The notes below the pieces were generated by a model. That model had not been told where the DNA came from. It saw only the letters and a program-made list of their open reading frames with translations, and did no database searches. DNA of 64,000 bases from contig CANLYR010000002.1 of NCBI GenBank assembly GCA_947495425.1, forward strand, positions 1 to 64,000, given 5' to 3'. Shown in pieces: positions 1 through 64,000 of this stretch; positions within the stretch are counted from its first letter, which is position 1, and each line of letters starts with the position of its first letter. The stretch comes from an uncultured Aquimarina sp. GTDB taxonomy: Bacteria > Bacteroidota > Bacteroidia > Flavobacteriales > Flavobacteriaceae. The position numbers were made by a program, and so were the translations under genes.

Positions 1-22
1 ATTCTAGAGAAATGACCATTGG

Positions 23-69
23 GTGACTTTAAGTCACGAGCCTGAAACTATGGACTTCAAGTCCATAGT
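23..69. repeat. Two adjacent palindromes at the left edge
   Basis: Two perfect hairpins lie 9 bases apart just past the end of the DMT transporter gene. One has 7-base arms at 23-29 and 31-37 and a 1-base centre. The other has 11-base arms at 47-57 and 59-69 and a 1-base centre. Both share the core GACTT-N-AAGTC. Neither is followed by a clean T-run on the minus strand, so they are not obvious terminators. They may belong to a dispersed palindromic repeat. The function is unknown. Confidence 0.5.
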
Positions 70-76
70 GGTTCAT

Positions 77-967
77 TTACTTTTTTTGAGCGACTATATA
101 AATCCCAAAAATGACAATTACTGCTCCTATAATTTGTATCACAGACATATTTTCTCCTAAAAAGAAATAGGCTAAAATAATTGTTGAAAACGGACCTAAA
201 CTTGCTATAATAGAAAAATTAGATGCTCCTAGCCTAGCAATTGCTGCAGAAACTAAATAAGACGGTATGATTGTAGAAAAAATAGCCATTGCTATACATA
301 TTAAATATAATTCTAATGGATAATTTAAGAGATCTCCCCTATCAAAAATTAAATACTGAATAAGTACACATAATGAAGAAGCAATCATTGCATATGATGT
401 AAATGTAATCACTCCAAATTTCGGTATCAACCAACCACTACCCACAAGATAAATAGCATAGGTAAGTGCGCTTAGAAAAATTAAGAAAACGCCTAAAATA
501 AGATCAGGAGCATCTAGCTGAAGTTCTCCCCAAAAAGTGATGAGTACGCCAACATATGTTAGTAATATGGCAAGGACTTGTTGTTTGGTAATTTTATCTT
601 TGAAAAAGACTTTCGAAATAATAATTACCAGTGTAGGGTACATAAAAAGAATGATTCTCTCTAAACCTGCTTTGATATATTGCAATCCTAAAAAGTCATA
701 GTAACTGGCCAAATAATATCCTATAAACCCAAAGAAAACTACCCATAAATATGCGTTGGGTTTTATGTGATCACTTCGAGAAGATGTATTAAATATTGCA
801 ATTATTATGTAGAAAGGTAATGAAAATAACATCCTAAAAAGTAATAAATGCTCAGAGCTTATATTGAAGTTATAGGCTAATTTAACCAGCACTGCTTTAG
901 CAGAAAATAAAACAATCCCAATAATAGCAAATATAATTCCGTATGTAGATAATTTTGTGTTTTCCAT
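77..967 (-). CDS. EamA/DMT-superfamily transporter
   Basis: This is a predicted inner-membrane exporter of the drug/metabolite transporter superfamily. The 296-residue protein is almost entirely hydrophobic, with about ten transmembrane segments in two EamA halves (roughly residues 8-145 and 150-293), which is the usual size and layout. The second half has the typical glycine-rich and proline-containing helices, including IIPSYLVSAAIARLG. The start gives an N-terminus (MENTKLSTYG) leading straight into helix one. The gene is followed by palindromes and is convergent with nothing in view. The substrate cannot be told from sequence; metabolite or amino-acid efflux is usual for the family. Confidence 0.85.
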   Translation of the reverse strand: MENTKLSTYGIIFAIIGIVLFSAKAVLVKLAYNFNISSEHLLLFRMLFSLPFYIIIAIFNTSSRSDHIKPNAYLWVVFFGFIGYYLASYYDFLGLQYIKAGLERIILFMYPTLVIIISKVFFKDKITKQQVLAILLTYVGVLITFWGELQLDAPDLILGVFLIFLSALTYAIYLVGSGWLIPKFGVITFTSYAMIASSLCVLIQYLIFDRGDLLNYPLELYLICIAMAIFSTIIPSYLVSAAIARLGASNFSIIASLGPFSTIILAYFFLGENMSVIQIIGAVIVIFGIYIVAQKK

Positions 968-1035
968 TAGTCAAAAATAAGAGCATCTGTTTCTTGAAGA
1001 ACTTTTATATATTCTATATTTACGATACCCAACAA

Positions 1036-1065
1036 AAAACCTCCTTGGTCTCCCAAGAAGGTTTT
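1036..1065 (-). terminator. Intrinsic terminator after ychF
   Basis: A 13-base stem with one mismatch (arms 1036-1048 and 1053-1065, loop 1049-1052) is followed on the minus strand by a T-run. It lies about 20 bases beyond the ychF stop codon, so it most likely ends that transcript. Confidence 0.8.
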
Positions 1066-1086
1066 GTATTGCTATAAGATTTATTT

Positions 1087-2181
1087 TTAGACGTTAAATA
1101 AGAAATGCATTACATCACCATCATTCACTACATAAGTTTTACCCTCAACCCCAAGTTTCCCTGCTTCTTTTACCTTTGCTTCACTACCGTACGCTACAAA
1201 ATCATCGTATTTGATAACTTCTGCTCTAATAAAACCTTTTTCAAAATCTGTATGTATTACACCAGCAGCTTGTGGAGCTGTCGCTCCGACAGTTACTGTC
1301 CATGCGCGCACCTCTTTAACTCCTGCGGTAAAATATGTTTGTTGATTTAATAATTTGTATGCTGCACGAATCAAAACTGAAGCTCCAGCTTCTTCTAATC
1401 CCATATCTTGTAAAAACAGTTGGCGTTCTTCGTAATCCTCTAATTCAGTAATATCAGCTTCTGTACCAACAGCTAATACGATCACTTCGGCATTTTCTGT
1501 GGCTACAGCTTCTTTTACTTTAACTACATATTCATTTCCTCCTACCGCAGCACCTTCATCAACATTACAAACATAAAGTACAGGTTTATCAGTTATACAA
1601 TGTAATGGTTTAACGTATGCCAAACGATCATCATCAGAAATATCAATAGCTCGAACAGATGTACCAGCTTCTAATCCTTTTTTTAATTGCAATAAAATAG
1701 ATTCTTCTTTTTGCGCTTCTTTATTACCCGTTTTTGCAGCTCGTTTTACCTTATCCAACTTTTTATCTACAGCTTCTAAATCTTTTAGTTGTAGCTCGAT
1801 ATCGATCGTTTCTTTATCTCTTATTGGGTCTACAGAACCATCTACATGAACTATGTTATCATTGTCAAAACATCTTAAAACATGAATAATAGCATCTGTT
1901 TCGCGAATATTACCCAAAAATTGATTTCCTAATCCTTCACCTTTACTTGCTCCTTTTACTAATCCAGCAATATCGACAATCTCTACTGTGGCAGGAATTA
2001 CTCGCTCAGGAACGACAAGTTCTTCTAATTTTTCTAATCGAGAATCTGGGACATTAACTACCCCAACGTTAGGCTCTATAGTGCAAAATGGAAAGTTAGC
2101 ACTTTGCGCTTTTGCATTAGATAAACAATTAAATAATGTTGACTTTCCAACATTAGGTAATCCTACAATTCCTGCTTTCAT
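1087..2181 (-). CDS. ychF: Redox-regulated ATPase YchF (Obg-family)
   Basis: This is a universally conserved Obg-family P-loop NTPase that binds ribosomes and prefers ATP over GTP. The 364-residue protein has the G1 loop GLPNVGKS near residues 7-14, a switch region with DIAGLVKGASKGEGLG near residue 70, and NVDE near residue 204 where true GTPases have NKxD. That substitution is the YchF hallmark. A C-terminal TGS domain ends in the characteristic VVNDGDVMHFLFNV. Length matches the family. The gene appears monocistronic, with a terminator directly downstream. Confidence 0.97.
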   Translation of the reverse strand: MKAGIVGLPNVGKSTLFNCLSNAKAQSANFPFCTIEPNVGVVNVPDSRLEKLEELVVPERVIPATVEIVDIAGLVKGASKGEGLGNQFLGNIRETDAIIHVLRCFDNDNIVHVDGSVDPIRDKETIDIELQLKDLEAVDKKLDKVKRAAKTGNKEAQKEESILLQLKKGLEAGTSVRAIDISDDDRLAYVKPLHCITDKPVLYVCNVDEGAAVGGNEYVVKVKEAVATENAEVIVLAVGTEADITELEDYEERQLFLQDMGLEEAGASVLIRAAYKLLNQQTYFTAGVKEVRAWTVTVGATAPQAAGVIHTDFEKGFIRAEVIKYDDFVAYGSEAKVKEAGKLGVEGKTYVVNDGDVMHFLFNV

Positions 2182-2392
2182 AATAAAAATATATCTAATA
2201 GGGTTTTAAAAAATCATCCCAATTTTAAGAGTGCAAAGATAATAGTAATAATACTAAGTTTACAAATCCCTAATCATAAGATTATATAATAAAACTTCAA
2301 TAATAAATAACATATCAAAACAAAGTTCGACATAAAAAAAATGATACTGCTTTTTTATTTTTTTGTAATTTTAATCTTCAATATATAAACAG

Positions 2393-2911
2393 ATGAAAAC
2401 TTTAAAAATTCTAACCACATCATTGTTAATCAGTTGTGCTACCACATTGTTAGGACAAACTAATGAAAGTAATACTAAAGGAAATTCTTCTAAGGAGACG
2501 GTAACCAAAATAACTCGTATCAAAGGACCAAATGGTGAAGAAAAAGTTATCAAAAAGCAAGAAGTTATTACTAAAAAAAGTAAAATAAAGCTTAATCCGG
2601 GTGATGAAGAAAAGACGAACCAAACTGCCATCTACGAAGATGAAGAAGTAAAAGTACAACAATCACATACGTCCTCTGAGAATGGACGATATACATTAAT
2701 CTCTGATGGTAAGGGGTATCGAATTACTTTTCTGGAAAAATCAGGAAATACAACTTCAAAAGTGAGACCTTTAGGTAGTGGATATTATAATGTGCATATG
2801 GGAGAAAAAAATAACGCTTTTGGACATTTTGACAAGGATAAAAATTTTGTTCTTGAAACCTATGACGCAAAAATGGATAAAATAATCACTACAATTTACA
2901 AACCAAATTAG
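2393..2911 (+). CDS. Secreted hypothetical protein
   Basis: This 172-residue protein has a signal peptide (MKTLKILTTSLLISCATTLLGQ). The likely cut is near residue 22, although Cys15 leaves a lipoprotein reading possible. The mature part starts with a low-complexity stretch rich in Lys, Glu, Thr and Asn (about residues 23-80). A small beta-rich C-terminal region follows, with GSGYYNVHMGEKNNAFGHFDKDKNF. I do not recognise a family. The gene stands alone, with a strong terminator 37 bases past the stop. A periplasmic or outer-membrane location is the only supported inference. Confidence 0.7.
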   Translation: MKTLKILTTSLLISCATTLLGQTNESNTKGNSSKETVTKITRIKGPNGEEKVIKKQEVITKKSKIKLNPGDEEKTNQTAIYEDEEVKVQQSHTSSENGRYTLISDGKGYRITFLEKSGNTTSKVRPLGSGYYNVHMGEKNNAFGHFDKDKNFVLETYDAKMDKIITTIYKPN

Positions 2912-2947
2912 ATCTTATAAATATCAGTGGAACAAGTATCTACAAGT

Positions 2948-2977
2948 AAAAAACCAGGAATTTAGTCCTGGTTTTTT
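2948..2977 (+). terminator. Intrinsic terminator
   Basis: A perfect 12-base stem (2948-2959 with 2966-2977), a 6-base loop and a trailing T-run end the transcript of the upstream secreted protein. Confidence 0.85.
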
Positions 2978-3072
2978 TGTTAATTTTTTAAAAAAAAGTT
3001 AAAAGATGTTGTTAAAAGAATATGCTTTTGGATATATTTAGAGCCACAATCATCTTAAATAAACACTTTTTT

Positions 3073-5961
3073 ATGAAAAAACTCACATTTATTTTATTCG
3101 CACTTACGACAAGTCTGTGCGTTGCGCAACAGACAGTAACAGGTCTGATATCAGACTCAGACGGTTCTCCTCTTCCAGGAGTGAACATTATTATTAAAGG
3201 TACAAATAATGGAACTACAAGTGATTTTGATGGTAAATATAGCATTGAAGTTACTCCAGAAAACACTTTAGTTTTTAGCTATGTAGGATTTAATGCCAAG
3301 GAAGTCCTTGTACAAGGTCAAACCACAATAAATGTAACATTATCTAGTGGAGCACAGCTCGAAGAAATTGTATTGGTAGGATCTAGAGCCTTACCAAGAA
3401 GTAATACTACTTCCTCGCTACCAGTTGATATACTGCCCGCAAAAGAATTAGCTGCTACTGGTCAAATTACTTTTGATAAAGCATTACAGTACAAAATACC
3501 ATCATTTAATACGGTACAGACTCCGGTTAATGATGCAACCTCCTTACTAGATCCCTATGAAATCAGAAATATGGGGCCAAGTAGAACGTTAATACTTATT
3601 AACGGAAAGCGTAAAAACCTAAGTTCATTATTGTATACGCAAACCTCACCAGGACGTGGTGAAACAGGATCGGATATTTCTGCAATACCCACCGATGCGA
3701 TAAAACGAGTAGAAATATTAAGAGACGGAGCTTCTGCTCAATATGGATCTGATGCCATAGCCGGAGTAATGAATATTATTCTGAAAGACGACCCAAATGA
3801 TGGCTCTGTAACGCTAAGAACTGGTGTAACTTCTGAAGGCGATGGAGAAACTATAGCAATCAGCCTTAATGACGGAGCAACTATTGGTGACAATAAAGGT
3901 TTCTTCAATTATACGGTAGATCTTTCTAAGGTGAATCTTGCAAATCGCCCAGGCGATGTTGATGCAGAAGGAGAGTTTGCAGATTTTGGAGGAACCAGAG
4001 TTGGAGAAAGGCTAGAAGACATACAAAGTTTCTTGTCCAGACGCCCTGACGCAGGAAATATTAATGGATCTCCAGAAACAGCAGCAGCTAAATTTCTGGT
4101 CAATGGTGGATACGACCTTAGCGAAAATACCGAAGTATATATGAATGCAGCTTATGTCTATAAAAAAGTTAATAGTTTTGCTAATTACAGAACTCCTTAC
4201 TGGAGAGATATTCAGGATTTTCAATATTTAGGTAATTTCTTTCCTGGTAATAACCCATTAACTACTGGCAGTACTTTCACCGATACTAATGGAAACACAT
4301 TTCAAGGAAATGGTTATGATGGATACGTTCCCACTTTTGAAGGAGATCTAAATGATTATAACGCAACTATTGGATTTAAAACCAAAAAGAATGGATGGAA
4401 TTATGACTTGAGTTATACAACCGGAGGTAATTCGCAAGATTACACCGTAAATAATTCACATAACCCTAATGTAGTATTGTCACCATCCACATGGGTTGAC
4501 GCCAATAATAATGGTAATGTTGATGAGGGTGAAATCACTGAAAGCTCAGAATTGTATAGAGAGAATAGCCCGGTATCTTTTAATCCGGGAGGTACCAAAT
4601 TCAGCCATAGTGTAGGTAATATTGATATTGCCAAGTTGGTTTCTGATCAAATTAGTATTGGTTTTGGTGCAGAATTTAGAACCGAGGTTTTTGAGATCGT
4701 AGAAGGAGATCTGGCTTCTTATGATGGTGGTGGTGCGGATTCATTTGCAGGTAACCGACCAGAAAACTCAGGAAAATTTAATCGCTATAATTTTGGTGGT
4801 TATTTTGATATTTCTGCTGATATTACAGAAGACTTCCTAGTTAATGGAACTGTTCGCTTAGAAGACTATAGTGATTTTGGAGAAGCTTTTGTATGGAAAC
4901 TAAGTTCTCGCTATAAATTTTTAGAAGATAAGCTTACGCTAAGAGCCTCTATATCAACTGGATTTAGAGCGCCAACCTTACATCAGATATATACCCAAAA
5001 AGCACAGTTTTCATTTATTCCTGGTCAAGGGATACAGGTTGGAGGATTAATTAATAATGTTTCTCCACAAGCCAGATTATTAGACATTCCTCAATTAGAT
5101 GCCGAAGAATCTACGAACTTTACTGTGGGGATAGGTGCTAAAATCAATAGAAATATCAATTTCACCATTGATTATTACAATATACAAGTAGAGGATAGAA
5201 TTGTTTTAAGTACAGAAATCGGAGCTACCGAAGCAGGAAACACACCTTTAGATGCTATACTAGATAATAATAACTTATCAGACGTAAGTTTTTTTGTAAA
5301 TGCATTGGATACCCGAACATCAGGTATAGATCTTGTAGCAAATTACAGAAATATAGGGTTAGGTTCTGGGCAACTAGGTTTTAGCTTATCTGGTAATTAT
5401 GTAATTGAAAACGAAAGAGATGGGGATGTAAAAAACCCAGCGCTAGTAGAGCAAGCGGGGCAATCTGTAGTAAACGGAACACAAGAAGCGTTGTTTTTTA
5501 CTTCAAGACCAGAATTCAAAGCGATTTTGGGAGCCAATTATGACATTGGTAAATTTGGATTTTCATTAAACAACACACTCTTTGGTCCTACCAAATTTGA
5601 AAATCAAGGTTTACAAGATCTAGAAGGTTTAGTGGGAAGAAGTGATGCAGAAAGTGATGGAGGATCTGATCTAGGTGTTGAGTTTATGACTAAAGTTGTT
5701 ACAGACTTAGGTATAAACTATAATGCAACCGATAATATAACTATAGCTGCAAATGTAAATAACATTTTCAATGTATTGCCAGAATGGGAGTTTAAAGCAC
5801 TTACCGCTACTGGTGAAGCTGTTCTTAATGATCCAGCAGCAGAAAAAACAGCTTTTAATTTAATTACATTTAATGGTCGATACGAGCAAATGTCTTATGA
5901 TGGATATCACTTTAGTCAGCTAGGGACCATGTTTAATCTATCAGTAAATTATAAGTTTTAA
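3073..5961 (+). CDS. TonB-dependent outer-membrane receptor
   Basis: This is a TonB-gated outer-membrane importer of about 962 residues. In order it has a signal peptide (MKKLTFILFALTTSLCVAQ), a carboxypeptidase-D-regulatory-like domain (about residues 20-105, with TVTGLISDSDGSPLPGVNI), a plug (about 115-230, with GPSRTLILINGKRK and LRDGASAQYGSDAIAGVMN), and a beta-barrel ending in an aromatic residue (LSVNYKF). I chose the ATG at 3073 because it begins the signal peptide; an in-frame upstream start would add 17 non-signal residues. No SusD-like gene follows, so it is not a SusC/D polysaccharide pair. The substrate is unknown. Confidence 0.93.
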   Translation: MKKLTFILFALTTSLCVAQQTVTGLISDSDGSPLPGVNIIIKGTNNGTTSDFDGKYSIEVTPENTLVFSYVGFNAKEVLVQGQTTINVTLSSGAQLEEIVLVGSRALPRSNTTSSLPVDILPAKELAATGQITFDKALQYKIPSFNTVQTPVNDATSLLDPYEIRNMGPSRTLILINGKRKNLSSLLYTQTSPGRGETGSDISAIPTDAIKRVEILRDGASAQYGSDAIAGVMNIILKDDPNDGSVTLRTGVTSEGDGETIAISLNDGATIGDNKGFFNYTVDLSKVNLANRPGDVDAEGEFADFGGTRVGERLEDIQSFLSRRPDAGNINGSPETAAAKFLVNGGYDLSENTEVYMNAAYVYKKVNSFANYRTPYWRDIQDFQYLGNFFPGNNPLTTGSTFTDTNGNTFQGNGYDGYVPTFEGDLNDYNATIGFKTKKNGWNYDLSYTTGGNSQDYTVNNSHNPNVVLSPSTWVDANNNGNVDEGEITESSELYRENSPVSFNPGGTKFSHSVGNIDIAKLVSDQISIGFGAEFRTEVFEIVEGDLASYDGGGADSFAGNRPENSGKFNRYNFGGYFDISADITEDFLVNGTVRLEDYSDFGEAFVWKLSSRYKFLEDKLTLRASISTGFRAPTLHQIYTQKAQFSFIPGQGIQVGGLINNVSPQARLLDIPQLDAEESTNFTVGIGAKINRNINFTIDYYNIQVEDRIVLSTEIGATEAGNTPLDAILDNNNLSDVSFFVNALDTRTSGIDLVANYRNIGLGSGQLGFSLSGNYVIENERDGDVKNPALVEQAGQSVVNGTQEALFFTSRPEFKAILGANYDIGKFGFSLNNTLFGPTKFENQGLQDLEGLVGRSDAESDGGSDLGVEFMTKVVTDLGINYNATDNITIAANVNNIFNVLPEWEFKALTATGEAVLNDPAAEKTAFNLITFNGRYEQMSYDGYHFSQLGTMFNLSVNYKF

Positions 5962-5989
5962 GTACTGAAGAAATATTAATAATATTTTA

Positions 5990-6025
5990 AAATCGCTTTG
6001 TTTATTATAATAAACAAAGCGATTT
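5990..6025 (+). terminator. Intrinsic terminator after TonB receptor
   Basis: A perfect 15-base stem (5990-6004 with 6011-6025), a 6-base loop and a T-rich tail. It sits between the receptor and the MscS channel gene, and so argues against any channel start upstream of about 6030. Confidence 0.88.
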
Positions 6026-6081
6026 ATTTTTTATCAAAAGCTTTAGTCATAATTTTGCACGAAATCAAGACTTCAGTATTA

Positions 6082-7320
6082 ATGAAAGAATTAACCCGTT
6101 ATTTTTATAATCTTTTTGTTTCTAAAGGCTTTTCTGAAGAACTATCAGAATTTCTAAACCTTATCATTGGGATTGGTGTACTCATATTATTTTTATTCTT
6201 ACTAGACCTAGTAACAAGAAAACTGGTCATTTCTATTTTTAAAGCCTATGCCTCAAAATCAAAAAATGTCTTTGACGACTTTTTAGTAAAAAATAAAACG
6301 TTCGATTATCTCGCACATATCATTCCGCTCTCGATAATATTTTGGGTGCTGCCACTACTATTCATTGCCTATCCTAAAACAGAGAAATACCTTGAAATCC
6401 TATTCGATATTATGGGTATCGCATTGGTCATATGGATTGTGAAGAGTATTTTAAGAACCTTTAGAGATTTTTTAAAATCTCTGGATTCTTTCAAGGATAA
6501 ACCGATAGATAGTTACATTCAGGTATTTATGATTTTTGTTTGGTCTATTGGAGGGATTTTAATATTCACTTCAATCACAGGAAAACCTATTTGGACTTTT
6601 CTTACAGCCCTGGGCGCCATGTCTGCTGTTATTCTTTTGATTTTTAAAGACACTATCTTAGGCTTTGTAGCTAGTATACAAGTAGCAGTAAATGATACGG
6701 TTAGAATTGGAGATTGGATTACTATGGAAAAATATGGTGCCGACGGGGATGTTATAGAGATAAACTTATCCTCTGTAAAAGTGCAGAATTTTGATAAAAC
6801 TATTACAACCATCCCAACATACTATCTTACCTCAGAATCTTTCAGAAACTGGCGTGGTATGATGGATTCTGGTGGAAGAAGAATAAAAAGATCGTTATTA
6901 ATTAAAACCTCAAGTATTTCATTTTTATCTAAGGAAGATATTACTAAGCTTCAAAAAATTGAGATTATTCATGAATACCTCCAAAAAGCTCAACACAAAA
7001 TTGACACCTACAACCAAGAACATAACATTGATAAAAGCACATTAATAAATGGAAGAAATCTTTCGAACATGGGAGTTTTTAGAATTTATGTCGAATCCTA
7101 TCTTGAACACCATCCCTATATTAATACAAAAATGACAATCATGAGTCGCCAATTAGCTCCTACAGCAGAAGGAACTCCCCTAGAGATATATGCTTTTAGT
7201 AATGATAAAGTATGGAAAAACTATGAAAAAATAATGGCCGATATTTTTGATCATTTACTAGCGGCTATCCCATATTTTAACTTGGAAGTATTTGAATTAA
7301 GTTTTAACAAAGAAGAATAA
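6082..7320 (+). CDS. ybdG: Mechanosensitive ion channel, YbdG-like (MscS family)
   Basis: This is a predicted inner-membrane tension-gated channel protecting against hypo-osmotic shock. The 412-residue protein has about five N-terminal transmembrane helices (residues 10-215). The MscS pore and beta domain follow (FVASIQVAVNDTVRIGDWI, then a PTYYLTSESFRNWRGM stretch), and then a long C-terminal cytoplasmic region. The WRGM...SGGRRIKRS signature and the length match the E. coli YbdG type rather than small MscS. I chose the ATG at 6082 because the longer in-frame reading begins inside the preceding terminator. The downstream DUF3817 gene is 23 bases away and may be co-transcribed. Confidence 0.9.
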   Translation: MKELTRYFYNLFVSKGFSEELSEFLNLIIGIGVLILFLFLLDLVTRKLVISIFKAYASKSKNVFDDFLVKNKTFDYLAHIIPLSIIFWVLPLLFIAYPKTEKYLEILFDIMGIALVIWIVKSILRTFRDFLKSLDSFKDKPIDSYIQVFMIFVWSIGGILIFTSITGKPIWTFLTALGAMSAVILLIFKDTILGFVASIQVAVNDTVRIGDWITMEKYGADGDVIEINLSSVKVQNFDKTITTIPTYYLTSESFRNWRGMMDSGGRRIKRSLLIKTSSISFLSKEDITKLQKIEIIHEYLQKAQHKIDTYNQEHNIDKSTLINGRNLSNMGVFRIYVESYLEHHPYINTKMTIMSRQLAPTAEGTPLEIYAFSNDKVWKNYEKIMADIFDHLLAAIPYFNLEVFELSFNKEE

Positions 7321-7343
7321 TTTATTATAACCAACAAAACATT

Positions 7344-7619
7344 ATGATTACAAGTTTTAGATTCATCAGTTACCTGGAAGGAATTTCATATTTACTCATA
7401 CTTTTTGTGACTATGCCTTTGAAATATATGTTTGAGTCCCCAGAACCTAATAAAGTAATAGGAATGGCACACGGTTTCCTTTTTCTAGCCTATATTCTAT
7501 TTGCTTTTCTTGTGAAACCCAAAAAAGGATGGAATACGAAAACACTGGGCATTGTTCTTTTATGCTCTATCATTCCGTTTGGTACATTTTGGATGGATAA
7601 GAAGTATTTGAGTGTATGA
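7344..7619 (+). CDS. DUF3817 small membrane protein
   Basis: This 91-residue protein has three predicted transmembrane helices. Its MITSFRFISYLEGISYLLIL opening and central GMAHGFLFLAYILFAF are typical of DUF3817 membrane proteins, whose function is unknown. It lies 23 bases after the channel gene, suggesting an operon. The stop codon (7617-7619) falls in the first degenerate unit of an octanucleotide tandem repeat, so the last residues (LSV) are encoded by repeat sequence. Confidence 0.85.
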   Translation: MITSFRFISYLEGISYLLILFVTMPLKYMFESPEPNKVIGMAHGFLFLAYILFAFLVKPKKGWNTKTLGIVLLCSIIPFGTFWMDKKYLSV

Positions 7620-7668
7620 GTGAGTGTGTGAGTGTGTGAGTGTGTGAGTGTGTGAGTGTGTGAGTGTG
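7610..7668. repeat. Octanucleotide tandem repeat (GAGTGTGT)n
   Basis: Five perfect head-to-tail copies of GAGTGTGT run from 7622 to 7661. A 7-base partial copy follows, and one degenerate copy plus a half copy precede them. The array overlaps the end of the DUF3817 gene. The unit is not a multiple of three, but it lies downstream of the stop, so copy-number change would alter the 3' untranslated region and not the protein. Confidence 0.95.
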
Positions 7669-7769
7669 AAATTATAAATTTGTTCGCAAAATACAACAGC
7701 CAATGCTAGTAAAGTAAACATCTAATCTACATTTATCCTTAAAGCGTCACAAACTAAAAAACTCAGATA

Positions 7770-9815
7770 CTACTCAGGATATTCTATTCTAAGGTGATAA
7801 ATATTCGTGAGTTTACGCTTAAATACTTTTTTAACCTGTTGAATCTCTTTGAAGGTAATATTAGAATTCAAAAACTGACCATTTTCCATCTGTTTAGTCA
7901 CAATTTTCTCCACAAAAGAGTCTATTAAGCTACTTGTTGGGTTTTTTAAACTTTTTGAAGCGGCTTCTACACTATCGGTCATCATCAAAATTGCTGTTTC
8001 TTTTGAAAACGGCTTAGGTCCCGGGTATTGAAAATCTTCAATATTTACATTCTCATTACTTTCTTTTTCTTTGGCATAGAAATAATACACCGTACTTGTG
8101 CCATGATGAGTTCTTATAAAATCAATGACGCGATCTGGCAAGTTGTATTTTTTGGCGATCTCTACGCCTCTAATCACATGATTTACAATTATTCTAGCAC
8201 TTTCTTTGGGAGATAATACATCGTGTGCATTACCAGATGCAGATTGATTCTCTGTAAAATATATAGGATTTATCATTTTACCAATATCGTGGTACAGTGC
8301 CCCAACTCTTACAAGCATGGCATTAGCCCCAATCTCATTTGCAGCAGCCTCAGCTATATTGGCTACATTTAGTGAATGATGAAACGTTCCAGGAGCTTTG
8401 TTTGATAGTTCTTTGAGTAATGCAGAATTTGTATCACTTAGTTCTAATAATGACACATCAGAAATCAACCTAAAAATCTTTTCGTAAGCATATATAAGGG
8501 GGTGCACTATTAGTGTTGCAAATCCACTAATTACAAATAAGGCTACTGTGGGCCAATCAATATTACTTATACTTCCTTCATGAATAATATGAAAAGATAT
8601 ATATGCAATAATATAGATCAATGTTATTTGTCCTACCGAGATAAACAGATTTGCACGTTTAAAGGACTCAGAAATCGTGAGTATTGTTACAATTCCCGCA
8701 ATGATCTGTAAGAATGTATATTCATAACTGTTTGGAACAACAAAACCTAGTATTAAGACGGTAACTACATGGGTAAATAATCCTAATCGCGAATCAAAAA
8801 ATGCTTTCAACACCAGAGGAAGAATACACAACGGAACTACATAAATGTAAGCCGATTTATATTTAACTACCAAAGTAGTAACTAAAACCATGAAAAGGAT
8901 ATTGAAGAAAATAAACGTTACCTGAGTATTGTTCTCATATATATCTTTTCTATATTTTCTGATAAAAAGTAATAGCATCATGAGCGCCAATGATACCAAA
9001 AGACAATATCCCAAAACTATCCAATAAAAATTTTTATCACTCCATACCTGAGATTCATATTCAGATTTTAACGAAATCAAAATCTGTAATGTATCCCCTT
9101 CTACGACTTCACCTTTGGCTATAATCCTACTTCCTTTAGATACCCCTCCCCGTGTTGTTAAAACTTTTTCGAGTTCATTGTCTAGTGTACTTTCGGTCAA
9201 TTTTTCATTTAATCTCACATTAGGCTTAACCAAATCATAAAAAAGAGCAACAAAGCCACTCTTAAATTTGGTATATTCACTCTTATCAATTCGAGTATTA
9301 ATAAGTTTTGTTAAAGCATTAGGAGTTAAAATCTGACTATACGTAATAGCTTCTGCCTTATTTCCTTTACTTAAAAAAATTTGTCTTTTATTTTTGTAAG
9401 CATATGTTTCTTGCAAAACACCATATCTATAGATATCATTCAACAATATTCTACCAAAGAGTTTAGCCTGATCACGGGATCCACTATCATATAGTACCTT
9501 TAGGTTGCTAGAAAATGTATTATCATAAGAGTCTTTGGCCGTATTAGCAATTATGGTATCATACTCAAAATATGGAATTATATTATCGGTGATACGCTTT
9601 TTTTCAATTTCTATTTCTTCTTCGGTCTTTGCAATAGCAAAATCAAATGGAGCATATAAATTTTCATATTGCCATGGCTTACCTTTAGAAAATTCATATT
9701 TGAATATGCCACCCTTGGGAAATAAATATACAATCAGTGCCGTAGTACACAGGAAAAGTAAAAACTTATAAATCGCAGATTGCTTCGTAAATAGTTTATT
9801 AAAAATATGCTTCAA
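7770..9815 (-). CDS. 7TM-HD-domain phosphodiesterase (PgpH-like)
   Basis: This membrane-bound metal-dependent phosphohydrolase belongs to the family containing the c-di-AMP phosphodiesterase PgpH. The 681-residue protein has one N-terminal transmembrane helix (about 17-33), an extracytoplasmic 7TMR-HDED domain (about 45-265), seven transmembrane helices (about 270-465) and a cytoplasmic HD domain (about 475-640). Metal-binding residues are visible in FHHSLNVANIAEAAANE near 477 and LYHDIGK near 508, with RTHHGTSTVYYFY further on. Order and length match the family. It is transcribed alone. Hydrolysis of c-di-AMP is inferred from relatives. Confidence 0.92.
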   Translation of the reverse strand: MKHIFNKLFTKQSAIYKFLLFLCTTALIVYLFPKGGIFKYEFSKGKPWQYENLYAPFDFAIAKTEEEIEIEKKRITDNIIPYFEYDTIIANTAKDSYDNTFSSNLKVLYDSGSRDQAKLFGRILLNDIYRYGVLQETYAYKNKRQIFLSKGNKAEAITYSQILTPNALTKLINTRIDKSEYTKFKSGFVALFYDLVKPNVRLNEKLTESTLDNELEKVLTTRGGVSKGSRIIAKGEVVEGDTLQILISLKSEYESQVWSDKNFYWIVLGYCLLVSLALMMLLLFIRKYRKDIYENNTQVTFIFFNILFMVLVTTLVVKYKSAYIYVVPLCILPLVLKAFFDSRLGLFTHVVTVLILGFVVPNSYEYTFLQIIAGIVTILTISESFKRANLFISVGQITLIYIIAYISFHIIHEGSISNIDWPTVALFVISGFATLIVHPLIYAYEKIFRLISDVSLLELSDTNSALLKELSNKAPGTFHHSLNVANIAEAAANEIGANAMLVRVGALYHDIGKMINPIYFTENQSASGNAHDVLSPKESARIIVNHVIRGVEIAKKYNLPDRVIDFIRTHHGTSTVYYFYAKEKESNENVNIEDFQYPGPKPFSKETAILMMTDSVEAASKSLKNPTSSLIDSFVEKIVTKQMENGQFLNSNITFKEIQQVKKVFKRKLTNIYHLRIEYPE

Positions 9816-10013
9816 AATAATATTCTATAGATTACTCAAAAATACTAAATCAAAGTTAGAAGTAAGCGGTTCATATGATGAATTATAATATCGATTACGC
9901 GTATAATCTATATAAAACACCTAACTAAAACTCTTAACACTCCTCTTCGCTTATCCTTCAAAAATCACTAAATTCGCAAAACAACAATACACATTTTTTT
10001 TAAAACATATATA

Positions 10014-11192
10014 ATGAGTAAAGAAGTAGTAATAGTATCTGCAGCCAGAACACCGATTGGAAGTTTTTTAGGGAGTTTATCTACTGTTCCGGCTACCCAG
10101 TTAGGGGCAACAGCGATTAAAGGTGCATTAGATAAAATTAATCTAGACCCAACATTAGTTCAGGAAGTATTTATGGGCAATGTTGTACAGGCAGGAAATG
10201 GTCAGGCTCCGGCTAGACAAGCAGCATTAGCTGCAGGAATTAGCGACACTGTTCCTTGTACTACAGTAAATAAAGTATGCGCCAGCGGTATGAAAGCGGT
10301 TATGCATGCAGCACAAGCAATAGCTCTGGGTGATGCTGATATTATTGTAGCCGGAGGAATGGAAAACATGAGTTTAATCCCTCATTATGTAAGAGTAAGA
10401 ACTGGTCACAAATTTGGTCCGCAAACACTTGAAGATGGCATGCAAAGAGATGGATTGGTCGATGTATATGATAATAATGCTATGGGAGTATGTGCAGATT
10501 TGTGTGCTAATGAGTATGATTTTAGTAGAGAAGATCAGGATGCCTTTGCCATTCAATCTTATGAGCGTTCTGCAAAAGCTTGGTCAGAGGGTAGATTTAA
10601 TAATGAAGTAGTTCCTGTAGCTGTACCACAACGCCGTGGCGAACCTATTATGGTTACAGAAGATGAAGAGTATAAAAACGTAAAGATGGAAAAAATACCT
10701 GCCTTGCGTCCTGCATTTACAAAAGAAGGTACTGTAACTGCTGCCAATGCATCAACAATTAATGATGGAGCTGGTGCTGTTGTGGTAATGAGCGCAGAAA
10801 AAGCAGCCGAGTTAGGTGTAAAACCATTAGTAAAAATTAGAAGTTACGCAGATGCAGCACAGGAACCAAAATGGTTTACTACTGCTCCTGCTAAAGCATT
10901 GCCCAAAGCTATAGAAAAAGCTAATATCAATCTAGATGATGTTGATTTCTTTGAGTTTAATGAAGCTTTTTCTGTTGTTGGATTGGCTAACCTTAAAATT
11001 TTAGGGCTTAGTGATAAAAATACAAATGTTAATGGTGGTGCCGTGTCGTTAGGACATCCTCTGGGCTGTTCTGGAGTACGAATTCTGATTACATTAATTA
11101 ATGTATTAGAGCAAAATGATGCAAAAATTGGTGCAGCTGCTATTTGTAATGGTGGCGGTGGTGCATCAGCAATGGTAATTGAACGTGTGTAA
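10014..11192 (+). CDS. atoB: Acetyl-CoA C-acetyltransferase (thiolase)
   Basis: This thiolase-family enzyme interconverts two acetyl-CoA with acetoacetyl-CoA plus CoA, or works in the last step of beta-oxidation. The 392-residue protein has the nucleophilic Cys near residue 88 in NKVCASGMKA, the NEAF motif, the His in GHPLGCSGVRI near 348, and the second catalytic Cys in ICNGGGGAS near 377. Length fits biosynthetic-type thiolases. The start gives MSKEVVIVSAARTPIGSF, a classic thiolase N-terminus. It leads a same-strand group with the NlpC and GNAT genes, although functions do not obviously connect. Confidence 0.95.
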   Translation: MSKEVVIVSAARTPIGSFLGSLSTVPATQLGATAIKGALDKINLDPTLVQEVFMGNVVQAGNGQAPARQAALAAGISDTVPCTTVNKVCASGMKAVMHAAQAIALGDADIIVAGGMENMSLIPHYVRVRTGHKFGPQTLEDGMQRDGLVDVYDNNAMGVCADLCANEYDFSREDQDAFAIQSYERSAKAWSEGRFNNEVVPVAVPQRRGEPIMVTEDEEYKNVKMEKIPALRPAFTKEGTVTAANASTINDGAGAVVVMSAEKAAELGVKPLVKIRSYADAAQEPKWFTTAPAKALPKAIEKANINLDDVDFFEFNEAFSVVGLANLKILGLSDKNTNVNGGAVSLGHPLGCSGVRILITLINVLEQNDAKIGAAAICNGGGGASAMVIERV

Positions 11193-11225
11193 TCCGTTAA
11201 TCAAAAAATCTAATTAGAATACTAC

Positions 11226-11975
11226 ATGCAATACGGCATTTGTAACCTAAGTATCGTTCCATTGCGTTTTGAACCTAGAGATCCTAGTGAAATGGTCTCT
11301 CAGGTACTTTATGGTGAGCATTTCAAAATACTTGAAATACGAAAAAAGTGGAGTAAAGTTCGATTGGCTTTTGACAAATATGAAGGTTGGATCGATAATA
11401 TACAATACGTAAAAATCACCGAAGAACAATATAAAAAATTTGAGCAAGAACCCTCAGTTTTTTCGGGGGATCTTGTCGAATTCATAACTTGTGATCAAAA
11501 TGAATTAATGCCTATCCCTTTAGGAGCTTCACTCCTAGCATTAGATCTCTTACAACATGAGTATGAAGGTCATAAAATTGGTCAAAAGCAACCTAAAGAA
11601 CATTTGGTAGAAACCGCTATGATGTATCTAAATACACCATATTTATGGGGAGGAAAATCTAATTTCGGAATAGATTGTAGTGGTTTTACACAAATGGTAT
11701 ATAAGCTTAATGGTTACTCTTTATTGAGAGATGCTTCACAACAAGCTACCCAAGGAGAAGCACTTAGTTTTATTGAAGAAAGCCAACCCGGAGATCTTGC
11801 CTTTTTTGACAATGAAGAAGGGAATATCATACATGTTGGCATAATCATGAAAGATAATTATATTATCCATGCTCATGGAAAAGTGCGTATAGACCGTATT
11901 GACCATACAGGAATCTACAATACCGAAAGACGAACACATACCCATAATCTAAGAGTTATTAAGCGTATTATCTAG
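11226..11975 (+). CDS. C40-family peptidase (NlpC/P60) with SH3 region
   Basis: This is a predicted peptidoglycan-cleaving endopeptidase of 249 residues. An SH3-like N-terminal region (about 1-115, with LSIVPLRFEPRDPSEMVSQ) precedes an NlpC/P60 domain (about 125-249). The catalytic Cys is about residue 150 in GIDCSGFTQ, and the His is in HVGIIM near 203, followed by the polar third residue in YIIHAHG. Family members cut D-Glu-meso-DAP type bonds. No signal peptide is evident, which resembles the cytoplasmic recycling type. It is closely spaced with the thiolase (33 bases) and the GNAT gene (19 bases). Confidence 0.92.
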   Translation: MQYGICNLSIVPLRFEPRDPSEMVSQVLYGEHFKILEIRKKWSKVRLAFDKYEGWIDNIQYVKITEEQYKKFEQEPSVFSGDLVEFITCDQNELMPIPLGASLLALDLLQHEYEGHKIGQKQPKEHLVETAMMYLNTPYLWGGKSNFGIDCSGFTQMVYKLNGYSLLRDASQQATQGEALSFIEESQPGDLAFFDNEEGNIIHVGIIMKDNYIIHAHGKVRIDRIDHTGIYNTERRTHTHNLRVIKRII

Positions 11976-11994
11976 TTTCAAAAAAATTAATACA

Positions 11995-12522
11995 ATGCAT
12001 CCACAAGAAGTAAAAATAGTAAGGGTACAACTTGAGGACAAAAACCAACTTCTAGAAATTGGTCAACAAACTTTTTATGACTCCTTTGGTCCGCCAATAA
12101 ATACAGAGGATAATATTAAAAGTTATCTTAAAGCGAATTTTACGCTAGAAAAAATAACGCAAGAACTCCAGCACCCACATGCTGAGTTTTATTTTGCAAA
12201 GATCAATAAAGAAGTAGTAGGATACATAAAATTAAATAGAAAAGATGCTCAAACAGAAGCTCTACCAGGAGATTCTCTCGAAATAGAGAGAATCTATGTG
12301 GTAAAAATACATCAAGGTAAAAAGATTGGTCAGATGCTTTTTAATCAATCTCTGTACATAGCCAAAAAGAAAAATGTAGATTTTATGTGGTTGGGAGTTT
12401 GGGATCAAAACCCAGATGCAATACGATTTTATAAAAGAAATGCATTTAAAATCTTTGACAAACATCGATTTGTTTTAGGAACCGAAATACAAACCGATAT
12501 CCTGATGAAACGAGAATTGTAA
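11995..12522 (+). CDS. GNAT-family N-acetyltransferase
   Basis: This 175-residue acetyl-CoA-dependent acyltransferase shows the acetyl-CoA-binding motif in EIERIYVVKIHQGKKIGQML (about residues 95-115), followed by a MWLGVWDQNPDAIRFYKRNAF segment typical of GNAT motif B. The substrate is not predictable; relatives acetylate small amines, including polyamines. It lies 19 bases after the NlpC gene and probably ends that operon. Confidence 0.88.
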   Translation: MHPQEVKIVRVQLEDKNQLLEIGQQTFYDSFGPPINTEDNIKSYLKANFTLEKITQELQHPHAEFYFAKINKEVVGYIKLNRKDAQTEALPGDSLEIERIYVVKIHQGKKIGQMLFNQSLYIAKKKNVDFMWLGVWDQNPDAIRFYKRNAFKIFDKHRFVLGTEIQTDILMKREL

Positions 12523-12580
12523 TCGCCTGTGAAAATTTTATGACTTTTATAACAGTAGTAAGAATCTTTTTGATGTAATT

Positions 12581-12598
12581 TTGAAACGTTCATTTCAA
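12581..12598. promoter_or_regulatory. Putative TetR operator upstream of the regulator gene
   Basis: The 18-base site TTGAAACGTTCATTTCAA sits 5 bases before the TetR start codon. It matches the site in front of the downstream SDR gene at 16 of 18 positions (consensus TTGAAAYGWTCATTTCAA). It overlaps a TAATTTTG sequence at 12576-12583 that resembles the Bacteroidota -7 element TAnnTTTG, so bound repressor would block its own promoter. Confidence 0.7.
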
Positions 12599-12603
12599 TT
12601 AAG

Positions 12604-13185
12604 ATGCCAAAGGTAGAAACATTTAGTAGAAACGAGGTTTTACAAAAAGCTACAGAAGTATTCCATACAAAGGGATATAATGGAACTTCTATGCAAGATT
12701 TAGTGGATGCAACGACACTTAATAGATCAAGTATTTACAACTCTTTTGGTAGTAAATTGGGCATGTTCATGGATGTTCTTTCATATTATTACACCAATTA
12801 TAAAAATCAAATAGGAAAAAAAATAGTTCAATCACATAATGCATCAGAAATGATACAGGCTATTTTTGATATTTATGTACATGATATTTTAACTGATAAT
12901 GATAGAAAAGGGTGTTTGATCGTGAATTGTAAATCAGAGATGGTAAATCAAGAACCTATTATAAAATCATTTATGGAACAAAATCAAGAACAGACATTAG
13001 CAATGCTTGAGGATATAGTACATAATGGACAGATGGAAAAAATATTTAATCAAAAACAAACTCCATATCAATATGCATTGTACCTATACACCTCAATTCA
13101 GGGAATACGAATGACAGGAATATTGAACACAAACGAAAAAGAACTCAAAAATCTTATACAAACGGTACTAAATGTACTACATTAA
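12604..13185 (+). CDS. TetR/AcrR-family transcriptional regulator
   Basis: This 193-residue repressor has an N-terminal helix-turn-helix (about residues 8-55) with the classic FHTKGYNGTSMQDLVDAT and RSSIYNSFGSKLGMF segments, and a C-terminal ligand-binding and dimer domain. Its gene is preceded by an operator-like site. A nearly identical, perfectly palindromic site lies between its stop and the SDR gene. This supports autoregulation plus control of the SDR gene. The ligand is unknown. Confidence 0.92.
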   Translation: MPKVETFSRNEVLQKATEVFHTKGYNGTSMQDLVDATTLNRSSIYNSFGSKLGMFMDVLSYYYTNYKNQIGKKIVQSHNASEMIQAIFDIYVHDILTDNDRKGCLIVNCKSEMVNQEPIIKSFMEQNQEQTLAMLEDIVHNGQMEKIFNQKQTPYQYALYLYTSIQGIRMTGILNTNEKELKNLIQTVLNVLH

Positions 13186-13197
13186 TTTTTTTTAATC

Positions 13198-13221
13198 AAT
13201 TTGAAATGATCATTTCAAATT
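13198..13221. promoter_or_regulatory. Putative TetR operator upstream of the SDR gene
   Basis: A perfect 24-base palindrome lies 20 bases before the SDR start. Its central 18 bases (13201-13218) match the site in front of the TetR gene at 16 positions. A perfect dyad beside a TetR gene, repeated at its own promoter, is the expected layout for a local repressor target. Confidence 0.8.
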
Positions 13222-13240
13222 AAATAATTTTATAATACAT

Positions 13241-13990
13241 ATGAAAAAGTTAGAAAACAAGGTTGCCGTTATTACCGGAGCCAACAGTGGAATAGGTCTT
13301 GCCACTGCAAAGCTGTACCTAAAAGAAGGTGCAAAAGTTGTGCTCTCAGGAAGACGCCAGGAAGCATTAGATGAGGTAGCTAGCGAATTAGAGGGTAACT
13401 TTATTACCGTGAAAGCAGATGTATCTATAGCCGAAGATAACAAAAGATTGATAGAAGAGACTGTAAACACCTACGGAAAAATAGACATTCTCTTCCTAAA
13501 TGCAGGTGTTGCACCTGTAACACCTACTCATGAAATTTCTGAGGATCACTATGATGAAGTGTTCAATATTAATGTAAAAGGACCAATTATAGCAACCAAA
13601 GAAGCACTGCCACATATAAGTGATGGTGGCACAATTTTATTTACAAACTCAATCGTTCACCAAAAAGGTTTTGATGGTTTGGGGATATATTCAGCATCAA
13701 AAGGAGCGTTACGTGCATATCAACGTGTTCTAACCTCAGAAGTGAAATCCAGAGGAATTCGTGTGAATTCAATTGCCCCAGGACCTATTGATACTCCTAT
13801 TTATGATAAAATGGGATTACCTCAGGATGTAGTGGAAGAAATGAGCAAAGGATTTGCACAGCAAATACCATTAGGTCGTTTTGGAACTTCTGAAGAAATT
13901 GCAAAATCTGCATTATTTTTAGCCTCAGAAGATGCCTCTTTTATAAATGGAGTAGAATTAGAAGTTGATGGTGGTTTAAGTCAGGTTTAA
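13241..13990 (+). CDS. SDR-family oxidoreductase
   Basis: This is a classical short-chain dehydrogenase/reductase of 249 residues. It has the cofactor loop TGANSGIG at about residues 12-19, NAG near 89, the catalytic Ser in FTNSIVHQ, and the YSASK catalytic Tyr and Lys at about 150 and 154. A typical C-terminus ends in VDGGLSQV. The SGRRQ segment after the second strand suggests NADP(H) preference. It lies 55 bases after the TetR gene, behind a palindromic operator, so it is probably TetR-repressed and ligand-induced. The substrate is unknown. Confidence 0.93.
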   Translation: MKKLENKVAVITGANSGIGLATAKLYLKEGAKVVLSGRRQEALDEVASELEGNFITVKADVSIAEDNKRLIEETVNTYGKIDILFLNAGVAPVTPTHEISEDHYDEVFNINVKGPIIATKEALPHISDGGTILFTNSIVHQKGFDGLGIYSASKGALRAYQRVLTSEVKSRGIRVNSIAPGPIDTPIYDKMGLPQDVVEEMSKGFAQQIPLGRFGTSEEIAKSALFLASEDASFINGVELEVDGGLSQV

Positions 13991-14051
13991 AATAATATCA
14001 AAAACAATCTTTGATAAAATCCAAGAGCATTTAAACTCTGATTATCAAATA

Positions 14052-14085
14052 AAAAAGGTGGGGTCGCTATTGAGTCCACCTTTTT
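14052..14085. terminator. Bidirectional intrinsic terminator
   Basis: A perfect 10-base stem (14052-14061 with 14076-14085) has A-rich and T-rich flanks on opposite sides, between the convergent SDR and gapA genes. It can serve both strands. Confidence 0.82.
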
Positions 14086-14105
14086 ATCGTTTAAAAACTA
14101 TTGTT

Positions 14106-15095
14106 TTACAACGCTACTATCTGTCGAATCATTTGATTGGTAAATCCCCACTCATTGTCATACCAAATCATAATCTTTACTAAATCCCCATCTACAACTC
14201 TGGTCATTGAACCATCTACTACTGCGGCATAAGGACTCTGCTGTATATCTGATGAAACGATAGGCGCATAGGTAACGTCTAAAACTTTAAGATATCTATC
14301 CGTTTTGGCTTCTTTTTCTAGTATTGTATTAATCTCTTCTGCGGTTGTATTGCGTTCAGCGATAAAGGTAACATCACTTACAGAACCTACAGGAACAGGT
14401 GTTCTTATGGCTACACCATCAAATTTTCCTTCATACTGCGGTAATGCCTTGGTCGTTGCTATAGCAGCTCCTGTAGATGTCGGAGTAAGGTTAATTGCTC
14501 CTGCTCTACCCATTCTAAGATTCTTTTTTGATGGCGCATCTACCAAGGTTTGCGAAGCAGTATATGCATGGATTGTATTTAGAATTGCTTTTTTTACACC
14601 TATGGTGCGCCCCAAAATTTCTACAACCGGGCTAATATTATTAGTGGTACAACTAGCACAAGAAAATATCGCTGTTTTCCCTTCTTCGGTATTTACACCA
14701 TGCACTACCGTAGGTGTATCCTTGCTTTTTGTAGGACCAGAAATGACAACATTTGTCGCTCCTGCATGAATATGCTTTTCTGCATCTTCTCTATTGGTAA
14801 AGAACCCTGTACTTTCTATTACAATATCAATGTTATTTTCTTTCCAGGGTAATTGCTCTGGATCTCTTTGATTAAAGTATAGTATTTTTTGACCGTCCAC
14901 ATCAAAATGGCCATTGTGAATAGTAACTTCTTTATCATAAATACCATAAACACTGTCGTACTTTAGTAAATATTCTGCATTTTCAATAGACATTAAATCA
15001 TTTACTGCTACCACTTGTAATCCAGGTTCTTCCATAATTACTTTTAGCGCAGCTCTTCCGATTCTTCCGAATCCATTAATTGCTATTCTCTTCAT
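14106..15095 (-). CDS. gapA: Type I glyceraldehyde-3-phosphate dehydrogenase
   Basis: This glycolytic enzyme converts glyceraldehyde-3-phosphate, NAD+ and phosphate to 1,3-bisphosphoglycerate. The 329-residue protein has the Rossmann start INGFGRIGRAALK, Asp in AVNDL for NAD binding, the catalytic Cys in SCASCTTN near 148, the catalytic His in NTIHAYTASQ near 175, and a WYDNEWGF C-terminal motif. Length is normal. Flavobacteria often carry two GAPDH genes, and which of them this is cannot be told here. The convergent terminator separates it from the SDR gene. Confidence 0.95.
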   Translation of the reverse strand: MKRIAINGFGRIGRAALKVIMEEPGLQVVAVNDLMSIENAEYLLKYDSVYGIYDKEVTIHNGHFDVDGQKILYFNQRDPEQLPWKENNIDIVIESTGFFTNREDAEKHIHAGATNVVISGPTKSKDTPTVVHGVNTEEGKTAIFSCASCTTNNISPVVEILGRTIGVKKAILNTIHAYTASQTLVDAPSKKNLRMGRAGAINLTPTSTGAAIATTKALPQYEGKFDGVAIRTPVPVGSVSDVTFIAERNTTAEEINTILEKEAKTDRYLKVLDVTYAPIVSSDIQQSPYAAVVDGSMTRVVDGDLVKIMIWYDNEWGFTNQMIRQIVAL

Positions 15096-15205
15096 ATTAA
15101 GTCATTGTATTTTTGGTGAAAATTAAAAGAAATATCTAAAAATATTCTTTTCCATAAGGTCGTGAAAAAGATTGTGAATACTTCTAAAAGTTAATAATTA
15201 ATGCT

Positions 15206-15886
15206 TTAATCCTCTAATAATGATACGCCATTCAAATCAGTTATCAATACATCGCTCATATAATCAAAATATGGTCGTAACAATTCGAAATGGCACACTA
15301 TTTTATCTATAAAATCTGATGCAAATACTTCTTGATCGGTAAAACTGTGCTGAACAAAAAATGATTTGTTTTTGATTAAATCTATTGCCGAATGTTCCTT
15401 ACTAAAGCCTTTTGGAGCGGTTTTTACCTGATATTCTGTATTAAAACCTCCAAAAGCTTTTTTAAAATCCTTGGCTTCTAATATCTCACGAATTTCCTGA
15501 TCATCCATTTCAAACTCCTTTCTAATCCTTAATAAGTCAGCAGGGTTTGGGCTAAAAAAACCTCCAGCTATCAAAGAATTACCTGGCTCCAGGCGCAGGT
15601 AATACCCCCCGCGTCTATGCGCTCCTGCCCTACTAAAACTTACACTACGATGAACATTGTAAGGAGTTTTATCTTTACTAAAACGAATATCACGATTAAT
15701 TCTAAAAACTTTAGTTTTTTCGATCTCATCATTTTCACTCAATCGCTCTACAATTTCAGAATAAAAGGCCTTTAGTATTTTTTCATTAGCCTGATATCGC
15801 TTCTTATTTTCGGTCATCCAGTCCCGATGGTTATTTTTTTTTAAATCCTTTAAGAAATCAAATGCAGATTTTGGTACTGTATTCAT
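15206..15886 (-). CDS. DUF2461 domain-containing protein
   Basis: This 226-residue cytoplasmic protein matches DUF2461 (TIGR02453-type) over its whole length. It shows a FLKDLKKNNHRDWMTENKKR opening, the conserved RINRDIRFSKDKTPYN segment and GGYYLRLEPGNSLIAGG. No catalytic role is established for the family. It lies 110 bases upstream of gapA on the same strand; co-transcription is possible but not shown. Confidence 0.88.
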   Translation of the reverse strand: MNTVPKSAFDFLKDLKKNNHRDWMTENKKRYQANEKILKAFYSEIVERLSENDEIEKTKVFRINRDIRFSKDKTPYNVHRSVSFSRAGAHRRGGYYLRLEPGNSLIAGGFFSPNPADLLRIRKEFEMDDQEIREILEAKDFKKAFGGFNTEYQVKTAPKGFSKEHSAIDLIKNKSFFVQHSFTDQEVFASDFIDKIVCHFELLRPYFDYMSDVLITDLNGVSLLED

Positions 15887-16197
15887 ATACTATTTACTTT
15901 GATCTTAAAATTACTAAAATCTCTTTTCTAAGTCAAAGTTTAACTTATATTTAATCCAATTACAAAAATAAGAACAGGAAAACCTCTGAGCATGACTGAG
16001 AGGCTTTCGAAAGTATTTTTCTGACACCTGCATATTCAGACATATATTATAATCTCTCTTTTTATTTAGATGATGAGGATAAAGACATTTTGATCGTAAT
16101 TTGTTATAATTATCTGAAAAACGTAAGGATTTAGATCAAATTGAGACTTATCTACTCTTTATTCTATATATTTACTAGCGTTTTTAAAAGCACCATA
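15887..16197. other. Divergent intergenic region, DUF2461/cysE
   Basis: About 310 bases between divergent genes, which must hold both promoters. I see only a weak CCTCT...AGAGG inverted repeat near 15983-16003. It contains no convincing gene or riboswitch. Confidence 0.5.
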
Positions 16198-16989
16198 ATG
16201 AGCAAAAAACGAGATCAAATTATTGCCAAAATTGAAGAGCAAAAAAAGAACCCAAATTTGAAGCTTGCCTTGAAAGAAAGGACTGAATATTTTACAAATT
16301 TGCTGTTTTATACGCTATTCGATACAGATACTGAAGTAGCAGAAAACATCAATCTTCTTGAGAAAACTTTTGAAGAACTTATTGAACTTGCTTGTTGGGA
16401 GACCGAAAAACCATGTAGTAAACTTTGGCAGTCTTATCTCGAGAAATTACCAGAGATCCTAGAAAAGCTAAATTTGGATGCTCAGGCATTTATGAAAAGT
16501 GACCCCGCAGCCAACTCAATAGAAGAAATATATATGGCATATCCCGGCTTTTATGCTATAGCGATATATAGATTAAGTCATGAATTATTAAAGTTTGGAT
16601 TGCCTTTAGTTCCAAGATTAATGACAGAGTATTCGCATCGATTAACTGGTACAGATATTAACCCAGGGGCAGAAATTGGTGAATCCTTTTTTATTGATCA
16701 TGCTACGGGAATTGTTATCGGTGAAACGGTAATCATTAAAGATAACGTAAAGATATACCAGGGCGTTACACTAGGCGGATTATATGTAGATAGAAAACTG
16801 CGAAACGTAAAACGTCATCCAACAGTAGAAGATGATGTAACTATATATGCTAACGCAACTATACTAGGTGGCAGTACCGTTATTGGAGCCAATAGTACAA
16901 TTGGTGGTAATACTTGGATTACTTCGTCTGTACCTAAGAATTCAATCATTTCGAATACGTCAGAAATCAAGATTAAAAAAGTGGTATAA
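16198..16989 (+). CDS. cysE: Serine O-acetyltransferase
   Basis: This enzyme transfers acetyl from acetyl-CoA to L-serine, giving O-acetylserine for cysteine synthesis. The 263-residue protein has an N-terminal helical SATase domain and a C-terminal left-handed beta-helix (about residues 150-250). The helix carries DHATGIVIGETVIIKDNVKI, QGVTLGG and RHPTVEDDV. I chose the ATG at 16198 (MSKKRDQ); the longer reading starts at a TTG and adds an unlikely hydrophobic stretch. It overlaps cysM by one base (TAATG), so translation is probably coupled. Confidence 0.93.
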   Translation: MSKKRDQIIAKIEEQKKNPNLKLALKERTEYFTNLLFYTLFDTDTEVAENINLLEKTFEELIELACWETEKPCSKLWQSYLEKLPEILEKLNLDAQAFMKSDPAANSIEEIYMAYPGFYAIAIYRLSHELLKFGLPLVPRLMTEYSHRLTGTDINPGAEIGESFFIDHATGIVIGETVIIKDNVKIYQGVTLGGLYVDRKLRNVKRHPTVEDDVTIYANATILGGSTVIGANSTIGGNTWITSSVPKNSIISNTSEIKIKKVV

Positions 16990-17873
16990 TGTCACATAGC
17001 ATTCTAGACCTAATCGGTAACACTCCTTTAGTAAAGGCTACTTCTCTTATCGATAATCCAAATATAACATTATACTTAAAATTAGAAGGGCATAACCCTG
17101 GTGGTAGTGTTAAGGACCGAGCGGCATATAATATGATCAAATCTGCATTAGATCGTGGAGATATCGATCAAAACACCAAACTTATAGAAGCTACTAGTGG
17201 AAACACGGGAATAGCTTTAGCTATGATTGCAGGAATTTATAAATTAGACATCGAACTGGTTATGCCAGAAAACTCGACCAAAGAACGTGTGCAAACTATG
17301 CGTGCTTATGGTGCAAAAGTAACGTTAACCTCAGAGGAGGTTGGTATTGAAGGCGCGCGCGATTATGCAGAAGCCAAAGTGGATAATGATGGTTATATCA
17401 TGCTTAACCAATTTGCAAATGATGATAACTGGAAAGCACATTACAAAACTACCGGTCCTGAAATCTGGAGAGATACCGAAGGTAAAATAACCCATTTTAT
17501 TTCTTCGATGGGGACTACAGGTACCATTATGGGTACTTCTACATATCTAAAAGAAAAATCTAAGAGCATACAAATAGTAGGTGTGCAACCTACAGACGAG
17601 TCCAGAATCCCAGGCATACGGAAGTGGCCTGCAGCATACCTGCCAAAAATATTTAATCCATCCAAAGTAGACCAAGTGATTGAAGTAAGTCAGGTAGAAG
17701 CAACAGCCATGGCAAAACGACTTGCCAAGGAAGAAGGTATATTTTCTGGTATGAGTAGTGGTGGATCTGTTACCGCTGCTTTAAAGCTTGCAAAAACTCT
17801 TGATCGTGGCGTCTTAGTTGCTATTATTTGTGATCGTGGAGATCGATATTTGAGTTCTGATCTGTTTGAGTGA
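16989..17873 (+). CDS. cysM: Cysteine synthase B (O-acetylserine sulfhydrylase)
   Basis: This PLP enzyme makes L-cysteine from O-acetylserine and sulfide or thiosulfate. The 294-residue protein has the PLP Lys at about 42 in GGSVKDRAAY, the substrate loop EATSGNTGIALA near 69, and the glycine-rich phosphate-binding SSMGTTGTIMG. The C-terminal IICDRGDRYLSSDLF is typical of CysM. The start codon overlaps the cysE stop, forming a two-gene cysteine operon whose product is passed directly between the enzymes. Confidence 0.95.
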   Translation: MSHSILDLIGNTPLVKATSLIDNPNITLYLKLEGHNPGGSVKDRAAYNMIKSALDRGDIDQNTKLIEATSGNTGIALAMIAGIYKLDIELVMPENSTKERVQTMRAYGAKVTLTSEEVGIEGARDYAEAKVDNDGYIMLNQFANDDNWKAHYKTTGPEIWRDTEGKITHFISSMGTTGTIMGTSTYLKEKSKSIQIVGVQPTDESRIPGIRKWPAAYLPKIFNPSKVDQVIEVSQVEATAMAKRLAKEEGIFSGMSSGGSVTAALKLAKTLDRGVLVAIICDRGDRYLSSDLFE

Positions 17874-17950
17874 TTTTTAGATCTCCTCTGTTTTTTTATA
17901 CAATCAGCTCAGAAAAAAAATTTGGTTTCTGAAGATTAGCTGCGGAACGT

Positions 17951-17991
17951 TTAAATCTCGCTGTGTCTGACAGACTGTGGCAGGATTACCG
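17951..17991 (+). repeat. Copy A of a noncoding repeat flanking the acetyltransferase gene
   Basis: TTAAATCTCGCTGTGTC (17951-17967) and GCAGGATTACCG (17980-17991) recur in the same order downstream of the next gene (18600-18636), with divergent sequence between. The spacer here contains GTCTG-A-CAGAC, a small hairpin. The origin is unknown. Confidence 0.75.
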
Positions 17992-18057
17992 TGTAAAAAT
18001 TACAACTTTTGCCTGTGCAAAATATCAGCTAACACTTTTAAATCTGTTTATACTGCA

Positions 18058-18519
18058 ATGAAAAAAAATATAGTTAACGTTGTTCCATATTGTGATGAAG
18101 ACTTTGTTGATGTACTAGATATGGCTACAAAGTTATTTCAAGAGCTATCTCGAAAAGAACTCTCTATAAAATTGAAAAAGATTACCAATACAGTAAGTCA
18201 TCAAACCTATATGGCAAAAAAAGATGCTATTTCAATTGGCTTCATCATCGTATCAATCCGAAATGACTATGTTGAAGGTGCTACAACATCCCCTACAGGT
18301 TATCTAGAAGCCATTTATGTTCAACCTCAGTTTCAAAATCAAGGTATCGCAAAATTTTTATTTGAAAAAGGTGAAACATGGGCGTACAAAAGAGGCTGTA
18401 CAGAAATTGGGTCTGATACTTGGGAGTGGAATACTGCGGCCCAAAAATTTCATACTCAGTTAGGGTTTAAAAAAGAAGAGGTGTTGGTACATTATATAAA
18501 ATCTATAGAGCCTCAGTAG
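18058..18519 (+). CDS. GNAT acetyltransferase, AAC(6')-like
   Basis: This 153-residue acetyltransferase resembles the aminoglycoside 6'-N-acetyltransferase group. It shows GYLEAIYVQPQFQNQGIAKF (acetyl-CoA site), a GCTEIGSDTWEWNTAAQKFH segment and LGFKKEE near the C-terminus. I chose the ATG at 18058; the longer reading would begin inside the upstream repeat. Resistance activity is not implied by family alone. The gene stands alone between two related noncoding repeats and shares no operon. Confidence 0.85.
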   Translation: MKKNIVNVVPYCDEDFVDVLDMATKLFQELSRKELSIKLKKITNTVSHQTYMAKKDAISIGFIIVSIRNDYVEGATTSPTGYLEAIYVQPQFQNQGIAKFLFEKGETWAYKRGCTEIGSDTWEWNTAAQKFHTQLGFKKEEVLVHYIKSIEPQ

Positions 18520-18599
18520 TTAGTGAAAAACTTCGGGGTAAAGCCCACGAGACTTTTGAAAGAAACTGATTTTTGATTTTGAGGTAAGCCCCAGAGCAT

Positions 18600-18636
18600 T
18601 CAAATCTCCCTGTGTCCATCCTAAGCAGGATTACCG
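18600..18636 (+). repeat. Copy B of the noncoding repeat
   Basis: TCAAATCTCCCTGTGTC (18600-18616) and GCAGGATTACCG (18625-18636) match copy A (17951-17991) at 15 of 17 and 12 of 12 positions. The intervening bases differ and here can form ATCCT-AAGC-AGGAT. It is in the same orientation as copy A. Confidence 0.75.
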
Positions 18637-18805
18637 AGTGAAAAAACGATAAAAAATGCTCAGTTTCAAAAAATAAAACTAATAAAGTGTATTCTTGTAG
18701 TAGTTTTAATTTAATACATAAAAACACATAGTAATAGGAAATATAATTGTGTATACATGGTACACTCTATTTATTTTCTTTGGCTATTTTTGTTCCTTTG
18801 TACAT

Positions 18806-20929
18806 ATGCCAGATCAACAACAAATTTTCAGTACATTAAAAGAATATTTTGGGTATGATAGCTTCAGACCCTTACAACAAGATATTATTAATTCGATTTT
18901 TAATGGGAAAGACAATCTTGTTATTATGCCTACTGGCGGAGGAAAATCAATTTGTTATCAACTCCCGGCATTATTATTACCAGGGGCTACTTTGGTAATT
19001 TCTCCTTTGATAGCCTTAATGAAAGATCAGGTAGATGGATTACGGACCAATGGGATATCAGCTGCATTTATTAATAGCAGTCAGGCAGCATCAGAACAAC
19101 AAGATATTTATCAAAAATTAATAGATAGAGAGATCAAACTGCTTTATGTGGCACCAGAAAGTTTATCTTTTTTAGATACCATACTCTCTCGAATTGAAGT
19201 AAGCCTAATCGCCATAGATGAAGCACATTGTATTTCTGCTTGGGGACATGATTTTAGACCTGCTTATACACAACTTGGCTATTTAAAAAACCGGTTTCCA
19301 AAAATTCCATTAATAGCATTAACCGCTACTGCAGACAAAGCTACGCGACAAGATATCTGTACTCAATTAAATATTTCGAATGCGACACAACATTTAGCAT
19401 CTTTTGATCGAGAAAACTTAAGCTTAGAAGTTAGACCAGGAAACAAAAGAATTGAACAAATTATTGATTTTTTGACTGATAAACCTAATGATAGCGGAAT
19501 TATATATTGTTTGAGCAGAAAAGCTACCCAAATGCTGGCCGAAAAATTACAAAATCAAGGTTTTATTGCAGAAGCCTATCATGCAGGAATTGCTCACGAA
19601 AAACGATCGTCCGTTCAAGAAGGGTTTATAAATGACACTATCCAGATTGTTTGTGCCACCATTGCTTTTGGTATGGGGATCGACAAATCTAATGTGCGTT
19701 GGGTAATTCATTATAATTTACCCAAAAATATAGAAGGTTATTATCAGGAAATTGGTCGTGCTGGGCGGGATGGTTTGCCATCTTCTACCCTGCTCTTTCA
19801 TAGTTATGCCGACGTTGTACAACTACAAAAATTTGCAGATATGTCCGGCAATAAAGAAGTGCAATTAGCCAAACTGGATCGCATGAAACAATATGCAGAA
19901 TCATTGAGTTGTCGTCGTAAGATTCTGCTTAGCTATTTTGGGGAGTTAATTGAAAAAGACTGTGGCAATTGTGATGTTTGCAAAAACCCACCAACATTTA
20001 TAGACGGAACAATTATTACACAAAAAACCCTTTCAACCCTAGTTCGAATTAAAGAACAAGAACCTATCGGTACTATAATCGATGTGCTTAGAGGCGCACA
20101 AAATACAGCTATACATGAAAAAGGGTATCAACGTATAAAAACGTATGGTATAGGTAATGATATTTCTTGGAGAGACTGGCAGCAGTATATAATCCAACTG
20201 ATCAATCAGGGATATATAGAAATAGCTTTTCATCAAAATAATAAATTAAAACTTACAGAGCGCTCTAAAAAAGTACTGTTTGAAGGTGAAAAAGTAAGTC
20301 TGGCTCATTTAAAAGAGTTTGAAAAGATAAAAGAAGTAGCTGCAGCACAAAGTAAGAAAGTTAAAGCCAATACACTATTTGATAAACTGCGCGAGTTACG
20401 CTTAGGATTAGCAAAAGAAGCTGGTATACCAGCATATCAAATTTTTAATGATGCTACTCTAAAAGAGATGGAGCAACAAAGACCCATGACTGATGCAGAG
20501 TTTATACAGATCAATGGAGTTGGAAAACAAAAAATGCAGGATTATGGCTATCAATTTATTAAAGCAATCATCGATTTTTCTAAAGAAAAAACAAAGAAAA
20601 AGAAGAGCCCCAAGAAAGGAAATACTCATAAAGAAACATTGAGCTTATATAGAGATGGATTATCAATTGAGGAAATAGCATTGAAACGCAAATTAGCACA
20701 ATCAACTATCTTTTCACACATTACAAAATTATATCAGGAAGGAGAACCTATTGATCTAAGACAATTTGTCGATAAAGAAGACATAAATGCTATTAAAAAA
20801 GCAAAAATAGAATTGAATGACCCAGAAGGATTGAAGCCTTATTTTGAACACTTTGAAGAAACCATTGACTACAATACTATCCGATTAGCCTTAAACATCA
20901 TAGAACAGGAGGATCGTATCGCTAAATAG
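18806..20929 (+). CDS. recQ: ATP-dependent DNA helicase RecQ
   Basis: This is a 3'-5' DNA helicase of recombination and replication repair. The 707-residue protein has the Walker A motif PTGGGKS near 46, DEAHCISAWGHDFRP near 138 and helicase motif VI QEIGRAGRDGLP. The RQC zinc cysteines lie in CRRKILLSYF and CGNCDVC (about 368-395). A winged-helix RQC domain and an HRDC domain (about 525-595) follow, then a C-terminal helix-turn-helix-like tail with LSIEEIALKRKLAQSTIFSH. I chose the ATG at 18806 (MPDQQQIF); the longer reading starts at GTG. It overlaps the convergent MOSC gene by 8 bases. Confidence 0.95.
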   Translation: MPDQQQIFSTLKEYFGYDSFRPLQQDIINSIFNGKDNLVIMPTGGGKSICYQLPALLLPGATLVISPLIALMKDQVDGLRTNGISAAFINSSQAASEQQDIYQKLIDREIKLLYVAPESLSFLDTILSRIEVSLIAIDEAHCISAWGHDFRPAYTQLGYLKNRFPKIPLIALTATADKATRQDICTQLNISNATQHLASFDRENLSLEVRPGNKRIEQIIDFLTDKPNDSGIIYCLSRKATQMLAEKLQNQGFIAEAYHAGIAHEKRSSVQEGFINDTIQIVCATIAFGMGIDKSNVRWVIHYNLPKNIEGYYQEIGRAGRDGLPSSTLLFHSYADVVQLQKFADMSGNKEVQLAKLDRMKQYAESLSCRRKILLSYFGELIEKDCGNCDVCKNPPTFIDGTIITQKTLSTLVRIKEQEPIGTIIDVLRGAQNTAIHEKGYQRIKTYGIGNDISWRDWQQYIIQLINQGYIEIAFHQNNKLKLTERSKKVLFEGEKVSLAHLKEFEKIKEVAAAQSKKVKANTLFDKLRELRLGLAKEAGIPAYQIFNDATLKEMEQQRPMTDAEFIQINGVGKQKMQDYGYQFIKAIIDFSKEKTKKKKSPKKGNTHKETLSLYRDGLSIEEIALKRKLAQSTIFSHITKLYQEGEPIDLRQFVDKEDINAIKKAKIELNDPEGLKPYFEHFEETIDYNTIRLALNIIEQEDRIAK

Positions 20930-21563
20930 CATGTTTTTTAAAGTATTCCTTATCGCTATCAGAAACCAAAGAATCTTGTAACGCTTTATCTAATAAATTT
21001 TTATGTTTTAGCGCGTCATAATGAAACATAAGCATATTTAATTCTGCAATTGATATTCCTTTTGTATGTTTTTTTTCAATGACAAACTCATCGCCTACCT
21101 TAACATATCCAGGCGTTAAAACTCTTACATATACTCCCGAAAGCAAAGAATTAATAAACTGTTTGATAATCTTTTGAGAATTAAAACGTATTCCTAATTT
21201 ATAACAAGGTTGCCTGGGACGAGAAATCTGTACTGTTGCTTCTCCTAATCTATATACAGTTCCGATTCTGATCTCATGCTCATCAAATCCTTCGATGGTT
21301 AAATTCTCGCCTAGCATACCGTAATTCCATTCCAAATCAGGATATTTTTCCTTCCAATACGGATAATGATCTACAGCATATAAATAGCAAGCTTTATCTA
21401 CTCCCCCATGATAACGTCTATCAATCACATGATCCCCTTTTACATCTTCTTTACCCAAATAAATAGCTTCTTTAACAGGATATTTATAGATTCCTGTGTT
21501 TACTTCTTTCCCGTTCCAAGATATAGTTTTAGGTTCGCTTATGTTTGTTGAAATCACTTTCAT
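20922..21563 (-). CDS. MOSC domain-containing protein (YiiM-like)
   Basis: This 213-residue molybdenum-cofactor-sulfurase C-terminal-type protein shows the YGMLGENLTIEGFDEHEIRI segment and the conserved Cys in RPRQPCYKLGIRF. Family members bind molybdenum cofactor or act in N-hydroxylated-base reduction (YiiM in E. coli). Length and full-domain coverage fit YiiM-like proteins. It is 7 bases downstream of the truA-like gene on the same strand, so the two probably share a transcript. Its 3' end overlaps recQ. Confidence 0.88.
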   Translation of the reverse strand: MKVISTNISEPKTISWNGKEVNTGIYKYPVKEAIYLGKEDVKGDHVIDRRYHGGVDKACYLYAVDHYPYWKEKYPDLEWNYGMLGENLTIEGFDEHEIRIGTVYRLGEATVQISRPRQPCYKLGIRFNSQKIIKQFINSLLSGVYVRVLTPGYVKVGDEFVIEKKHTKGISIAELNMLMFHYDALKHKNLLDKALQDSLVSDSDKEYFKKHAI

Positions 21564-21570
21564 TATACAA

Positions 21571-22356
21571 TTATTTAAATGCTATCGAGTTTAGGATCAA
21601 TCCAGAACCAGGAACAATATGTTCTAATACAATTTCTTCTGCATTGGGGTTAAGTGTTTCTTTGACAAAATCCAGATCTATATTTCCTTTTCCTAAATCC
21701 AACAAAACCCCCATCATCAAACGAATTTGATTTCTTTTAAACCCCGCTCCTTTTACACGTAAAAGATAACTCTCTTTAGGGAAGAAATTAGCTGTATATT
21801 CATCATTTTTTTCTATTCTACAAGATACGATTTCTCCCTCGACTACAGTATGTTCTGAAGGGCGGTGACAATAGGATCTAAAATTATGTTGGCCTTCAAA
21901 CAATGCTGCGGCCTCTTGCATTAATAAAATATCGAGTTCTTGTTGAATATTATACATAAAAGGAGCACTAAACGGGTGAAATTTTTCACCATAAGAGAAT
22001 AAATATAAATATTCCTTTACTTTTGGTGACTGGATTATATTGAAATTTTTATCTGTTTCCTCAATATCTAACATTCTAATATCCTGAGGTAAGTTTTGAT
22101 TAAACAAAGATTTAAAACTTTCGAGATCAAGAGGATTATGGTCTATAAACAGTTCTATATAGGCTTGATTTGCAGAAACTTTGGCATCTGTTCTTCCTGA
22201 AGCTAATATCTTAAAATTAGTATGATCCAAAACGTAGGTTAGGGTACGTTCAACCATTCGCTGTAAAGTATTCACTTTCGGCTGCTTTTGCCAGCCGTGA
22301 TACCTAAAGCCCAAATATTGTAGTTCTATAATATAATAAAAACGTTTCTGAAACAT
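21571..22356 (-). CDS. truA: tRNA pseudouridine synthase A-like protein
   Basis: This enzyme isomerises uridines in the tRNA anticodon stem-loop (positions 38-40 for TruA). The 261-residue protein begins IIELQYLGFRYHGWQKQP and has the catalytic Asp in ASGRTDAKVSA near residue 54. Downstream are FRSYCHRPS and a C-terminal FKRNQIRLMMGVLLDLGKGN segment. AKVSA instead of the usual AGVHA, and the modest size, suggest a divergent TruA paralogue common in Bacteroidota. It leads into the MOSC gene. Confidence 0.88.
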   Translation of the reverse strand: MFQKRFYYIIELQYLGFRYHGWQKQPKVNTLQRMVERTLTYVLDHTNFKILASGRTDAKVSANQAYIELFIDHNPLDLESFKSLFNQNLPQDIRMLDIEETDKNFNIIQSPKVKEYLYLFSYGEKFHPFSAPFMYNIQQELDILLMQEAAALFEGQHNFRSYCHRPSEHTVVEGEIVSCRIEKNDEYTANFFPKESYLLRVKGAGFKRNQIRLMMGVLLDLGKGNIDLDFVKETLNPNAEEIVLEHIVPGSGLILNSIAFK

Positions 22357-22505
22357 TTGTAATTGGTTTGTAAGTGGCCTAATATAGATAAATCATGCAT
22401 TTCATCGATTATTAAACTATTATTAGTCAAAAAATTATGTAAAGAAAACATGATAATTTGTTATATTTGAGTAAATCTAATTAATAATTTAAAATCAACT
22501 TAGTT

Positions 22506-22883
22506 ATGGTTAAAGCTAAATATCAAGATGTTCTTGATTTAGGACAAAAATTAAATATTCAAGACGGTGACGTTTCTGAAGAAAACGGAACTTTAAAAAT
22601 AAAAGGTACAGCAAACACGCAATACGAAAAAGATATTCTTTGGGATAAAATTAAAGAAATCGGCGGAGAATCTCCTTCAGACCTTATGGCTGATATCAAA
22701 GTGGCAAATACTTCTATATATCACAAACACACGGTTAAAAGTGGAGAATCATTAAGTAAGATTGCAAAGCATTATTATGGTGATCCAATGAAGTACAAAG
22801 CTATTTTTGAAGCAAATACTGGTATTCTTAAAAATCCGGATGTAATTCATCCTGATCAGGAATTGGTTATCCCAAACCTATAA
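22506..22883 (+). CDS. BON-LysM protein (Kbp/YgaU-like)
   Basis: This 125-residue cytoplasmic-looking protein has an N-terminal BON-like half (about 1-55, KGTANTQYEKDILWDKIKEI) and a C-terminal LysM domain (about 76-124, HTVKSGESLSKIAKHYYGD and NPDVIHPDQELVIP). The arrangement matches E. coli YgaU/Kbp, a potassium-binding protein, although potassium binding here is inferred only from architecture. No signal peptide is visible. It is monocistronic, with a strong terminator downstream. Confidence 0.9.
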   Translation: MVKAKYQDVLDLGQKLNIQDGDVSEENGTLKIKGTANTQYEKDILWDKIKEIGGESPSDLMADIKVANTSIYHKHTVKSGESLSKIAKHYYGDPMKYKAIFEANTGILKNPDVIHPDQELVIPNL

Positions 22884-22900
22884 AGAGTTTAAACTGATTT

Positions 22901-22945
22901 AAAATAAAAAAGAGGTCACCATAGTCGTGACCTCTTTTTTATTTT
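22901..22945. terminator. Bidirectional intrinsic terminator
   Basis: A perfect 19-base stem (22901-22919 with 22927-22945) and a 7-base loop, with A/T flanks for both strands, lie between the convergent LysM-protein gene and cmk. Confidence 0.92.
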
Positions 22946-22965
22946 ATTTTTTGCAAAAGGCGAAA

Positions 22966-23664
22966 CTAGGCACGTGCTATAGTGGCTTTTGCCAGCAACA
23001 AAATTTGCTCGAATTGTTCTTGTAAAGTAAGGTTAGAATTATCTATTTTGATAGCATCTCCTGCTTGCCGAAGCGGTGAATCTTTCCTCGTACTGTCTAT
23101 ATGATCTCTATCAACCACATTTTTCAATACATCTTCATAGGTAACGTCTTCTCCTTTTTCTTTGAGCTCCATATATCTGCGTTCTGCTCTATCCTTAGCA
23201 GTGGCGGTCATGAATAATTTAAGCTCAGCTTTAGGAAAAACTACGGTTCCTATATCACGGCCGTCCATAACGATGCCTTTATCAATTCCCATTTGGTGTT
23301 GTTGCTCTACCAATTTTTTGCGTACATTGGATACTGCAGCTATCTTGCTTACATGCTTAGAAACTGATAGTGTTCTAATCTCGTTCTCTACATTTTCTCC
23401 ATTGAGTAAAACTTCAGCTAAACCTGTTTCATCATTAATTTCAAACTTAATATTTATTTTAGATAAATCAAGTTCTAAAGCTTCTTGCTGGAATTGTAAT
23501 TCATCTATATACCCTTTGCGCATTGCATATAAAGTAACTGCACGATACATAGCTCCTGTATCTACATAAATATACTGTAGTGCTTTAGCCAGCTGCTTTG
23601 CTACTGTACTTTTTCCTGTCGACGAATGACCATCTATGGCAATAACTATCTTTTTAGCATCCAC
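22966..23664 (-). CDS. cmk: Cytidylate kinase
   Basis: This enzyme phosphorylates CMP and dCMP with ATP. The 232-residue protein has the P-loop DGHSSTGKSTVAKQL at about 10-24, YVDTGAMYRAVTLYA near 34-48, and GIVMDGRDIGTVVFP. The RAERRYMEL lid region precedes the DRDHIDSTRKDSPL motif. Length is normal for the family. A convergent terminator lies downstream. The 315-base upstream space separates it from the divergent MreB-like gene. Confidence 0.95.
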   Translation of the reverse strand: MDAKKIVIAIDGHSSTGKSTVAKQLAKALQYIYVDTGAMYRAVTLYAMRKGYIDELQFQQEALELDLSKINIKFEINDETGLAEVLLNGENVENEIRTLSVSKHVSKIAAVSNVRKKLVEQQHQMGIDKGIVMDGRDIGTVVFPKAELKLFMTATAKDRAERRYMELKEKGEDVTYEDVLKNVVDRDHIDSTRKDSPLRQAGDAIKIDNSNLTLQEQFEQILLLAKATIARA

Positions 23665-23979
23665 ATTATTAAAATTTACATCAGAAGGATATGCCTTTAT
23701 CCCTTATTTCAAATCAAAAGTAACAGAAACTATCTTGAAAAGATAATCTTAATAATAAAATATGACAAATAAAAAGTAGCACATCAATGGTAACTATGAT
23801 AGACTATTTTAATATTCATAATGTTAAAAATGATACTATACTTGTATAAAACTTTAAAATAATACAATAATTACACTTTATCGAAGTTATTAAACATTTA
23901 AACGTACCGTATGCTGATAAGTTACTCTTAACCTGATCTTTTATAAGATCGAAATATATATAAACCAAATCACTCGAAT
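23665..23979. other. Divergent intergenic region, cmk/MreB-like
   Basis: A 315-base AT-rich spacer holds the promoters of both genes. The only structure I see is a small hairpin (GATCTT-TTAT-AAGATC, 23935-23950) in the leader of the MreB-like gene. No gene is evident. Confidence 0.5.
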
Positions 23980-25017
23980 ATGGGCTTTTTTGATTTTTTA
24001 ACAGATAAGATTGCTATAGACTTAGGCACGTCTAACACACTAATTACACACCGAGGCAAAATAGTAGTTAATAATCCATCCATCATCACAATAAATCAAA
24101 TCACAGGAAAAATTATAGCTGTTGGTAGAGAAGCTGGTATGATGCGAGGTAAGATTAACAAAAATATAAAAACGATTTACCCTTTTAAGGATGGTGTGAT
24201 CTCTAATTTTGACGCTTCAGAGAAAATGTTAAAAGCATTTATCAAAAAATTATCATCTTTAAATGCCTCAGTTTTTGCTACTTCATATAATATGATTATA
24301 TCAATCCCATGTGGAAGTACCGAAGTAGAACTGCGAGCTGTAAAAGAATCTGCGAAACGTCTTAATGCAAAAAATGTGTTTCTTATACATGAGCCAATCG
24401 CAGCTGCTATTGGTGGAGGTATTAATGTACTAGAACCCAAAGGAAATATGGTTGTTGACATAGGCGGAGGAACCAGCGAGGTTGCAGTAATATCTTTAGG
24501 GAGAATTATTAGTGGTCAATCGGTAAAAATTGCAGGGAATACATTTAATCAGGATATTATCCAATACATCCGTGAATATCGAAATTTACATATCGGGGAG
24601 CATATGGCCGAAAAGGTGAAAATACAAATTGGTGCTGCTGTCGATAATTTGGAATCTCCTCCTGAACCTATGCTTATAGAAGGACGGGACTTACTCACCG
24701 GAAAACCTAAACAAATTAAATTATCATATAAAGAAATAGAAAAAAGCCTTGACAAATCTATTACTCAAATTGAAAATGCAATTCTGGAAACATTATCAGA
24801 AATCCCCCCAGAAATTTCTGCTGACATTTATAATTCGGGGATTTATTTAACCGGAGGTGGATCTATGTTGAGAGGGCTAGACGAACGATTATCTAAAGCT
24901 ACAGATTTACCGGTACATTTGGGCGACAAACCTCTAAAAACCGTAGTACAAGGTAGTGAAACTGTACTAAAAAATCTAGATAAGTATGCTAGCGTCTTAG
25001 TAGAAAAAATGAGATAA
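23980..25017 (+). CDS. MreB-like actin homologue
   Basis: This is a bacterial actin-fold ATPase of the MreB family, which organises lateral wall growth. The 345-residue protein has phosphate-1 loop IAIDLGTSNTLI (about 12-23), phosphate-2 loop VVDIGGGTSEVAV (about 162-174), HEPIAAAIG and the adenosine motif YLTGGGSMLRGL near 288. The N-terminal GFFDFLTDKIAIDLG is MreB-specific. No mreC, mreD or rodA follows, so this is probably a second, stand-alone MreB and not the elongasome operon copy. It is flanked by cmk and lon. Confidence 0.9.
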   Translation: MGFFDFLTDKIAIDLGTSNTLITHRGKIVVNNPSIITINQITGKIIAVGREAGMMRGKINKNIKTIYPFKDGVISNFDASEKMLKAFIKKLSSLNASVFATSYNMIISIPCGSTEVELRAVKESAKRLNAKNVFLIHEPIAAAIGGGINVLEPKGNMVVDIGGGTSEVAVISLGRIISGQSVKIAGNTFNQDIIQYIREYRNLHIGEHMAEKVKIQIGAAVDNLESPPEPMLIEGRDLLTGKPKQIKLSYKEIEKSLDKSITQIENAILETLSEIPPEISADIYNSGIYLTGGGSMLRGLDERLSKATDLPVHLGDKPLKTVVQGSETVLKNLDKYASVLVEKMR

Positions 25018-25030
25018 ATTATACTAAATA

Positions 25031-25075
25031 AAAGAGGCTGTTTGATGTGTAATACGAATTTCAAACAGCCTCTTT
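25031..25075. terminator. Bidirectional intrinsic terminator
   Basis: A perfect 15-base stem (25031-25045 with 25061-25075) with a 15-base loop and T-run lies between the convergent MreB-like gene and lon. The A-run on the other side allows function on both strands. Confidence 0.9.
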
Positions 25076-25087
25076 TTTTATCACCTT

Positions 25088-27538
25088 TTAAAGCTTCTTA
25101 GCATTCTTAACCTTAGTATTGGTTAACGCTAGTTTTAAAACATCTCCCATGTCTTTTACATAGTGAAATGTTAGCCCTTTTAAGTATTCTTCTTTTATCT
25201 CATTAATATCCCTTTCGTTGTCTTCACAAAGTAAAATTTCTTTTATATGTGCTCTTTTTGCAGCCAGAATTTTTTCTTTAATTCCACCTACAGGAAGCAC
25301 TTTTCCTCGTAGTGTGATTTCTCCGGTCATAGCAAGACTTTTCTTTACTTTTCTTTGCGTAAACAAAGAAACCAAAGAAGTTAGCATTGTTATCCCCGCA
25401 CTTGGCCCATCTTTTGGGGTAGCACCTTCGGGAACATGTATATGTACATTGTACTTACCAAAAACATCTGGATTAATTCCTAGTTCTTCTGCATTTGCTT
25501 TGATAAACTCCATAGCAATTGTGGCAGATTCTTTCATCACCTTCCCAAGATTTCCGGTAATAGTTAGGTTTCCTTTTCCTTTAGAAAGGATAGACTCGAT
25601 AAATAATATATCTCCGCCTACACTTGTCCAGGCTAAACCTGTTACTACTCCGGCAACTTCGTTATTTTCATATTTATCACGCCCTAACTTTGGTCCTCCC
25701 AGAACTTCGATAATATCATCATTACTAATTTTTACATTATACTCCTCCTCCATAGCAATGTTCTTAGCAGCATAACGAACCATTTTTGCTATTTGCTTTT
25801 CTAAACCTCTTACCCCAGATTCTCGGGTATACCCTTCGACTATTTTTTCTAACTGTGCTTTTCCAATTTTGATATGAGATTTGTCTAAACCATGTTCTTC
25901 TAGCTGTTTTGGTAATAAATGTTGTTTTGCTATCTCAACTTTTTCCTCAATAGTATACCCGGTTACATTAATAATCTCCATACGATCGCGAAGTGCTGGC
26001 TGTATAGTCGCCAGACTATTCGATGTAGCAATGAACATCACTTTTGAAAGATCAAATCCCATTTCTAAGAAATTATCATGAAACTCAGAATTCTGCTCGG
26101 GGTCAAGAACTTCTAATAATGCTGATGACGGATCGCCCTGGCTTCCTACAGATAGTTTATCTATCTCATCCAAGACAAAGACAGGATTACTCGTTCCTGC
26201 TTTTTTAAGGCTTTGAATAATCCTACCTGGCATAGCACCAATATATGTTTTTCTGTGTCCGCGTATTTCTGCTTCATCTCGCAGACCTCCTAAAGAGATT
26301 CGTACATATTCTCTACCTAATGCCTCTGCTATAGATTTACCTAATGAAGTTTTACCTACTCCCGGGGGACCGTACAGACACAATATTGGAGATTTCATAT
26401 CATTTCGAAGCTTTAATACCGCTAAATATTCAATAATACGGCGTTTTACTTCATCTAAGCCATAATGATCTCGATCGAGAATTTTTTTAGCTCGTTTTAA
26501 ATCAAATTTATCAGTGCTAAACTCGTTCCATGGTAGATCCAGAAATAAATCTAGGTAATTCCTTTGAATAGAATATTCTGCTACCTGGGGATTCATACGC
26601 TGCATTTTGGCAAGTTCTTTATCAAAATGCTTTTGTATGGTTTCGTCCCATTTTTTATCTTTACTACGCAAACGAAGTTCTTCTAATTCGTCTTCATGAG
26701 AAACGCCTCCAAGTTCTTCCTGGATAGTTTTCATTTGCTGATGCAAGAAATATTCTCGTTGCTGCTGGCTCATATCGTGTTGAACCTTATTCTGAATATC
26801 ATTCTTGAGCTCTAACTTCTGAAATTCAAGATTCATGTATTTCAATGTCGCTAAAGCTCTTTCCTTTAAATCATTAATTTCTAATAGCTTTTGCTTTTCT
26901 TCAACAGGAAGATTTAAATTTGAAGACACAAAATTGATCAAAAAAGAATTACTTTCTATATTCTTTATTGCAAACGAAGCTTCAGAAGGAATCGTAGGAC
27001 TTTCTTTTATAATCTCTAACGCCAGATCTTTAATCGAATCTATGATTGCACTAAATTCTTTATTTTCTTTGGCAGGCCTAGCTTCGGGAACTTCTTTTAC
27101 CTTGGCTTTGATATAGGGTGCCTCTTCAACAATTTCATCAATTTTAAATCGTTTTTTCCCCTGAAGAATTACGGTCGTGTTGCCATCTGGCATTTTTAGA
27201 ACTCTTAGTATACGAGCAACTACTCCCACGCCATTAATATCCTTCAAAGAAGGGTTTTCTATGCCTTCTTCTTTTTGAGAAACAACCCCTATAGTTTTAT
27301 TTCCATTATTGGCTTCATTAATAAGTTTAATTGATTTATCTCTTCCTGCTGTGATAGGAATGACCACCCCAGGAAATAAAACTGTATTCCGTAACGGTAA
27401 TATCGACAAAATTTCCGGAAGATCTTCTTTATCTATCTCTTCTTCATCTTCGGGAGTTAACAGCGGTATTAATTCTGCTTCTTCATCAATTTCTTGAAAT
27501 GACAAACTGTCAAGTGTTGTAAATTTGGTTTTCGCCAT
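25088..27538 (-). CDS. lon: ATP-dependent protease Lon
   Basis: This is a cytosolic AAA+ serine protease for misfolded and regulatory proteins. The 816-residue protein has an N-terminal LON substrate domain (about 45-235), Walker [12 protein letters not shown] near 390, Walker [12 protein letters not shown] near 455, and the sensor and arginine-finger region. The C-terminal protease domain has the catalytic Ser in [10 protein letters not shown] and the Lys in [13 protein letters not shown]. Length is standard for Lon type A in Bacteroidota. It is transcribed alone, with a shared terminator. Confidence 0.97.
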
Positions 27539-27750
27539 AAGTATATATCAAAGTCATTTTGTCATCACAACAAAACAACATCATTTTTAAGATTTATGTA
27601 AAATATTGAAAAAAGCTTATAAAACAAGAGTTTTACAAGGCTATTATCGTTTATATTTCAATTGTTATGCCACAACCGTAAAAAAAATATTTTTAAAACT
27701 GTAACAAAATACATCAATACATATCTTTATGTAAAAGTAAATTAATTTTT

Positions 27751-28299
27751 TTGTCACTAACCCAACCAAATACGGAGCAGTTAATAGGAGCATGCCGAAA
27801 GCATAATCAAAATGCTCAACTAGAAATTTATAATCGCTATTATAAAGCAATGTATAATACTGCATTACGAATTGTTAAGGACTCTGCAGAAGCCGAAGAC
27901 ATCATGCAAGAAGCTTTTTTGACAGCTTTCACCAAGTTATCTATGTTGGCAGATGATAAAATGTTTGGAGCTTGGTTAAAAAAAATAGTGGTTAACGCAA
28001 GTTTGACGGCATTACGTAAAAATAACATTCATCTGGAGGTAGGTATTGAAGCTATTGAGTATACGCTTAACGATACTAATGGCATGCCAGAAGAGGATTT
28101 CACTGCAGTTAAAACTAATACCGTATTAAGTACACTAAACGAACTAAAAGACAGCTATAGCACTGCATTATCATTACACTTTGTAGAAGGGTATGATTAT
28201 GAAGAGATCTGTCAAATAATGAATATATCATATTCTAATTGTCGTACGCTTATTTCGCGCGCAAAAGAAAGCTTACGCAAAAAATTACAACTCGTATGA
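27751..28299 (+). CDS. RNA polymerase ECF-type sigma factor
   Basis: This 182-residue group 4 sigma factor has region 2 (about 25-92, with YYKAMYNTALRIVKDSAEAED and DIMQEAFLTAF) and region 4 (about 120-178, with SLHFVEGYDYEEICQIMNIS). No in-frame ATG precedes region 2, so translation probably starts at the TTG at 27751; the next ATG would remove part of region 2. Its stop overlaps the next start (ATGA), so it is coupled to the membrane protein that follows, the usual sigma/anti-sigma layout. Confidence 0.92.
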   Translation: MSLTQPNTEQLIGACRKHNQNAQLEIYNRYYKAMYNTALRIVKDSAEAEDIMQEAFLTAFTKLSMLADDKMFGAWLKKIVVNASLTALRKNNIHLEVGIEAIEYTLNDTNGMPEEDFTAVKTNTVLSTLNELKDSYSTALSLHFVEGYDYEEICQIMNISYSNCRTLISRAKESLRKKLQLV

Positions 28300-28856
28300 A
28301 TACAGATAGTATTAAAAAATTATTCGACCGTATGAATGGCCAACTAGATACTCATGAGCCTTCTGTAGATCATCAGGTTCGGTTTTTAGAAAAGCTGCAA
28401 CAACAACATAAAATAGTTCAGTTGCCCCCTAAAAAGCAAAACTGGTATAGACCTTTAGCTATAGCAACTTCTGTAGCCATTCTTTTTGGAATTGCAACAA
28501 CAGCGATGTTTCTGAATCCTGAAAAAGAAGCTGATCTAGCGAGTGTTTCTCCCCAAATGCAAGAAACGCAAAGTTTTTTTACTTCGGCTATAGAGTCACA
28601 GCTTGAAGAAATTAATAAAATCTCCTCTCAAGAAACCAAAGCATTGGTAAAAGACGCTATGCTACAAATAGAAAAATTAGAAACAGATTACGAATACTTG
28701 AAGAAAGATCTTGTAAGTAGCGGAAATGATAAACGCGTGATCAGTGCCATGATCAAAAACTTTCAGAAACGAGCTAATTTATTAGAAAAAGTTCTTCAAA
28801 AAATTAATGATATTAATAATTTCAAATTATCAAAAAATGAAAACTCTATACTATAA
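28296..28856 (+). CDS. Single-pass membrane protein, probable anti-sigma factor
   Basis: This 186-residue protein has a cytoplasmic N-terminus (about 1-50), one transmembrane helix (about 52-71, PLAIATSVAILFGIATTAMF) and an extracytoplasmic coiled-coil-like C-terminus (about 85-180, rich in Glu, Lys and Leu). I place the start at the ATG at 28296, which overlaps the sigma stop; a longer reading begins inside the sigma gene. Position and topology suggest an anti-sigma factor. No named anti-sigma domain is evident, so this is inference. Confidence 0.78.
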   Translation: MNTDSIKKLFDRMNGQLDTHEPSVDHQVRFLEKLQQQHKIVQLPPKKQNWYRPLAIATSVAILFGIATTAMFLNPEKEADLASVSPQMQETQSFFTSAIESQLEEINKISSQETKALVKDAMLQIEKLETDYEYLKKDLVSSGNDKRVISAMIKNFQKRANLLEKVLQKINDINNFKLSKNENSIL

Positions 28857-29931
28857 TATATGTTTATTATTGCTTATTCCTGCCTTAACTATGGCTAATA
28901 CTCATGGAGACTTAAAAGGTAAATACACCAAGGAAAAAAAGCTTAAAAAGGAATTCAATGTTAATAAAGATGCAGTATTAAAAATCAGCAACGACTATGG
29001 CAATCTGGATATTACTTCTTGGAACGAAAATCGTGTTGTCATGGAAATACATATCCAGGTAAGCGGTAATGATGAAGAAAAGGTGATCCAGAAACTAAAA
29101 TCTATCGATGTAGAATTTGATGCATCATCACAACTCGTGAGTGCTAAAACTATTTTTAATAAAAATAGTGGTTCATGGTGGGATAAATTAACTAGCAGTT
29201 GGGGAAATAACATGAACATGAAAATCAATTATACGGTAAAGGTACCCATAACTAACAGTGTAGACCTTAATAACGATTATGGAAGTATTACGCTTGATAA
29301 AATAGAAGGGAATGCCAAAATTAATTGTGATTATGGGCAGATCATACTTGGAGAATTACTAGCCGAGAACAACTACATCAATATAGATTACACGAACAAT
29401 AGTTCTATAAAATACATGAAAAGTGGTAAGATAAATGCAGATTACTCTAATTTTGAGATAGAAAATAGTGAAAAAATTGATCTAAATGCAGATTATACAC
29501 AATCAAAATTTAAAGCTGTAAAAATGTTGAACTACGATTGTGATTATGGTGGATTACGCATCGATAATGCCAATACAGTTAATGGCGATTCAGATTATGT
29601 AGGAATTAAAATCGGAAGTATAGCAAGTGAACTAGTTATTAATTCTGACTATGGTTCTATAGATGTAGAAACATTACTACCTTCATTCAAAAAAGTTACA
29701 ATTACAAGTGATTATACGGGCGTCGATATTGGATATAATAGCGATTGTAATTTTGATTTAGCAATCAAAACATCTTATGGAGGCATCAAAGTCGATGAAA
29801 ATATTACCATTCAAAAAAAATATGTAAAAGATTCAAAAAAAGATTATCAAGGATATCTGGGAAAATCTAATAGTGGAAACACCATTAATATTTCTTCAAG
29901 CTATGGAGGAATCAAATTAAGAGCAAATTAA
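28837..29931 (+). CDS. Secreted DUF4097-like beta-solenoid protein
   Basis: This 364-residue exported protein has a signal peptide (MKTLYYNICLLLLIPALTMA, cut near residue 20). The rest is a repeated beta-strand region in which Asp-Tyr motifs (NDYGN, NDYGS, CDYGQ, DYTNN, DYSN, SDYGS, SDYTG) recur about every 20 residues. This pattern is typical of DUF4097/putative adhesin beta-solenoids. The start overlaps the previous gene by 20 bases, so it belongs to the sigma operon. A role in envelope-stress response is inferred from context only. Confidence 0.85.
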   Translation: MKTLYYNICLLLLIPALTMANTHGDLKGKYTKEKKLKKEFNVNKDAVLKISNDYGNLDITSWNENRVVMEIHIQVSGNDEEKVIQKLKSIDVEFDASSQLVSAKTIFNKNSGSWWDKLTSSWGNNMNMKINYTVKVPITNSVDLNNDYGSITLDKIEGNAKINCDYGQIILGELLAENNYINIDYTNNSSIKYMKSGKINADYSNFEIENSEKIDLNADYTQSKFKAVKMLNYDCDYGGLRIDNANTVNGDSDYVGIKIGSIASELVINSDYGSIDVETLLPSFKKVTITSDYTGVDIGYNSDCNFDLAIKTSYGGIKVDENITIQKKYVKDSKKDYQGYLGKSNSGNTINISSSYGGIKLRAN

Positions 29932-29959
29932 TACATATACAAATAAATAATTCAATCAA

Positions 29960-30694
29960 ATGAGAACAGTAACAGTAATTTTAGGCATAGTATTATGTAG
30001 TATAACTTCACTACAAGCCCAATGGTGGGGTAACGGAAAAAAGATAAGCGGTAATGGCGAAATGATTTCAAAAAACAGAAGCACTGCTGATTATGATGAA
30101 ATAAAGCTAAAGGGAAACCTAGATGTGTCTTTGGTATCTGGTACCGAAGGAAAAATAATCATAGAAGGAGAAAGCAATCTTATAGACTATGTATTAACTG
30201 AAGTCGAAGATGATGTTTTAAAAATTTATGTAGAAAAAGGACATTATCTCAAAATATCAAATGGAAAAAAATTAGTAGTAACCGTTCCGTTTAAAGATCT
30301 AAGTAAAGTAAGCTTGTCTGGCTCTGGAGACATCTATGGGACAGACGTTATTAAAGCTGAAAACTTTAAGACGGGTATATCGGGTTCTGGTGATGTAAAA
30401 TTAGCAATTGAAGCTAAAAACACAGAAAGTTATATCACAGGAAGCGGAGATTTATCATTAAGTGGTTTTTCTAATAACTTTGACTGTAAGGTTACAGGCT
30501 CTGGCGATATAGAAGCATATCGTTTGCAAGCAAAAGAAGTACAGGCTTCGGTAACGGGGTCTGGTGATATTCAAGTAACGGCAACTTCATCTATAAAAGC
30601 CAGAGTAACAGGGTCTGGAGATATATTTTATAAGGGAAATCCAAAACTAGAGGATAAAAAAGTATCAGGTTCTGGTGATATTACCAAACAATGA
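29960..30694 (+). CDS. Head-GIN domain (DUF2807) secreted protein
   Basis: This 244-residue exported protein has a signal peptide (TVILGIVLCSITSLQAQ, cut near residue 21) and a DUF2807 beta-solenoid covering the rest. Seven copies of [ST]GSGD occur about every 20-25 residues (for example SLSGSGDIYG, GISGSGDVKL, SVTGSGDIQV). The family is common in Bacteroidota; its function is unknown. It ends the four-gene sigma operon, with a terminator 24 bases after the stop. Confidence 0.9.
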   Translation: MRTVTVILGIVLCSITSLQAQWWGNGKKISGNGEMISKNRSTADYDEIKLKGNLDVSLVSGTEGKIIIEGESNLIDYVLTEVEDDVLKIYVEKGHYLKISNGKKLVVTVPFKDLSKVSLSGSGDIYGTDVIKAENFKTGISGSGDVKLAIEAKNTESYITGSGDLSLSGFSNNFDCKVTGSGDIEAYRLQAKEVQASVTGSGDIQVTATSSIKARVTGSGDIFYKGNPKLEDKKVSGSGDITKQ

Positions 30695-30717
30695 ATCGCG
30701 AACAATATAATATTTAC

Positions 30718-30752
30718 AAACTGTTTAATACCTGGCAAGTAGTAAACAGTTT
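30718..30752 (+). terminator. Intrinsic terminator ending the sigma operon
   Basis: A perfect 10-base stem (30718-30727 with 30743-30752), a 15-base loop and an eight-base T-run. The T-run ends just before an ATG at 30758, which makes that ATG an unlikely start for the CpsB-like gene. Confidence 0.8.
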
Positions 30753-30859
30753 TTTTTATGCATAATAATCTCTATTTTTACAGCAATATACAACGAGTTA
30801 GAAAACACTTGAGTTGTATATGTAAAATTTTATTAAAGTTCACCCCAATTATAACAATA

Positions 30860-31597
30860 TTGCTGTTTTTCAAACAAAAAAAAGTTCCTTTTTCTGAAAT
30901 TATTCCTGATAATTATGTTGATATCCATTCGCATTTGCTTCCGGGGATAGATGATGGGGTCAATACGGTATATCAATCAGCATATATTTTAGAACAGTTT
31001 CAAAAGATTGGCATTAAGAAAGTGATTACAACACCACATGTAATGCAAGATGTCTGGCCAAATTCATCACAGACCATACGTAATCATTTAGACACATTAA
31101 AAGAAATTCTTCCCACTTTGGGAATTACCGAAATAGAAATACAGACAAGTGCAGAGTATATGATGGACGATTTATTCTATCAAAGAATAAAGGAAAATGA
31201 TATTTTACCACTTTACAAAAAATACATCCTTGTAGAAATGTCTACGTTTAGCGCTCCTATAAATCTCAAAGAAATACTATTTGAAATCAAAATGGCTGGT
31301 TATACTCCTATTTTGGCACATCCAGAACGATATTCCTTTTATCAAGATGATTTAAAAAAATATGATGAGTTAAAAGAATCCGGCTTTCTGTTTCAGCTTA
31401 ATTTACTATCCCTGTCAGGGCACTATGGCGATAAAACAAAAGCATTAGCAAATCAGATGATCAATCATAACTATATTGATTTTGTAGGCTCAGATGTTCA
31501 TAATTACTATCAGTTAGGAATACTAGAGCAAGGTTTTTATTCTAAAGTGGCTCAAAAAGTATCAATATTGATGAAAAATAATACAATATTTTATTAA
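30860..31597 (+). CDS. CpsB/CapC-like PHP tyrosine-protein phosphatase
   Basis: This manganese-dependent phosphatase reverses Wzc-type tyrosine phosphorylation and so tunes capsule export. The PHP fold shows YVDIHSHLLPGIDDG, TTPHVMQD, ILAHPERY and DFVGSDVHN. I favour a TTG start at 30860, giving 245 residues (MLFFKQKKVPFSE), the usual family length. An ATG at 30758 would add 34 residues but begins right after a terminator T-run. Its stop overlaps by 4 bases with the stop of the convergent Wzc-like kinase, its likely substrate. Confidence 0.85.
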   Translation: MLFFKQKKVPFSEIIPDNYVDIHSHLLPGIDDGVNTVYQSAYILEQFQKIGIKKVITTPHVMQDVWPNSSQTIRNHLDTLKEILPTLGITEIEIQTSAEYMMDDLFYQRIKENDILPLYKKYILVEMSTFSAPINLKEILFEIKMAGYTPILAHPERYSFYQDDLKKYDELKESGFLFQLNLLSLSGHYGDKTKALANQMINHNYIDFVGSDVHNYYQLGILEQGFYSKVAQKVSILMKNNTIFY

Positions 31598-33948
31598 TTC
31601 TTTTTTCCATAACCATACCCATAATTATATCCTGGATGTGTTCCTGATGCATTAAGTAATACAGCAATATTTGGCAAACGTTTCTCTTTATAAAAATTTT
31701 CTGGTATTTGTAAAATCCGTTTATCAGAGTAGTTCTCTCGCACAATATAAATACTAAGATCCGCAAAATGACTTATTAAAAGCGTATCGGTTACTAGGCT
31801 AGCGGGCGCAGTATCGACAACTATATAATCATATTCTTTTTCAAGATATTGAAACATTTCTGTTACTCTATCTTGCATTAAAAGCTCTGCTGGATTTGGA
31901 GGTATTATTCCAGAAGGAATTACATCGAATGATTTTTCTTCTTTATCACCATGTATTATTATGTCTTTAAGGGCTATATCTTTATTCATTATATAATTCG
32001 TAAGTCCTATGGTATCCCTTCCGTTTGGCAGGTCAAAAATTTCATGAAATTTAGGATCTCTTAAATCCGTACCTACATAAACTACCTTTTTACCTGAAAC
32101 AGCTAATATTTTAGCTAAATTTCCAGAAACTAATGTTTTTCCTTCTCCCGAAATTGTTGAAGTAACAAAAATAACCTTACCAACGGTTTTATCGATTCCT
32201 GCCATTAAGAAACCGAGGTTTGTTCTCAAAATTCTAAATGCTTCTGCGATTGGTGATCTATCATTTTGCGATATGATACCTCTGTTATTGGATTTAACTT
32301 TTGGTATAGACCCCAAAATCGGCATAGACAGCACTTTGTCTAGGTCTTCTCTAGATCTAATTTTAACATTCAACAAATCTGATAAGTATATGATAAGAAA
32401 AGGAATCAATGCACCAAGAAATAATGCTCCTGCATAAATCACTTTTCTATTTGGAGATACAAGATGCGAACCCAATACAGAAGCCCTGTCAATAACCCTT
32501 GCATTAGAAAGTGTCACATGACTTGTAATCTCTGCCTCTTCTCTTTTCTGTAAAAGGTAAAGGTATAACTGCTCTTTGATTGTTTGTTCTCTCTCTATAA
32601 CCCTTACCTCTTTTTCACGTATAGGTGCGCTATATAATTTTCCGCTAAAATACTTGTCTTGTGTTCTTAAGCTGTTCAACTGGATATTGGTAGAGCTTTT
32701 CAAGCTGTTTAAACTACCGACCAACACTTGTCGCAGTCCATCGATTTGCTGATCTATGTTAACTACTACTGGGTTTTGTTCGCTAGATGTTTTCAGCAAT
32801 CGTTTTCTTTGAAGAATCAATCCGTTATATCTAGATACTGTTCCAGTTATGTTTGTGTCATCAAATCCAAGGTTAGCAGGTATCAAATCATACTTCCCTT
32901 CTTGACTCAAAACAAATCTTCGCATCGATTCAATGAGTCTAAGTTGCGTATTTAATCGTGCAATTTCCTGAACATTACGAGAATCCAAACTAGCAACTTG
33001 TTGTGTTTGAGCTCCAATATCATTAGTCAGTCCATACTTAGACAAATATCCTGCTGCTTCATCATCTACCTCAGAGAGATCTCCAGAAATTAATTCTAAC
33101 CGTTCATTTATAAAGCCAGCTGTTCTTGCAGAAATTTGCTTTTTATTTTCTATAGTTGCTATATTGTACTCTTTAACAAGGTTATTAATGATATCTCTTG
33201 CTTTTTCTTTGACAGGGTCATTTAAAGAAATCTTTACAATAGATGAGCCCTTTACCGGAAGAATTAATATTCTATTTCTATAGGATTCTGAAACCAAATT
33301 TACTGGTGAAATATGAATCTTTATAATCGTTCCAATATTAGACTCTATATCACTAACATTTGGTGTGATAACAATATCTCCTATACTACTACTTACTGTT
33401 TTACCAAAAGAATGATTGTTTAGCTTTTTCCCTTTTTCATCCAAAAATGAAAATGATGTACCTGAATCAATGCGTACGTGAAAAATCTTTGATTTTGTAT
33501 GCACAATTGAATCCTCAGATAAAAAATTGATTTCAATTAATGATTTTGGATAATTTTCTATTTCCAAAATTCTTCCTTCAGAAAGATACCTTACATTAAG
33601 TTTTAAGTTGTTTACAACATTAGTAATTAAAGTCCTAGACTTCATTATTTGTATTTCGTTCTCTATACTATTCTGTGAGTTATCTAGTAACCCTAAATCT
33701 TTAAAAGCAGAAAGTTCAGATTCACTAATATTTTCATCTTGAGAAATAGCAATAGTAGAAGAAACATTGTATTGAGGAATAGTATATCGTATTTTAACAT
33801 ATGCTAAAACAACAAAAATTGTAATACTTAAGGCAAACCAATACCATTTCTTAAGGTATTTTATAATCTGATCTCTAATATTAAAGCTAAGTGTAGATGA
33901 AGCATTAAATGCATTATTCGTAGTAGGTATATTGTTATTTGGAGTCAT
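31594..33948 (-). CDS. wzc: Wzc-like polysaccharide co-polymerase tyrosine autokinase
   Basis: This inner-membrane BY-kinase controls chain length and export of surface polysaccharide. The 784-residue protein has a Wzz-type domain between two transmembrane helices (about 34-50 and 512-530) with a periplasmic coiled coil (about 270-490). The cytoplasmic kinase has Walker A SGEGKT near 600, Walker A' VGTDLRDP and Walker B YIVVDTAPAS. The C-terminal GYNYGYGYGKKN tail holds clustered autophosphorylation tyrosines. It is 6 bases downstream of the Wza-like gene and opposite its likely phosphatase. Confidence 0.95.
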   Translation of the reverse strand: MTPNNNIPTTNNAFNASSTLSFNIRDQIIKYLKKWYWFALSITIFVVLAYVKIRYTIPQYNVSSTIAISQDENISESELSAFKDLGLLDNSQNSIENEIQIMKSRTLITNVVNNLKLNVRYLSEGRILEIENYPKSLIEINFLSEDSIVHTKSKIFHVRIDSGTSFSFLDEKGKKLNNHSFGKTVSSSIGDIVITPNVSDIESNIGTIIKIHISPVNLVSESYRNRILILPVKGSSIVKISLNDPVKEKARDIINNLVKEYNIATIENKKQISARTAGFINERLELISGDLSEVDDEAAGYLSKYGLTNDIGAQTQQVASLDSRNVQEIARLNTQLRLIESMRRFVLSQEGKYDLIPANLGFDDTNITGTVSRYNGLILQRKRLLKTSSEQNPVVVNIDQQIDGLRQVLVGSLNSLKSSTNIQLNSLRTQDKYFSGKLYSAPIREKEVRVIEREQTIKEQLYLYLLQKREEAEITSHVTLSNARVIDRASVLGSHLVSPNRKVIYAGALFLGALIPFLIIYLSDLLNVKIRSREDLDKVLSMPILGSIPKVKSNNRGIISQNDRSPIAEAFRILRTNLGFLMAGIDKTVGKVIFVTSTISGEGKTLVSGNLAKILAVSGKKVVYVGTDLRDPKFHEIFDLPNGRDTIGLTNYIMNKDIALKDIIIHGDKEEKSFDVIPSGIIPPNPAELLMQDRVTEMFQYLEKEYDYIVVDTAPASLVTDTLLISHFADLSIYIVRENYSDKRILQIPENFYKEKRLPNIAVLLNASGTHPGYNYGYGYGKKN

Positions 33949-33954
33949 ATTTTC

Positions 33955-34740
33955 TTATCTTATGATAAAAGCTACTGCGGTTAGGGCAACCCCTAATACA
34001 CTTAATATAATACTAAGTGTATTGTTATTTGTTTTGGATGTTCTTATTCGAGCATCATTGGGTTCTACATAGAGAACATCATTTTGAGCCAAGTAATAGA
34101 CTGGAGATTCAAAGATAGATTTTGAAGTAAGATCTAATTTATGATAGGTATTAACTCCTTCATTTTCTCTTATAACCATTACATTTTTTCTTTTACCTTT
34201 TATAGTCATGTCGCCTGCCAAGCCGAGGGCTTCTATTATTGTAACGCGCTCATTGGGTATAGTGTATGCGCCGGGATTAGTTACCTCACCTAATACCGTA
34301 ATTTTGAAGTTTTGAAGTCTAACACTAACAATAGGATCATTAATATAAATTTTCAATTTTTCCTTAATCATTTCTTTGACTTCAACACGTGTCAATCCAG
34401 CAATTTTGAGGCTTCCTAATACAGGGAAATCAATATTTCCTTCTTCATCAATTAAGTAAGTAGGTTCACCGCCACCAGAATTTGCTGTTCTATTCTCTCC
34501 GGTCGCTGCTCCTATAGATGAACCGCCCCCTATAAGATTAAAAGGTCTGGCAGCAGCCATATCTGAGGCAGAAACTAATATACTCACAATATCATCAACC
34601 TTAAAAACTGGTGTAAAGGAATTTGTTGAAGTGATCTGTTCCAAGTTTTCTGAGTTCTGAAAGTAAACTACATCTTCAGGAACTTTACACGAAACAACTG
34701 AAAGTATAAGTAATAATAAAAACAAAAATTTACATCGCAT
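33955..34740 (-). CDS. wza: Wza-like polysaccharide export lipoprotein
   Basis: This is an outer-membrane polysaccharide channel component. The 261-residue protein has a lipoprotein signal (LLLLILSVVSC, lipid Cys at 18), a poly-export domain (about 45-130, with EEGNIDFPVLGSLKIAGLT), an SLBB domain (about 145-225, with ITVLGEVTNPGAYTIP) and a C-terminal hydrophobic helix (about 240-260). It is shorter than E. coli Wza, which has extra SLBB repeats; short forms are usual in Bacteroidota. It pairs with Wzc six bases downstream. Confidence 0.94.
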   Translation of the reverse strand: MRCKFLFLLLLILSVVSCKVPEDVVYFQNSENLEQITSTNSFTPVFKVDDIVSILVSASDMAAARPFNLIGGGSSIGAATGENRTANSGGGEPTYLIDEEGNIDFPVLGSLKIAGLTRVEVKEMIKEKLKIYINDPIVSVRLQNFKITVLGEVTNPGAYTIPNERVTIIEALGLAGDMTIKGKRKNVMVIRENEGVNTYHKLDLTSKSIFESPVYYLAQNDVLYVEPNDARIRTSKTNNNTLSIILSVLGVALTAVAFIIR

Positions 34741-34959
34741 ATCTTTTGTACTTTAAAAAGCAAATTTAGGAATGAATCACAAAAATATAACTTTATTTAA
34801 TTTAGCAATGGAATTTAAATTCATCCATCAAACAATTTTTTCTTAATAGATAGATTTATCGCCATTTATCCATAAAATGGCACTATTCCATACAGGGATT
34901 AAGCTTCTCGAGTATTATACCGAAAAGCTAGTTAAATTTAATCTATAATAAAATCATTA

Positions 34960-36888
34960 CTAGGCAAGAATTTCTTGTTTCTCTTGAATAGTTTCTTTGT
35001 TGATTTTATCTATACTCTCGAACGTAGAATTATTAGAAATGTATTCCGGTACAATTTCTTTTAATTTTCCAACGATTTGATGATCTTGATTAAGTAAATT
35101 CATAATACACAGATCATCTATTTTATCTTTTACATTAGCACAATCATTATCATCAAATTTACTTATCATGATTTTCTTATGATATGTAGGTAACGTATTT
35201 TCTGTATCAGCAAGTAGTTCTTCATACAACTTCTCGCCTGGCCTTAACCCTGTAATTTTTATATCTATATCTTCTGGATAGTTAAGCCCGGATAATCGAA
35301 TCATTTTCTTTGCAAGATCAAATATCTTTACAGATTCTCCCATATCAAAAATAAAAATTTCTCCTCCATTGCCCATGGTTCCTGCTTCTATAACCAATTG
35401 GGATGCTTCAGGAATTGTCATAAAGAATCTTGTAACACTCTGGTGAGTAACAGTTAAAGGACCTCCTTTAGCTATTTGTTTTTTGAAAAGTGGTATTACT
35501 GACCCATTAGACCCTAATACATTACCAAATCGAGTGGTTATAAATTTAGTTTTACTAGTGCTATGTAAGCATTTTATATACATCTCTGCTACTCGCTTGG
35601 TAGCACCCATTACATTAGTAGGATTAACTGCTTTGTCTGTTGATACAAATACAAACTTATCTACTCCATAGTGTGATGATAAATCTGCAAGTTTTCGAGT
35701 ACCTAAAACATTAATTTTAATAGCCTCGCATGGATTAGACTCCATTAATGGAACATGTTTGTATGCCGCAGCATGAAAAACCATATTAGGTCTGTGCTTT
35801 TCAAATATCATTTCTATTCGTTGGTGATCACGAATATCTGCTACTATAGGAGTGAAATTAGTGATTCCTTTACTCAAAAGTTCTTGTTGCAGGTCATATA
35901 AAGGTGATTCTGCCTGATCAACCAAGACTAAATTTTTGTAATTATAATAAGAGGCTTGTCTAACAATCTCGCTTCCGATAGAACCTGCAGCTCCCGTAAT
36001 CATAATCACTTTATTATCAAGCTCTCTTTTTATATTTTGATTATCCATACATATAGGAGCTCTATCTAACAAATCTTCTATTTGTATTTCTTTAATTTGA
36101 GAAACGTTCAATTTTCCGTCTATCCAATCATTTACAGCAGGAATTATCTTTACAACGACAGAAAGTTTAAGTAAATGATCTGATATTTCTGCTAATCTTT
36201 TTTTGTCTATATGCGGTATTGATACTACAATCTCTTTAATAGCATTTTTGGTAATAAAATTTTGATTTATAGCGGTTGATGAGTAAACTTTAATTCCATT
36301 AATCGTTTTTCCTATTTTTTGAGAATTATCATCTATAAAACCAATAACCGCAGACGATCTATTAGAATCATTTGCTATAGCCGCTTGGGTAATTAATCCA
36401 GAATCGCCAGCTCCATATATCAAAACTCTTGAAGTCTCTCCTAGTTTTGATTTAATATAATAGTAGCAATACTTAAACAACAAACGACTTGTAGTAAGCG
36501 TAATAATGTTTAACATATAATGGATACAAATTATCGATACTGGAATATTTAAAAGTTCTGGCATTAAGGATAGCCTACTTGAAACCATCAAAAAGCCTGT
36601 GAGCGCAATCAAAACTGTAACTGCTAGAAATAAATTATAAGCATCTCTCATTCCTGTATGCCTCACTACTCCCTTATACGAACCTATGAGTAAAAAACTC
36701 AATATTGCCAATCCGGCAACAATAGGTATTTGATATACCAAGTTAGACGTATCAAAATTAAGCGTAATCCCAAACCTAATTACATACGCTAAAAAGAAGT
36801 TGAAAATAGTGATCAGTACATCGATAGATAGCACTAGCCATTTTGATGCATGTCTGTGGGAATTATTTATTAGGTAATTCTTTATCAT
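34960..36888 (-). CDS. pglF: PglF/CapD-like UDP-sugar 4,6-dehydratase
   Basis: This membrane-anchored NAD-dependent enzyme converts UDP-GlcNAc to UDP-4-keto-6-deoxy-GlcNAc. The 642-residue protein has four N-terminal transmembrane helices (about 15-140), a CoA-binding-like Rossmann fold (IYGAGDSG near 158) and a dehydratase Rossmann domain (ITGAAGSIGSEI near 297). The active site shows STDKAVNPTNVMGATK near 415-430, with Met in the usual Tyr place, as in PglF/WbpM. It overlaps the aminotransferase by 4 bases (ATGA), so the two steps are coupled. A 219-base gap separates it from wza. Confidence 0.93.
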   Translation of the reverse strand: MIKNYLINNSHRHASKWLVLSIDVLITIFNFFLAYVIRFGITLNFDTSNLVYQIPIVAGLAILSFLLIGSYKGVVRHTGMRDAYNLFLAVTVLIALTGFLMVSSRLSLMPELLNIPVSIICIHYMLNIITLTTSRLLFKYCYYYIKSKLGETSRVLIYGAGDSGLITQAAIANDSNRSSAVIGFIDDNSQKIGKTINGIKVYSSTAINQNFITKNAIKEIVVSIPHIDKKRLAEISDHLLKLSVVVKIIPAVNDWIDGKLNVSQIKEIQIEDLLDRAPICMDNQNIKRELDNKVIMITGAAGSIGSEIVRQASYYNYKNLVLVDQAESPLYDLQQELLSKGITNFTPIVADIRDHQRIEMIFEKHRPNMVFHAAAYKHVPLMESNPCEAIKINVLGTRKLADLSSHYGVDKFVFVSTDKAVNPTNVMGATKRVAEMYIKCLHSTSKTKFITTRFGNVLGSNGSVIPLFKKQIAKGGPLTVTHQSVTRFFMTIPEASQLVIEAGTMGNGGEIFIFDMGESVKIFDLAKKMIRLSGLNYPEDIDIKITGLRPGEKLYEELLADTENTLPTYHKKIMISKFDDNDCANVKDKIDDLCIMNLLNQDHQIVGKLKEIVPEYISNNSTFESIDKINKETIQEKQEILA

Positions 36889-38018
36889 CTCAACATATTT
36901 TTAATTACTGATACAATTCTATATAAATCTTCTTCTTCAAGATTTGACCCGCTTGGTAGGCAAAGTCCGCGTTCAAATAAATCATCAGAAATTCCATTGA
37001 GATAAGTACTACAATCTGCAAATACAGTTTGTTGATGCATGGGTTTCCATAGTGGTCTTGATTCTATATTTTCTTTAGCCAGCAGAAGTCGTATTTCTTC
37101 TCTTAGCTTATAAGAACTGGTTTCTATACAGGTAAGCCATCTGTTAGAATAATAACCAGAAGGCTCATCTAAAAATCGTATCTCTGAAGAATCTGATAGA
37201 TGTTTTTTGTAAAAATCAAAATTTCTACGTCTATTATTAACATGCTTGTCCAACACTTCCATTTGACCTCTTCCTATGCCTGCAGTGATATTGCTCATCC
37301 TATAATTATATCCAATTTCTGAATGTTGATAGTGAGGTGCATTATCTCTAGCCTGAGTAGCTAAAAAGATGGAACGATCTTTATGTTTCTGTTGTTTAGA
37401 AACTAAAGCACCGCCTCCAGAGGTTGTAATTATTTTATTTCCATTGAAAGAAAGAATAGCAATATCGCCAAAAGTCCCACACTTTATTCCGTGATAAGAA
37501 CTTCCTAAAGCTTCTGCACTATCTTCTAAAACAGGGATTTTATATTCTGATGAAATACGATTAACAGCCTCAACATTATATGGCATACCATATAAATGAA
37601 CTGCAACGATGGCTTTCGGTTTTTTTCCTTTTGCAATTCGATCCTTTATTGCTATCTCGAGTTGTTCCGGACAAATATTCCAAGTATCACTCTCACTATC
37701 GATGAATATTGGTTTTGCACCAAGATATACGATTGGATTAGCTGAAGCAGCAAAGGTAAGGCTTTGACATAGTACTTCATCACCTGAAGTAACTCCTAAT
37801 AATTTTAAACCTAAATGTAAAGAAGCCGTACCAGAGCTTAGTGCTGCGGCAAAAACATCTTGACCGAGATAAGTTTCTAAATCATTTTCAAACCCGTCAA
37901 CATTTGGACCTAGCGGTGCTACCCAATTTGTATCAAAAGCTTCTTTTACGAAATTTTGCTCTGTCCCACCCATGTGCGGTGAAGAAAGCCATATTTTTTT
38001 TGAATCAATTATATTCAT
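36885..38018 (-). CDS. pglE: DegT/DnrJ/EryC1 aminotransferase (PglE-like)
   Basis: This PLP enzyme aminates the 4-keto sugar made by PglF, giving a UDP-4-amino-6-deoxy sugar. Of 377 residues, the key ones are Asp in VLEDSAEALGSSY and the PLP Lys in SFNGNKIITTSGGG near 192. ALSSGTASLHL binds the cofactor phosphate. I chose the ATG at 38018 (MNIIDSKKIWLSSPHMGG), matching how relatives begin; an ATG at 38042 would add eight residues. It is the first gene of the pglE-pglF-wza-wzc series. Confidence 0.92.
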   Translation of the reverse strand: MNIIDSKKIWLSSPHMGGTEQNFVKEAFDTNWVAPLGPNVDGFENDLETYLGQDVFAAALSSGTASLHLGLKLLGVTSGDEVLCQSLTFAASANPIVYLGAKPIFIDSESDTWNICPEQLEIAIKDRIAKGKKPKAIVAVHLYGMPYNVEAVNRISSEYKIPVLEDSAEALGSSYHGIKCGTFGDIAILSFNGNKIITTSGGGALVSKQQKHKDRSIFLATQARDNAPHYQHSEIGYNYRMSNITAGIGRGQMEVLDKHVNNRRRNFDFYKKHLSDSSEIRFLDEPSGYYSNRWLTCIETSSYKLREEIRLLLAKENIESRPLWKPMHQQTVFADCSTYLNGISDDLFERGLCLPSGSNLEEEDLYRIVSVIKNMLR

Positions 38019-38606
38019 AATTCTCCCATTAATAATGAACAATAATCTGCTATCGATTAGAGATTACTTAAAATCTATAACCGAAAGTCTTTTCATGACA
38101 ATCTAAAAAACGCTGGAAGAAGGGGGTAGAAACTTCCTTATTTGAAATTATTCTAATTATATATTTTCCTTGTTGCTAAAATAGTTTAGTTAGATCAATT
38201 ATTTATTTTTATTTTTATTTTTTAGACACAATACCTAAAAACAAGCTAAACAGCTATAATTAGATGAAAGACCTACATAAATTACGTTAATACCGTAAGA
38301 AAAAGATTATAATTATTTACAGAATTTTAGTTTGGTTCTATACAAACTCCAATTTTTTAAACTGATTTTATCAATCTACAACCCATTAAATTTTATTTAA
38401 CTAAAAAATTCCCCTAAAATAGATGCTATTTTTAGCTAAATGCTAGTGATCTGATTAAATCACATAATAATACAATATTACTTTATTATTTACTGAAACC
38501 ATTGAGGATAAAAACTGTTTTTTTGGGGGTATTTACCCCCTTTATAACTAAAAAAAGTAGCAAACATTAATTGAAATGACTTAAATTTTTTTCAATTCAC
38601 TATAAA

Positions 38607-38635
38607 CCTGCCTGCCTTGCGGCAAGGCAGGCAGG
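38607..38635. repeat. GC-rich perfect palindrome
   Basis: Perfect 14-base arms (CCTGCCTGCCTTGC and its complement) flank a single central G. The GC content is far above the surroundings, so the hairpin would be very stable. There is no T-run. It resembles dispersed palindromic (REP-like) elements seen in Bacteroidota genomes; that identity is an inference. Confidence 0.8.
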
Positions 38636-38670
38636 AATGTTCTTTTTCACTCAATTTTTGTCTTTTTCTT

Positions 38671-38693
38671 ACTTCGTAGTACCACTATGAAGT
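38671..38693. repeat. Inverted repeat
   Basis: Ten-base arms (38671-38680 and 38684-38693) with one mismatch and a 3-base loop lie 35 bases after the GC-rich palindrome. The function is unknown. Confidence 0.55.
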
Positions 38694-38912
38694 GGAAAAA
38701 ACAATTTAATTGATCAAAAAAATTACATTTTTCGCCAGAATCAAAAATGTTCAAATCACTTCATTTTCAAAAACTAAAACAAAAAAATTATTACGATAAA
38801 CTTTGATTTATTTAATTAAATACATAAAATTGACGTGCTTCAAAAAAAATAAACGACTCTTAGAGAAGTTTACATACAATCCCCATAAAAAACAATAATT
38901 AAGTACATCTAG

Positions 38913-40364
38913 ATGCTGTTTAATTCTATAGATTATATTGTCTTCTTGCCATTAGTATTCTTTATATACTGGTTTTTTTTCAATAAAAAATTACAAATTC
39001 AGAATATATTTCTTCTAGCTGCCAGTTATTTCTTTTATGGTATTTGGGACTGGAGGTTTTTATTGTTGATACTTGCCAGTACTATTTTAGATTTTTTTGT
39101 GGGTCAACTTATTTATTCGAGCGACACTAAAGGCAAGAAAAGAAAGTGGCTGTGGTGTAGCGTCATTTTTAATATTGGACTATTAGGCTTTTTTAAATAT
39201 TATAATTTTTTTATAGATTCATGGATTGACCTAGCCTCTGTATTTGGATATCAATTACACAATACATGGACCCTAAAAGTTATATTGCCGGTAGGGATAT
39301 CATTTTACACTTTTCAAACGATGTCGTATAGTTTTGACATATATTATAAGAAAATTACACCTACCAAAGATTTTATATCTTTTGCGACCTTTGTCAGTTT
39401 TTTTCCTCAGCTAGTAGCAGGTCCCATTGAAAGAGCTTCAGATCTTTTACCGCAGATTCTAAATAAAAGAACTTTTCGATACGATCAAGCAGTAAGTGGT
39501 TTGAAACTTATATTATGGGGATTTTTTAAAAAGCTAGTCATTGCTGATTCACTTGCTCCAATTGTAGATGATATATTTACGAATTACGATAATCATTCAT
39601 CAACTACATTACTAATCGGAGTATTCTTTTTTTCTTTTCAAATTTATAGTGATTTTAGCGGCTATTCTGATATTGCAATCGGCACAGCCAAATTATTTGG
39701 AATTGAATTAAGTAGTAATTTTAAGTTTCCCTACTTTTCGAGAAATATAGCCGAATTTTGGCGAAGGTGGCACATATCGTTATCTCGATGGTTTCGAGAT
39801 TATGTATATATTCCTCTTGGCGGCTCTAAAGACACACTATGGGCTTCAATACGTAATGTCTTCATCATATTTTTAATAAGTGGGTTCTGGCATGGGGCAA
39901 ACTGGACATTCATTGTTTGGGGAAGCATACACGCATTATTGTTTTTACCACTATTTGTATCAGGTAAAAACAGAAAATTCCTCGATGCATCAATAGCAGA
40001 TAAAACGTTATTTCCTTCATTACAGGAATGTGCACAGGTTATAATTACATTTTTTATGGTAACATTTTCCTGGATTTTTTTTAGAGCAGAATCATTAACG
40101 CATGCCTGGGGATATTTAAAGTTGATATTTTTCAATACTAAAATTCATAGTTATACTCATCCATTAGGCTATCGAATGCTTGATTACTTTATAGTAATTA
40201 TTGTGTTTATCATTTATGAATTTTGTATTCGAAAAAATGAGAGAAATCCATTCATATCAAAGTCAAGATATGTTAGGTTTTTATGTTATACTATACTCTT
40301 ACTAGCGATACTATTATTTTATGATGATCAAATAGATAGATCATTTATATACTTTCAATTCTAA
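38913..40364 (+). CDS. MBOAT O-acyltransferase 1 (AlgI-like)
   Basis: This inner-membrane acyltransferase passes acyl groups, usually acetyl, across the membrane for polysaccharide O-acylation. The 483-residue protein has about ten transmembrane helices. It shows the MBOAT core FWRRWHISLSRWFRDYVYIP, LGGS, and the catalytic His in SGFWHGANWTF near residue 327. It ends in FIYFQF, as do the other two MBOAT proteins here. An SGNH partner starts 11 bases later. It is the most divergent of the three copies. Confidence 0.93.
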   Translation: MLFNSIDYIVFLPLVFFIYWFFFNKKLQIQNIFLLAASYFFYGIWDWRFLLLILASTILDFFVGQLIYSSDTKGKKRKWLWCSVIFNIGLLGFFKYYNFFIDSWIDLASVFGYQLHNTWTLKVILPVGISFYTFQTMSYSFDIYYKKITPTKDFISFATFVSFFPQLVAGPIERASDLLPQILNKRTFRYDQAVSGLKLILWGFFKKLVIADSLAPIVDDIFTNYDNHSSTTLLIGVFFFSFQIYSDFSGYSDIAIGTAKLFGIELSSNFKFPYFSRNIAEFWRRWHISLSRWFRDYVYIPLGGSKDTLWASIRNVFIIFLISGFWHGANWTFIVWGSIHALLFLPLFVSGKNRKFLDASIADKTLFPSLQECAQVIITFFMVTFSWIFFRAESLTHAWGYLKLIFFNTKIHSYTHPLGYRMLDYFIVIIVFIIYEFCIRKNERNPFISKSRYVRFLCYTILLLAILLFYDDQIDRSFIYFQF

Positions 40365-40375
40365 ACCAAGAAAAG

Positions 40376-41332
40376 ATGATAAAGCTAATAAAAAAAAGTA
40401 TCCTGTATGGTTTTTTTCTAATCCTTGCATTAGAAATTCTGGTAAGGGTATTTTATTTAGGAAAAGATAATCCTACACGATACCTAGATCAATTTAGCGT
40501 AGAAAAATGGGAACCCAATCAGCATGGGTTTTCTATAACCGGCAATCGAAAACAAAATTTTTCAGAATATCGGATTAATAGTTCAGGGTTTAATTCCTAT
40601 AGAGAATTTTCTCCTTCTTTAAATAAAACAGAAATTGCAATAGTAGGAGATTCTTTTATAGAGGGGTTTCATCAGGATTATTATAACTCAATAGGAAAAA
40701 AAATTGAAAACTTACTACCCAATATCGAAGTCTATGAATATGGATATGCAGGATATGACATGGCAGATCAATTGCACCTTATCTACCAATACAAAGAACA
40801 GTTTGAATTAGTAGATCATGTAGTAATAAATCTAGAGTTTTCTACTGATTTGACACGTAGTGAGTATGGTGTTATAAGAGATAGGCTTGCGCTGGAATCT
40901 AGAACCAATAAACTTTTGAAAAAAAGTAAGCTACTTGTTTATTCTAAAAGTATTGGAGTACTTGATCCCATTAAAAGGTTTGTGTCTGGAAGTATTATTT
41001 TTTTTAAGCAATTATTAAACAAAAGTGAAATTAACACCAACAAAACCAAAGCAATAGCACTCAAAAAAGAAAATAAGTATATAGACAATTTTAAAAGTCT
41101 TGTATCACACTATGGTTATGATAAAGACCGTTTTGTTTTATTATTAGATACAAAGACGACCAGCCCCTTATTTCTTTCATATCTAAATAGAAATAATTTT
41201 GAATATCTTGATTTCTCTAAGGCGTTTGAAACTTCAGACACTCCAACAACTTTGATATATGACAAACATTGGAATAATCATGGAAGAAGTTTAATTGCAC
41301 ATCTAATTACTGAATATATTAGAAAAAAATAA
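40376..41332 (+). CDS. SGNH-like protein paired with MBOAT 1
   Basis: This 318-residue protein has an N-terminal membrane anchor (about 8-26) and a periplasmic SGNH/GDSL-type fold. Block I with the nucleophile Ser is IAIVGDSFIEG near 95, and the C-terminal block is DKHWNNHGRSLIAH, carrying Asp and His. AlgJ/AlgX-like partners transfer the acyl group from MBOAT to the sugar, and the position 11 bases after an MBOAT gene supports that role. It is convergent with the FemAB-like gene 24 bases away. Confidence 0.82.
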   Translation: MIKLIKKSILYGFFLILALEILVRVFYLGKDNPTRYLDQFSVEKWEPNQHGFSITGNRKQNFSEYRINSSGFNSYREFSPSLNKTEIAIVGDSFIEGFHQDYYNSIGKKIENLLPNIEVYEYGYAGYDMADQLHLIYQYKEQFELVDHVVINLEFSTDLTRSEYGVIRDRLALESRTNKLLKKSKLLVYSKSIGVLDPIKRFVSGSIIFFKQLLNKSEINTNKTKAIALKKENKYIDNFKSLVSHYGYDKDRFVLLLDTKTTSPLFLSYLNRNNFEYLDFSKAFETSDTPTTLIYDKHWNNHGRSLIAHLITEYIRKK

Positions 41333-41356
41333 ATTGCTTTTTTTGTGTGTTTTTAT

Positions 41357-42397
41357 TTACTCATCACTTCTGTACTTTGGGAAAAAATCACCCTCAGCAT
41401 TTAAATCTGAAAATTGATCTGTTAATTGATCGTATACTTCTTGATTGACTATATATTTCCAAATTTCAAAATTTTTAAAATCTTTAGAGAAAGAGGATTT
41501 AAACCTAAATAACGAATCTTCAACACTCCCCAAACCTCCTCCTAAATTAAAATATTGATACCCTTCTAAGGTTCCTCTGACTCTCATTTCATCAATCAAT
41601 AATCGAACTGGAGTAAGATGTAAATAATCATTTCTTGTTCCTGATATATGATATTGTATAATATCATTAGTTTTTATCATCATAGCCGCAGAAATAATTT
41701 CTTTAGTTTCATTATAGATTGCTAGCAATAGATCTGTTTGAAAATCATTACTATTTATAAAATAATCAAAATAGTCTTTTGTAAAGTAATACCCTTTTTT
41801 TGCGTTAACCCTATCCATATTTTCATAATAGAGCTTTATGAAAGTAGATACATCTGCCTTTGAATTACTTAGCCTTATAGAACATTGTTTTTTACCTTTA
41901 TTGATGTATCTTTTTGTGGTTTTGGAAAAAATGTGTCTCTGGTCATCAAGCGTTTTTGTTAAATCAATATTTACAACTCTTCCTAACTGAACGAGATCTC
42001 CTATTCCTTTTAGAATTAAATCCTGATCGCATATGTAGGGATTTAATCTTGAAAATACAGAGATGATATTATTCTTGATGAAAAATTGATTCAGCTGATT
42101 TTTAAAATTAAAATTATCAAATGCTGCGTTTAAATTATTATGTATGGGACCTACGTAACCATAAACAGATGTAACATCAAAGTAATCGGTATCAAAGATT
42201 CTTCTAAGCAACAAAGGTAAGCCAATGATATTCCCCTTAGACTCATATTTGATAAGTATTGGTTTTTCATCATTGGATTTAGAAAGATAATGATAGTCAT
42301 AGGTATGGTAAAAATCATAGAATTTTACTTTATTCAAAAGATTCTGCCAACTCTTTTTTTCGACAATAATCTCAATATTTAAGATTGCCGAACTCAT
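41357..42397 (-). CDS. FemAB-like acyltransferase A (GNAT fold)
   Basis: This 346-residue protein has the tandem-GNAT layout of FemAB/BioF2-like (Acetyltransf_6) acyltransferases, which move aminoacyl or acyl groups onto amines. Landmarks are TKRYINKGKKQCSIRLS near 157, a IYNETKEIISAAMMIKTND strand pair and the YFNLGGGLGSVEDSLFRFK block. It ends FFPKYRSDE, matching FFPLYR-type ends of its neighbour. It is 3 bases after the paralogous gene, so the two form an operon. The acyl donor may be tRNA or ACP; sequence does not decide. Confidence 0.8.
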   Translation of the reverse strand: MSSAILNIEIIVEKKSWQNLLNKVKFYDFYHTYDYHYLSKSNDEKPILIKYESKGNIIGLPLLLRRIFDTDYFDVTSVYGYVGPIHNNLNAAFDNFNFKNQLNQFFIKNNIISVFSRLNPYICDQDLILKGIGDLVQLGRVVNIDLTKTLDDQRHIFSKTTKRYINKGKKQCSIRLSNSKADVSTFIKLYYENMDRVNAKKGYYFTKDYFDYFINSNDFQTDLLLAIYNETKEIISAAMMIKTNDIIQYHISGTRNDYLHLTPVRLLIDEMRVRGTLEGYQYFNLGGGLGSVEDSLFRFKSSFSKDFKNFEIWKYIVNQEVYDQLTDQFSDLNAEGDFFPKYRSDE

Positions 42398-42400
42398 ATT

Positions 42401-43507
42401 TTATTCATTTTGCCTATATAAAGGAAAGTAATTCTTACTAATATCATTTATATCCTGAACATTGGTTAAATCATTTTTTATGATAAGTTCGCTATAAACT
42501 TCTTTATTAATTATTTTTCTCCCAGTGTAATATACAACATCATCATCATTTGGAAAAAACGACTTTTTATATTTGTATAGCCCATCCCCATCTACTCTAC
42601 CGCCACCAAGCACATAATATTTATAATCATTTTCTCTTGCCCAGTTCATTATTTCGATTTTTAAAAAATCATTTGGTCTGGTAAAAAAATAATCTGACAA
42701 TGTACCTCCCAGGTATGAATATAGCGTATTTTCATCTTTTAATATTAGCTCAGTCGAAATAGGTGTGTCATCCTTATAAACAATTGCAATAATTCCGCTT
42801 TCAGGATTTTCTGAGATAAAGTTTGTAAAATAATCGATATAAAAAAAGTACTGATCATGCGCTTCAATACGTTGCATGGTCTGAATATAAATATCGTAAA
42901 AATCCTTAACAATTTCTAAGTGTATCGGAGCTGTATATATTTCAATTCTAAGACCTTCTAATACAGCTTTTCTATGATTATTCCTAACCTTAGATTTAAA
43001 ACCAGCCCATTGATCGTCTTTATCTAGCAACACCCCTTTTACATTCTTCAAACTAGGAATAAGCTCCCCAGAGTATCCTGTATGATTACCATTGAGACTA
43101 AATCGAATAAATTCACTTACAACATCCTCTTTTTGATACCATTGATCTACTTTTTCCCAAAAAAGCTGTACCGTTATGGTATTAGCTTCTTTCTCATCAA
43201 ACAATGGACCACTATAACCATAAGGAGAAATTACATCTTTGTATGGTGTTTTTTCTCCATTCACAATAATGTTTCTTACATAAAAAGGCATGATCACAAC
43301 TGGCTTCTCATCTTTTTTAAAAATAAAATAACGCAGCTGGTGTTTATTCATGTCTGTGGTACCTAATAATTCTGTCTTATAAAAGGGATTAGAATTATTA
43401 AGTTTCTTGATCGATTTTTTATATATTTCTAAATCTTCTTCATTCTCAATTTTATAAGCGCTGAAGCTTGCATTCACATTAGTAGTATTAAAGTAGTTGT
43501 CTCCCAT
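42401..43507 (-). CDS. FemAB-like acyltransferase B (GNAT fold)
   Basis: A 368-residue paralogue of the next gene with the same family layout. It shows KSKVRNNHRKAVLEGLRIEI near 165, TPISTELILKDENTLYSYLG, and the YYVLGGGRVDGDGLYKYKKS block with NYFPLYRQNE at the end. It has no signal peptide or membrane helix. It is first in a two-gene transcript after a 202-base spacer. It lies next to sugar-activating genes, so transfer to an amino sugar is plausible (inference). Confidence 0.8.
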   Translation of the reverse strand: MGDNYFNTTNVNASFSAYKIENEEDLEIYKKSIKKLNNSNPFYKTELLGTTDMNKHQLRYFIFKKDEKPVVIMPFYVRNIIVNGEKTPYKDVISPYGYSGPLFDEKEANTITVQLFWEKVDQWYQKEDVVSEFIRFSLNGNHTGYSGELIPSLKNVKGVLLDKDDQWAGFKSKVRNNHRKAVLEGLRIEIYTAPIHLEIVKDFYDIYIQTMQRIEAHDQYFFYIDYFTNFISENPESGIIAIVYKDDTPISTELILKDENTLYSYLGGTLSDYFFTRPNDFLKIEIMNWARENDYKYYVLGGGRVDGDGLYKYKKSFFPNDDDVVYYTGRKIINKEVYSELIIKNDLTNVQDINDISKNYFPLYRQNE

Positions 43508-43709
43508 ATTTTGTTTCCTAATAATTCTTGTAAGTTACACTATAACAACAGTATAACCCTAAATATTTTCTGTTAAAATCAATCTTGTGGCAATGTATCA
43601 ATTCATAATCCATCAGTAAGAAAGAAAAATTATTCTCCATGATTTTGAGTATTTTTTTCTATAAAATGCTTTTTTTGGGGGTTTAGTTGTCTTTACATTT
43701 CAACGACTG

Positions 43710-44321
43710 CTATTCATTATCTCCTCCTGTAAATACAGGCATATTTAGATTATCATTACTATTCACTCCTTCCTTCAACACTACCTTTTTAATAGTTTTT
43801 ACTATAATCTTTATATCCAAAAAAAAGGATAAATTATCCACATACCAGACATCATATTCAAATTTCTGTTTCCAACTAATTGTGTTTCTACCATTAACTT
43901 GTGCCCAACCAGTTATACCTGGCTTAACATCATGTCTACGTTTTTGCCAATCCTTATATAAAGGTAAATATTGTTCTAATAATGGCCTGGGGCCAATTAT
44001 ACTCATATTACCCTTTAATACATTGAATAATTGAGGAATCTCATCTAGGGAATATTTTCTCACAAAAGCTCCAGTTTTAGTAATTCTATCTTCATAAGGT
44101 AATAGTTCACCGTGCTCATCCTTTTTATCATTCATGGTCTTTAATTTAATAATACTAAACAATGCTCCTTTTTTCCCAGGACGTGATTGAAAGAAAAAGG
44201 GGTTACCATTATTTGCGAAAATCAAAATAACGATTACAATTATTAAAATCGGTGATAAAAGAAATAGTCCGACTAAGGCGGCAAAAAAATCAAAACAACG
44301 TTTTAAAAACAGTCTATACAT
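43710..44321 (-). CDS. Small phosphoglycosyl transferase 1 (PglC-like)
   Basis: This monotopic enzyme transfers a phospho-sugar from UDP-sugar to undecaprenyl phosphate, starting repeat-unit assembly. The 203-residue protein has an N-terminal re-entrant hydrophobic helix (about 10-32). The bacterial sugar transferase core has KLKTMNDKKDEHG, the catalytic Asp-Glu dyad in YSLDEIPQL near 115, GPRPLL and PGITGWAQVNGRN. It lacks the extra N-terminal helices of WcaJ-type proteins. It lies 17 bases downstream of the ACP gene. A closely similar gene is at 48082-48699. Confidence 0.93.
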   Translation of the reverse strand: MYRLFLKRCFDFFAALVGLFLLSPILIIVIVILIFANNGNPFFFQSRPGKKGALFSIIKLKTMNDKKDEHGELLPYEDRITKTGAFVRKYSLDEIPQLFNVLKGNMSIIGPRPLLEQYLPLYKDWQKRRHDVKPGITGWAQVNGRNTISWKQKFEYDVWYVDNLSFFLDIKIIVKTIKKVVLKEGVNSNDNLNMPVFTGGDNE

Positions 44322-44338
44322 AACAATATGTTGTACAA

Positions 44339-44578
44339 TTATATTTCAGATTGGATCGTTTTGATTAAATCGCCAACATTATTCATATTCATCAAATCCA
44401 TAAGCTTGAATTTAATGTTGAACAACTTTTCGATTTCTGAAATGATCATCATGTGTGTTATGGATTCCCATCCATCTACATCATTTGCTGTGGTTTCATC
44501 GGTAAGCTCGAAATTACTATGCGCTAAGACATTTACAAAAGCAGTATTCACTTTTTCTATTATTTCTTCTTTATTCAT
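44339..44578 (-). CDS. Acyl carrier protein
   Basis: This 79-residue carrier protein is acidic and helical. The phosphopantetheine-attachment Ser is at residue 39 in VDGWESITHM, the usual DSL position with W-E-S-I variation. It lies 14 bases downstream of the adenylation gene, so it is probably the dedicated carrier for the activated acid (as DltC is for DltA). It is not the fatty-acid ACP, which in bacteria is normally next to fab genes. Confidence 0.9.
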   Translation of the reverse strand: MNKEEIIEKVNTAFVNVLAHSNFELTDETTANDVDGWESITHMMIISEIEKLFNIKFKLMDLMNMNNVGDLIKTIQSEI

Positions 44579-44592
44579 TGATTTTAATAAGG

Positions 44593-46095
44593 TTAGTTAT
44601 TAGTTGTTTTAAAAAGTTTTTTTAATGCTTTACGATCTATCTTTCCGTTAACACTATGAGGAAGTTCTTTTATAAACCTCACATGAGTTGGTATCATATA
44701 TGCAGGCATCTTCGTTTTCATGTATTCAAACATAGCATCTGTATCAAACTCTTCTGATTCTATAGCAAGCCCTAATTCTGAGTTTCCGAGAGTATTCAAA
44801 ATATCTATGGCTACAATGTTTATTTTTTCGGATACGGCTTTAGCATGAAATTCAATCTCTGAAAGCTCTACTCGATACCCTCTGATCTTTACCTGAAAAT
44901 CTGCTCTACCAACATACATAAAATCTCCTTCTTCATCTTTAAAACAAAGATCTCCTGTCTTATAATATCTACGATCTTCTTCTCCAACTTTCTTAGAGAA
45001 AAATGCATAATCATTACGTTCTTTATTTCTCCAATACCCCGGTGTTAATTGGCAACCTGCAAGACATAATTCTCCTGAGACTCCTGTTGGAACCTCCTGA
45101 TTTTCTTCATTCACGACCATATATTCTACATCATAGAGCGGTACTCCAATAGAGAGTATCCCGTTATGAGATTTATGATTAGCATCTTTATCATAAGGAT
45201 AATATCCACTATAAACTGTATATTCAGTTGGTCCGTAATAATTAAATATCTTACAATTAGGGATACAATCACTCCATTCTGAAGCAATATCTGCATGCAG
45301 TGCTCCTCCTCCAAAACTACAATATCGTACATCTGGAGCATTGATTTCATCAAAGTACGGCCTTAAATAATTAATAATTGAAGGCACCATTGTAAGTACG
45401 GTAAGCTTTTGTTCATTAATAAGCTTGAAAATATAAAAATACTTAATCGCATTCTTGGGAATTGTATAAATACAAGATCCATGCAGCAAAGGAAATAAAT
45501 ACGCCACTACCGAAAAATCAAATGTAAGCTCAAACATTTGGAGGCATTTATCTGAAGATACAAGATTAAACGCTGTATCTTTTTCTACGGCGCTTACTAA
45601 TCCATTCACATTACCATATGTAATCGGCACCCCTTTTGGAGTTCCTGTTGTGCCCGAGGTAAACAAAATATAAGCCAATTGGTCATCTGAAGTTTTTTTT
45701 GGCTCCAAATCAATTTCGGTTTCTACTCGCTTTTTAGATGATATAACTTTATGATATTTATATAATGAAACTTCTGAAGAATCTATGACATATTTTGTTT
45801 CTGTAAGTTCAAAAATTTTGATATTACGCTCTAATGGTGTTTCAGGATTAACAGGCACATATGCTTTCCCCTCCAACCACAATGCAATAATTGATGCATA
45901 TGTTTCAATATCATCATTAGTAACTAACCCTATTAACTTCTCGGTATCATCTATAGTATCATGTATTACCGACCGTATCATTGAAACTATTTTTGAAAAT
46001 TCATAATACGTATAAAAAGTATTGTTTATACAAAAAGCATTGTGATCATAATGCATTTGTATAGATTCTTTTATTTTATTTATGAAGTATATCAT
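44593..46095 (-). CDS. AMP-forming adenylation enzyme (DltA/NRPS A-like)
   Basis: This ATP-dependent enzyme activates an amino or organic acid as an adenylate and loads it on a carrier protein. The 500-residue protein has the core motifs in order: LFTSGTTGTPKGVP (A3) near 140, NYYGPTEYTVYSGY (A5), YKTGDLC (A7), YVGRADFQVKIRGYRVELSE (A8) and VNGKIDRKALKK (A10, catalytic Lys). It is a stand-alone domain of normal length, and the ACP gene follows at 14 bases. The substrate acid cannot be told; D-alanine is only the best-known example. Confidence 0.92.
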   Translation of the reverse strand: MIYFINKIKESIQMHYDHNAFCINNTFYTYYEFSKIVSMIRSVIHDTIDDTEKLIGLVTNDDIETYASIIALWLEGKAYVPVNPETPLERNIKIFELTETKYVIDSSEVSLYKYHKVISSKKRVETEIDLEPKKTSDDQLAYILFTSGTTGTPKGVPITYGNVNGLVSAVEKDTAFNLVSSDKCLQMFELTFDFSVVAYLFPLLHGSCIYTIPKNAIKYFYIFKLINEQKLTVLTMVPSIINYLRPYFDEINAPDVRYCSFGGGALHADIASEWSDCIPNCKIFNYYGPTEYTVYSGYYPYDKDANHKSHNGILSIGVPLYDVEYMVVNEENQEVPTGVSGELCLAGCQLTPGYWRNKERNDYAFFSKKVGEEDRRYYKTGDLCFKDEEGDFMYVGRADFQVKIRGYRVELSEIEFHAKAVSEKINIVAIDILNTLGNSELGLAIESEEFDTDAMFEYMKTKMPAYMIPTHVRFIKELPHSVNGKIDRKALKKLFKTTNN

Positions 46096-46103
46096 TTTTT
46101 AGA

Positions 46104-47201
46104 TTAATAAAAATGTCCGTCTCTATTATATAGTGTAAGTTTATTAAAATCTAGTTGAGTTTCTTTGTGTGCTAAGGCCTTTTTTAAGACTTTGTAAGTA
46201 TACAAGGTTCTAAATTTATCATGTATCGCTTTGTATAACCTTGTATCATCGGTAAAAATAAAACTAGCCTGTATGCTTATAAAATGATCAATTAATGCTT
46301 CAACACAGATATCGTAGTTTTTATCTTCATCTACCAGAAAATATTTTACATTAAACTCTTTATGATTTATAGTAAATGACAAAAATCCAACTAATGTTTC
46401 ATTACTTATAATTTTCACATTATGTATATGTATATTTTTCCCGTTTCCAACTTGTAATGATTGATATGGATATCTTTTCCCTATTGGTATTTGTGTATAT
46501 TGAACAGTACTGATCTGCCAATTCACATATTCTTTTGTTTTATGAATGAGATCATGTTTGCACAATGGTGCTATAAACTCCCAGGTTTGGTTATCTAATT
46601 GAGTAATATAGTCATAAGTAAGTTGCTTCACAGCACTCCTAAGTCTTCGTTTATTAAGGAACCTAATCGCAGCACTAACGAAAATATTGGTCTTGTCAAT
46701 TAAGAACTTAAAATGTTTCAAAAATGAAAATCTACCTATAAGTATAGAAGAATCTAAACTAAAAAATATAGTGTATCGAAGTCTGGATGTTAGAACCTCA
46801 AAAGGTTGTTTGGCATAAAAATCATTTACTTTTTCTGCATAGGATTTAATAATTACCTGTTTATCGGCTAGATTAATCGCTTCATTATAAATGTATGTTC
46901 CCAGAACTGTGTTTTCATATTGATCGTCTACCCACCAAAGGATCATCCAATATATTTTTTTTATTTCATTATTATGTAATGCAATAAAATCAGGAAGCAT
47001 ATAGATAAAAGAAATCATTTTATCATTCTCGAAACCAAGAACCCCACAATAATCATCCTCTTCTATTCTATCATTAGAAATAAGCCATAATGCTTTACTT
47101 TTGGGCAAGGGTACTGTACTATCTTTCCAATAGGTGTTGTTATCAATAGCTTCTCGCAGTACTTTTTTTGTTAAAGGAAGTATTTTTAAATCCTTACTCA
47201 T
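46104..47201 (-). CDS. GNAT-like acyltransferase candidate
   Basis: I do not recognise this 365-residue protein by name. Two GNAT-like strand-helix patterns are visible: residues 45-130 (YCGVLGFENDKMISFIYML, NTVLGTYIYNEAINLA) and residues 195-345 (ETLVGFLSFTINHKEFNVKY). It has no signal peptide or membrane helix. It lies 8 bases upstream of the adenylation gene and 6 bases downstream of the formyltransferase gene, so it belongs to the same module. It is a candidate for the transferase using the loaded ACP; this is inference. Confidence 0.65.
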   Translation of the reverse strand: MSKDLKILPLTKKVLREAIDNNTYWKDSTVPLPKSKALWLISNDRIEEDDYCGVLGFENDKMISFIYMLPDFIALHNNEIKKIYWMILWWVDDQYENTVLGTYIYNEAINLADKQVIIKSYAEKVNDFYAKQPFEVLTSRLRYTIFFSLDSSILIGRFSFLKHFKFLIDKTNIFVSAAIRFLNKRRLRSAVKQLTYDYITQLDNQTWEFIAPLCKHDLIHKTKEYVNWQISTVQYTQIPIGKRYPYQSLQVGNGKNIHIHNVKIISNETLVGFLSFTINHKEFNVKYFLVDEDKNYDICVEALIDHFISIQASFIFTDDTRLYKAIHDKFRTLYTYKVLKKALAHKETQLDFNKLTLYNRDGHFY

Positions 47202-47207
47202 CCCCTA

Positions 47208-47840
47208 TTATTTCTTAAAATGTAACTTTTCAATTTTTTTAAAAGTCTTAACAATTAATCGTTTTCCTTTCTTAGCAAATTTAGGATACAAAGTCTCAAA
47301 CGTATCATTATCATTAACTTTGATAGCAGATTGACAAAGGATCAACCCCTCATCAAGCTTATCATCAATAATATGGGTTGTAATTCCTGTTATTTTTACA
47401 CCATATTCTAATGCATCTTGAATTGCTGTTTTTGTACCTAAAAAACTGGGGAACAGTGAAGGATGAATGTTGATAATCCTGTTGGGGAAAACAGACAACA
47501 TTTCGTCCTTTATTATATATTTAAAATTGAGCATAAATATATAATCAATATTTCGTTTTTTGATCTCCTCGATCAACTTTTTTTGGTATGCCACCAAATT
47601 AGGGAAATCACTTTTATAAAGCTGTAGTGTTTCGATTCCAATTTCTTTTGCCAAATCTGCTGCACCACAAGGTTCTTGTTCATATATTAAAAAAGAAATG
47701 TTACTTTTTTCAAATTTCTTTTTCTTAAAAGCCACAAGGGTATCTTTGGCATTACGCCCCCATCCTGTAACAAGAATTGCCCAATCAATTTTCTTTTCTA
47801 CCTCCATTTCAATGTTAAAACCCTTAAAAAACCGATACAC
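47208..47840 (-). CDS. Formyltransferase-family protein, probable sugar N-formyltransferase
   Basis: This is a folate-dependent formyltransferase-fold enzyme. The 210-residue protein has the catalytic Asn and His in NRIINIHPSLFPSFLG (about 122-124) and the catalytic Asp in HIIDDKLDEGLI near 158, so the triad is intact. The fold resembles PurN/methionyl-tRNA formyltransferase, but the polysaccharide-locus context suggests transfer of formyl to an amino sugar. An internal Met at residue 12 (47807) is an alternative start. It is preceded by a 241-base spacer after the second phosphoglycosyl transferase. Confidence 0.85.
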   Translation of the reverse strand: MYRFFKGFNIEMEVEKKIDWAILVTGWGRNAKDTLVAFKKKKFEKSNISFLIYEQEPCGAADLAKEIGIETLQLYKSDFPNLVAYQKKLIEEIKKRNIDYIFMLNFKYIIKDEMLSVFPNRIINIHPSLFPSFLGTKTAIQDALEYGVKITGITTHIIDDKLDEGLILCQSAIKVNDNDTFETLYPKFAKKGKRLIVKTFKKIEKLHFKK

Positions 47841-48081
47841 ACAGTTTTTAAGATAATTATGTTTTAATTTCCTCAGATTAAGTATATCTATACTTGACGT
47901 GAAGATAATTTTTCCCTTACAAAAATATCTTAAATTTTATATGATGTTACATTTTCTTCCTTTTTTTACCATCTCATGTATTAATTTAGAGGAAATTAAA
48001 ATAGTAGCTTAATTAAATATACATTGAGGGAACTTTGATATAGATTCTAATTATATTTTTGTAAAAACTGAAGCATATTTT

Positions 48082-48699
48082 TTACTCTTCAGCCCTTCTT
48101 TCATCATCCAAATTCATTAGTACAGATTCAGGGTCTACAACGATATCCTTTGATGTGATGATATTTTTAATCGTTCTTAATACAATTTTAAAATCAAGCA
48201 AAAAAGAGCGATTCTCAACATAGGTGACATCTAATGCTAATCTGTCATTCCAATTCAAAAGATTTCTTCCTGATACTTGGGCTAAACCTGTAATACCAGG
48301 TCGAATTGAATGTCTAACTCTTTCATTCTCTCTATAATACGGCAAATAACGTATCAGTAATGGTCTTGGTCCAATAAAACTCATTTCCCCCTTGAGTACA
48401 TTAATAAGTTGCGGCAATTCATCAAAAGAAGTTTTTCTTACAAAACTACCTATTATTGTTAATCTATCTTTATCAGGCAATAGGTTTCCACGATCATCAG
48501 AACGATCATTCATAGTTTTAAACTTAATAATACTAAAGATTTTTTCGTTCTTTCCTGGTCGTTTCTGTACAAAAAATGGTTTCCCATGGTTAACTATTGC
48601 CAAAAAACAAGTAATTAGTAAAAAAACTGGAGCTATCAATAGCAGTAGCATCAATGCTGCGCTAAAATCCAAAATTCGTTTAATGAATAAAGTGTACAC
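48082..48699 (-). CDS. Small phosphoglycosyl transferase 2 (PglC-like)
   Basis: This 205-residue protein belongs to the same family as the gene at 43710-44321. It has an N-terminal hydrophobic helix (about 10-32), KFKTMNDRSDDRG, the Asp-Glu dyad in TSFDELPQL near 115, GPRPLL and PGITGLAQVSGRN. All catalytic residues are intact, so both copies look active. It is 12 bases downstream of the glycosyltransferase gene, which probably adds the next sugar. It may start a different glycan from the first copy, or use a different amino sugar. Confidence 0.93.
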   Translation of the reverse strand: MYTLFIKRILDFSAALMLLLLIAPVFLLITCFLAIVNHGKPFFVQKRPGKNEKIFSIIKFKTMNDRSDDRGNLLPDKDRLTIIGSFVRKTSFDELPQLINVLKGEMSFIGPRPLLIRYLPYYRENERVRHSIRPGITGLAQVSGRNLLNWNDRLALDVTYVENRSFLLDFKIVLRTIKNIITSKDIVVDPESVLMNLDDERRAEE

Positions 48700-48711
48700 G
48701 AAGCAGAAAGT

Positions 48712-49863
48712 TTATTTGGTAAGCGTTTTATATTCTTCTAGCAAACAATCCCAAACGTATTTGCGTTCATATCGCTCAATAATCATTGACCTGGTCTTTT
48801 CTGATAATCTAGAAAATAATGCTTTATCCTCAATCATCCGCTTCATGTGAGTATACAAACTATCACGATCTTTTGGAGGAATTATAATCCCATTTTCCAT
48901 ATGCTCTATAATCTCATTACATCCATTTATATCTGTAACAATACTTGGCAGCCCCATTGAACCTGCCTGCATCACTACATTAGGAAAACCTTCTCTATAG
49001 CTAGCAAAAGTTAAAACATCTGAAATAGCAAAAAATGGTCTTACATCATTTTGCCAACCAGCAGCTATTATATTAGGGTTAGTGTTAATTTCTATCTCTG
49101 TTTCTGGCATTATGGGATCGAGTTCTTTCTCATAAGGCCCGACAAGCAATAATTTTGCATTCTTGTATTCTTTACTAAGTAAAGTAAAACTATTAATTAA
49201 TTCGTTAATCCCTTTATCTGTTACCAATCGACCAACATAAATAAATACAAAATCTGATTCGTCTATGCCATGTTTTAGTTTGAAAACAAGGTTTTCTTTA
49301 GACGAATATAATGCTGGGTCAAAATGTGAGGTATCTATACCATTAGAACTACCTTTAGCGATTACCTTAAGTTTTGTTGGAGTAGTATACGCATTGTTTA
49401 TTATAATATCTTTAAGAACAAATGAGTTGGGGTAGATCATTGTTGCACAAGAATACGTTATTTTTTCAACGATATCCAAAAGCTTTCGTTTTGGTCCTTG
49501 TGCTTCAAGAAGAGGTAATCCAGCAATCGTGTGCAATCGATGAGGAACTCTTGCCAGTTTTGCGGCCAACATTGATACAGTTCCTGCTTTGGGTGTATGA
49601 CTGTGAACAATCTCAGGTTTCTCTTTTTTAAAAATTTTGTACAGTTGATATAATGACTTTAAATCTTGAAATGGGGTTATTTTACGAGTCATTTCTACAG
49701 GAATAACTTCGATCCCTTCTTTTTCTGAGACTTCACCAAGCGTATCTCCTCCTTTACTTGAAATGCCTATGATATGATAATGTTTAGACATAAACTTTAA
49801 CTGCCCCTGTAGTAAACCACCCAATGATATTGGAACAGTAGTAACCCGTATTATTTTTTTCAT
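48712..49863 (-). CDS. GT4-family glycosyltransferase
   Basis: This GT-B-fold retaining glycosyltransferase of 383 residues has an N-terminal acceptor domain (VTTVPISLGGLLQGQLKFM) and a C-terminal nucleotide-sugar domain with FIYVGRLVTDKGINELI. The EGFPNVVMQAGSMGLP motif has Gln where the second Glu of EX7E usually lies. Its position directly before a PglC-like gene suggests it adds the second sugar, as PglA does. It begins the minus-strand segment opposite the beta-helix gene. Confidence 0.9.
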   Translation of the reverse strand: MKKIIRVTTVPISLGGLLQGQLKFMSKHYHIIGISSKGGDTLGEVSEKEGIEVIPVEMTRKITPFQDLKSLYQLYKIFKKEKPEIVHSHTPKAGTVSMLAAKLARVPHRLHTIAGLPLLEAQGPKRKLLDIVEKITYSCATMIYPNSFVLKDIIINNAYTTPTKLKVIAKGSSNGIDTSHFDPALYSSKENLVFKLKHGIDESDFVFIYVGRLVTDKGINELINSFTLLSKEYKNAKLLLVGPYEKELDPIMPETEIEINTNPNIIAAGWQNDVRPFFAISDVLTFASYREGFPNVVMQAGSMGLPSIVTDINGCNEIIEHMENGIIIPPKDRDSLYTHMKRMIEDKALFSRLSEKTRSMIIERYERKYVWDCLLEEYKTLTK

Positions 49864-50167
49864 CTAAAAAAATTAGTAATAGAAATATTTAGGTATTTTT
49901 GAATGCAAATATAAGTATATGAAAAGGTTTGAAAACTTTAAATTACACTTTCTTTTCTTTTACTAGACGAATCTTAAAAATAGATTTCAATGTTGTAATT
50001 AAGATACTAAATCATCAAAAAAGTGAGTTTTAACAAGTACAAATTGCTAATTTACAGAGATTTAGTTCAATTTAACATATATTTAACTTTTTAAACGTGT
50101 TTTTTGCACAATTAATCCGATAATACTACGTTCCATAGGCATAATAACCAAAAACAAGTCCCCCAAA
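49864..50167. other. Divergent intergenic region
   Basis: A 304-base AT-rich spacer between the GT4 gene (minus) and the beta-helix gene (plus). I see no gene or strong hairpin. TCCCCC just before the ATG at 50168 is the only GC-rich run. Confidence 0.5.
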
Positions 50168-52294
50168 ATGAAAAAATTATTTTATTACCTATTAATCTTT
50201 ATATCAATTTTTGTCATATCCTGTAGTAGTGAAGATGTTGGAGACTCAATTCCTGATGGCGGAGAAACAGGTGAGGAAGTTGGCGAAGAAACAATTACAG
50301 ATCAACCTGAAAATGTAATTAAAACTCCCTGTGAATTTAACTTATCAAATATCAAAGCTGATGAAAAAATAGTTATAGATTGTTTACTTGATCTTAAAGG
50401 AGAAACTGTAACCATACCTTCTGGAGTTATTTTTGAATTTGAAGGAGGTGATATCATAAATGGAAAATTAATATTTAAAGGTGGTACAATAGACGGAAGA
50501 CTTTTAAGCAGTCAGCTAGAAGTTGAAGGAGATGTAAAACTTGCTAGTCCTGAATTTAAATTTTATGCTGTAAGGTGGAATATTGAAGAAGCAACCCAAA
50601 CAAAAAATCCTCTACCACCAACACCAGAGGTTGCATTTGCCAATCATGAAAATATCCAAAATGCTATTAATTTAGTAAAGGGTATGGGCGCAAATAAATT
50701 TATAATCAATAGATTAAATGTATTTTTTGATTCACAAACTTTATTTGTTCCGGCAATTCTTTTACCATCTGATTTTCATTTAGAAATGACTGAAAATACA
50801 TATTTACGTGTTTTTCCAGTAGATGGTCTAATCAGTACCAGACTCATTTATATAGACACAAAGAAAAATGTTAAAGTTTCTGGTGGCAATTTAATTGGTG
50901 ATCGATTAGAGCATGGCCCCTCTGATGGAGGCAACACTCTATTTAGTATACATGGTGGCCAAGAAATAGTTATAGATAATATTCACATCAGCTACTCTTC
51001 TGCTAGTGGCCTTACTGTAAATAGCCAGTTGTGGGAAGGTGATGCAAATTATATTCCAAGTAAAAATGTCTTAATTACAAATTGTACTTTTGACTCTAAT
51101 AGAATGAACAATCTAGAGGTTACTGATGGGAAAGATATTATCATTGATAATTGTAAATCTTACAGAGCAGGTAATGATTTAGAAGGAAAATTTGGCCCAT
51201 CTCTTGGTTTGGCTCCTCGAATAGGTATTGTAATTGAGCCTGCGTTACGTCAAGTAATTGAGCGTGTAACTGTTAAAAATAGCATTGTAGAAGAAACTAG
51301 AACTAATTCTATCTTAGTAGCAGGAGCTACTGACGTTCTATTTACAGGAAACACAGCTGATAAGGGTATAGGTTGGACATCTGCTACAAACGTGCAAGTA
51401 ACAAATAATACCGCAGGAGGAATTTTTGGAGGATTTAATGGTGATTTTGCGCTATCACAAAGTGCTAACAATGTGATATCTGGCAATACCATAAAAAACG
51501 GTGCTGTTGGTATTTATGCCACAAATGATGACATTAAGATATTTGACAATACTATTATAGATTGTGGAGCAGGAATGCAATTACAAAATCTTGCCGATAC
51601 TGAAATCTATAATAATACGATTACCAGTAGTGAAGCTGATACGGATGGTATTATAGGACAAATTGCTTTAAAAAATGTTACATTTAGAAATAACACAATA
51701 GAATTAGTAACAGGTAGGTCTATGAATATGGTAGGTGTAAACCAGGAAGCCCAATACATTGACAATAAGTTTTATCTAAAAAACAACACGATTACATGCT
51801 CACAATCAGGAGTAATACTAAATTCCAGAGGTTTTGATATCACTGGAAATAACTTTTCTACAGCTGGTTTTGGGTTAACAAATTCAAATAACATGCTAGT
51901 TAGTAATAATACTGTAACAGCCCAAACAGGAAATGTTTTTGGTATAAATAAAACCAAGTCTTCGTCTAATATCACAGTTACCGATAATACATTTGAAAAC
52001 ACAAGTTCTACACGATTGGGGGCTTATGGTATTCAAATAAATACTGTAGGAAATAACGCAGTCAACGAAGACAGCAATATAGTTGTCCGTAATAATAATA
52101 TAAAAGTTAAAGGTACTAATTATGGTATACACGCTACAGACTTCAATGGGATGACAATTACAGGTAATACGATTGAAACAGCAGAGCTTGTATGTATTTT
52201 TTTCAGAGGGAATAATTCTATAATAGAAAATAATGTAACTATAAACACTGATACAGATATACAAGGAACAAATAATCGTGTAAGCAATAATTAA
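50168..52294 (+). CDS. Surface-type lipoprotein with parallel beta-helix
   Basis: This 708-residue lipoprotein has signal and lipobox IFISIFVISC (lipid Cys near 19), followed by SSEDVGDS, an acidic start resembling the Bacteroidota surface-export signal. A linker and beta-sandwich-like region (about 30-130) leads into a right-handed parallel beta-helix (about 190-700). The helix has many Asn ladders such as NNTI, NNTA and FRNNTIELV. Such folds occur in polysaccharide lyases, epimerases and depolymerases. No catalytic motif is certain. It is a lone gene inside the locus, so polymer trimming, epimerisation or binding is inferred. Confidence 0.85.
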   Translation: MKKLFYYLLIFISIFVISCSSEDVGDSIPDGGETGEEVGEETITDQPENVIKTPCEFNLSNIKADEKIVIDCLLDLKGETVTIPSGVIFEFEGGDIINGKLIFKGGTIDGRLLSSQLEVEGDVKLASPEFKFYAVRWNIEEATQTKNPLPPTPEVAFANHENIQNAINLVKGMGANKFIINRLNVFFDSQTLFVPAILLPSDFHLEMTENTYLRVFPVDGLISTRLIYIDTKKNVKVSGGNLIGDRLEHGPSDGGNTLFSIHGGQEIVIDNIHISYSSASGLTVNSQLWEGDANYIPSKNVLITNCTFDSNRMNNLEVTDGKDIIIDNCKSYRAGNDLEGKFGPSLGLAPRIGIVIEPALRQVIERVTVKNSIVEETRTNSILVAGATDVLFTGNTADKGIGWTSATNVQVTNNTAGGIFGGFNGDFALSQSANNVISGNTIKNGAVGIYATNDDIKIFDNTIIDCGAGMQLQNLADTEIYNNTITSSEADTDGIIGQIALKNVTFRNNTIELVTGRSMNMVGVNQEAQYIDNKFYLKNNTITCSQSGVILNSRGFDITGNNFSTAGFGLTNSNNMLVSNNTVTAQTGNVFGINKTKSSSNITVTDNTFENTSSTRLGAYGIQINTVGNNAVNEDSNIVVRNNNIKVKGTNYGIHATDFNGMTITGNTIETAELVCIFFRGNNSIIENNVTINTDTDIQGTNNRVSNN

Positions 52295-52650
52295 ATTTAT
52301 TCGATTACTATCCTAGTATAATAAAGTAATAGGGTCTGACCAAAAAGTCAGGCCTTTTATATATATATATAATTCATTAAGAGTTTAGAATATATTATAT
52401 ATCGTATCTATTTATTATGGCTACTTTTCACTATTAAAATCATTAAGTTTACTTCAATTTTAAGGAAATTTTTGATAAATAGCATTTTTTATGTTTCTTT
52501 GCTTCGCTATTTTAAAAGGTAATAGAACAAGAAATCTATAATTGTTTTAGTTTATTTTTCTCCCCGCATAAGCACACTAAAAAATAGCAAAAAATTTCAG
52601 TATACAGATAAAATGTATATTTATTTTTCTTAATTTTCAAGACATTAAAA
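52295..52650. other. Intergenic region before MBOAT 2
   Basis: A 356-base AT-rich spacer contains a terminator near its left end (52333-52354). Nothing else is supported. The promoter for the MBOAT 2 operon must lie here. Confidence 0.5.
52333..52354 (+). terminator. Intrinsic terminator after beta-helix gene
   Basis: An 8-base stem with one G-U pair (52333-52340 with 52347-52354), a 6-base loop and TTTT lie 38 bases after the stop. Confidence 0.8.
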
Positions 52651-54087
52651 ATGTTATTTAATTCATTAGAGTTTTTAATATTCTTACCCGTAGTTTTTCT
52701 CTTATACTGGTTTGTGGTAAGAAAAAAACTTAAATCTCAAAATTTACTTTTACTATTAGCAAGTTATGTTTTTTATGGCTGGTGGGATTGGCGGTTTTTA
52801 TCTCTTATCATTTTCAGTTCTACATTGGATTTTCTAATTGGCATTTCTTTGGCAAATACAGAACAAGAGAAAAAGAGAAAGCTTCTTCTTACCACAAGTG
52901 TATTGGTAAATATTGGTTTTCTGGGGTTTTTTAAATATTATAACTTTTTTCTAGAAAGCTTTACTGATGCTTTCACTTTCTTTGGTATGCATATATCAGC
53001 AGAACGGTTAAATATAATTCTCCCAGTAGGAATTAGTTTTTATACATTTCAGACACTTAGTTATACATTGGATGTGTATAAAAAGAAACTGACACCAACT
53101 AAGGATATCATTGCATTTTTTGCTTTTGTAAGCTTCTTCCCACAGTTGGTAGCAGGCCCCATAGAGAGAGCAACCAATCTACTACCACAATTTTACAGTA
53201 AACGAAAATTCGAATATAACCAAGCTGTAGATGGTTTGCGTCAGATTTTGTGGGGATTGTTTAAAAAAATAGTAATCGCAGATAATGCTGCAGGATTTGC
53301 CAATACTATTTTTAATAATTCTGATCAATATTCGGGTAGTACACTATTATTAGGAGCGGTATTTTTTGCTTTTCAGATTTATGGTGATTTTTCGGGGTAT
53401 TCTGATATCGCTATTGGTACCTCAAGATTATTTGGTTTCAATCTTAAGCAGAACTTTGCATTTCCATATTTTTCAAGAGATATCGCAGAATTCTGGCGAA
53501 GATGGCATATCTCATTATCTACTTGGTTTAGAGATTATCTATATATTCCGCTTGGTGGTAGTCGAGGAGGTATTGTAATGAAAATTAGAAATACCTTTAT
53601 CATATTTATAGTCAGTGGCTTTTGGCATGGTGCTAATTGGACCTTTATAGCTTGGGGCTTTTTGAATGCACTCTACTTTTTGCCCATAATGTTATTAAAC
53701 AAAAATCGTATTCATACCAATGTTGTTGCAGAGAATAAAGTCTTTGCAAGTTTTAGAGAAATTCTTCAGATTAGTAGTACGTTTTTTATTACCGTCATTG
53801 CTTGGGTATTTTTTAGAGCTGATAATATCAAACATGCATTTGCATATATTTCAGAAGTGTTTTCAACTTCATTATTTACAGTGCCCGAGATACTACCTTC
53901 TAAAGCGATATTCTTTATACTGCTATTTGTAGTCATAGAATGGTTACAGCGCGATAAACAACATGCGTTAGAGTTAGATAATGTAAGGATCCCAAGGTTA
54001 ATACGTTTCTCATTCTATTATGTTATTATTGCAATAATATTTTTATTTGGGGGACAACAACAAGAGTTTATATATTTTCAATTTTAG
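52651..54087 (+). CDS. MBOAT O-acyltransferase 2 (AlgI-like)
   Basis: A membrane O-acyltransferase of 478 residues with about ten transmembrane helices. It shows the core FWRRWHISLSTWFRDYLYIP, LGGSRGG, and the catalytic His in SGFWHGANWTF near 325, and it ends in FIYFQF. It is closest to MBOAT 3 in this window: both have the KQNFAFPYFxRDIAEF and RNxFIIxxxSGFW stretches. The SGNH partner begins 6 bases after the stop. Confidence 0.93.
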   Translation: MLFNSLEFLIFLPVVFLLYWFVVRKKLKSQNLLLLLASYVFYGWWDWRFLSLIIFSSTLDFLIGISLANTEQEKKRKLLLTTSVLVNIGFLGFFKYYNFFLESFTDAFTFFGMHISAERLNIILPVGISFYTFQTLSYTLDVYKKKLTPTKDIIAFFAFVSFFPQLVAGPIERATNLLPQFYSKRKFEYNQAVDGLRQILWGLFKKIVIADNAAGFANTIFNNSDQYSGSTLLLGAVFFAFQIYGDFSGYSDIAIGTSRLFGFNLKQNFAFPYFSRDIAEFWRRWHISLSTWFRDYLYIPLGGSRGGIVMKIRNTFIIFIVSGFWHGANWTFIAWGFLNALYFLPIMLLNKNRIHTNVVAENKVFASFREILQISSTFFITVIAWVFFRADNIKHAFAYISEVFSTSLFTVPEILPSKAIFFILLFVVIEWLQRDKQHALELDNVRIPRLIRFSFYYVIIAIIFLFGGQQQEFIYFQF

Positions 54088-54093
54088 GAAGAA

Positions 54094-55044
54094 ATGAAGG
54101 CATTTTTAAAAAAAATATTAATTTTTATGATTCCTATAGTCATTGTGACTTTAGTATTTGAAACGTACCTCAGAACGATGAATACCGATTATGAGCAGAA
54201 AATTAACGGATTAGAAACTAGTTTTAAGGATATAGAGATTTTAGCTCTTGGTAATTCTCATGCCTACAATGGTATAGATCCACGGCAATTTGACTTAGAA
54301 ACATACAATATGGCTGCCAGTAATCAATCCCTTTATTTTGATAAGAGAATTACTCTTAAACATATTGATAGCCTACAAAAATTAAAATATGTACTTATAA
54401 GCATTGACCAGCATTCACTTTATTTCTCGAGCCAAGGGATTAGAGATACTTGGTTGTATTATGACTATGACATAAAATACAAAGGCAAAAATGAGTTCTG
54501 GAACGATGTTTCTCATTTCTGGTTAGGGTATACACCTAGAATAGCACTTTCTATTGTTAAAGATAAAATTCTTAATCATTATAGTGACCCACAATCAAAA
54601 AAACAAAGTGAAGATGTTATAAAAGGATATATGCCTCATTATGGAAGTGACTTGAGTTCTTTTACACCAAAGAGTGTTGCTAGCAAAGCAGAATTTTTCA
54701 ATAGAGAAGTTAGAAAATCTAATGAAAGAGAAGAAATTCTTATCGACTTAGATGATTTCTTATATAAACTTAAAAAAAGGGATATTACTCCTATACTAAT
54801 TACATTACCAATGTATAAAAATATCTATGAGTATTTGGTTAAAGAATATCTTGATCAAAATAAAAATGATATTTTAGATATCACCAAAAGGCATAACATA
54901 GAATATTGGGATTTTTCTAATGATGAAAAAGGAGATGATACTTCACTTTTTTATAATTGTGATCACTTAAATGAAAAAGGAGCCAAAATATTTTCTGAAA
55001 AAATAAATACAAAATTACTAGAGCTCACTTTAAGTCAAAGATGA
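54094..55044 (+). CDS. SGNH-like protein paired with MBOAT 2
   Basis: This 316-residue protein has an N-terminal membrane anchor (about 5-24) and a periplasmic SGNH-like domain. Block I is ILALGNSHAYNGID near 49, with Asn in place of the Asp of GDS but the Ser kept. The C-terminal block NCDHLNEKGAKIF carries the Asp-His pair. Together with MBOAT 2 it forms a two-gene operon. By analogy to AlgJ-like proteins it would accept the acyl group for transfer to the polymer; the role is inferred. Confidence 0.8.
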   Translation: MKAFLKKILIFMIPIVIVTLVFETYLRTMNTDYEQKINGLETSFKDIEILALGNSHAYNGIDPRQFDLETYNMAASNQSLYFDKRITLKHIDSLQKLKYVLISIDQHSLYFSSQGIRDTWLYYDYDIKYKGKNEFWNDVSHFWLGYTPRIALSIVKDKILNHYSDPQSKKQSEDVIKGYMPHYGSDLSSFTPKSVASKAEFFNREVRKSNEREEILIDLDDFLYKLKKRDITPILITLPMYKNIYEYLVKEYLDQNKNDILDITKRHNIEYWDFSNDEKGDDTSLFYNCDHLNEKGAKIFSEKINTKLLELTLSQR

Positions 55045-55055
55045 AGTGAAGCTCT
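55020..55055 (+). terminator. Probable intrinsic terminator after MBOAT 2 operon
   Basis: An 11-base stem with a one-base bulge (55020-55030 with 55044-55055) overlaps the stop codon and is followed by TTT. It may be partly bidirectional, since asnB converges. Confidence 0.5.
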
Positions 55056-55080
55056 TTTGGGATCTAAATCATATTTTCTA

Positions 55081-56970
55081 TTAAGAATAATTTTTTATAT
55101 ACCATTTTTGGAAGCAAAAAAATGTCCAAACCATAAAGGTATTATCTTTACCCATTAAATGTTCTTTTACCAGTTGATGTGTTGCATCGATATTAAAAAT
55201 ATTTTGAGATTTTAAAAATTGTTTATCAATAAAACTTTCTAACTCGTTGCTTAGAGAAGATCGCAACCAATCTCCTATCGGCACACCAAAACCTGCTTTA
55301 GATTTATCCAAAAAACCTTTAGGAAACTCATCAGCAAAAGCGGCTTTTAATATATGCTTTTTATCCCATCCTTTCATCAAAAACTGCTCTGGCAAACTAT
55401 CTGTATATTTCCAGAGTTTTTTATTTAAAAATGGAGCTCTACATTCTAGCGAAGATAACATACTGGTTCTATCTACTTTTACCAACATATCACCTTCTAA
55501 ACTCATTTGTTTATCAATCATGCGATACTCTGTTAGATTTTTAGGAGAACTTACAGAAGTTTTATTTTTATAATAATCAAATATAGAAGTATCCAGATAT
55601 TCTGGCAGCAAATATTTTGATAAAGTATTTGATGCAAATCCAAGAGATATAATATCCCAATAATAATTATCAGAATAATCAATAGCTCTGAGTAAACGTC
55701 TCATTTTAAAACGTTTTCCTCTTCTATCATTTTTGGTACTCATCATAAAATCTATAGATTTAGATAAATACTTGTGTACTCCTTTGGGTATAACGCTAGT
55801 GTATTTTTGATTAATCTTACCCATGTAATACTTATTATATCCCCCAAAAACTTCATCTCCACCATCACCTGTTAACGCAACTTTCACCTTCTCACTAGTC
55901 TTATTAGCAACCAAATAACTGGGTAGAGAAGACGAATCAGAAAAAGGTTCATCAAAATTGAGTAGCACTTCATCTACATTTTGCTCTAAATCTTTTTCAT
56001 TAAGAATAAACTCATGATGCTCACTATTAATTAATTTTGCAACCGTTCTTGATTTATCTGATTCGTCAAATGATTTTTTTTCAAAACCTATAGAAAAAGT
56101 ATTTATTTTAGAAGTACTCATCTTTGATAAACATAGGGAAACTACAGAAGAATCTACTCCACCTGATAAGAATGTACCAATGGGTACATCTGAAACAGAT
56201 CGGCTTTCGACAGTTTCCTGTACTAATTCTTTAACTCTAGATCTAGCATCTTCAAAAGATATGTCCTGTCTTTCAGGCGCCGTAGGTTCCTCGATAATTT
56301 CAATTTCATATGATTTTGCATTTAAATCATATGTCAAAAAGTGATTCGCTTCAAGTTTATATATACCTTCATAAATTGTATATGGAGCAGGAATATAAGT
56401 TAGTTTAAAAAAGAGGTTCAACCCAGACTTATCAATACTAGGAACAGTTTTTATTTTTTTTAGAATAGATTTTAATTCTGAAGCCCATATAAACTCTCCT
56501 TCTTTTTCTGTATAATATAGGGGCTTCTCTCCAAAAAAATCTCGTGCAATAAAAACCTTACTTTTAGTTTTATCATATATACTAAAAGCAAACATTCCAT
56601 CTAATTTTTTAAACCCACTAGTGCCTTCTATTTCATATAACTTTAAAATAACTTCGGTATCGCTTTTGGTCTTAAAAGTTGCTCCTTTACTAATTAGATC
56701 ATCTCTTAATTGCCTGTAATTATATATTTCACCATTAAATACGATTACGATATTCTCATTCTCAGAATAGATAGGTTGCTTACCAGATCCCAGGTCAATG
56801 ATAGATAACCTTCTCATCCCCATTGCCAAAGAAAAATCTTGATCATTAACAAAGACTCCATCGTCATCTGGACCCCGATGAATAATCATATCATTCATCA
56901 TCATCATGTCGCTGCGTAATTGAACCACACTTTCTTGTTTTAATGAGATAAAACCATTAATTCCACACAT
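55081..56970 (-). CDS. asnB: Glutamine-hydrolysing asparagine synthase-family protein
   Basis: A class II amidotransferase of 629 residues. The N-terminal glutaminase begins MCGINGFISL with catalytic Cys2 (about 2-210). The synthetase domain has the PP-loop LSGGVDSSVV near 269 and LTGDGGDEVFGGYNK. Asparagine synthesis is the default family activity. Homologues inside polysaccharide loci amidate sugar carboxylates, so either role is possible. Its start overlaps the stop of the upstream glycosyltransferase by one base (TAATG), so it belongs to this operon. Confidence 0.9.
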   Translation of the reverse strand: MCGINGFISLKQESVVQLRSDMMMMNDMIIHRGPDDDGVFVNDQDFSLAMGMRRLSIIDLGSGKQPIYSENENIVIVFNGEIYNYRQLRDDLISKGATFKTKSDTEVILKLYEIEGTSGFKKLDGMFAFSIYDKTKSKVFIARDFFGEKPLYYTEKEGEFIWASELKSILKKIKTVPSIDKSGLNLFFKLTYIPAPYTIYEGIYKLEANHFLTYDLNAKSYEIEIIEEPTAPERQDISFEDARSRVKELVQETVESRSVSDVPIGTFLSGGVDSSVVSLCLSKMSTSKINTFSIGFEKKSFDESDKSRTVAKLINSEHHEFILNEKDLEQNVDEVLLNFDEPFSDSSSLPSYLVANKTSEKVKVALTGDGGDEVFGGYNKYYMGKINQKYTSVIPKGVHKYLSKSIDFMMSTKNDRRGKRFKMRRLLRAIDYSDNYYWDIISLGFASNTLSKYLLPEYLDTSIFDYYKNKTSVSSPKNLTEYRMIDKQMSLEGDMLVKVDRTSMLSSLECRAPFLNKKLWKYTDSLPEQFLMKGWDKKHILKAAFADEFPKGFLDKSKAGFGVPIGDWLRSSLSNELESFIDKQFLKSQNIFNIDATHQLVKEHLMGKDNTFMVWTFFCFQKWYIKNYS

Positions 56971-58124
56971 TATCCTATTTTCTTTATTTGTTTATAATAA
57001 AATTCTTGAAGTTCTAAGGCATTATTCTTGATATCATAATTGCCCTCAATAATCTTTTCTTCTGTATTTTCTTTCTTTTCAGATGACAATTCAAGCAATT
57101 TTTCTGCCCAAAACTTATGACTTTGATTTAGTGATAAAAAATCGACTAATCCTGTTATATTTAATTCTTTTGATATTTCATTTGATGCAACGACTCTTAA
57201 CCCGGCAGCTTGTGCTTCTATTAGAGTAACTGGCAAACCCTCATTAATAGATGGAAACAAAAAAACATCCATTGCCTGTAATAAGTCAGGAACATCACTG
57301 CGAACACCAAGAAAAATAACATCATTTTCTATTTGCAATTCTCTAGCCATATCTTCAAAAATTGTTTTACCAAAACCTCCTCCAATCAATATAAGCACAG
57401 ATTGTTTTTTGATTTCTTTGAGCGTTTTAAAAGTTTCTAAAATGAATTTATGGTTTTTTTCAGGAACAAAATTACCAACGTGCCCTACTACTAGCTTTTC
57501 TCCTAAATTAAGCTCTTTTTTTAGTACTAAGGACCTAACAGGGTCACTAATAAACTGATTTGAATCGATTGCATTATTGATAATCCTCACACTATCCGCA
57601 TTCTTTTTTCCATAAAGCCAATTACCAGCTTTATCACCACAGGAAAAGTAATGGTTTGCATATTTTGTAATACTTCGCTTCAAGATATTTTGAGCAAAAA
57701 ATTTGAATGCAAAACCAACACTGTTTCTGTCTTTAGAAAATGGATTTAGGTTGAGGTTGTAAAGGCTTGTATGACTATGTGCAACCCTTGTTGTAACATT
57801 ATTTCTTTTGGCAGATTGTAAAACAAAAACACTTAATGCATTAAGGTGTGAATGTACTATTTTATATTCTTTATGATCTTTAAAAAAAGCATCTAAAGAC
57901 TTCTTATATTTTGATAAGTTTTTGAAACTAATATTCTGTAATCGATATATTTTACCTCCTAAGTTTTCGATTTCATCATCAAATACTCCTCGCTCCTGGC
58001 GATGTAGTAGGAAATCAAATTGTACTTTTGATCTATCTATATTTCTATAGTAATTCATTACCATAGTTTCTGCACCTCCCCTATTCATTATGGTTAGTAC
58101 TTGCAATACTCTAATAGGTTTCAT
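56970..58124 (-). CDS. GT4-family glycosyltransferase
   Basis: A GT-B glycosyltransferase of 384 residues. The N-terminal domain has VLQVLTIMNRGGAETMVMNYYR, and the donor domain has VGHVGNFVPEKNHKFIL and FPSINEGLPVTLIEAQAAG, with both Glu of EX7E present. The GGAETMVMNY pattern is typical of EpsF-like capsule enzymes. It is 7 bases downstream of the GT2 gene and coupled to the asparagine synthase. It acts on the cytoplasmic face of the membrane. Confidence 0.92.
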   Translation of the reverse strand: MKPIRVLQVLTIMNRGGAETMVMNYYRNIDRSKVQFDFLLHRQERGVFDDEIENLGGKIYRLQNISFKNLSKYKKSLDAFFKDHKEYKIVHSHLNALSVFVLQSAKRNNVTTRVAHSHTSLYNLNLNPFSKDRNSVGFAFKFFAQNILKRSITKYANHYFSCGDKAGNWLYGKKNADSVRIINNAIDSNQFISDPVRSLVLKKELNLGEKLVVGHVGNFVPEKNHKFILETFKTLKEIKKQSVLILIGGGFGKTIFEDMARELQIENDVIFLGVRSDVPDLLQAMDVFLFPSINEGLPVTLIEAQAAGLRVVASNEISKELNITGLVDFLSLNQSHKFWAEKLLELSSEKKENTEEKIIEGNYDIKNNALELQEFYYKQIKKIG

Positions 58125-58131
58125 ATAATAA

Positions 58132-59019
58132 TCAAGAGGTTTTATTAGTGTTTATACGTATATATAAATACAATAGCAAACCAAAAGGAATTGATACTAT
58201 GGTAAGCATTTTTTTTGGCGATTCTTTTATAAATCTCCAGTTTTTGGATAAAAAACTACTTGATACATAATGGATCGTTTTTTTGAAACGTTCTTTTAAA
58301 CTTTTTGCATATTTAATCTCTGTTAATCTAGAAAAAGCAAACCCTTTTGGATGCCTTCTATATTGTTTTAGCATATTAAGGCTTGAACCATCAGGCATGT
58401 ATTCGACTATACAAAGAATCTCATTAAGAGGTAATATCGTATAATCTTGATCAATCATTTGATAAAGATATCCGAGAGGAACAAATTTTTCTCCTTCAAA
58501 AATTGGATATGGAGGATATTTTTTTACCACTTCTGTTCTATACACTAATTTTTTATCTCCTACTACTTTATGTTTTTGGTAGAGATCTATAACTGTTGTT
58601 TCTTTTATTTTTTCAGGAATTGTTGTTCCTATAATTTTTCCATCTTTATCTGCATCTAATCCCACTATTCCTGCATACTTATCAGATCCATTTTCATCCC
58701 AAAAATCAACTATTTTTTCTACTGCATCAACTGGCATAAAATCGTCAGAATCGATACAAACATTTAATTCTGTCTCGATCAGACTATAGGCGGCGTTATG
58801 TCCACCATGCATACCCAGATTATCTTGATAGTGATATCTTATTTCTATTTTATTCTCTGTTATCCAATGCTCTACCAAATCTTTAGTATTGTCTGAAGAT
58901 CCATCATCAATAATTAACCACATAAACTCATCTGAAGTTTGATTTACTAAACTTTCATAGCATTGACCTAAACAATAGGCTCTATTGTATGTAGGAGTAA
59001 AAACAGTTAGTTTTTTCAT
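58132..59019 (-). CDS. GT2-family glycosyltransferase
   Basis: A GT-A inverting glycosyltransferase of 295 residues. It has FTPTYNRAYCLGQCYESL near the N-terminus, LIIDDGSSDNTKDLV near 36, and the metal-binding DSDD in NVCIDSDDFMPVDA near 92. A C-terminal hydrophobic helix (about 268-288) suggests membrane association. It lies between the EpsG-like polymerase and the GT4 gene. The donor sugar is unknown. Confidence 0.92.
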   Translation of the reverse strand: MKKLTVFTPTYNRAYCLGQCYESLVNQTSDEFMWLIIDDGSSDNTKDLVEHWITENKIEIRYHYQDNLGMHGGHNAAYSLIETELNVCIDSDDFMPVDAVEKIVDFWDENGSDKYAGIVGLDADKDGKIIGTTIPEKIKETTVIDLYQKHKVVGDKKLVYRTEVVKKYPPYPIFEGEKFVPLGYLYQMIDQDYTILPLNEILCIVEYMPDGSSLNMLKQYRRHPKGFAFSRLTEIKYAKSLKERFKKTIHYVSSSFLSKNWRFIKESPKKMLTIVSIPFGLLLYLYIRINTNKTS

Positions 59020-59034
59020 TAATTCTATACTTTA

Positions 59035-60129
59035 TTAACCATAATACACGAGATACATTAAATATGTAAATCCAAAATATACTAATACCACTCGACCAAT
59101 TATAATGTGTTGATTTTTGAAAAATTGTTGTTTTAAAAAAGGATAGATGATAACAATAGACATCATAAACCATGATAAATATGCAAATCGATTAGAATAA
59201 TTAGCACGAATGACCAATATCCAAAAAGCATTACAAATTACATAGGAGTTAAATAATAAATGATATAATTTATCCTCATATTTTTTCTTGAAAATAAAAT
59301 ACCAACCAGTAAAAACAGCTCCTGAACTATAGATTAAAAAATCCCAACGAAAACCCGTACTACTAAATGCTTGTTCATCTACTTCACCCAATAAATACCC
59401 TCCTAACCGATCATCTGCAAAACCTAGACTTGCAAAGAGTGATTCCCAAAACCCTCCAAGAACCAATGATAATGGGATAGCAGCAAACCAGCCATAAATA
59501 AAGATTTTTGGCTTGTTATAAAAGCTAGATATAATGTATGCAAAGATTGGTAGTAAAACTGTTTGATGGATCAAACTTGATATCCAAAAAAACACAACCA
59601 TAATTGGCAACTTTTTTCTATACGAAATACCTAACAAAAAAAGAGATGTAGCCATTCCATTTCTCATACCATTAACACCGTACGTCCAAAAAGAAAATGA
59701 GACTAAGAACAATAAAAAACTATAATACCAATATTCTTTGAAGAATTCTTTAGATATACGATATAACGGGTAAATATAAATAAGTGCACATAAAGCAAAA
59801 TAATATTTGGCACTCATTATATAAGAGCAAAACTTTGTGAAATAATTAAATGCTAAATCCTGTTCAGTTCTTGCTGGTTCGCCACTGGCATAACTTTTAT
59901 ATAAAACAGCATAGTTCGCCATATCACCAAATAGATAACTAATCGGTCTAAACCCCATGTAAAATAAAATATATGTAAATAACACATATCCCATTACATT
60001 AATAAAACTAATATTTTTTTTATCCCATAGAGGTAAGACATAGGTATGTAACAATGTAAAGGCTACAATACCTAAACAGATATGTATATACACATCAAAA
60101 TAACTTCTTATGGGTACAAAATCAAACAC
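59035..60129 (-). CDS. EpsG-family polysaccharide polymerase
   Basis: A polytopic membrane protein of 364 residues with about ten hydrophobic helices, including YGVNGMRNGMATSLFLLGISY, a motif typical of EpsG/Wzy-like proteins (RNGMA). The family polymerises lipid-linked repeat units at the outer face of the inner membrane. It is the only polymerase candidate in the window, 6 bases downstream of the SGNH gene and 15 bases upstream of the GT2 gene. Confidence 0.88.
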   Translation of the reverse strand: MFDFVPIRSYFDVYIHICLGIVAFTLLHTYVLPLWDKKNISFINVMGYVLFTYILFYMGFRPISYLFGDMANYAVLYKSYASGEPARTEQDLAFNYFTKFCSYIMSAKYYFALCALIYIYPLYRISKEFFKEYWYYSFLLFLVSFSFWTYGVNGMRNGMATSLFLLGISYRKKLPIMVVFFWISSLIHQTVLLPIFAYIISSFYNKPKIFIYGWFAAIPLSLVLGGFWESLFASLGFADDRLGGYLLGEVDEQAFSSTGFRWDFLIYSSGAVFTGWYFIFKKKYEDKLYHLLFNSYVICNAFWILVIRANYSNRFAYLSWFMMSIVIIYPFLKQQFFKNQHIIIGRVVLVYFGFTYLMYLVYYG

Positions 60130-60135
60130 TCTTGA

Positions 60136-61056
60136 TCACGTTTTATTTTTAATTATTAACTCACAAAGGTATTTAGTAAAATCCTTGCCTCCATACTTAT
60201 CCAAGTGATGTCCATCATACGTTTCAAATTTCTTATCTATGTCTTTAGTGATATTCAGAAATGGCACATTATTCTCTTTGGCTAAATCAGAAATATCTGT
60301 ATCAAAATTTTCATAAAACTTTTTTTCTAATTCAAGCATATCTTGATCTATTGGCATTCTAACCAGATAAACTTCACCATGAGTGTTAAGTTTTTTAACC
60401 AACGTATCTAAACTTTTTAATCGGTATGAAGAGACTTTCTTTTCTCTATCCATATTAGCAAATAACCCCTTCTGTATAGATTTCCAATGTTTAAATACTG
60501 CTTCACTATCAGGTAAGTTACTTTCTTCTAACCATCCATCTTTATGCATGGTGGATTTTTTTCTAAATAACGCCTTAAAATGAAAATAATTCAAATTTTT
60601 TAGTAAATATTCATAATTAGGATTCATGTTCACAAAATGCATATTATGCGGTGGCGAATCTGCTTCATGGAACTCCCCTTTCGAATTATCATTATCATTA
60701 TTTGATCCCAACATCCAAGGTGTAACAGAAATAATAAAAACACCATTTTTGACCGAGGCATCCAGCTTCTTAAGTATACTTTTTGTGTATAGAGGTCCTA
60801 TTGGCGCTTGCGCTATAGTAAAACTATAGTTAAATACAGGTAATGTGTATCCTTCATTCTTAAGGTACTTATTCATTACAGCAGGTTGAATTCCTTGCAT
60901 ACTTCTGGAATCTCCTATAATCATTGATTTCGCCTTGGGTGTTGTAAATTTATTATAGAAGTAATCGATATTACCTCCATATCGTAACATAATAAAGTTC
61001 AAAATTGCAAAACATATAAATAGAAAAATAAACGACTTATATAAATATTTTTTCAT
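60136..61056 (-). CDS. SGNH-like protein paired with MBOAT 3
   Basis: This 306-residue protein has an N-terminal anchor (MKKYLYKSFIFLFICFAILNF) and a periplasmic SGNH-like domain. Block I is SMIIGDSRSMQGIQP near 43, and the C-terminal block is YDGHHLDKYGGKDFTKYL, supplying the His. I chose the ATG at 61056, 4 bases after the MBOAT 3 stop; a longer reading begins inside the MBOAT gene. It is the probable acyl-transfer partner of MBOAT 3. Confidence 0.82.
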   Translation of the reverse strand: MKKYLYKSFIFLFICFAILNFIMLRYGGNIDYFYNKFTTPKAKSMIIGDSRSMQGIQPAVMNKYLKNEGYTLPVFNYSFTIAQAPIGPLYTKSILKKLDASVKNGVFIISVTPWMLGSNNDNDNSKGEFHEADSPPHNMHFVNMNPNYEYLLKNLNYFHFKALFRKKSTMHKDGWLEESNLPDSEAVFKHWKSIQKGLFANMDREKKVSSYRLKSLDTLVKKLNTHGEVYLVRMPIDQDMLELEKKFYENFDTDISDLAKENNVPFLNITKDIDKKFETYDGHHLDKYGGKDFTKYLCELIIKNKT

Positions 61057-61060
61057 CGTA

Positions 61061-62488
61061 CTAAAATTGAAAATAAATAAATGAATCTGAAGCTTTACCA
61101 AAAAATAAAATCATCAAAAAAATTGACACATATGCTCCCCACCTTACAACTAGAGGTTTATTTTCTATAGCCAATCCATGTAATTTAGTTCTATTAAACC
61201 ATTCAACAAGCAACATAAAGCTAATAACAGCTATAGAAACTTTATCTAGGTTACCAAAAGAGCTACCTTCAAAGCTAAAAATTCTTTGAATATATATGAA
61301 TGCATCTTCTATTGTATTAGCTCTAAAAAAAACCCGAATAAAACATGTAATAATGAATGTTTCCAAAATAGCATATCCCTCCCTTAATGATGGAAAAAAA
61401 CTATTTGCTGCAACAATCTCCAGATTACGTCTATTTCTCTTAAATAGCATTAGAGGAACATAATATAAGGCATTTAAAAAACCCCACATTATGAATGTCC
61501 AATTTGCACCATGCCAAAACCCACTTATCAAATAAATAATAAATACATTTCTGATCTTTTTATCTAGACCAACACGGCTGCCTCCCAGTGGAAAATAAAC
61601 ATAATCTTTGAACCAATTGGTTAATGACATATGCCATCTTCTATAAAACTCTGCTATATCTCTCGCAAAATAAGGAAATGCAAAATTCTGTTTAAGATCA
61701 AAACCAAATAATCTAGCACTACCAATGGCAATATCAGAATACCCAGCAAAATCACCATATAATTGAAAAGCAAAGAAAATCATTGCTACAAACAATTCTC
61801 CTGATGAACTTAAAGAAGGATCATTAAACGCCTGATCCACAAATACGGCACAGTTATCTGCGACTACTACTTTTTTAAAGAAACCCCAAAGCATCTGCCG
61901 CATACCGTCTGCCGCTTTATCATAACTAAACTCTCTTTTCTTTTGAAATTGTGGTAATAAATTTGTTGCTCTTTCTATAGGACCTGCTACTAGCTGTGGA
62001 AAAAAACTGACGTAGGCAAAAAATTGGATCATAGAATCTGACGGTTCTATTTTCTCTTTATATACATCTAATGTATAACTTAAAGTTTGAAATGTATAAA
62101 AACTTATTCCTACAGGCAATATAATGTTAAGCGTTACGTAATCTGCCTGAAAGCCAACAACATTAAAAAGGTCGACTAATGAATCGGCAAAAAAATTGAA
62201 ATATTTAAAAAATCCTAAAAGACCAAGATTCATTGCTAAACTAATAGCTACAAATCTTTTCTTTAGTAATTTTGACTGCGCATTTTTTATTCCTATGGCG
62301 ACATAATAATCGATAAGTGAGCTAGCAGCAATCAAAAATAAAAACCTCCAATCCCAACAACCATAAAAAAAATAGCTAATAATAAGCAAATAAATATTCT
62401 GAACCTTAAGAGATTTCTTGCCTAATAACCAATATATTGCAAATGCAATCGGTAAAAAAATTAAAAATACTACCGAATTAAATATCAT
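61061..62488 (-). CDS. MBOAT O-acyltransferase 3 (AlgI-like)
   Basis: A third membrane O-acyltransferase, 475 residues. It shows FYRRWHMSLTNWFKDYVYFP, LGGSRVG, and the catalytic His in SGFWHGANWTF near 325, and it ends in DSFIYFQF. It has about ten transmembrane helices. It leads a minus-strand series (MBOAT 3, SGNH, EpsG, GT2, GT4, asnB), so this acylation step is transcribed with polymerase and glycosyltransferases. It is closest to MBOAT 2. Confidence 0.93.
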   Translation of the reverse strand: MIFNSVVFLIFLPIAFAIYWLLGKKSLKVQNIYLLIISYFFYGCWDWRFLFLIAASSLIDYYVAIGIKNAQSKLLKKRFVAISLAMNLGLLGFFKYFNFFADSLVDLFNVVGFQADYVTLNIILPVGISFYTFQTLSYTLDVYKEKIEPSDSMIQFFAYVSFFPQLVAGPIERATNLLPQFQKKREFSYDKAADGMRQMLWGFFKKVVVADNCAVFVDQAFNDPSLSSSGELFVAMIFFAFQLYGDFAGYSDIAIGSARLFGFDLKQNFAFPYFARDIAEFYRRWHMSLTNWFKDYVYFPLGGSRVGLDKKIRNVFIIYLISGFWHGANWTFIMWGFLNALYYVPLMLFKRNRRNLEIVAANSFFPSLREGYAILETFIITCFIRVFFRANTIEDAFIYIQRIFSFEGSSFGNLDKVSIAVISFMLLVEWFNRTKLHGLAIENKPLVVRWGAYVSIFLMILFFGKASDSFIYFQF

Positions 62489-62542
62489 TCCTTTTATTTA
62501 TTTTTTGTTCCCCTATAATTATTACGATACTAAAAAATTAAA

Positions 62543-63109
62543 TCATGTATCTATTGTTTTAATAACCTTTGCTGGATTACCGACAGCAACAGAATTATCA
62601 GGTATACTTTTTGTAACCACTGCTCCTGCTCCAATAATTACATTGTCACCAATCGTAATATCCCCAATAATAGTACAATTCGTATATAACTTTACATTAT
62701 TGCCTATTACTGGCTTTTTACCATCTTTCTCTCCCACAGTTACTAACTGATTTATATATAAATTTTTGCCGACCCGCTCTGCATTAATAATTGAACTGTA
62801 GGGATGTGCTAGTATCACACCACCAGCAATCTTGGTATGCATATCAATTGTAAAACGATGATCTCTAGGGTAAAAAACTCTGAGCACATTACTCAAAAAA
62901 CCTCTTGTTCTGAAATAAAACAGCGTACGGAAATACTTGTTTTGGGATAATTCTCTTGTAAGGTCGCCTGTAATTTGTGTTTTAGAGTCTGGTATGGGAG
63001 AGTTACAATACAAATCCGCTATAACCTCTGTTTTATTCTTACTCATATAAAACACAAACAAATGCGGTATAAAAAACAATTGATATATAAAGGAAAACAT
63101 TGTTCTCAT
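62543..63109 (-). CDS. Left-handed beta-helix acetyltransferase
   Basis: A 188-residue acetyl-CoA-dependent O-acetyltransferase of the hexapeptide (serine-acetyltransferase-like) class. A short N-terminal helical region precedes hexapeptide repeats from about residue 88 to the end: DMHTKIAGGVILAHPYSSII, GNNVKLYTNCTIIGDITIGD and NVIIGAGAVVTKSIPDNSVA, followed by GNPAKVI. It probably acetylates a sugar in the repeat unit. It is 3 bases downstream of the truncated glycosyltransferase gene and 54 bases upstream of MBOAT 3, so it is in the same operon. Confidence 0.88.
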   Translation of the reverse strand: MRTMFSFIYQLFFIPHLFVFYMSKNKTEVIADLYCNSPIPDSKTQITGDLTRELSQNKYFRTLFYFRTRGFLSNVLRVFYPRDHRFTIDMHTKIAGGVILAHPYSSIINAERVGKNLYINQLVTVGEKDGKKPVIGNNVKLYTNCTIIGDITIGDNVIIGAGAVVTKSIPDNSVAVGNPAKVIKTIDT

Positions 63110-63112
63110 ACT

Positions 63113-64000
63113 CTAATTATTAATAATTTCTTTATCCCAAATTTGCATGATCTTATCCATAGTATATTTTTTAGAACTTTGGTATCCATTTTTTGCCAAG
63201 TCTATTCTTTTAGATTCATTTGTGGTTAATTCGATAAGTTTTTCTACAAATTCTTCTTTATTGTCCATTTCAACCAAAACGCCGTTTTGATCATTCGAAA
63301 TAATATTTCTCGGACCTGTAGGTGAATTATATGAAATTATCGGAAGTCCGCAAGATTGGGCTTCTAGCAATACCATCGGAAAACACTCCATAGATGATGT
63401 CATAATATACAATCCATAAGTATTCATTTTATCTTTTATTGTATTTATTGAAGCTTTTATTTCTACATAATTAGATAAATTTAATGCTATAATTTTCTGT
63501 TTCAAACCTGCTACATATTCATCGTCGCCATCTCCATAAATTTCGAGTTTCCAATCTTGTTTTTTCTTAATATATTCTGACCAAATATCAATTAGAATGT
63601 CGAATCGCTTAACTTCTGATATTCGCCCAGCTGCCATTGCAATATTTTTTCTATGACTAAAAATGGGCGCTATAGTATTATCTATTTGAATTGGATTAGA
63701 AATAGTAACTACAGTATCAAAATCATAAAATGTACTTTCTTCGGGACTTAATACTACCAAAAAATCAAATTTTGATTCTAACCAATTCTCAAGTTTCTTA
63801 AAAAGTGTTTTTGGTCTTTTGGATAGGTAATACTTAGAAAAGTGAAACTCTTTAACAAATTTCCCTTTTGTTATGAGTAATGGAAAGAAAAATGTTACTG
63901 GAATGTGATTTGCCACAATCACAATGTCCGGTTTGATTTTATTCAATTTGGATTGTAATCTGAAGTAATTTTTTAATATTTTAAATAGATTTTTTGGGCT
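63113..64000 (-). CDS. GT4-family glycosyltransferase, 5' end beyond the window
   Basis: A GT-B glycosyltransferase whose reading frame is open to the right edge, so the N-terminus is missing. The visible part has VIVANHIPVTFF, the donor-domain AAGRISEVKRFDILIDI, and the EX7E motif in SMECFPMVLLEAQSCGLP. A TTG at 63946 is not the real start, since the frame continues upstream (NYFRLQSKLNKIKPD). It precedes the hexapeptide acetyltransferase by 3 bases and belongs to the same polysaccharide operon. Confidence 0.9.
   Translation of the reverse strand, partial: SPKNLFKILKNYFRLQSKLNKIKPDIVIVANHIPVTFFFPLLITKGKFVKEFHFSKYYLSKRPKTLFKKLENWLESKFDFLVVLSPEESTFYDFDTVVTISNPIQIDNTIAPIFSHRKNIAMAAGRISEVKRFDILIDIWSEYIKKKQDWKLEIYGDGDDEYVAGLKQKIIALNLSNYVEIKASINTIKDKMNTYGLYIMTSSMECFPMVLLEAQSCGLPIISYNSPTGPRNIISNDQNGVLVEMDNKEEFVEKLIELTTNESKRIDLAKNGYQSSKKYTMDKIMQIWDKEIINN

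Follow-up and report, generated by a model that had tools for sequence, protein, structure and literature searches.

What four neighbouring genes do together inside a polysaccharide locus of an uncultured Aquimarina sp., and whether they act in one pathway at all, is the question raised by the window (the whole stretch of DNA that was analysed, 64,000 nucleotides of contig CANLYR010000002.1). The original prediction described them as an N-acylation system, in which an acid is activated, loaded on an ACP and passed to an amino sugar, with formylation as an alternative or additional mark. The observation itself is confirmed: all four open reading frames are intact, tightly packed and on the minus strand, with gaps of 6, 8 and 14 bases, and, given 73 related loci, the set is not due to chance. 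The genes and the neighbours that matter for the argument are the following; transferase, A-domain and ACP are together called the trio.

34960-36888, minus strand: PglF-like membrane nucleotide-sugar dehydratase (PF02719, E 3.3e-119)
36885-38042, minus strand: DegT/LegC-family aminotransferase, possible source of a sugar amine (PF01041, E 4.7e-90; TIGR04181, 379 bits, cut-off 420)
41357-42397, minus strand: FemAB/Acetyltransf_6-type protein 1 (PF02388, 32.9 bits; PF13480, 24.5 bits)
42401-43507, minus strand: FemAB/Acetyltransf_6-type protein 2 (PF13480, 43.2 bits; PF02388, 36.8 bits)
43710-44321, minus strand: PGT1, second small sugar-phosphate transferase, recurrent, on the other flank of the trio (PF02397, E 2e-62)
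44339-44578, minus strand: ACP, 79 aa, with Ser39 (PF00550, 23.6 bits, cut-off 20.8)
44593-46095, minus strand: stand-alone A-domain, 500 aa (PF00501, E 4.8e-59, 200.5 bits, cut-off 29.9)
46104-47201, minus strand: double-GNAT transferase resembling N-myristoyltransferase (NMT), 365 aa, previously noted as GNAT-like (AF2 model and relatives)
47208-47840, minus strand: formyltransferase of the PurN/PseJ-like kind, 210 aa, GTG start (PF00551, E 1.1e-33)
48082-48699, minus strand: PGT2, small sugar-phosphate transferase, neighbour of the formyltransferase by adjacency (PF02397, E 7e-59)
48712-49863, minus strand: GT4 glycosyltransferase, recurs near the trio (PF00534, E 6e-31)

The residues singled out earlier are also in place. 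Ser39 of the ACP lies within DVDGWESI, the Asn/His/Asp set of the formyltransferase is intact (N124 and H126 in INIHP, D163 in THIIDDKLDEG), and the A-domain is complete, with a full-length PF00501 match and its core motifs. The proposed supply of the amino sugar fared worse: the genes taken for PglF/PglE upstream (34960-38042) lie more than 6 kb past the ACP, that is, downstream in the sense of transcription, and the best NCBIfam model for the supposed PglE is the LegC-family TIGR04181, itself under its cut-off.

A conserved unit of three genes

The related loci are public, number 73 with 74 transferase genes, and belong by title to Bacteroidota, mostly to Aquimarina, the genus of the window; 66 of them are full-length and serve as the base for presence counts of FemAB, MBOAT and PGT genes. 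The A-domain is the next gene for 73 of the 74 transferases (72 complete and one, in L102, cut by the contig end), and an ACP follows 71 of the 72 complete A-domains. The sole transferase without an adjacent A-domain (L071) has a small protein of another kind instead, an exception seen within about 690 bases of a 3,954-base contig, and L087 carries two transferase/A-domain pairs with one common ACP. In L080 the trio is found among housekeeping genes, outside a polysaccharide locus, so it can be a self-standing unit. Pairwise distances between transferases correlate with those between A-domains at r 0.89 (Mantel-style, one copy per locus for each neighbour), compared with 0.07-0.77 for the other neighbours tested, where the low MBOAT1 value is uncertain since MBOAT and PGT copies may be paralogues. 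Within the window's genus the transferase is present in 50 of 66 genomes. Transferase, A-domain and ACP are a conserved unit, and the four genes are three plus one. The expectation that all four would be conserved together thus holds for the three-gene set but not for the formyltransferase; a four-gene unit was rejected, as the formyltransferase of the window type occurs in only 11 of the 73 loci and tracks PGT2.

PF00501 membership and intact core motifs identify the second gene product as an A-domain, and PF00550 over cut-off together with Ser39 identifies the ACP as a carrier protein. The A-domain motifs LFTSGTTGTPKG, YGPTE, YKTGD, GRADFQVKIRGYRVE and NGKIDRK are in place, with roles that we take to be those generally assigned to them. 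Its pocket code, DFVTCFYVYK, is common to 49 of 73 A-domains, window included; it was read by hand from an alignment to the presumed GrsA positions. The A-domains fall mainly into two pocket classes, and these largely track the similarity of the transferases: the class agrees with that of the nearest transferase neighbour in 67 of 73 cases (56 + 11, window included) and disagrees in 6, L087.0 among them. With its motifs intact and an Asp in the pocket code, the enzyme most likely takes an alpha-amino acid as substrate; the aromatic pocket hints weakly at a small one, for example Gly, Ala or Ser. On the A-domain, the NCBIfam model TIGR01733 (NRPS amino-acid adenylation) scores 297.7 bits, just under its cut-off of 317.4; DltA models (270.2 bits against 476, 260.3 against 559.85) and TIGR03098 (XrtA/PEP-CTERM acyl-CoA ligase, 186.2 against 592.35) also stay under theirs. 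The window's own genome has seven ACPS/Sfp-type family matches, one of them broken by a stop.

Fold and C-terminus of the transferase

No Pfam, NCBIfam or PDB entry matches the transferase by sequence. Relatives and predicted fold bear out the earlier GNAT-like call, which nevertheless missed an NMT-like fold with a fixed C-terminus. A first AF2 model from 10 sequences reached pLDDT 81 with a poor C-terminus (46) and had VipF at rank 1 in Foldseek; the main fold result comes from a second, 56-sequence model (pLDDT 92.1, pTM 0.89). With it, NMT is the top Foldseek match at E 3.3e-11, Eis2 is only about 30-fold worse, and the matches listed also include VipF and other tandem GNATs. In VIA, NMT accounts for all 50 matches listed (Z 18.5-19.5, 284-307 residues, rmsd 3.5-5.0, 8-12% identity), the alignment extends up to the C-terminal residue of NMT, and the predicted structure has a double-GNAT fold over the whole chain. 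FemX is not among the structural matches listed for either model. The likeness of the modelled enzyme to NMT is mainly structural, with thin sequence support: PF01233 (NMT) does not match the window protein at E 1, it matches 6 of 56 relatives with a best E of 5e-4 and falls short of membership (12.2 bits in L084, cut-off 25), and the transferase-family profile reaches E 1.0 against PDB. Assignment to FemABX was rejected, as the protein matches neither PF02388 nor PF13480, and both are missing from the list for the 56 relatives, which shows 25 of 33 families.

All 75 homologues end in the same alignment column, and each carries Gly at -4 from the C-terminus, preceded at -5 by Asp or Glu (D361 is the acid in the window). 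The commonest end column holds 24-74% in 13 of 14 other protein sets from the same loci, controls that were filtered by length and coverage and of which some mix paralogues, inflating their variety (FemAB2, with 4 sequences, was excluded). The MBOAT1 control set also has a fixed end (52/52), so this feature is no proof of catalysis. A GNAT review names the terminal carboxylate as the catalytic base in NMT and calls this feature unique to NMT. By analogy, the C-terminal carboxylate of the transferase may deprotonate an amine; D361 could act as the base instead.

Distant cousins of the transferase (about 16-23% identity) keep the fixed end with Asp at -5 and in all 14 genomes (16 of 16 loci) adjoin a polysaccharide deacetylase, a pairing which, like that of NodA and NodB, favours an amino-sugar acceptor. 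No A-domain was found in the stretch examined around them, so their donor may be acyl-CoA.

A candidate route and its alternatives

We lean towards reading the trio as an aminoacyl-transfer unit. The A-domain would activate an alpha-amino acid with ATP, as its motifs and pocket Asp suggest, and load it onto the phosphopantetheine at Ser39 of the adjacent ACP. The NMT-like enzyme would then take the aminoacyl group from the ACP and join it by an amide bond to the amino group of an exopolysaccharide amino sugar carried on a nucleotide or lipid, its own C-terminal carboxylate perhaps serving as base, as in NMT. The findings, the conservation of the trio among them, agree with the core of the original prediction, in which a polysaccharide pathway has an acid activated, loaded on ACP and handed to an amine; the formyltransferase stands outside the trio. 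The acceptor is less well defined. Only 3 of the 73 loci (L075 and L076, 75-85% identity; L080, 29%) have a PglE-like aminotransferase match within about 10 kb, so the amino-sugar supply is invisible in most of them and the sugar is inferred. For a possible nonulosonate (Leg/Pse) acceptor, a PseC search of the window's own genome gave five matches, none above cut-off.

Transfer could also run in the other direction, though we consider this unlikely: the transferase would N-acylate the aminoacyl-ACP from acyl-CoA, for example acetylate it, and a PglD- or FemAB-type enzyme would then move the N-acyl-aminoacyl group to the sugar. NMT does acylate the amine of an N-terminal glycine, A-domain and ACP would offer the amine of an amino acid, and 61 of the 66 full-length loci have a match to FemAB-type references (65 with matches to a FAD-FemAB fusion). 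The L080 trio, however, has no FemAB or PglD match in its stretch, and the deacetylase of the cousins suggests that the acceptor is a sugar amine.

Dlt-like export, in which A-domain and ACP feed an MBOAT and an SGNH/DltD-like partner, the polysaccharide is esterified outside the membrane and the GNAT-like protein is auxiliary, seems improbable. In its favour, 55 of the 66 full-length loci have an MBOAT in the stretch, the three window MBOATs match DltB TIGR04091 (139.5-158.5 bits), a protein at 54094-55044 matches DltD PF04914 (23.1 bits, cut-off 22.7), and DltA models match the A-domain at 260-270 bits. Yet the DltA and DltB scores are far under the equivalog/subfamily cut-offs (476, 559.85 and 375 bits), the MBOAT/SGNH pairs closest to the trio in the window are encoded on the other strand, and an MBOAT is missing from the stretch in 11 of the 66 full-length loci. 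MBOAT1 distances correlate with those of the trio at an r of 0.06-0.07 (one copy per locus, value uncertain), and the transferase gene adjoining that of the A-domain encodes the GNAT-like protein.

It is just as doubtful that the four window genes make up one LgrA-like pathway, with the aminoacyl-ACP formylated before transfer. The formylation region of LgrA has a carrier-bound amino acid as substrate and is matched by the formyltransferase (best E 3.4e-11), the window gene order would suit, and 7 of the 11 window-type enzymes are encoded a short way upstream of the trio, with an intervening gene in one case. Against this, PurN is matched better (1.1e-26) and PseJ slightly better (2.6e-12), and the gene comes directly after PGT2 in 11 of 11 loci (overlapping in 10), even in L088, L093, L094 and L107, where both are on the opposite side of the trio. 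Formyltransferases of any kind occur in 22 of 73 loci and are anticorrelated with the PglD-type acetyltransferase (odds ratio 0.10; Fisher p 5.6e-5, which is descriptive since related loci are not independent). The formyltransferase appears to be an accessory of the sugar pathway, not of the trio, and would probably formylate the sugar of PGT2 in a separate, optional step, often where PglD is absent. It is unlikely to be the PurN of this genome, where four other PF00551 (Formyl_trans_N) proteins are found, one of them PurN-sized in a 197-aa frame; TIGR00639 (PurN) gives 127.3 bits, under its cut-off of 150.1.

A role of A-domain and ACP in making some small peptide or metabolite unconnected with polysaccharide is very improbable: there are 22 further AMP-binding matches in the genome, a good number of them in open frames of NRPS size, and the L080 trio lies outside a polysaccharide locus, but PGT genes surround the trio in 64 of 66 full-length loci.

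The aminoacyl-transfer reading can be extended, tentatively, to a bacterial branch of the NMT fold with its own C-terminal carboxylate as base, aminoacyl-ACP as donor and an amino sugar as acceptor, divided in two. The trio branch might amidate exopolysaccharide amino sugars, the amino acid being chosen by A-domains of at least two pocket classes, and the deacetylase-linked branch might re-acylate sugars opened by the polysaccharide deacetylase. Since most loci encode FemAB-type proteins, the polysaccharide could carry amino-acid or short peptide side chains. The trio could give marine flavobacteria a definite, conserved way of placing amino acids on surface polysaccharide, and its transferase family could be a bacterial test case for the C-terminal-carboxylate mechanism of NMT outside eukaryotes. 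The two main pocket classes make the choice of amino acid testable, and a protein left unnamed by Pfam and NCBIfam models gains a candidate function.

Comparison with known systems

Eukaryotic NMT, which attaches fatty acid to proteins in animals and fungi, shares with the transferase the whole-length double-GNAT fold predicted for the latter and, on the proposed route, a thioester donor and an amine acceptor, but its substrates are myristoyl-CoA and the N-terminal glycine of proteins, and the context of A-domain, ACP and polysaccharide genes argues against their use here. In Nod factor synthesis a GNAT-type N-acyltransferase and a polysaccharide deacetylase (NodA/NodB) work with an ACP donor (NodF) and an amino-sugar acceptor, and the cousin operons share this pairing of transferase and deacetylase. 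NodA is shorter and uses a fatty-acyl donor; 1 of 56 relatives matches it, at E 0.0013 and under cut-off. DltA/DltC also combine a stand-alone A-domain with a carrier for a cell-surface polymer, with ester-forming export by DltB/DltD, but DltA models score far under cut-off on the trio A-domain.

Lincosamide synthetase (LmbC/CcbC, carrier, LmbD/CcbD) uses a stand-alone A-domain and a carrier to link an amino acid to an amino sugar as an amide; LmbD/CcbD, unlike the transferase, are cysteine-protease-like, with a Cys-His-Glu triad and a ping-pong mechanism (PMC4351081, PMC12945683). In the O-antigen locus of Flavobacterium psychrophilum, with WfpD (ACP), WfpG (PglD-like) and PglE/PglF homologues, ACP-dependent N-acylation of UDP-Qui2NAc4NH2 was predicted (PMC6519341). 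This resembles the proposed trio route in that an ACP would feed the N-acylation of a UDP-4-amino sugar within the polysaccharide locus of a flavobacterium, and differs in its fatty-acid-type acid made with ketosynthases and its PglD-type transferase; the available sections of that paper mention no A-domain (PMC6519341).

In gene content the trio matches aminoacyl transfer of the SbzB/SbzG/SbzC type. In altemicidin and SB-203208 biosynthesis of Streptomyces, SbzB/SbzG-SbzK/SbzC and SbzL/SbzG-SbzK/SbzI comprise a stand-alone adenylating enzyme, a separate ACP and a GNAT transferase, SbzC being described as mycothiol acetyltransferase-like; the ACP-bound acid is transferred to an acceptor, by SbzI to an amine, but, as described, the pathway leads to an antibiotic with small-molecule acceptors and no polysaccharide (PMC6331615). 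Among the matches listed in the open-licence PMC literature, no paper deals with the trio or with an NMT-like transferase in a polysaccharide locus. The logic of A-domain, ACP and GNAT enzyme is already known from SbzB/SbzG/SbzC, while the type of enzyme and its setting look new.

A three-gene unit in an exopolysaccharide locus

The four consecutive minus-strand genes on which the original prediction was built exist as described, with intergenic gaps of 6, 8 and 14 bases. Pfam names three of the products; the fourth, a 365-aa transferase, has no Pfam, NCBIfam or PDB-sequence match. Their setting is an exopolysaccharide locus with the following features:

47208-47840, minus strand: formyltransferase (PF00551, 117 bits)
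46104-47201, minus strand: 365-aa transferase
44593-46095, minus strand: A-domain (PF00501, 200.5 bits)
44339-44578, minus strand: ACP (PF00550, 23.6 bits)
48082-48699 and 43710-44321: two small sugar-phosphate transferases, PGT2 and PGT1
Same locus: Wzz/GNVR/AAA and Poly_export proteins
Same locus: PglF-like dehydratase and DegT/LegC-family aminotransferase
Same locus: GT4 and GT2 enzymes, EpsG
Same locus: MBOAT proteins and two FemAB-type proteins

The MBOATs, distantly similar to DltB, are paired with SGNH-like proteins at 52651-55044 and 38913-41332, and the protein at 54094-55044 is distantly similar to DltD. A 708-aa protein at 50168-52294 carries, by eye, a lipoprotein-type signal; its relatives adjoin many of the loci described below.

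With the transferase as query, matches were found in 9/199 genomes of the family and, at the order level, in 11/296 (9 of the 11 weak), and its alignment matched 5/395 genomes at the phylum level. In the window's own genus it was matched in 50/66 genomes, 48/58 among the good ones. Scanning named genomes yielded 73 loci, mostly Aquimarina by title; other titles are Flavivirga, Wocania, Algibacter, Flaviramulus, Hyunsoonleella, Cellulophaga and others, one giving only Bacteroidia.

These loci hold 74 transferase genes, 72 of which are directly followed by a complete A-domain (gap –37 to 190 bases), and an ACP follows 71 of the 72 (69 by motif, 2 more found singly). The original prediction treated four genes as one set. 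Transferase, A-domain and ACP indeed stay together, but the window-type formyltransferase occurs in only 11/73 loci: the unit is one of three genes, not four. As for the exceptions, in locus L102 the A-domain begins after the transferase and the contig then ends, and in L071 the A-domain is absent, the remaining ∼690 bases encoding a small protein of another kind. The middle of this secreted-type protein (L071:3258-3954) is rich in glycine and histidine; PLDGG, a hydrophobic stretch and KK at its C-terminus make a putative exosortase-type sorting signal. Only one complete A-domain lacks its own ACP: L087 has two transferase/A-domain pairs in tandem (7361-12606) with one common ACP at 12609-12860, and the A-domain in question belongs to the first pair.

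Pairwise distances correlate within the trio (transferase versus A-domain, r 0.89; A-domain versus ACP, 0.84; transferase versus ACP, 0.76); the values for the transferase versus GT4, PGT1, PGT2, SGNH1, MBOAT1 and FemAB3 are 0.65, 0.50, 0.76, 0.77, 0.07 and 0.75. One trio (L080:10001-12900) is flanked by housekeeping genes (FtsK, LolA, LptFG, RibBA) on one side and by DegT aminotransferase, nitroreductase and phage-type integrase genes on the other, with no polysaccharide locus in the stretch, so the trio can exist without the rest.

The formyltransferase

The view that the formyltransferase is a step of one system with the trio does not hold. In all 11 loci with the window type, PGT2 immediately precedes it, with a 17–23-base overlap in 10, and this adjacency persists in the four loci that have PGT2 on the far side of the ACP. 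Another 11 loci have formyltransferases of other kinds; Pfam names two of the three reference kinds, and the third was recognized solely by BLAST match to the window protein. A formyltransferase and a PglD-type acetyltransferase coexist in 6 loci, the formyltransferase is alone in 16, PglD is alone in 40 and neither is present in 11 (n = 73). The P-value of this association (5.6e–5) is only descriptive, because the loci are related and 7/73 are of lesser length. Most simply, formylation would replace acetylation on an amino sugar handled by PGT2.

Fold and C-terminus of the transferase

Interest rests more on the transferase than on the operon. The unnamed protein had been called GNAT-like, and the AlphaFold2 model bears this out, giving a double GNAT (56 sequences, mean pLDDT 92.1, pTM 0.89; a first model from 10 sequences had pLDDT 81). 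The best Foldseek PDB matches are N-myristoyltransferases (NMTs; E 3.3e–11, TM ∼0.55), with Eis2 at 1.1e–9; the first model ranked VipF first and NMT second. By VIA, NMT fills all of the best 50 rows (Z 18.5–19.5 over 284–307 residues), and model residue 364 or 365 faces the last listed NMT residue. Sequence support is thin: PF01233 matches 6/56 family members (best E 5e–4), and the profile match to human NMT2 has E 1.0. In that alignment residues 88-91 face an FLCV stretch of NMT, the site of its oxyanion hole, with W89 and W90, each kept in 75/75 transferases of the trio set, opposite LC; the alignment only hints at oxyanion-hole likeness.

In all 75 transferases, the window's included, the chain ends at one alignment column, with Gly at –4 and an acidic residue at –5 in every one (Asp in 74, Glu in 1). 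The final residues are DGHFY in 55/75, the last residue being variable. Elsewhere in these loci only MBOAT1 has a fixed end (52/52); in 13 other testable protein sets, several better conserved overall and some mixing paralogues, the commonest end column holds 24–74% of sequences. The review PMC4964394 describes an oxyanion hole in NMT and a C-terminal carboxylate that could act as general base, a feature it assigns to no other member of the GNAT superfamily. A mechanism of this kind would require the end to be fixed; this is not proof, and D361 could serve as the base instead of the carboxylate.

Substrates, acceptor and precedents

Pocket codes were read via alignment to the GrsA pocket positions. 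The window code, DFVTCFYVYK, is common to 49/73 A-domains; DFVSCFYIYK occurs in 5 and DATK(C/S)FHVCK, which resembles the Asp code, in 12 (the L103 enzyme among the DATK class), the remaining 7 having five further codes. Asp occupies the first position in all 73, as in alpha-amino-acid enzymes. Aromatic residues in the window code point weakly to a small side chain. Pocket class agrees with that of the nearest transferase in 67/73. The tandem A-domains of L087 differ in code (DATKCFHVCK and DFVTCFYVYK), so their single carrier may receive two amino acids.

The most likely route would run from A-domain to ACP, then to the NMT-like transferase and an amino sugar. Seven phosphopantetheinyl-transferase family matches in the window's own genome mean that the ACP can probably be primed. 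The same genome has long AMP-binding open frames of NRPS size (2174 to 4372 aa; contigs C16, C20, C58, C85 and C2:228207-232469). Of the proposed N-acylation of an amino sugar with formylation as an alternative or additional mark, the three-gene acyl-transfer logic fits the findings, but not the formyltransferase as a trio step. A PglE-like gene, the proposed amino-sugar source, was matched in only 3/73 loci.

Distant relatives of the transferase (∼16–23% identical) bear on the acceptor. At 16/16 loci examined, in 14 genomes, the relative's gene is next to, or overlaps, a same-strand gene for a polysaccharide deacetylase (PF01522 names two, BLAST the rest), and no A-domain was found in the surrounding 4–9 kb. 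The two-gene unit of deacetylase and NMT-like double GNAT (L010, L012-L020, L029, L031-L034, L108-L113) occurs in 14/14 genomes, often with overlapping genes. All these relatives stop four residues past a GDGD motif; like DGHFY, this puts Asp at –5. NodB and NodA likewise pair a deacetylase with an N-acyltransferase, and by this analogy a sugar amine is the likely acceptor; NodA itself weakly matches one relative. Neither the window nor any of the 73 loci has a match to these deacetylases, so the trio's amine would need another source, such as an aminotransferase.

Three loci carry an FAD/NAD(P)-binding oxidoreductase (PF13454 by Pfam in L022 and L024, the two run) fused to FemAB-type domains (887 to 1236 aa; L022:14464-18159, L023:1618-5328, L024:3193-5856), and in L021 the two parts are separate genes. 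The fusion would link a redox step to FemAB-type transfer in polysaccharide loci.

As far as we searched the open-licence literature, the NMT-like enzyme, its fixed C-terminus and the polysaccharide setting are new. PMC6519341 predicts ACP-fed N-acylation of UDP-Qui2NAc4NH2 in a flavobacterial O-antigen. In lincosamides, according to PMC4351081 and PMC12945683, an A-domain and a carrier join an amino acid to an amino sugar, but the condensing enzyme is unlike the trio's. Three-part logic like the trio's is found in SbzB/SbzG or SbzK/SbzC and SbzL/SbzI, where PMC6331615 reports its demonstration in vitro.
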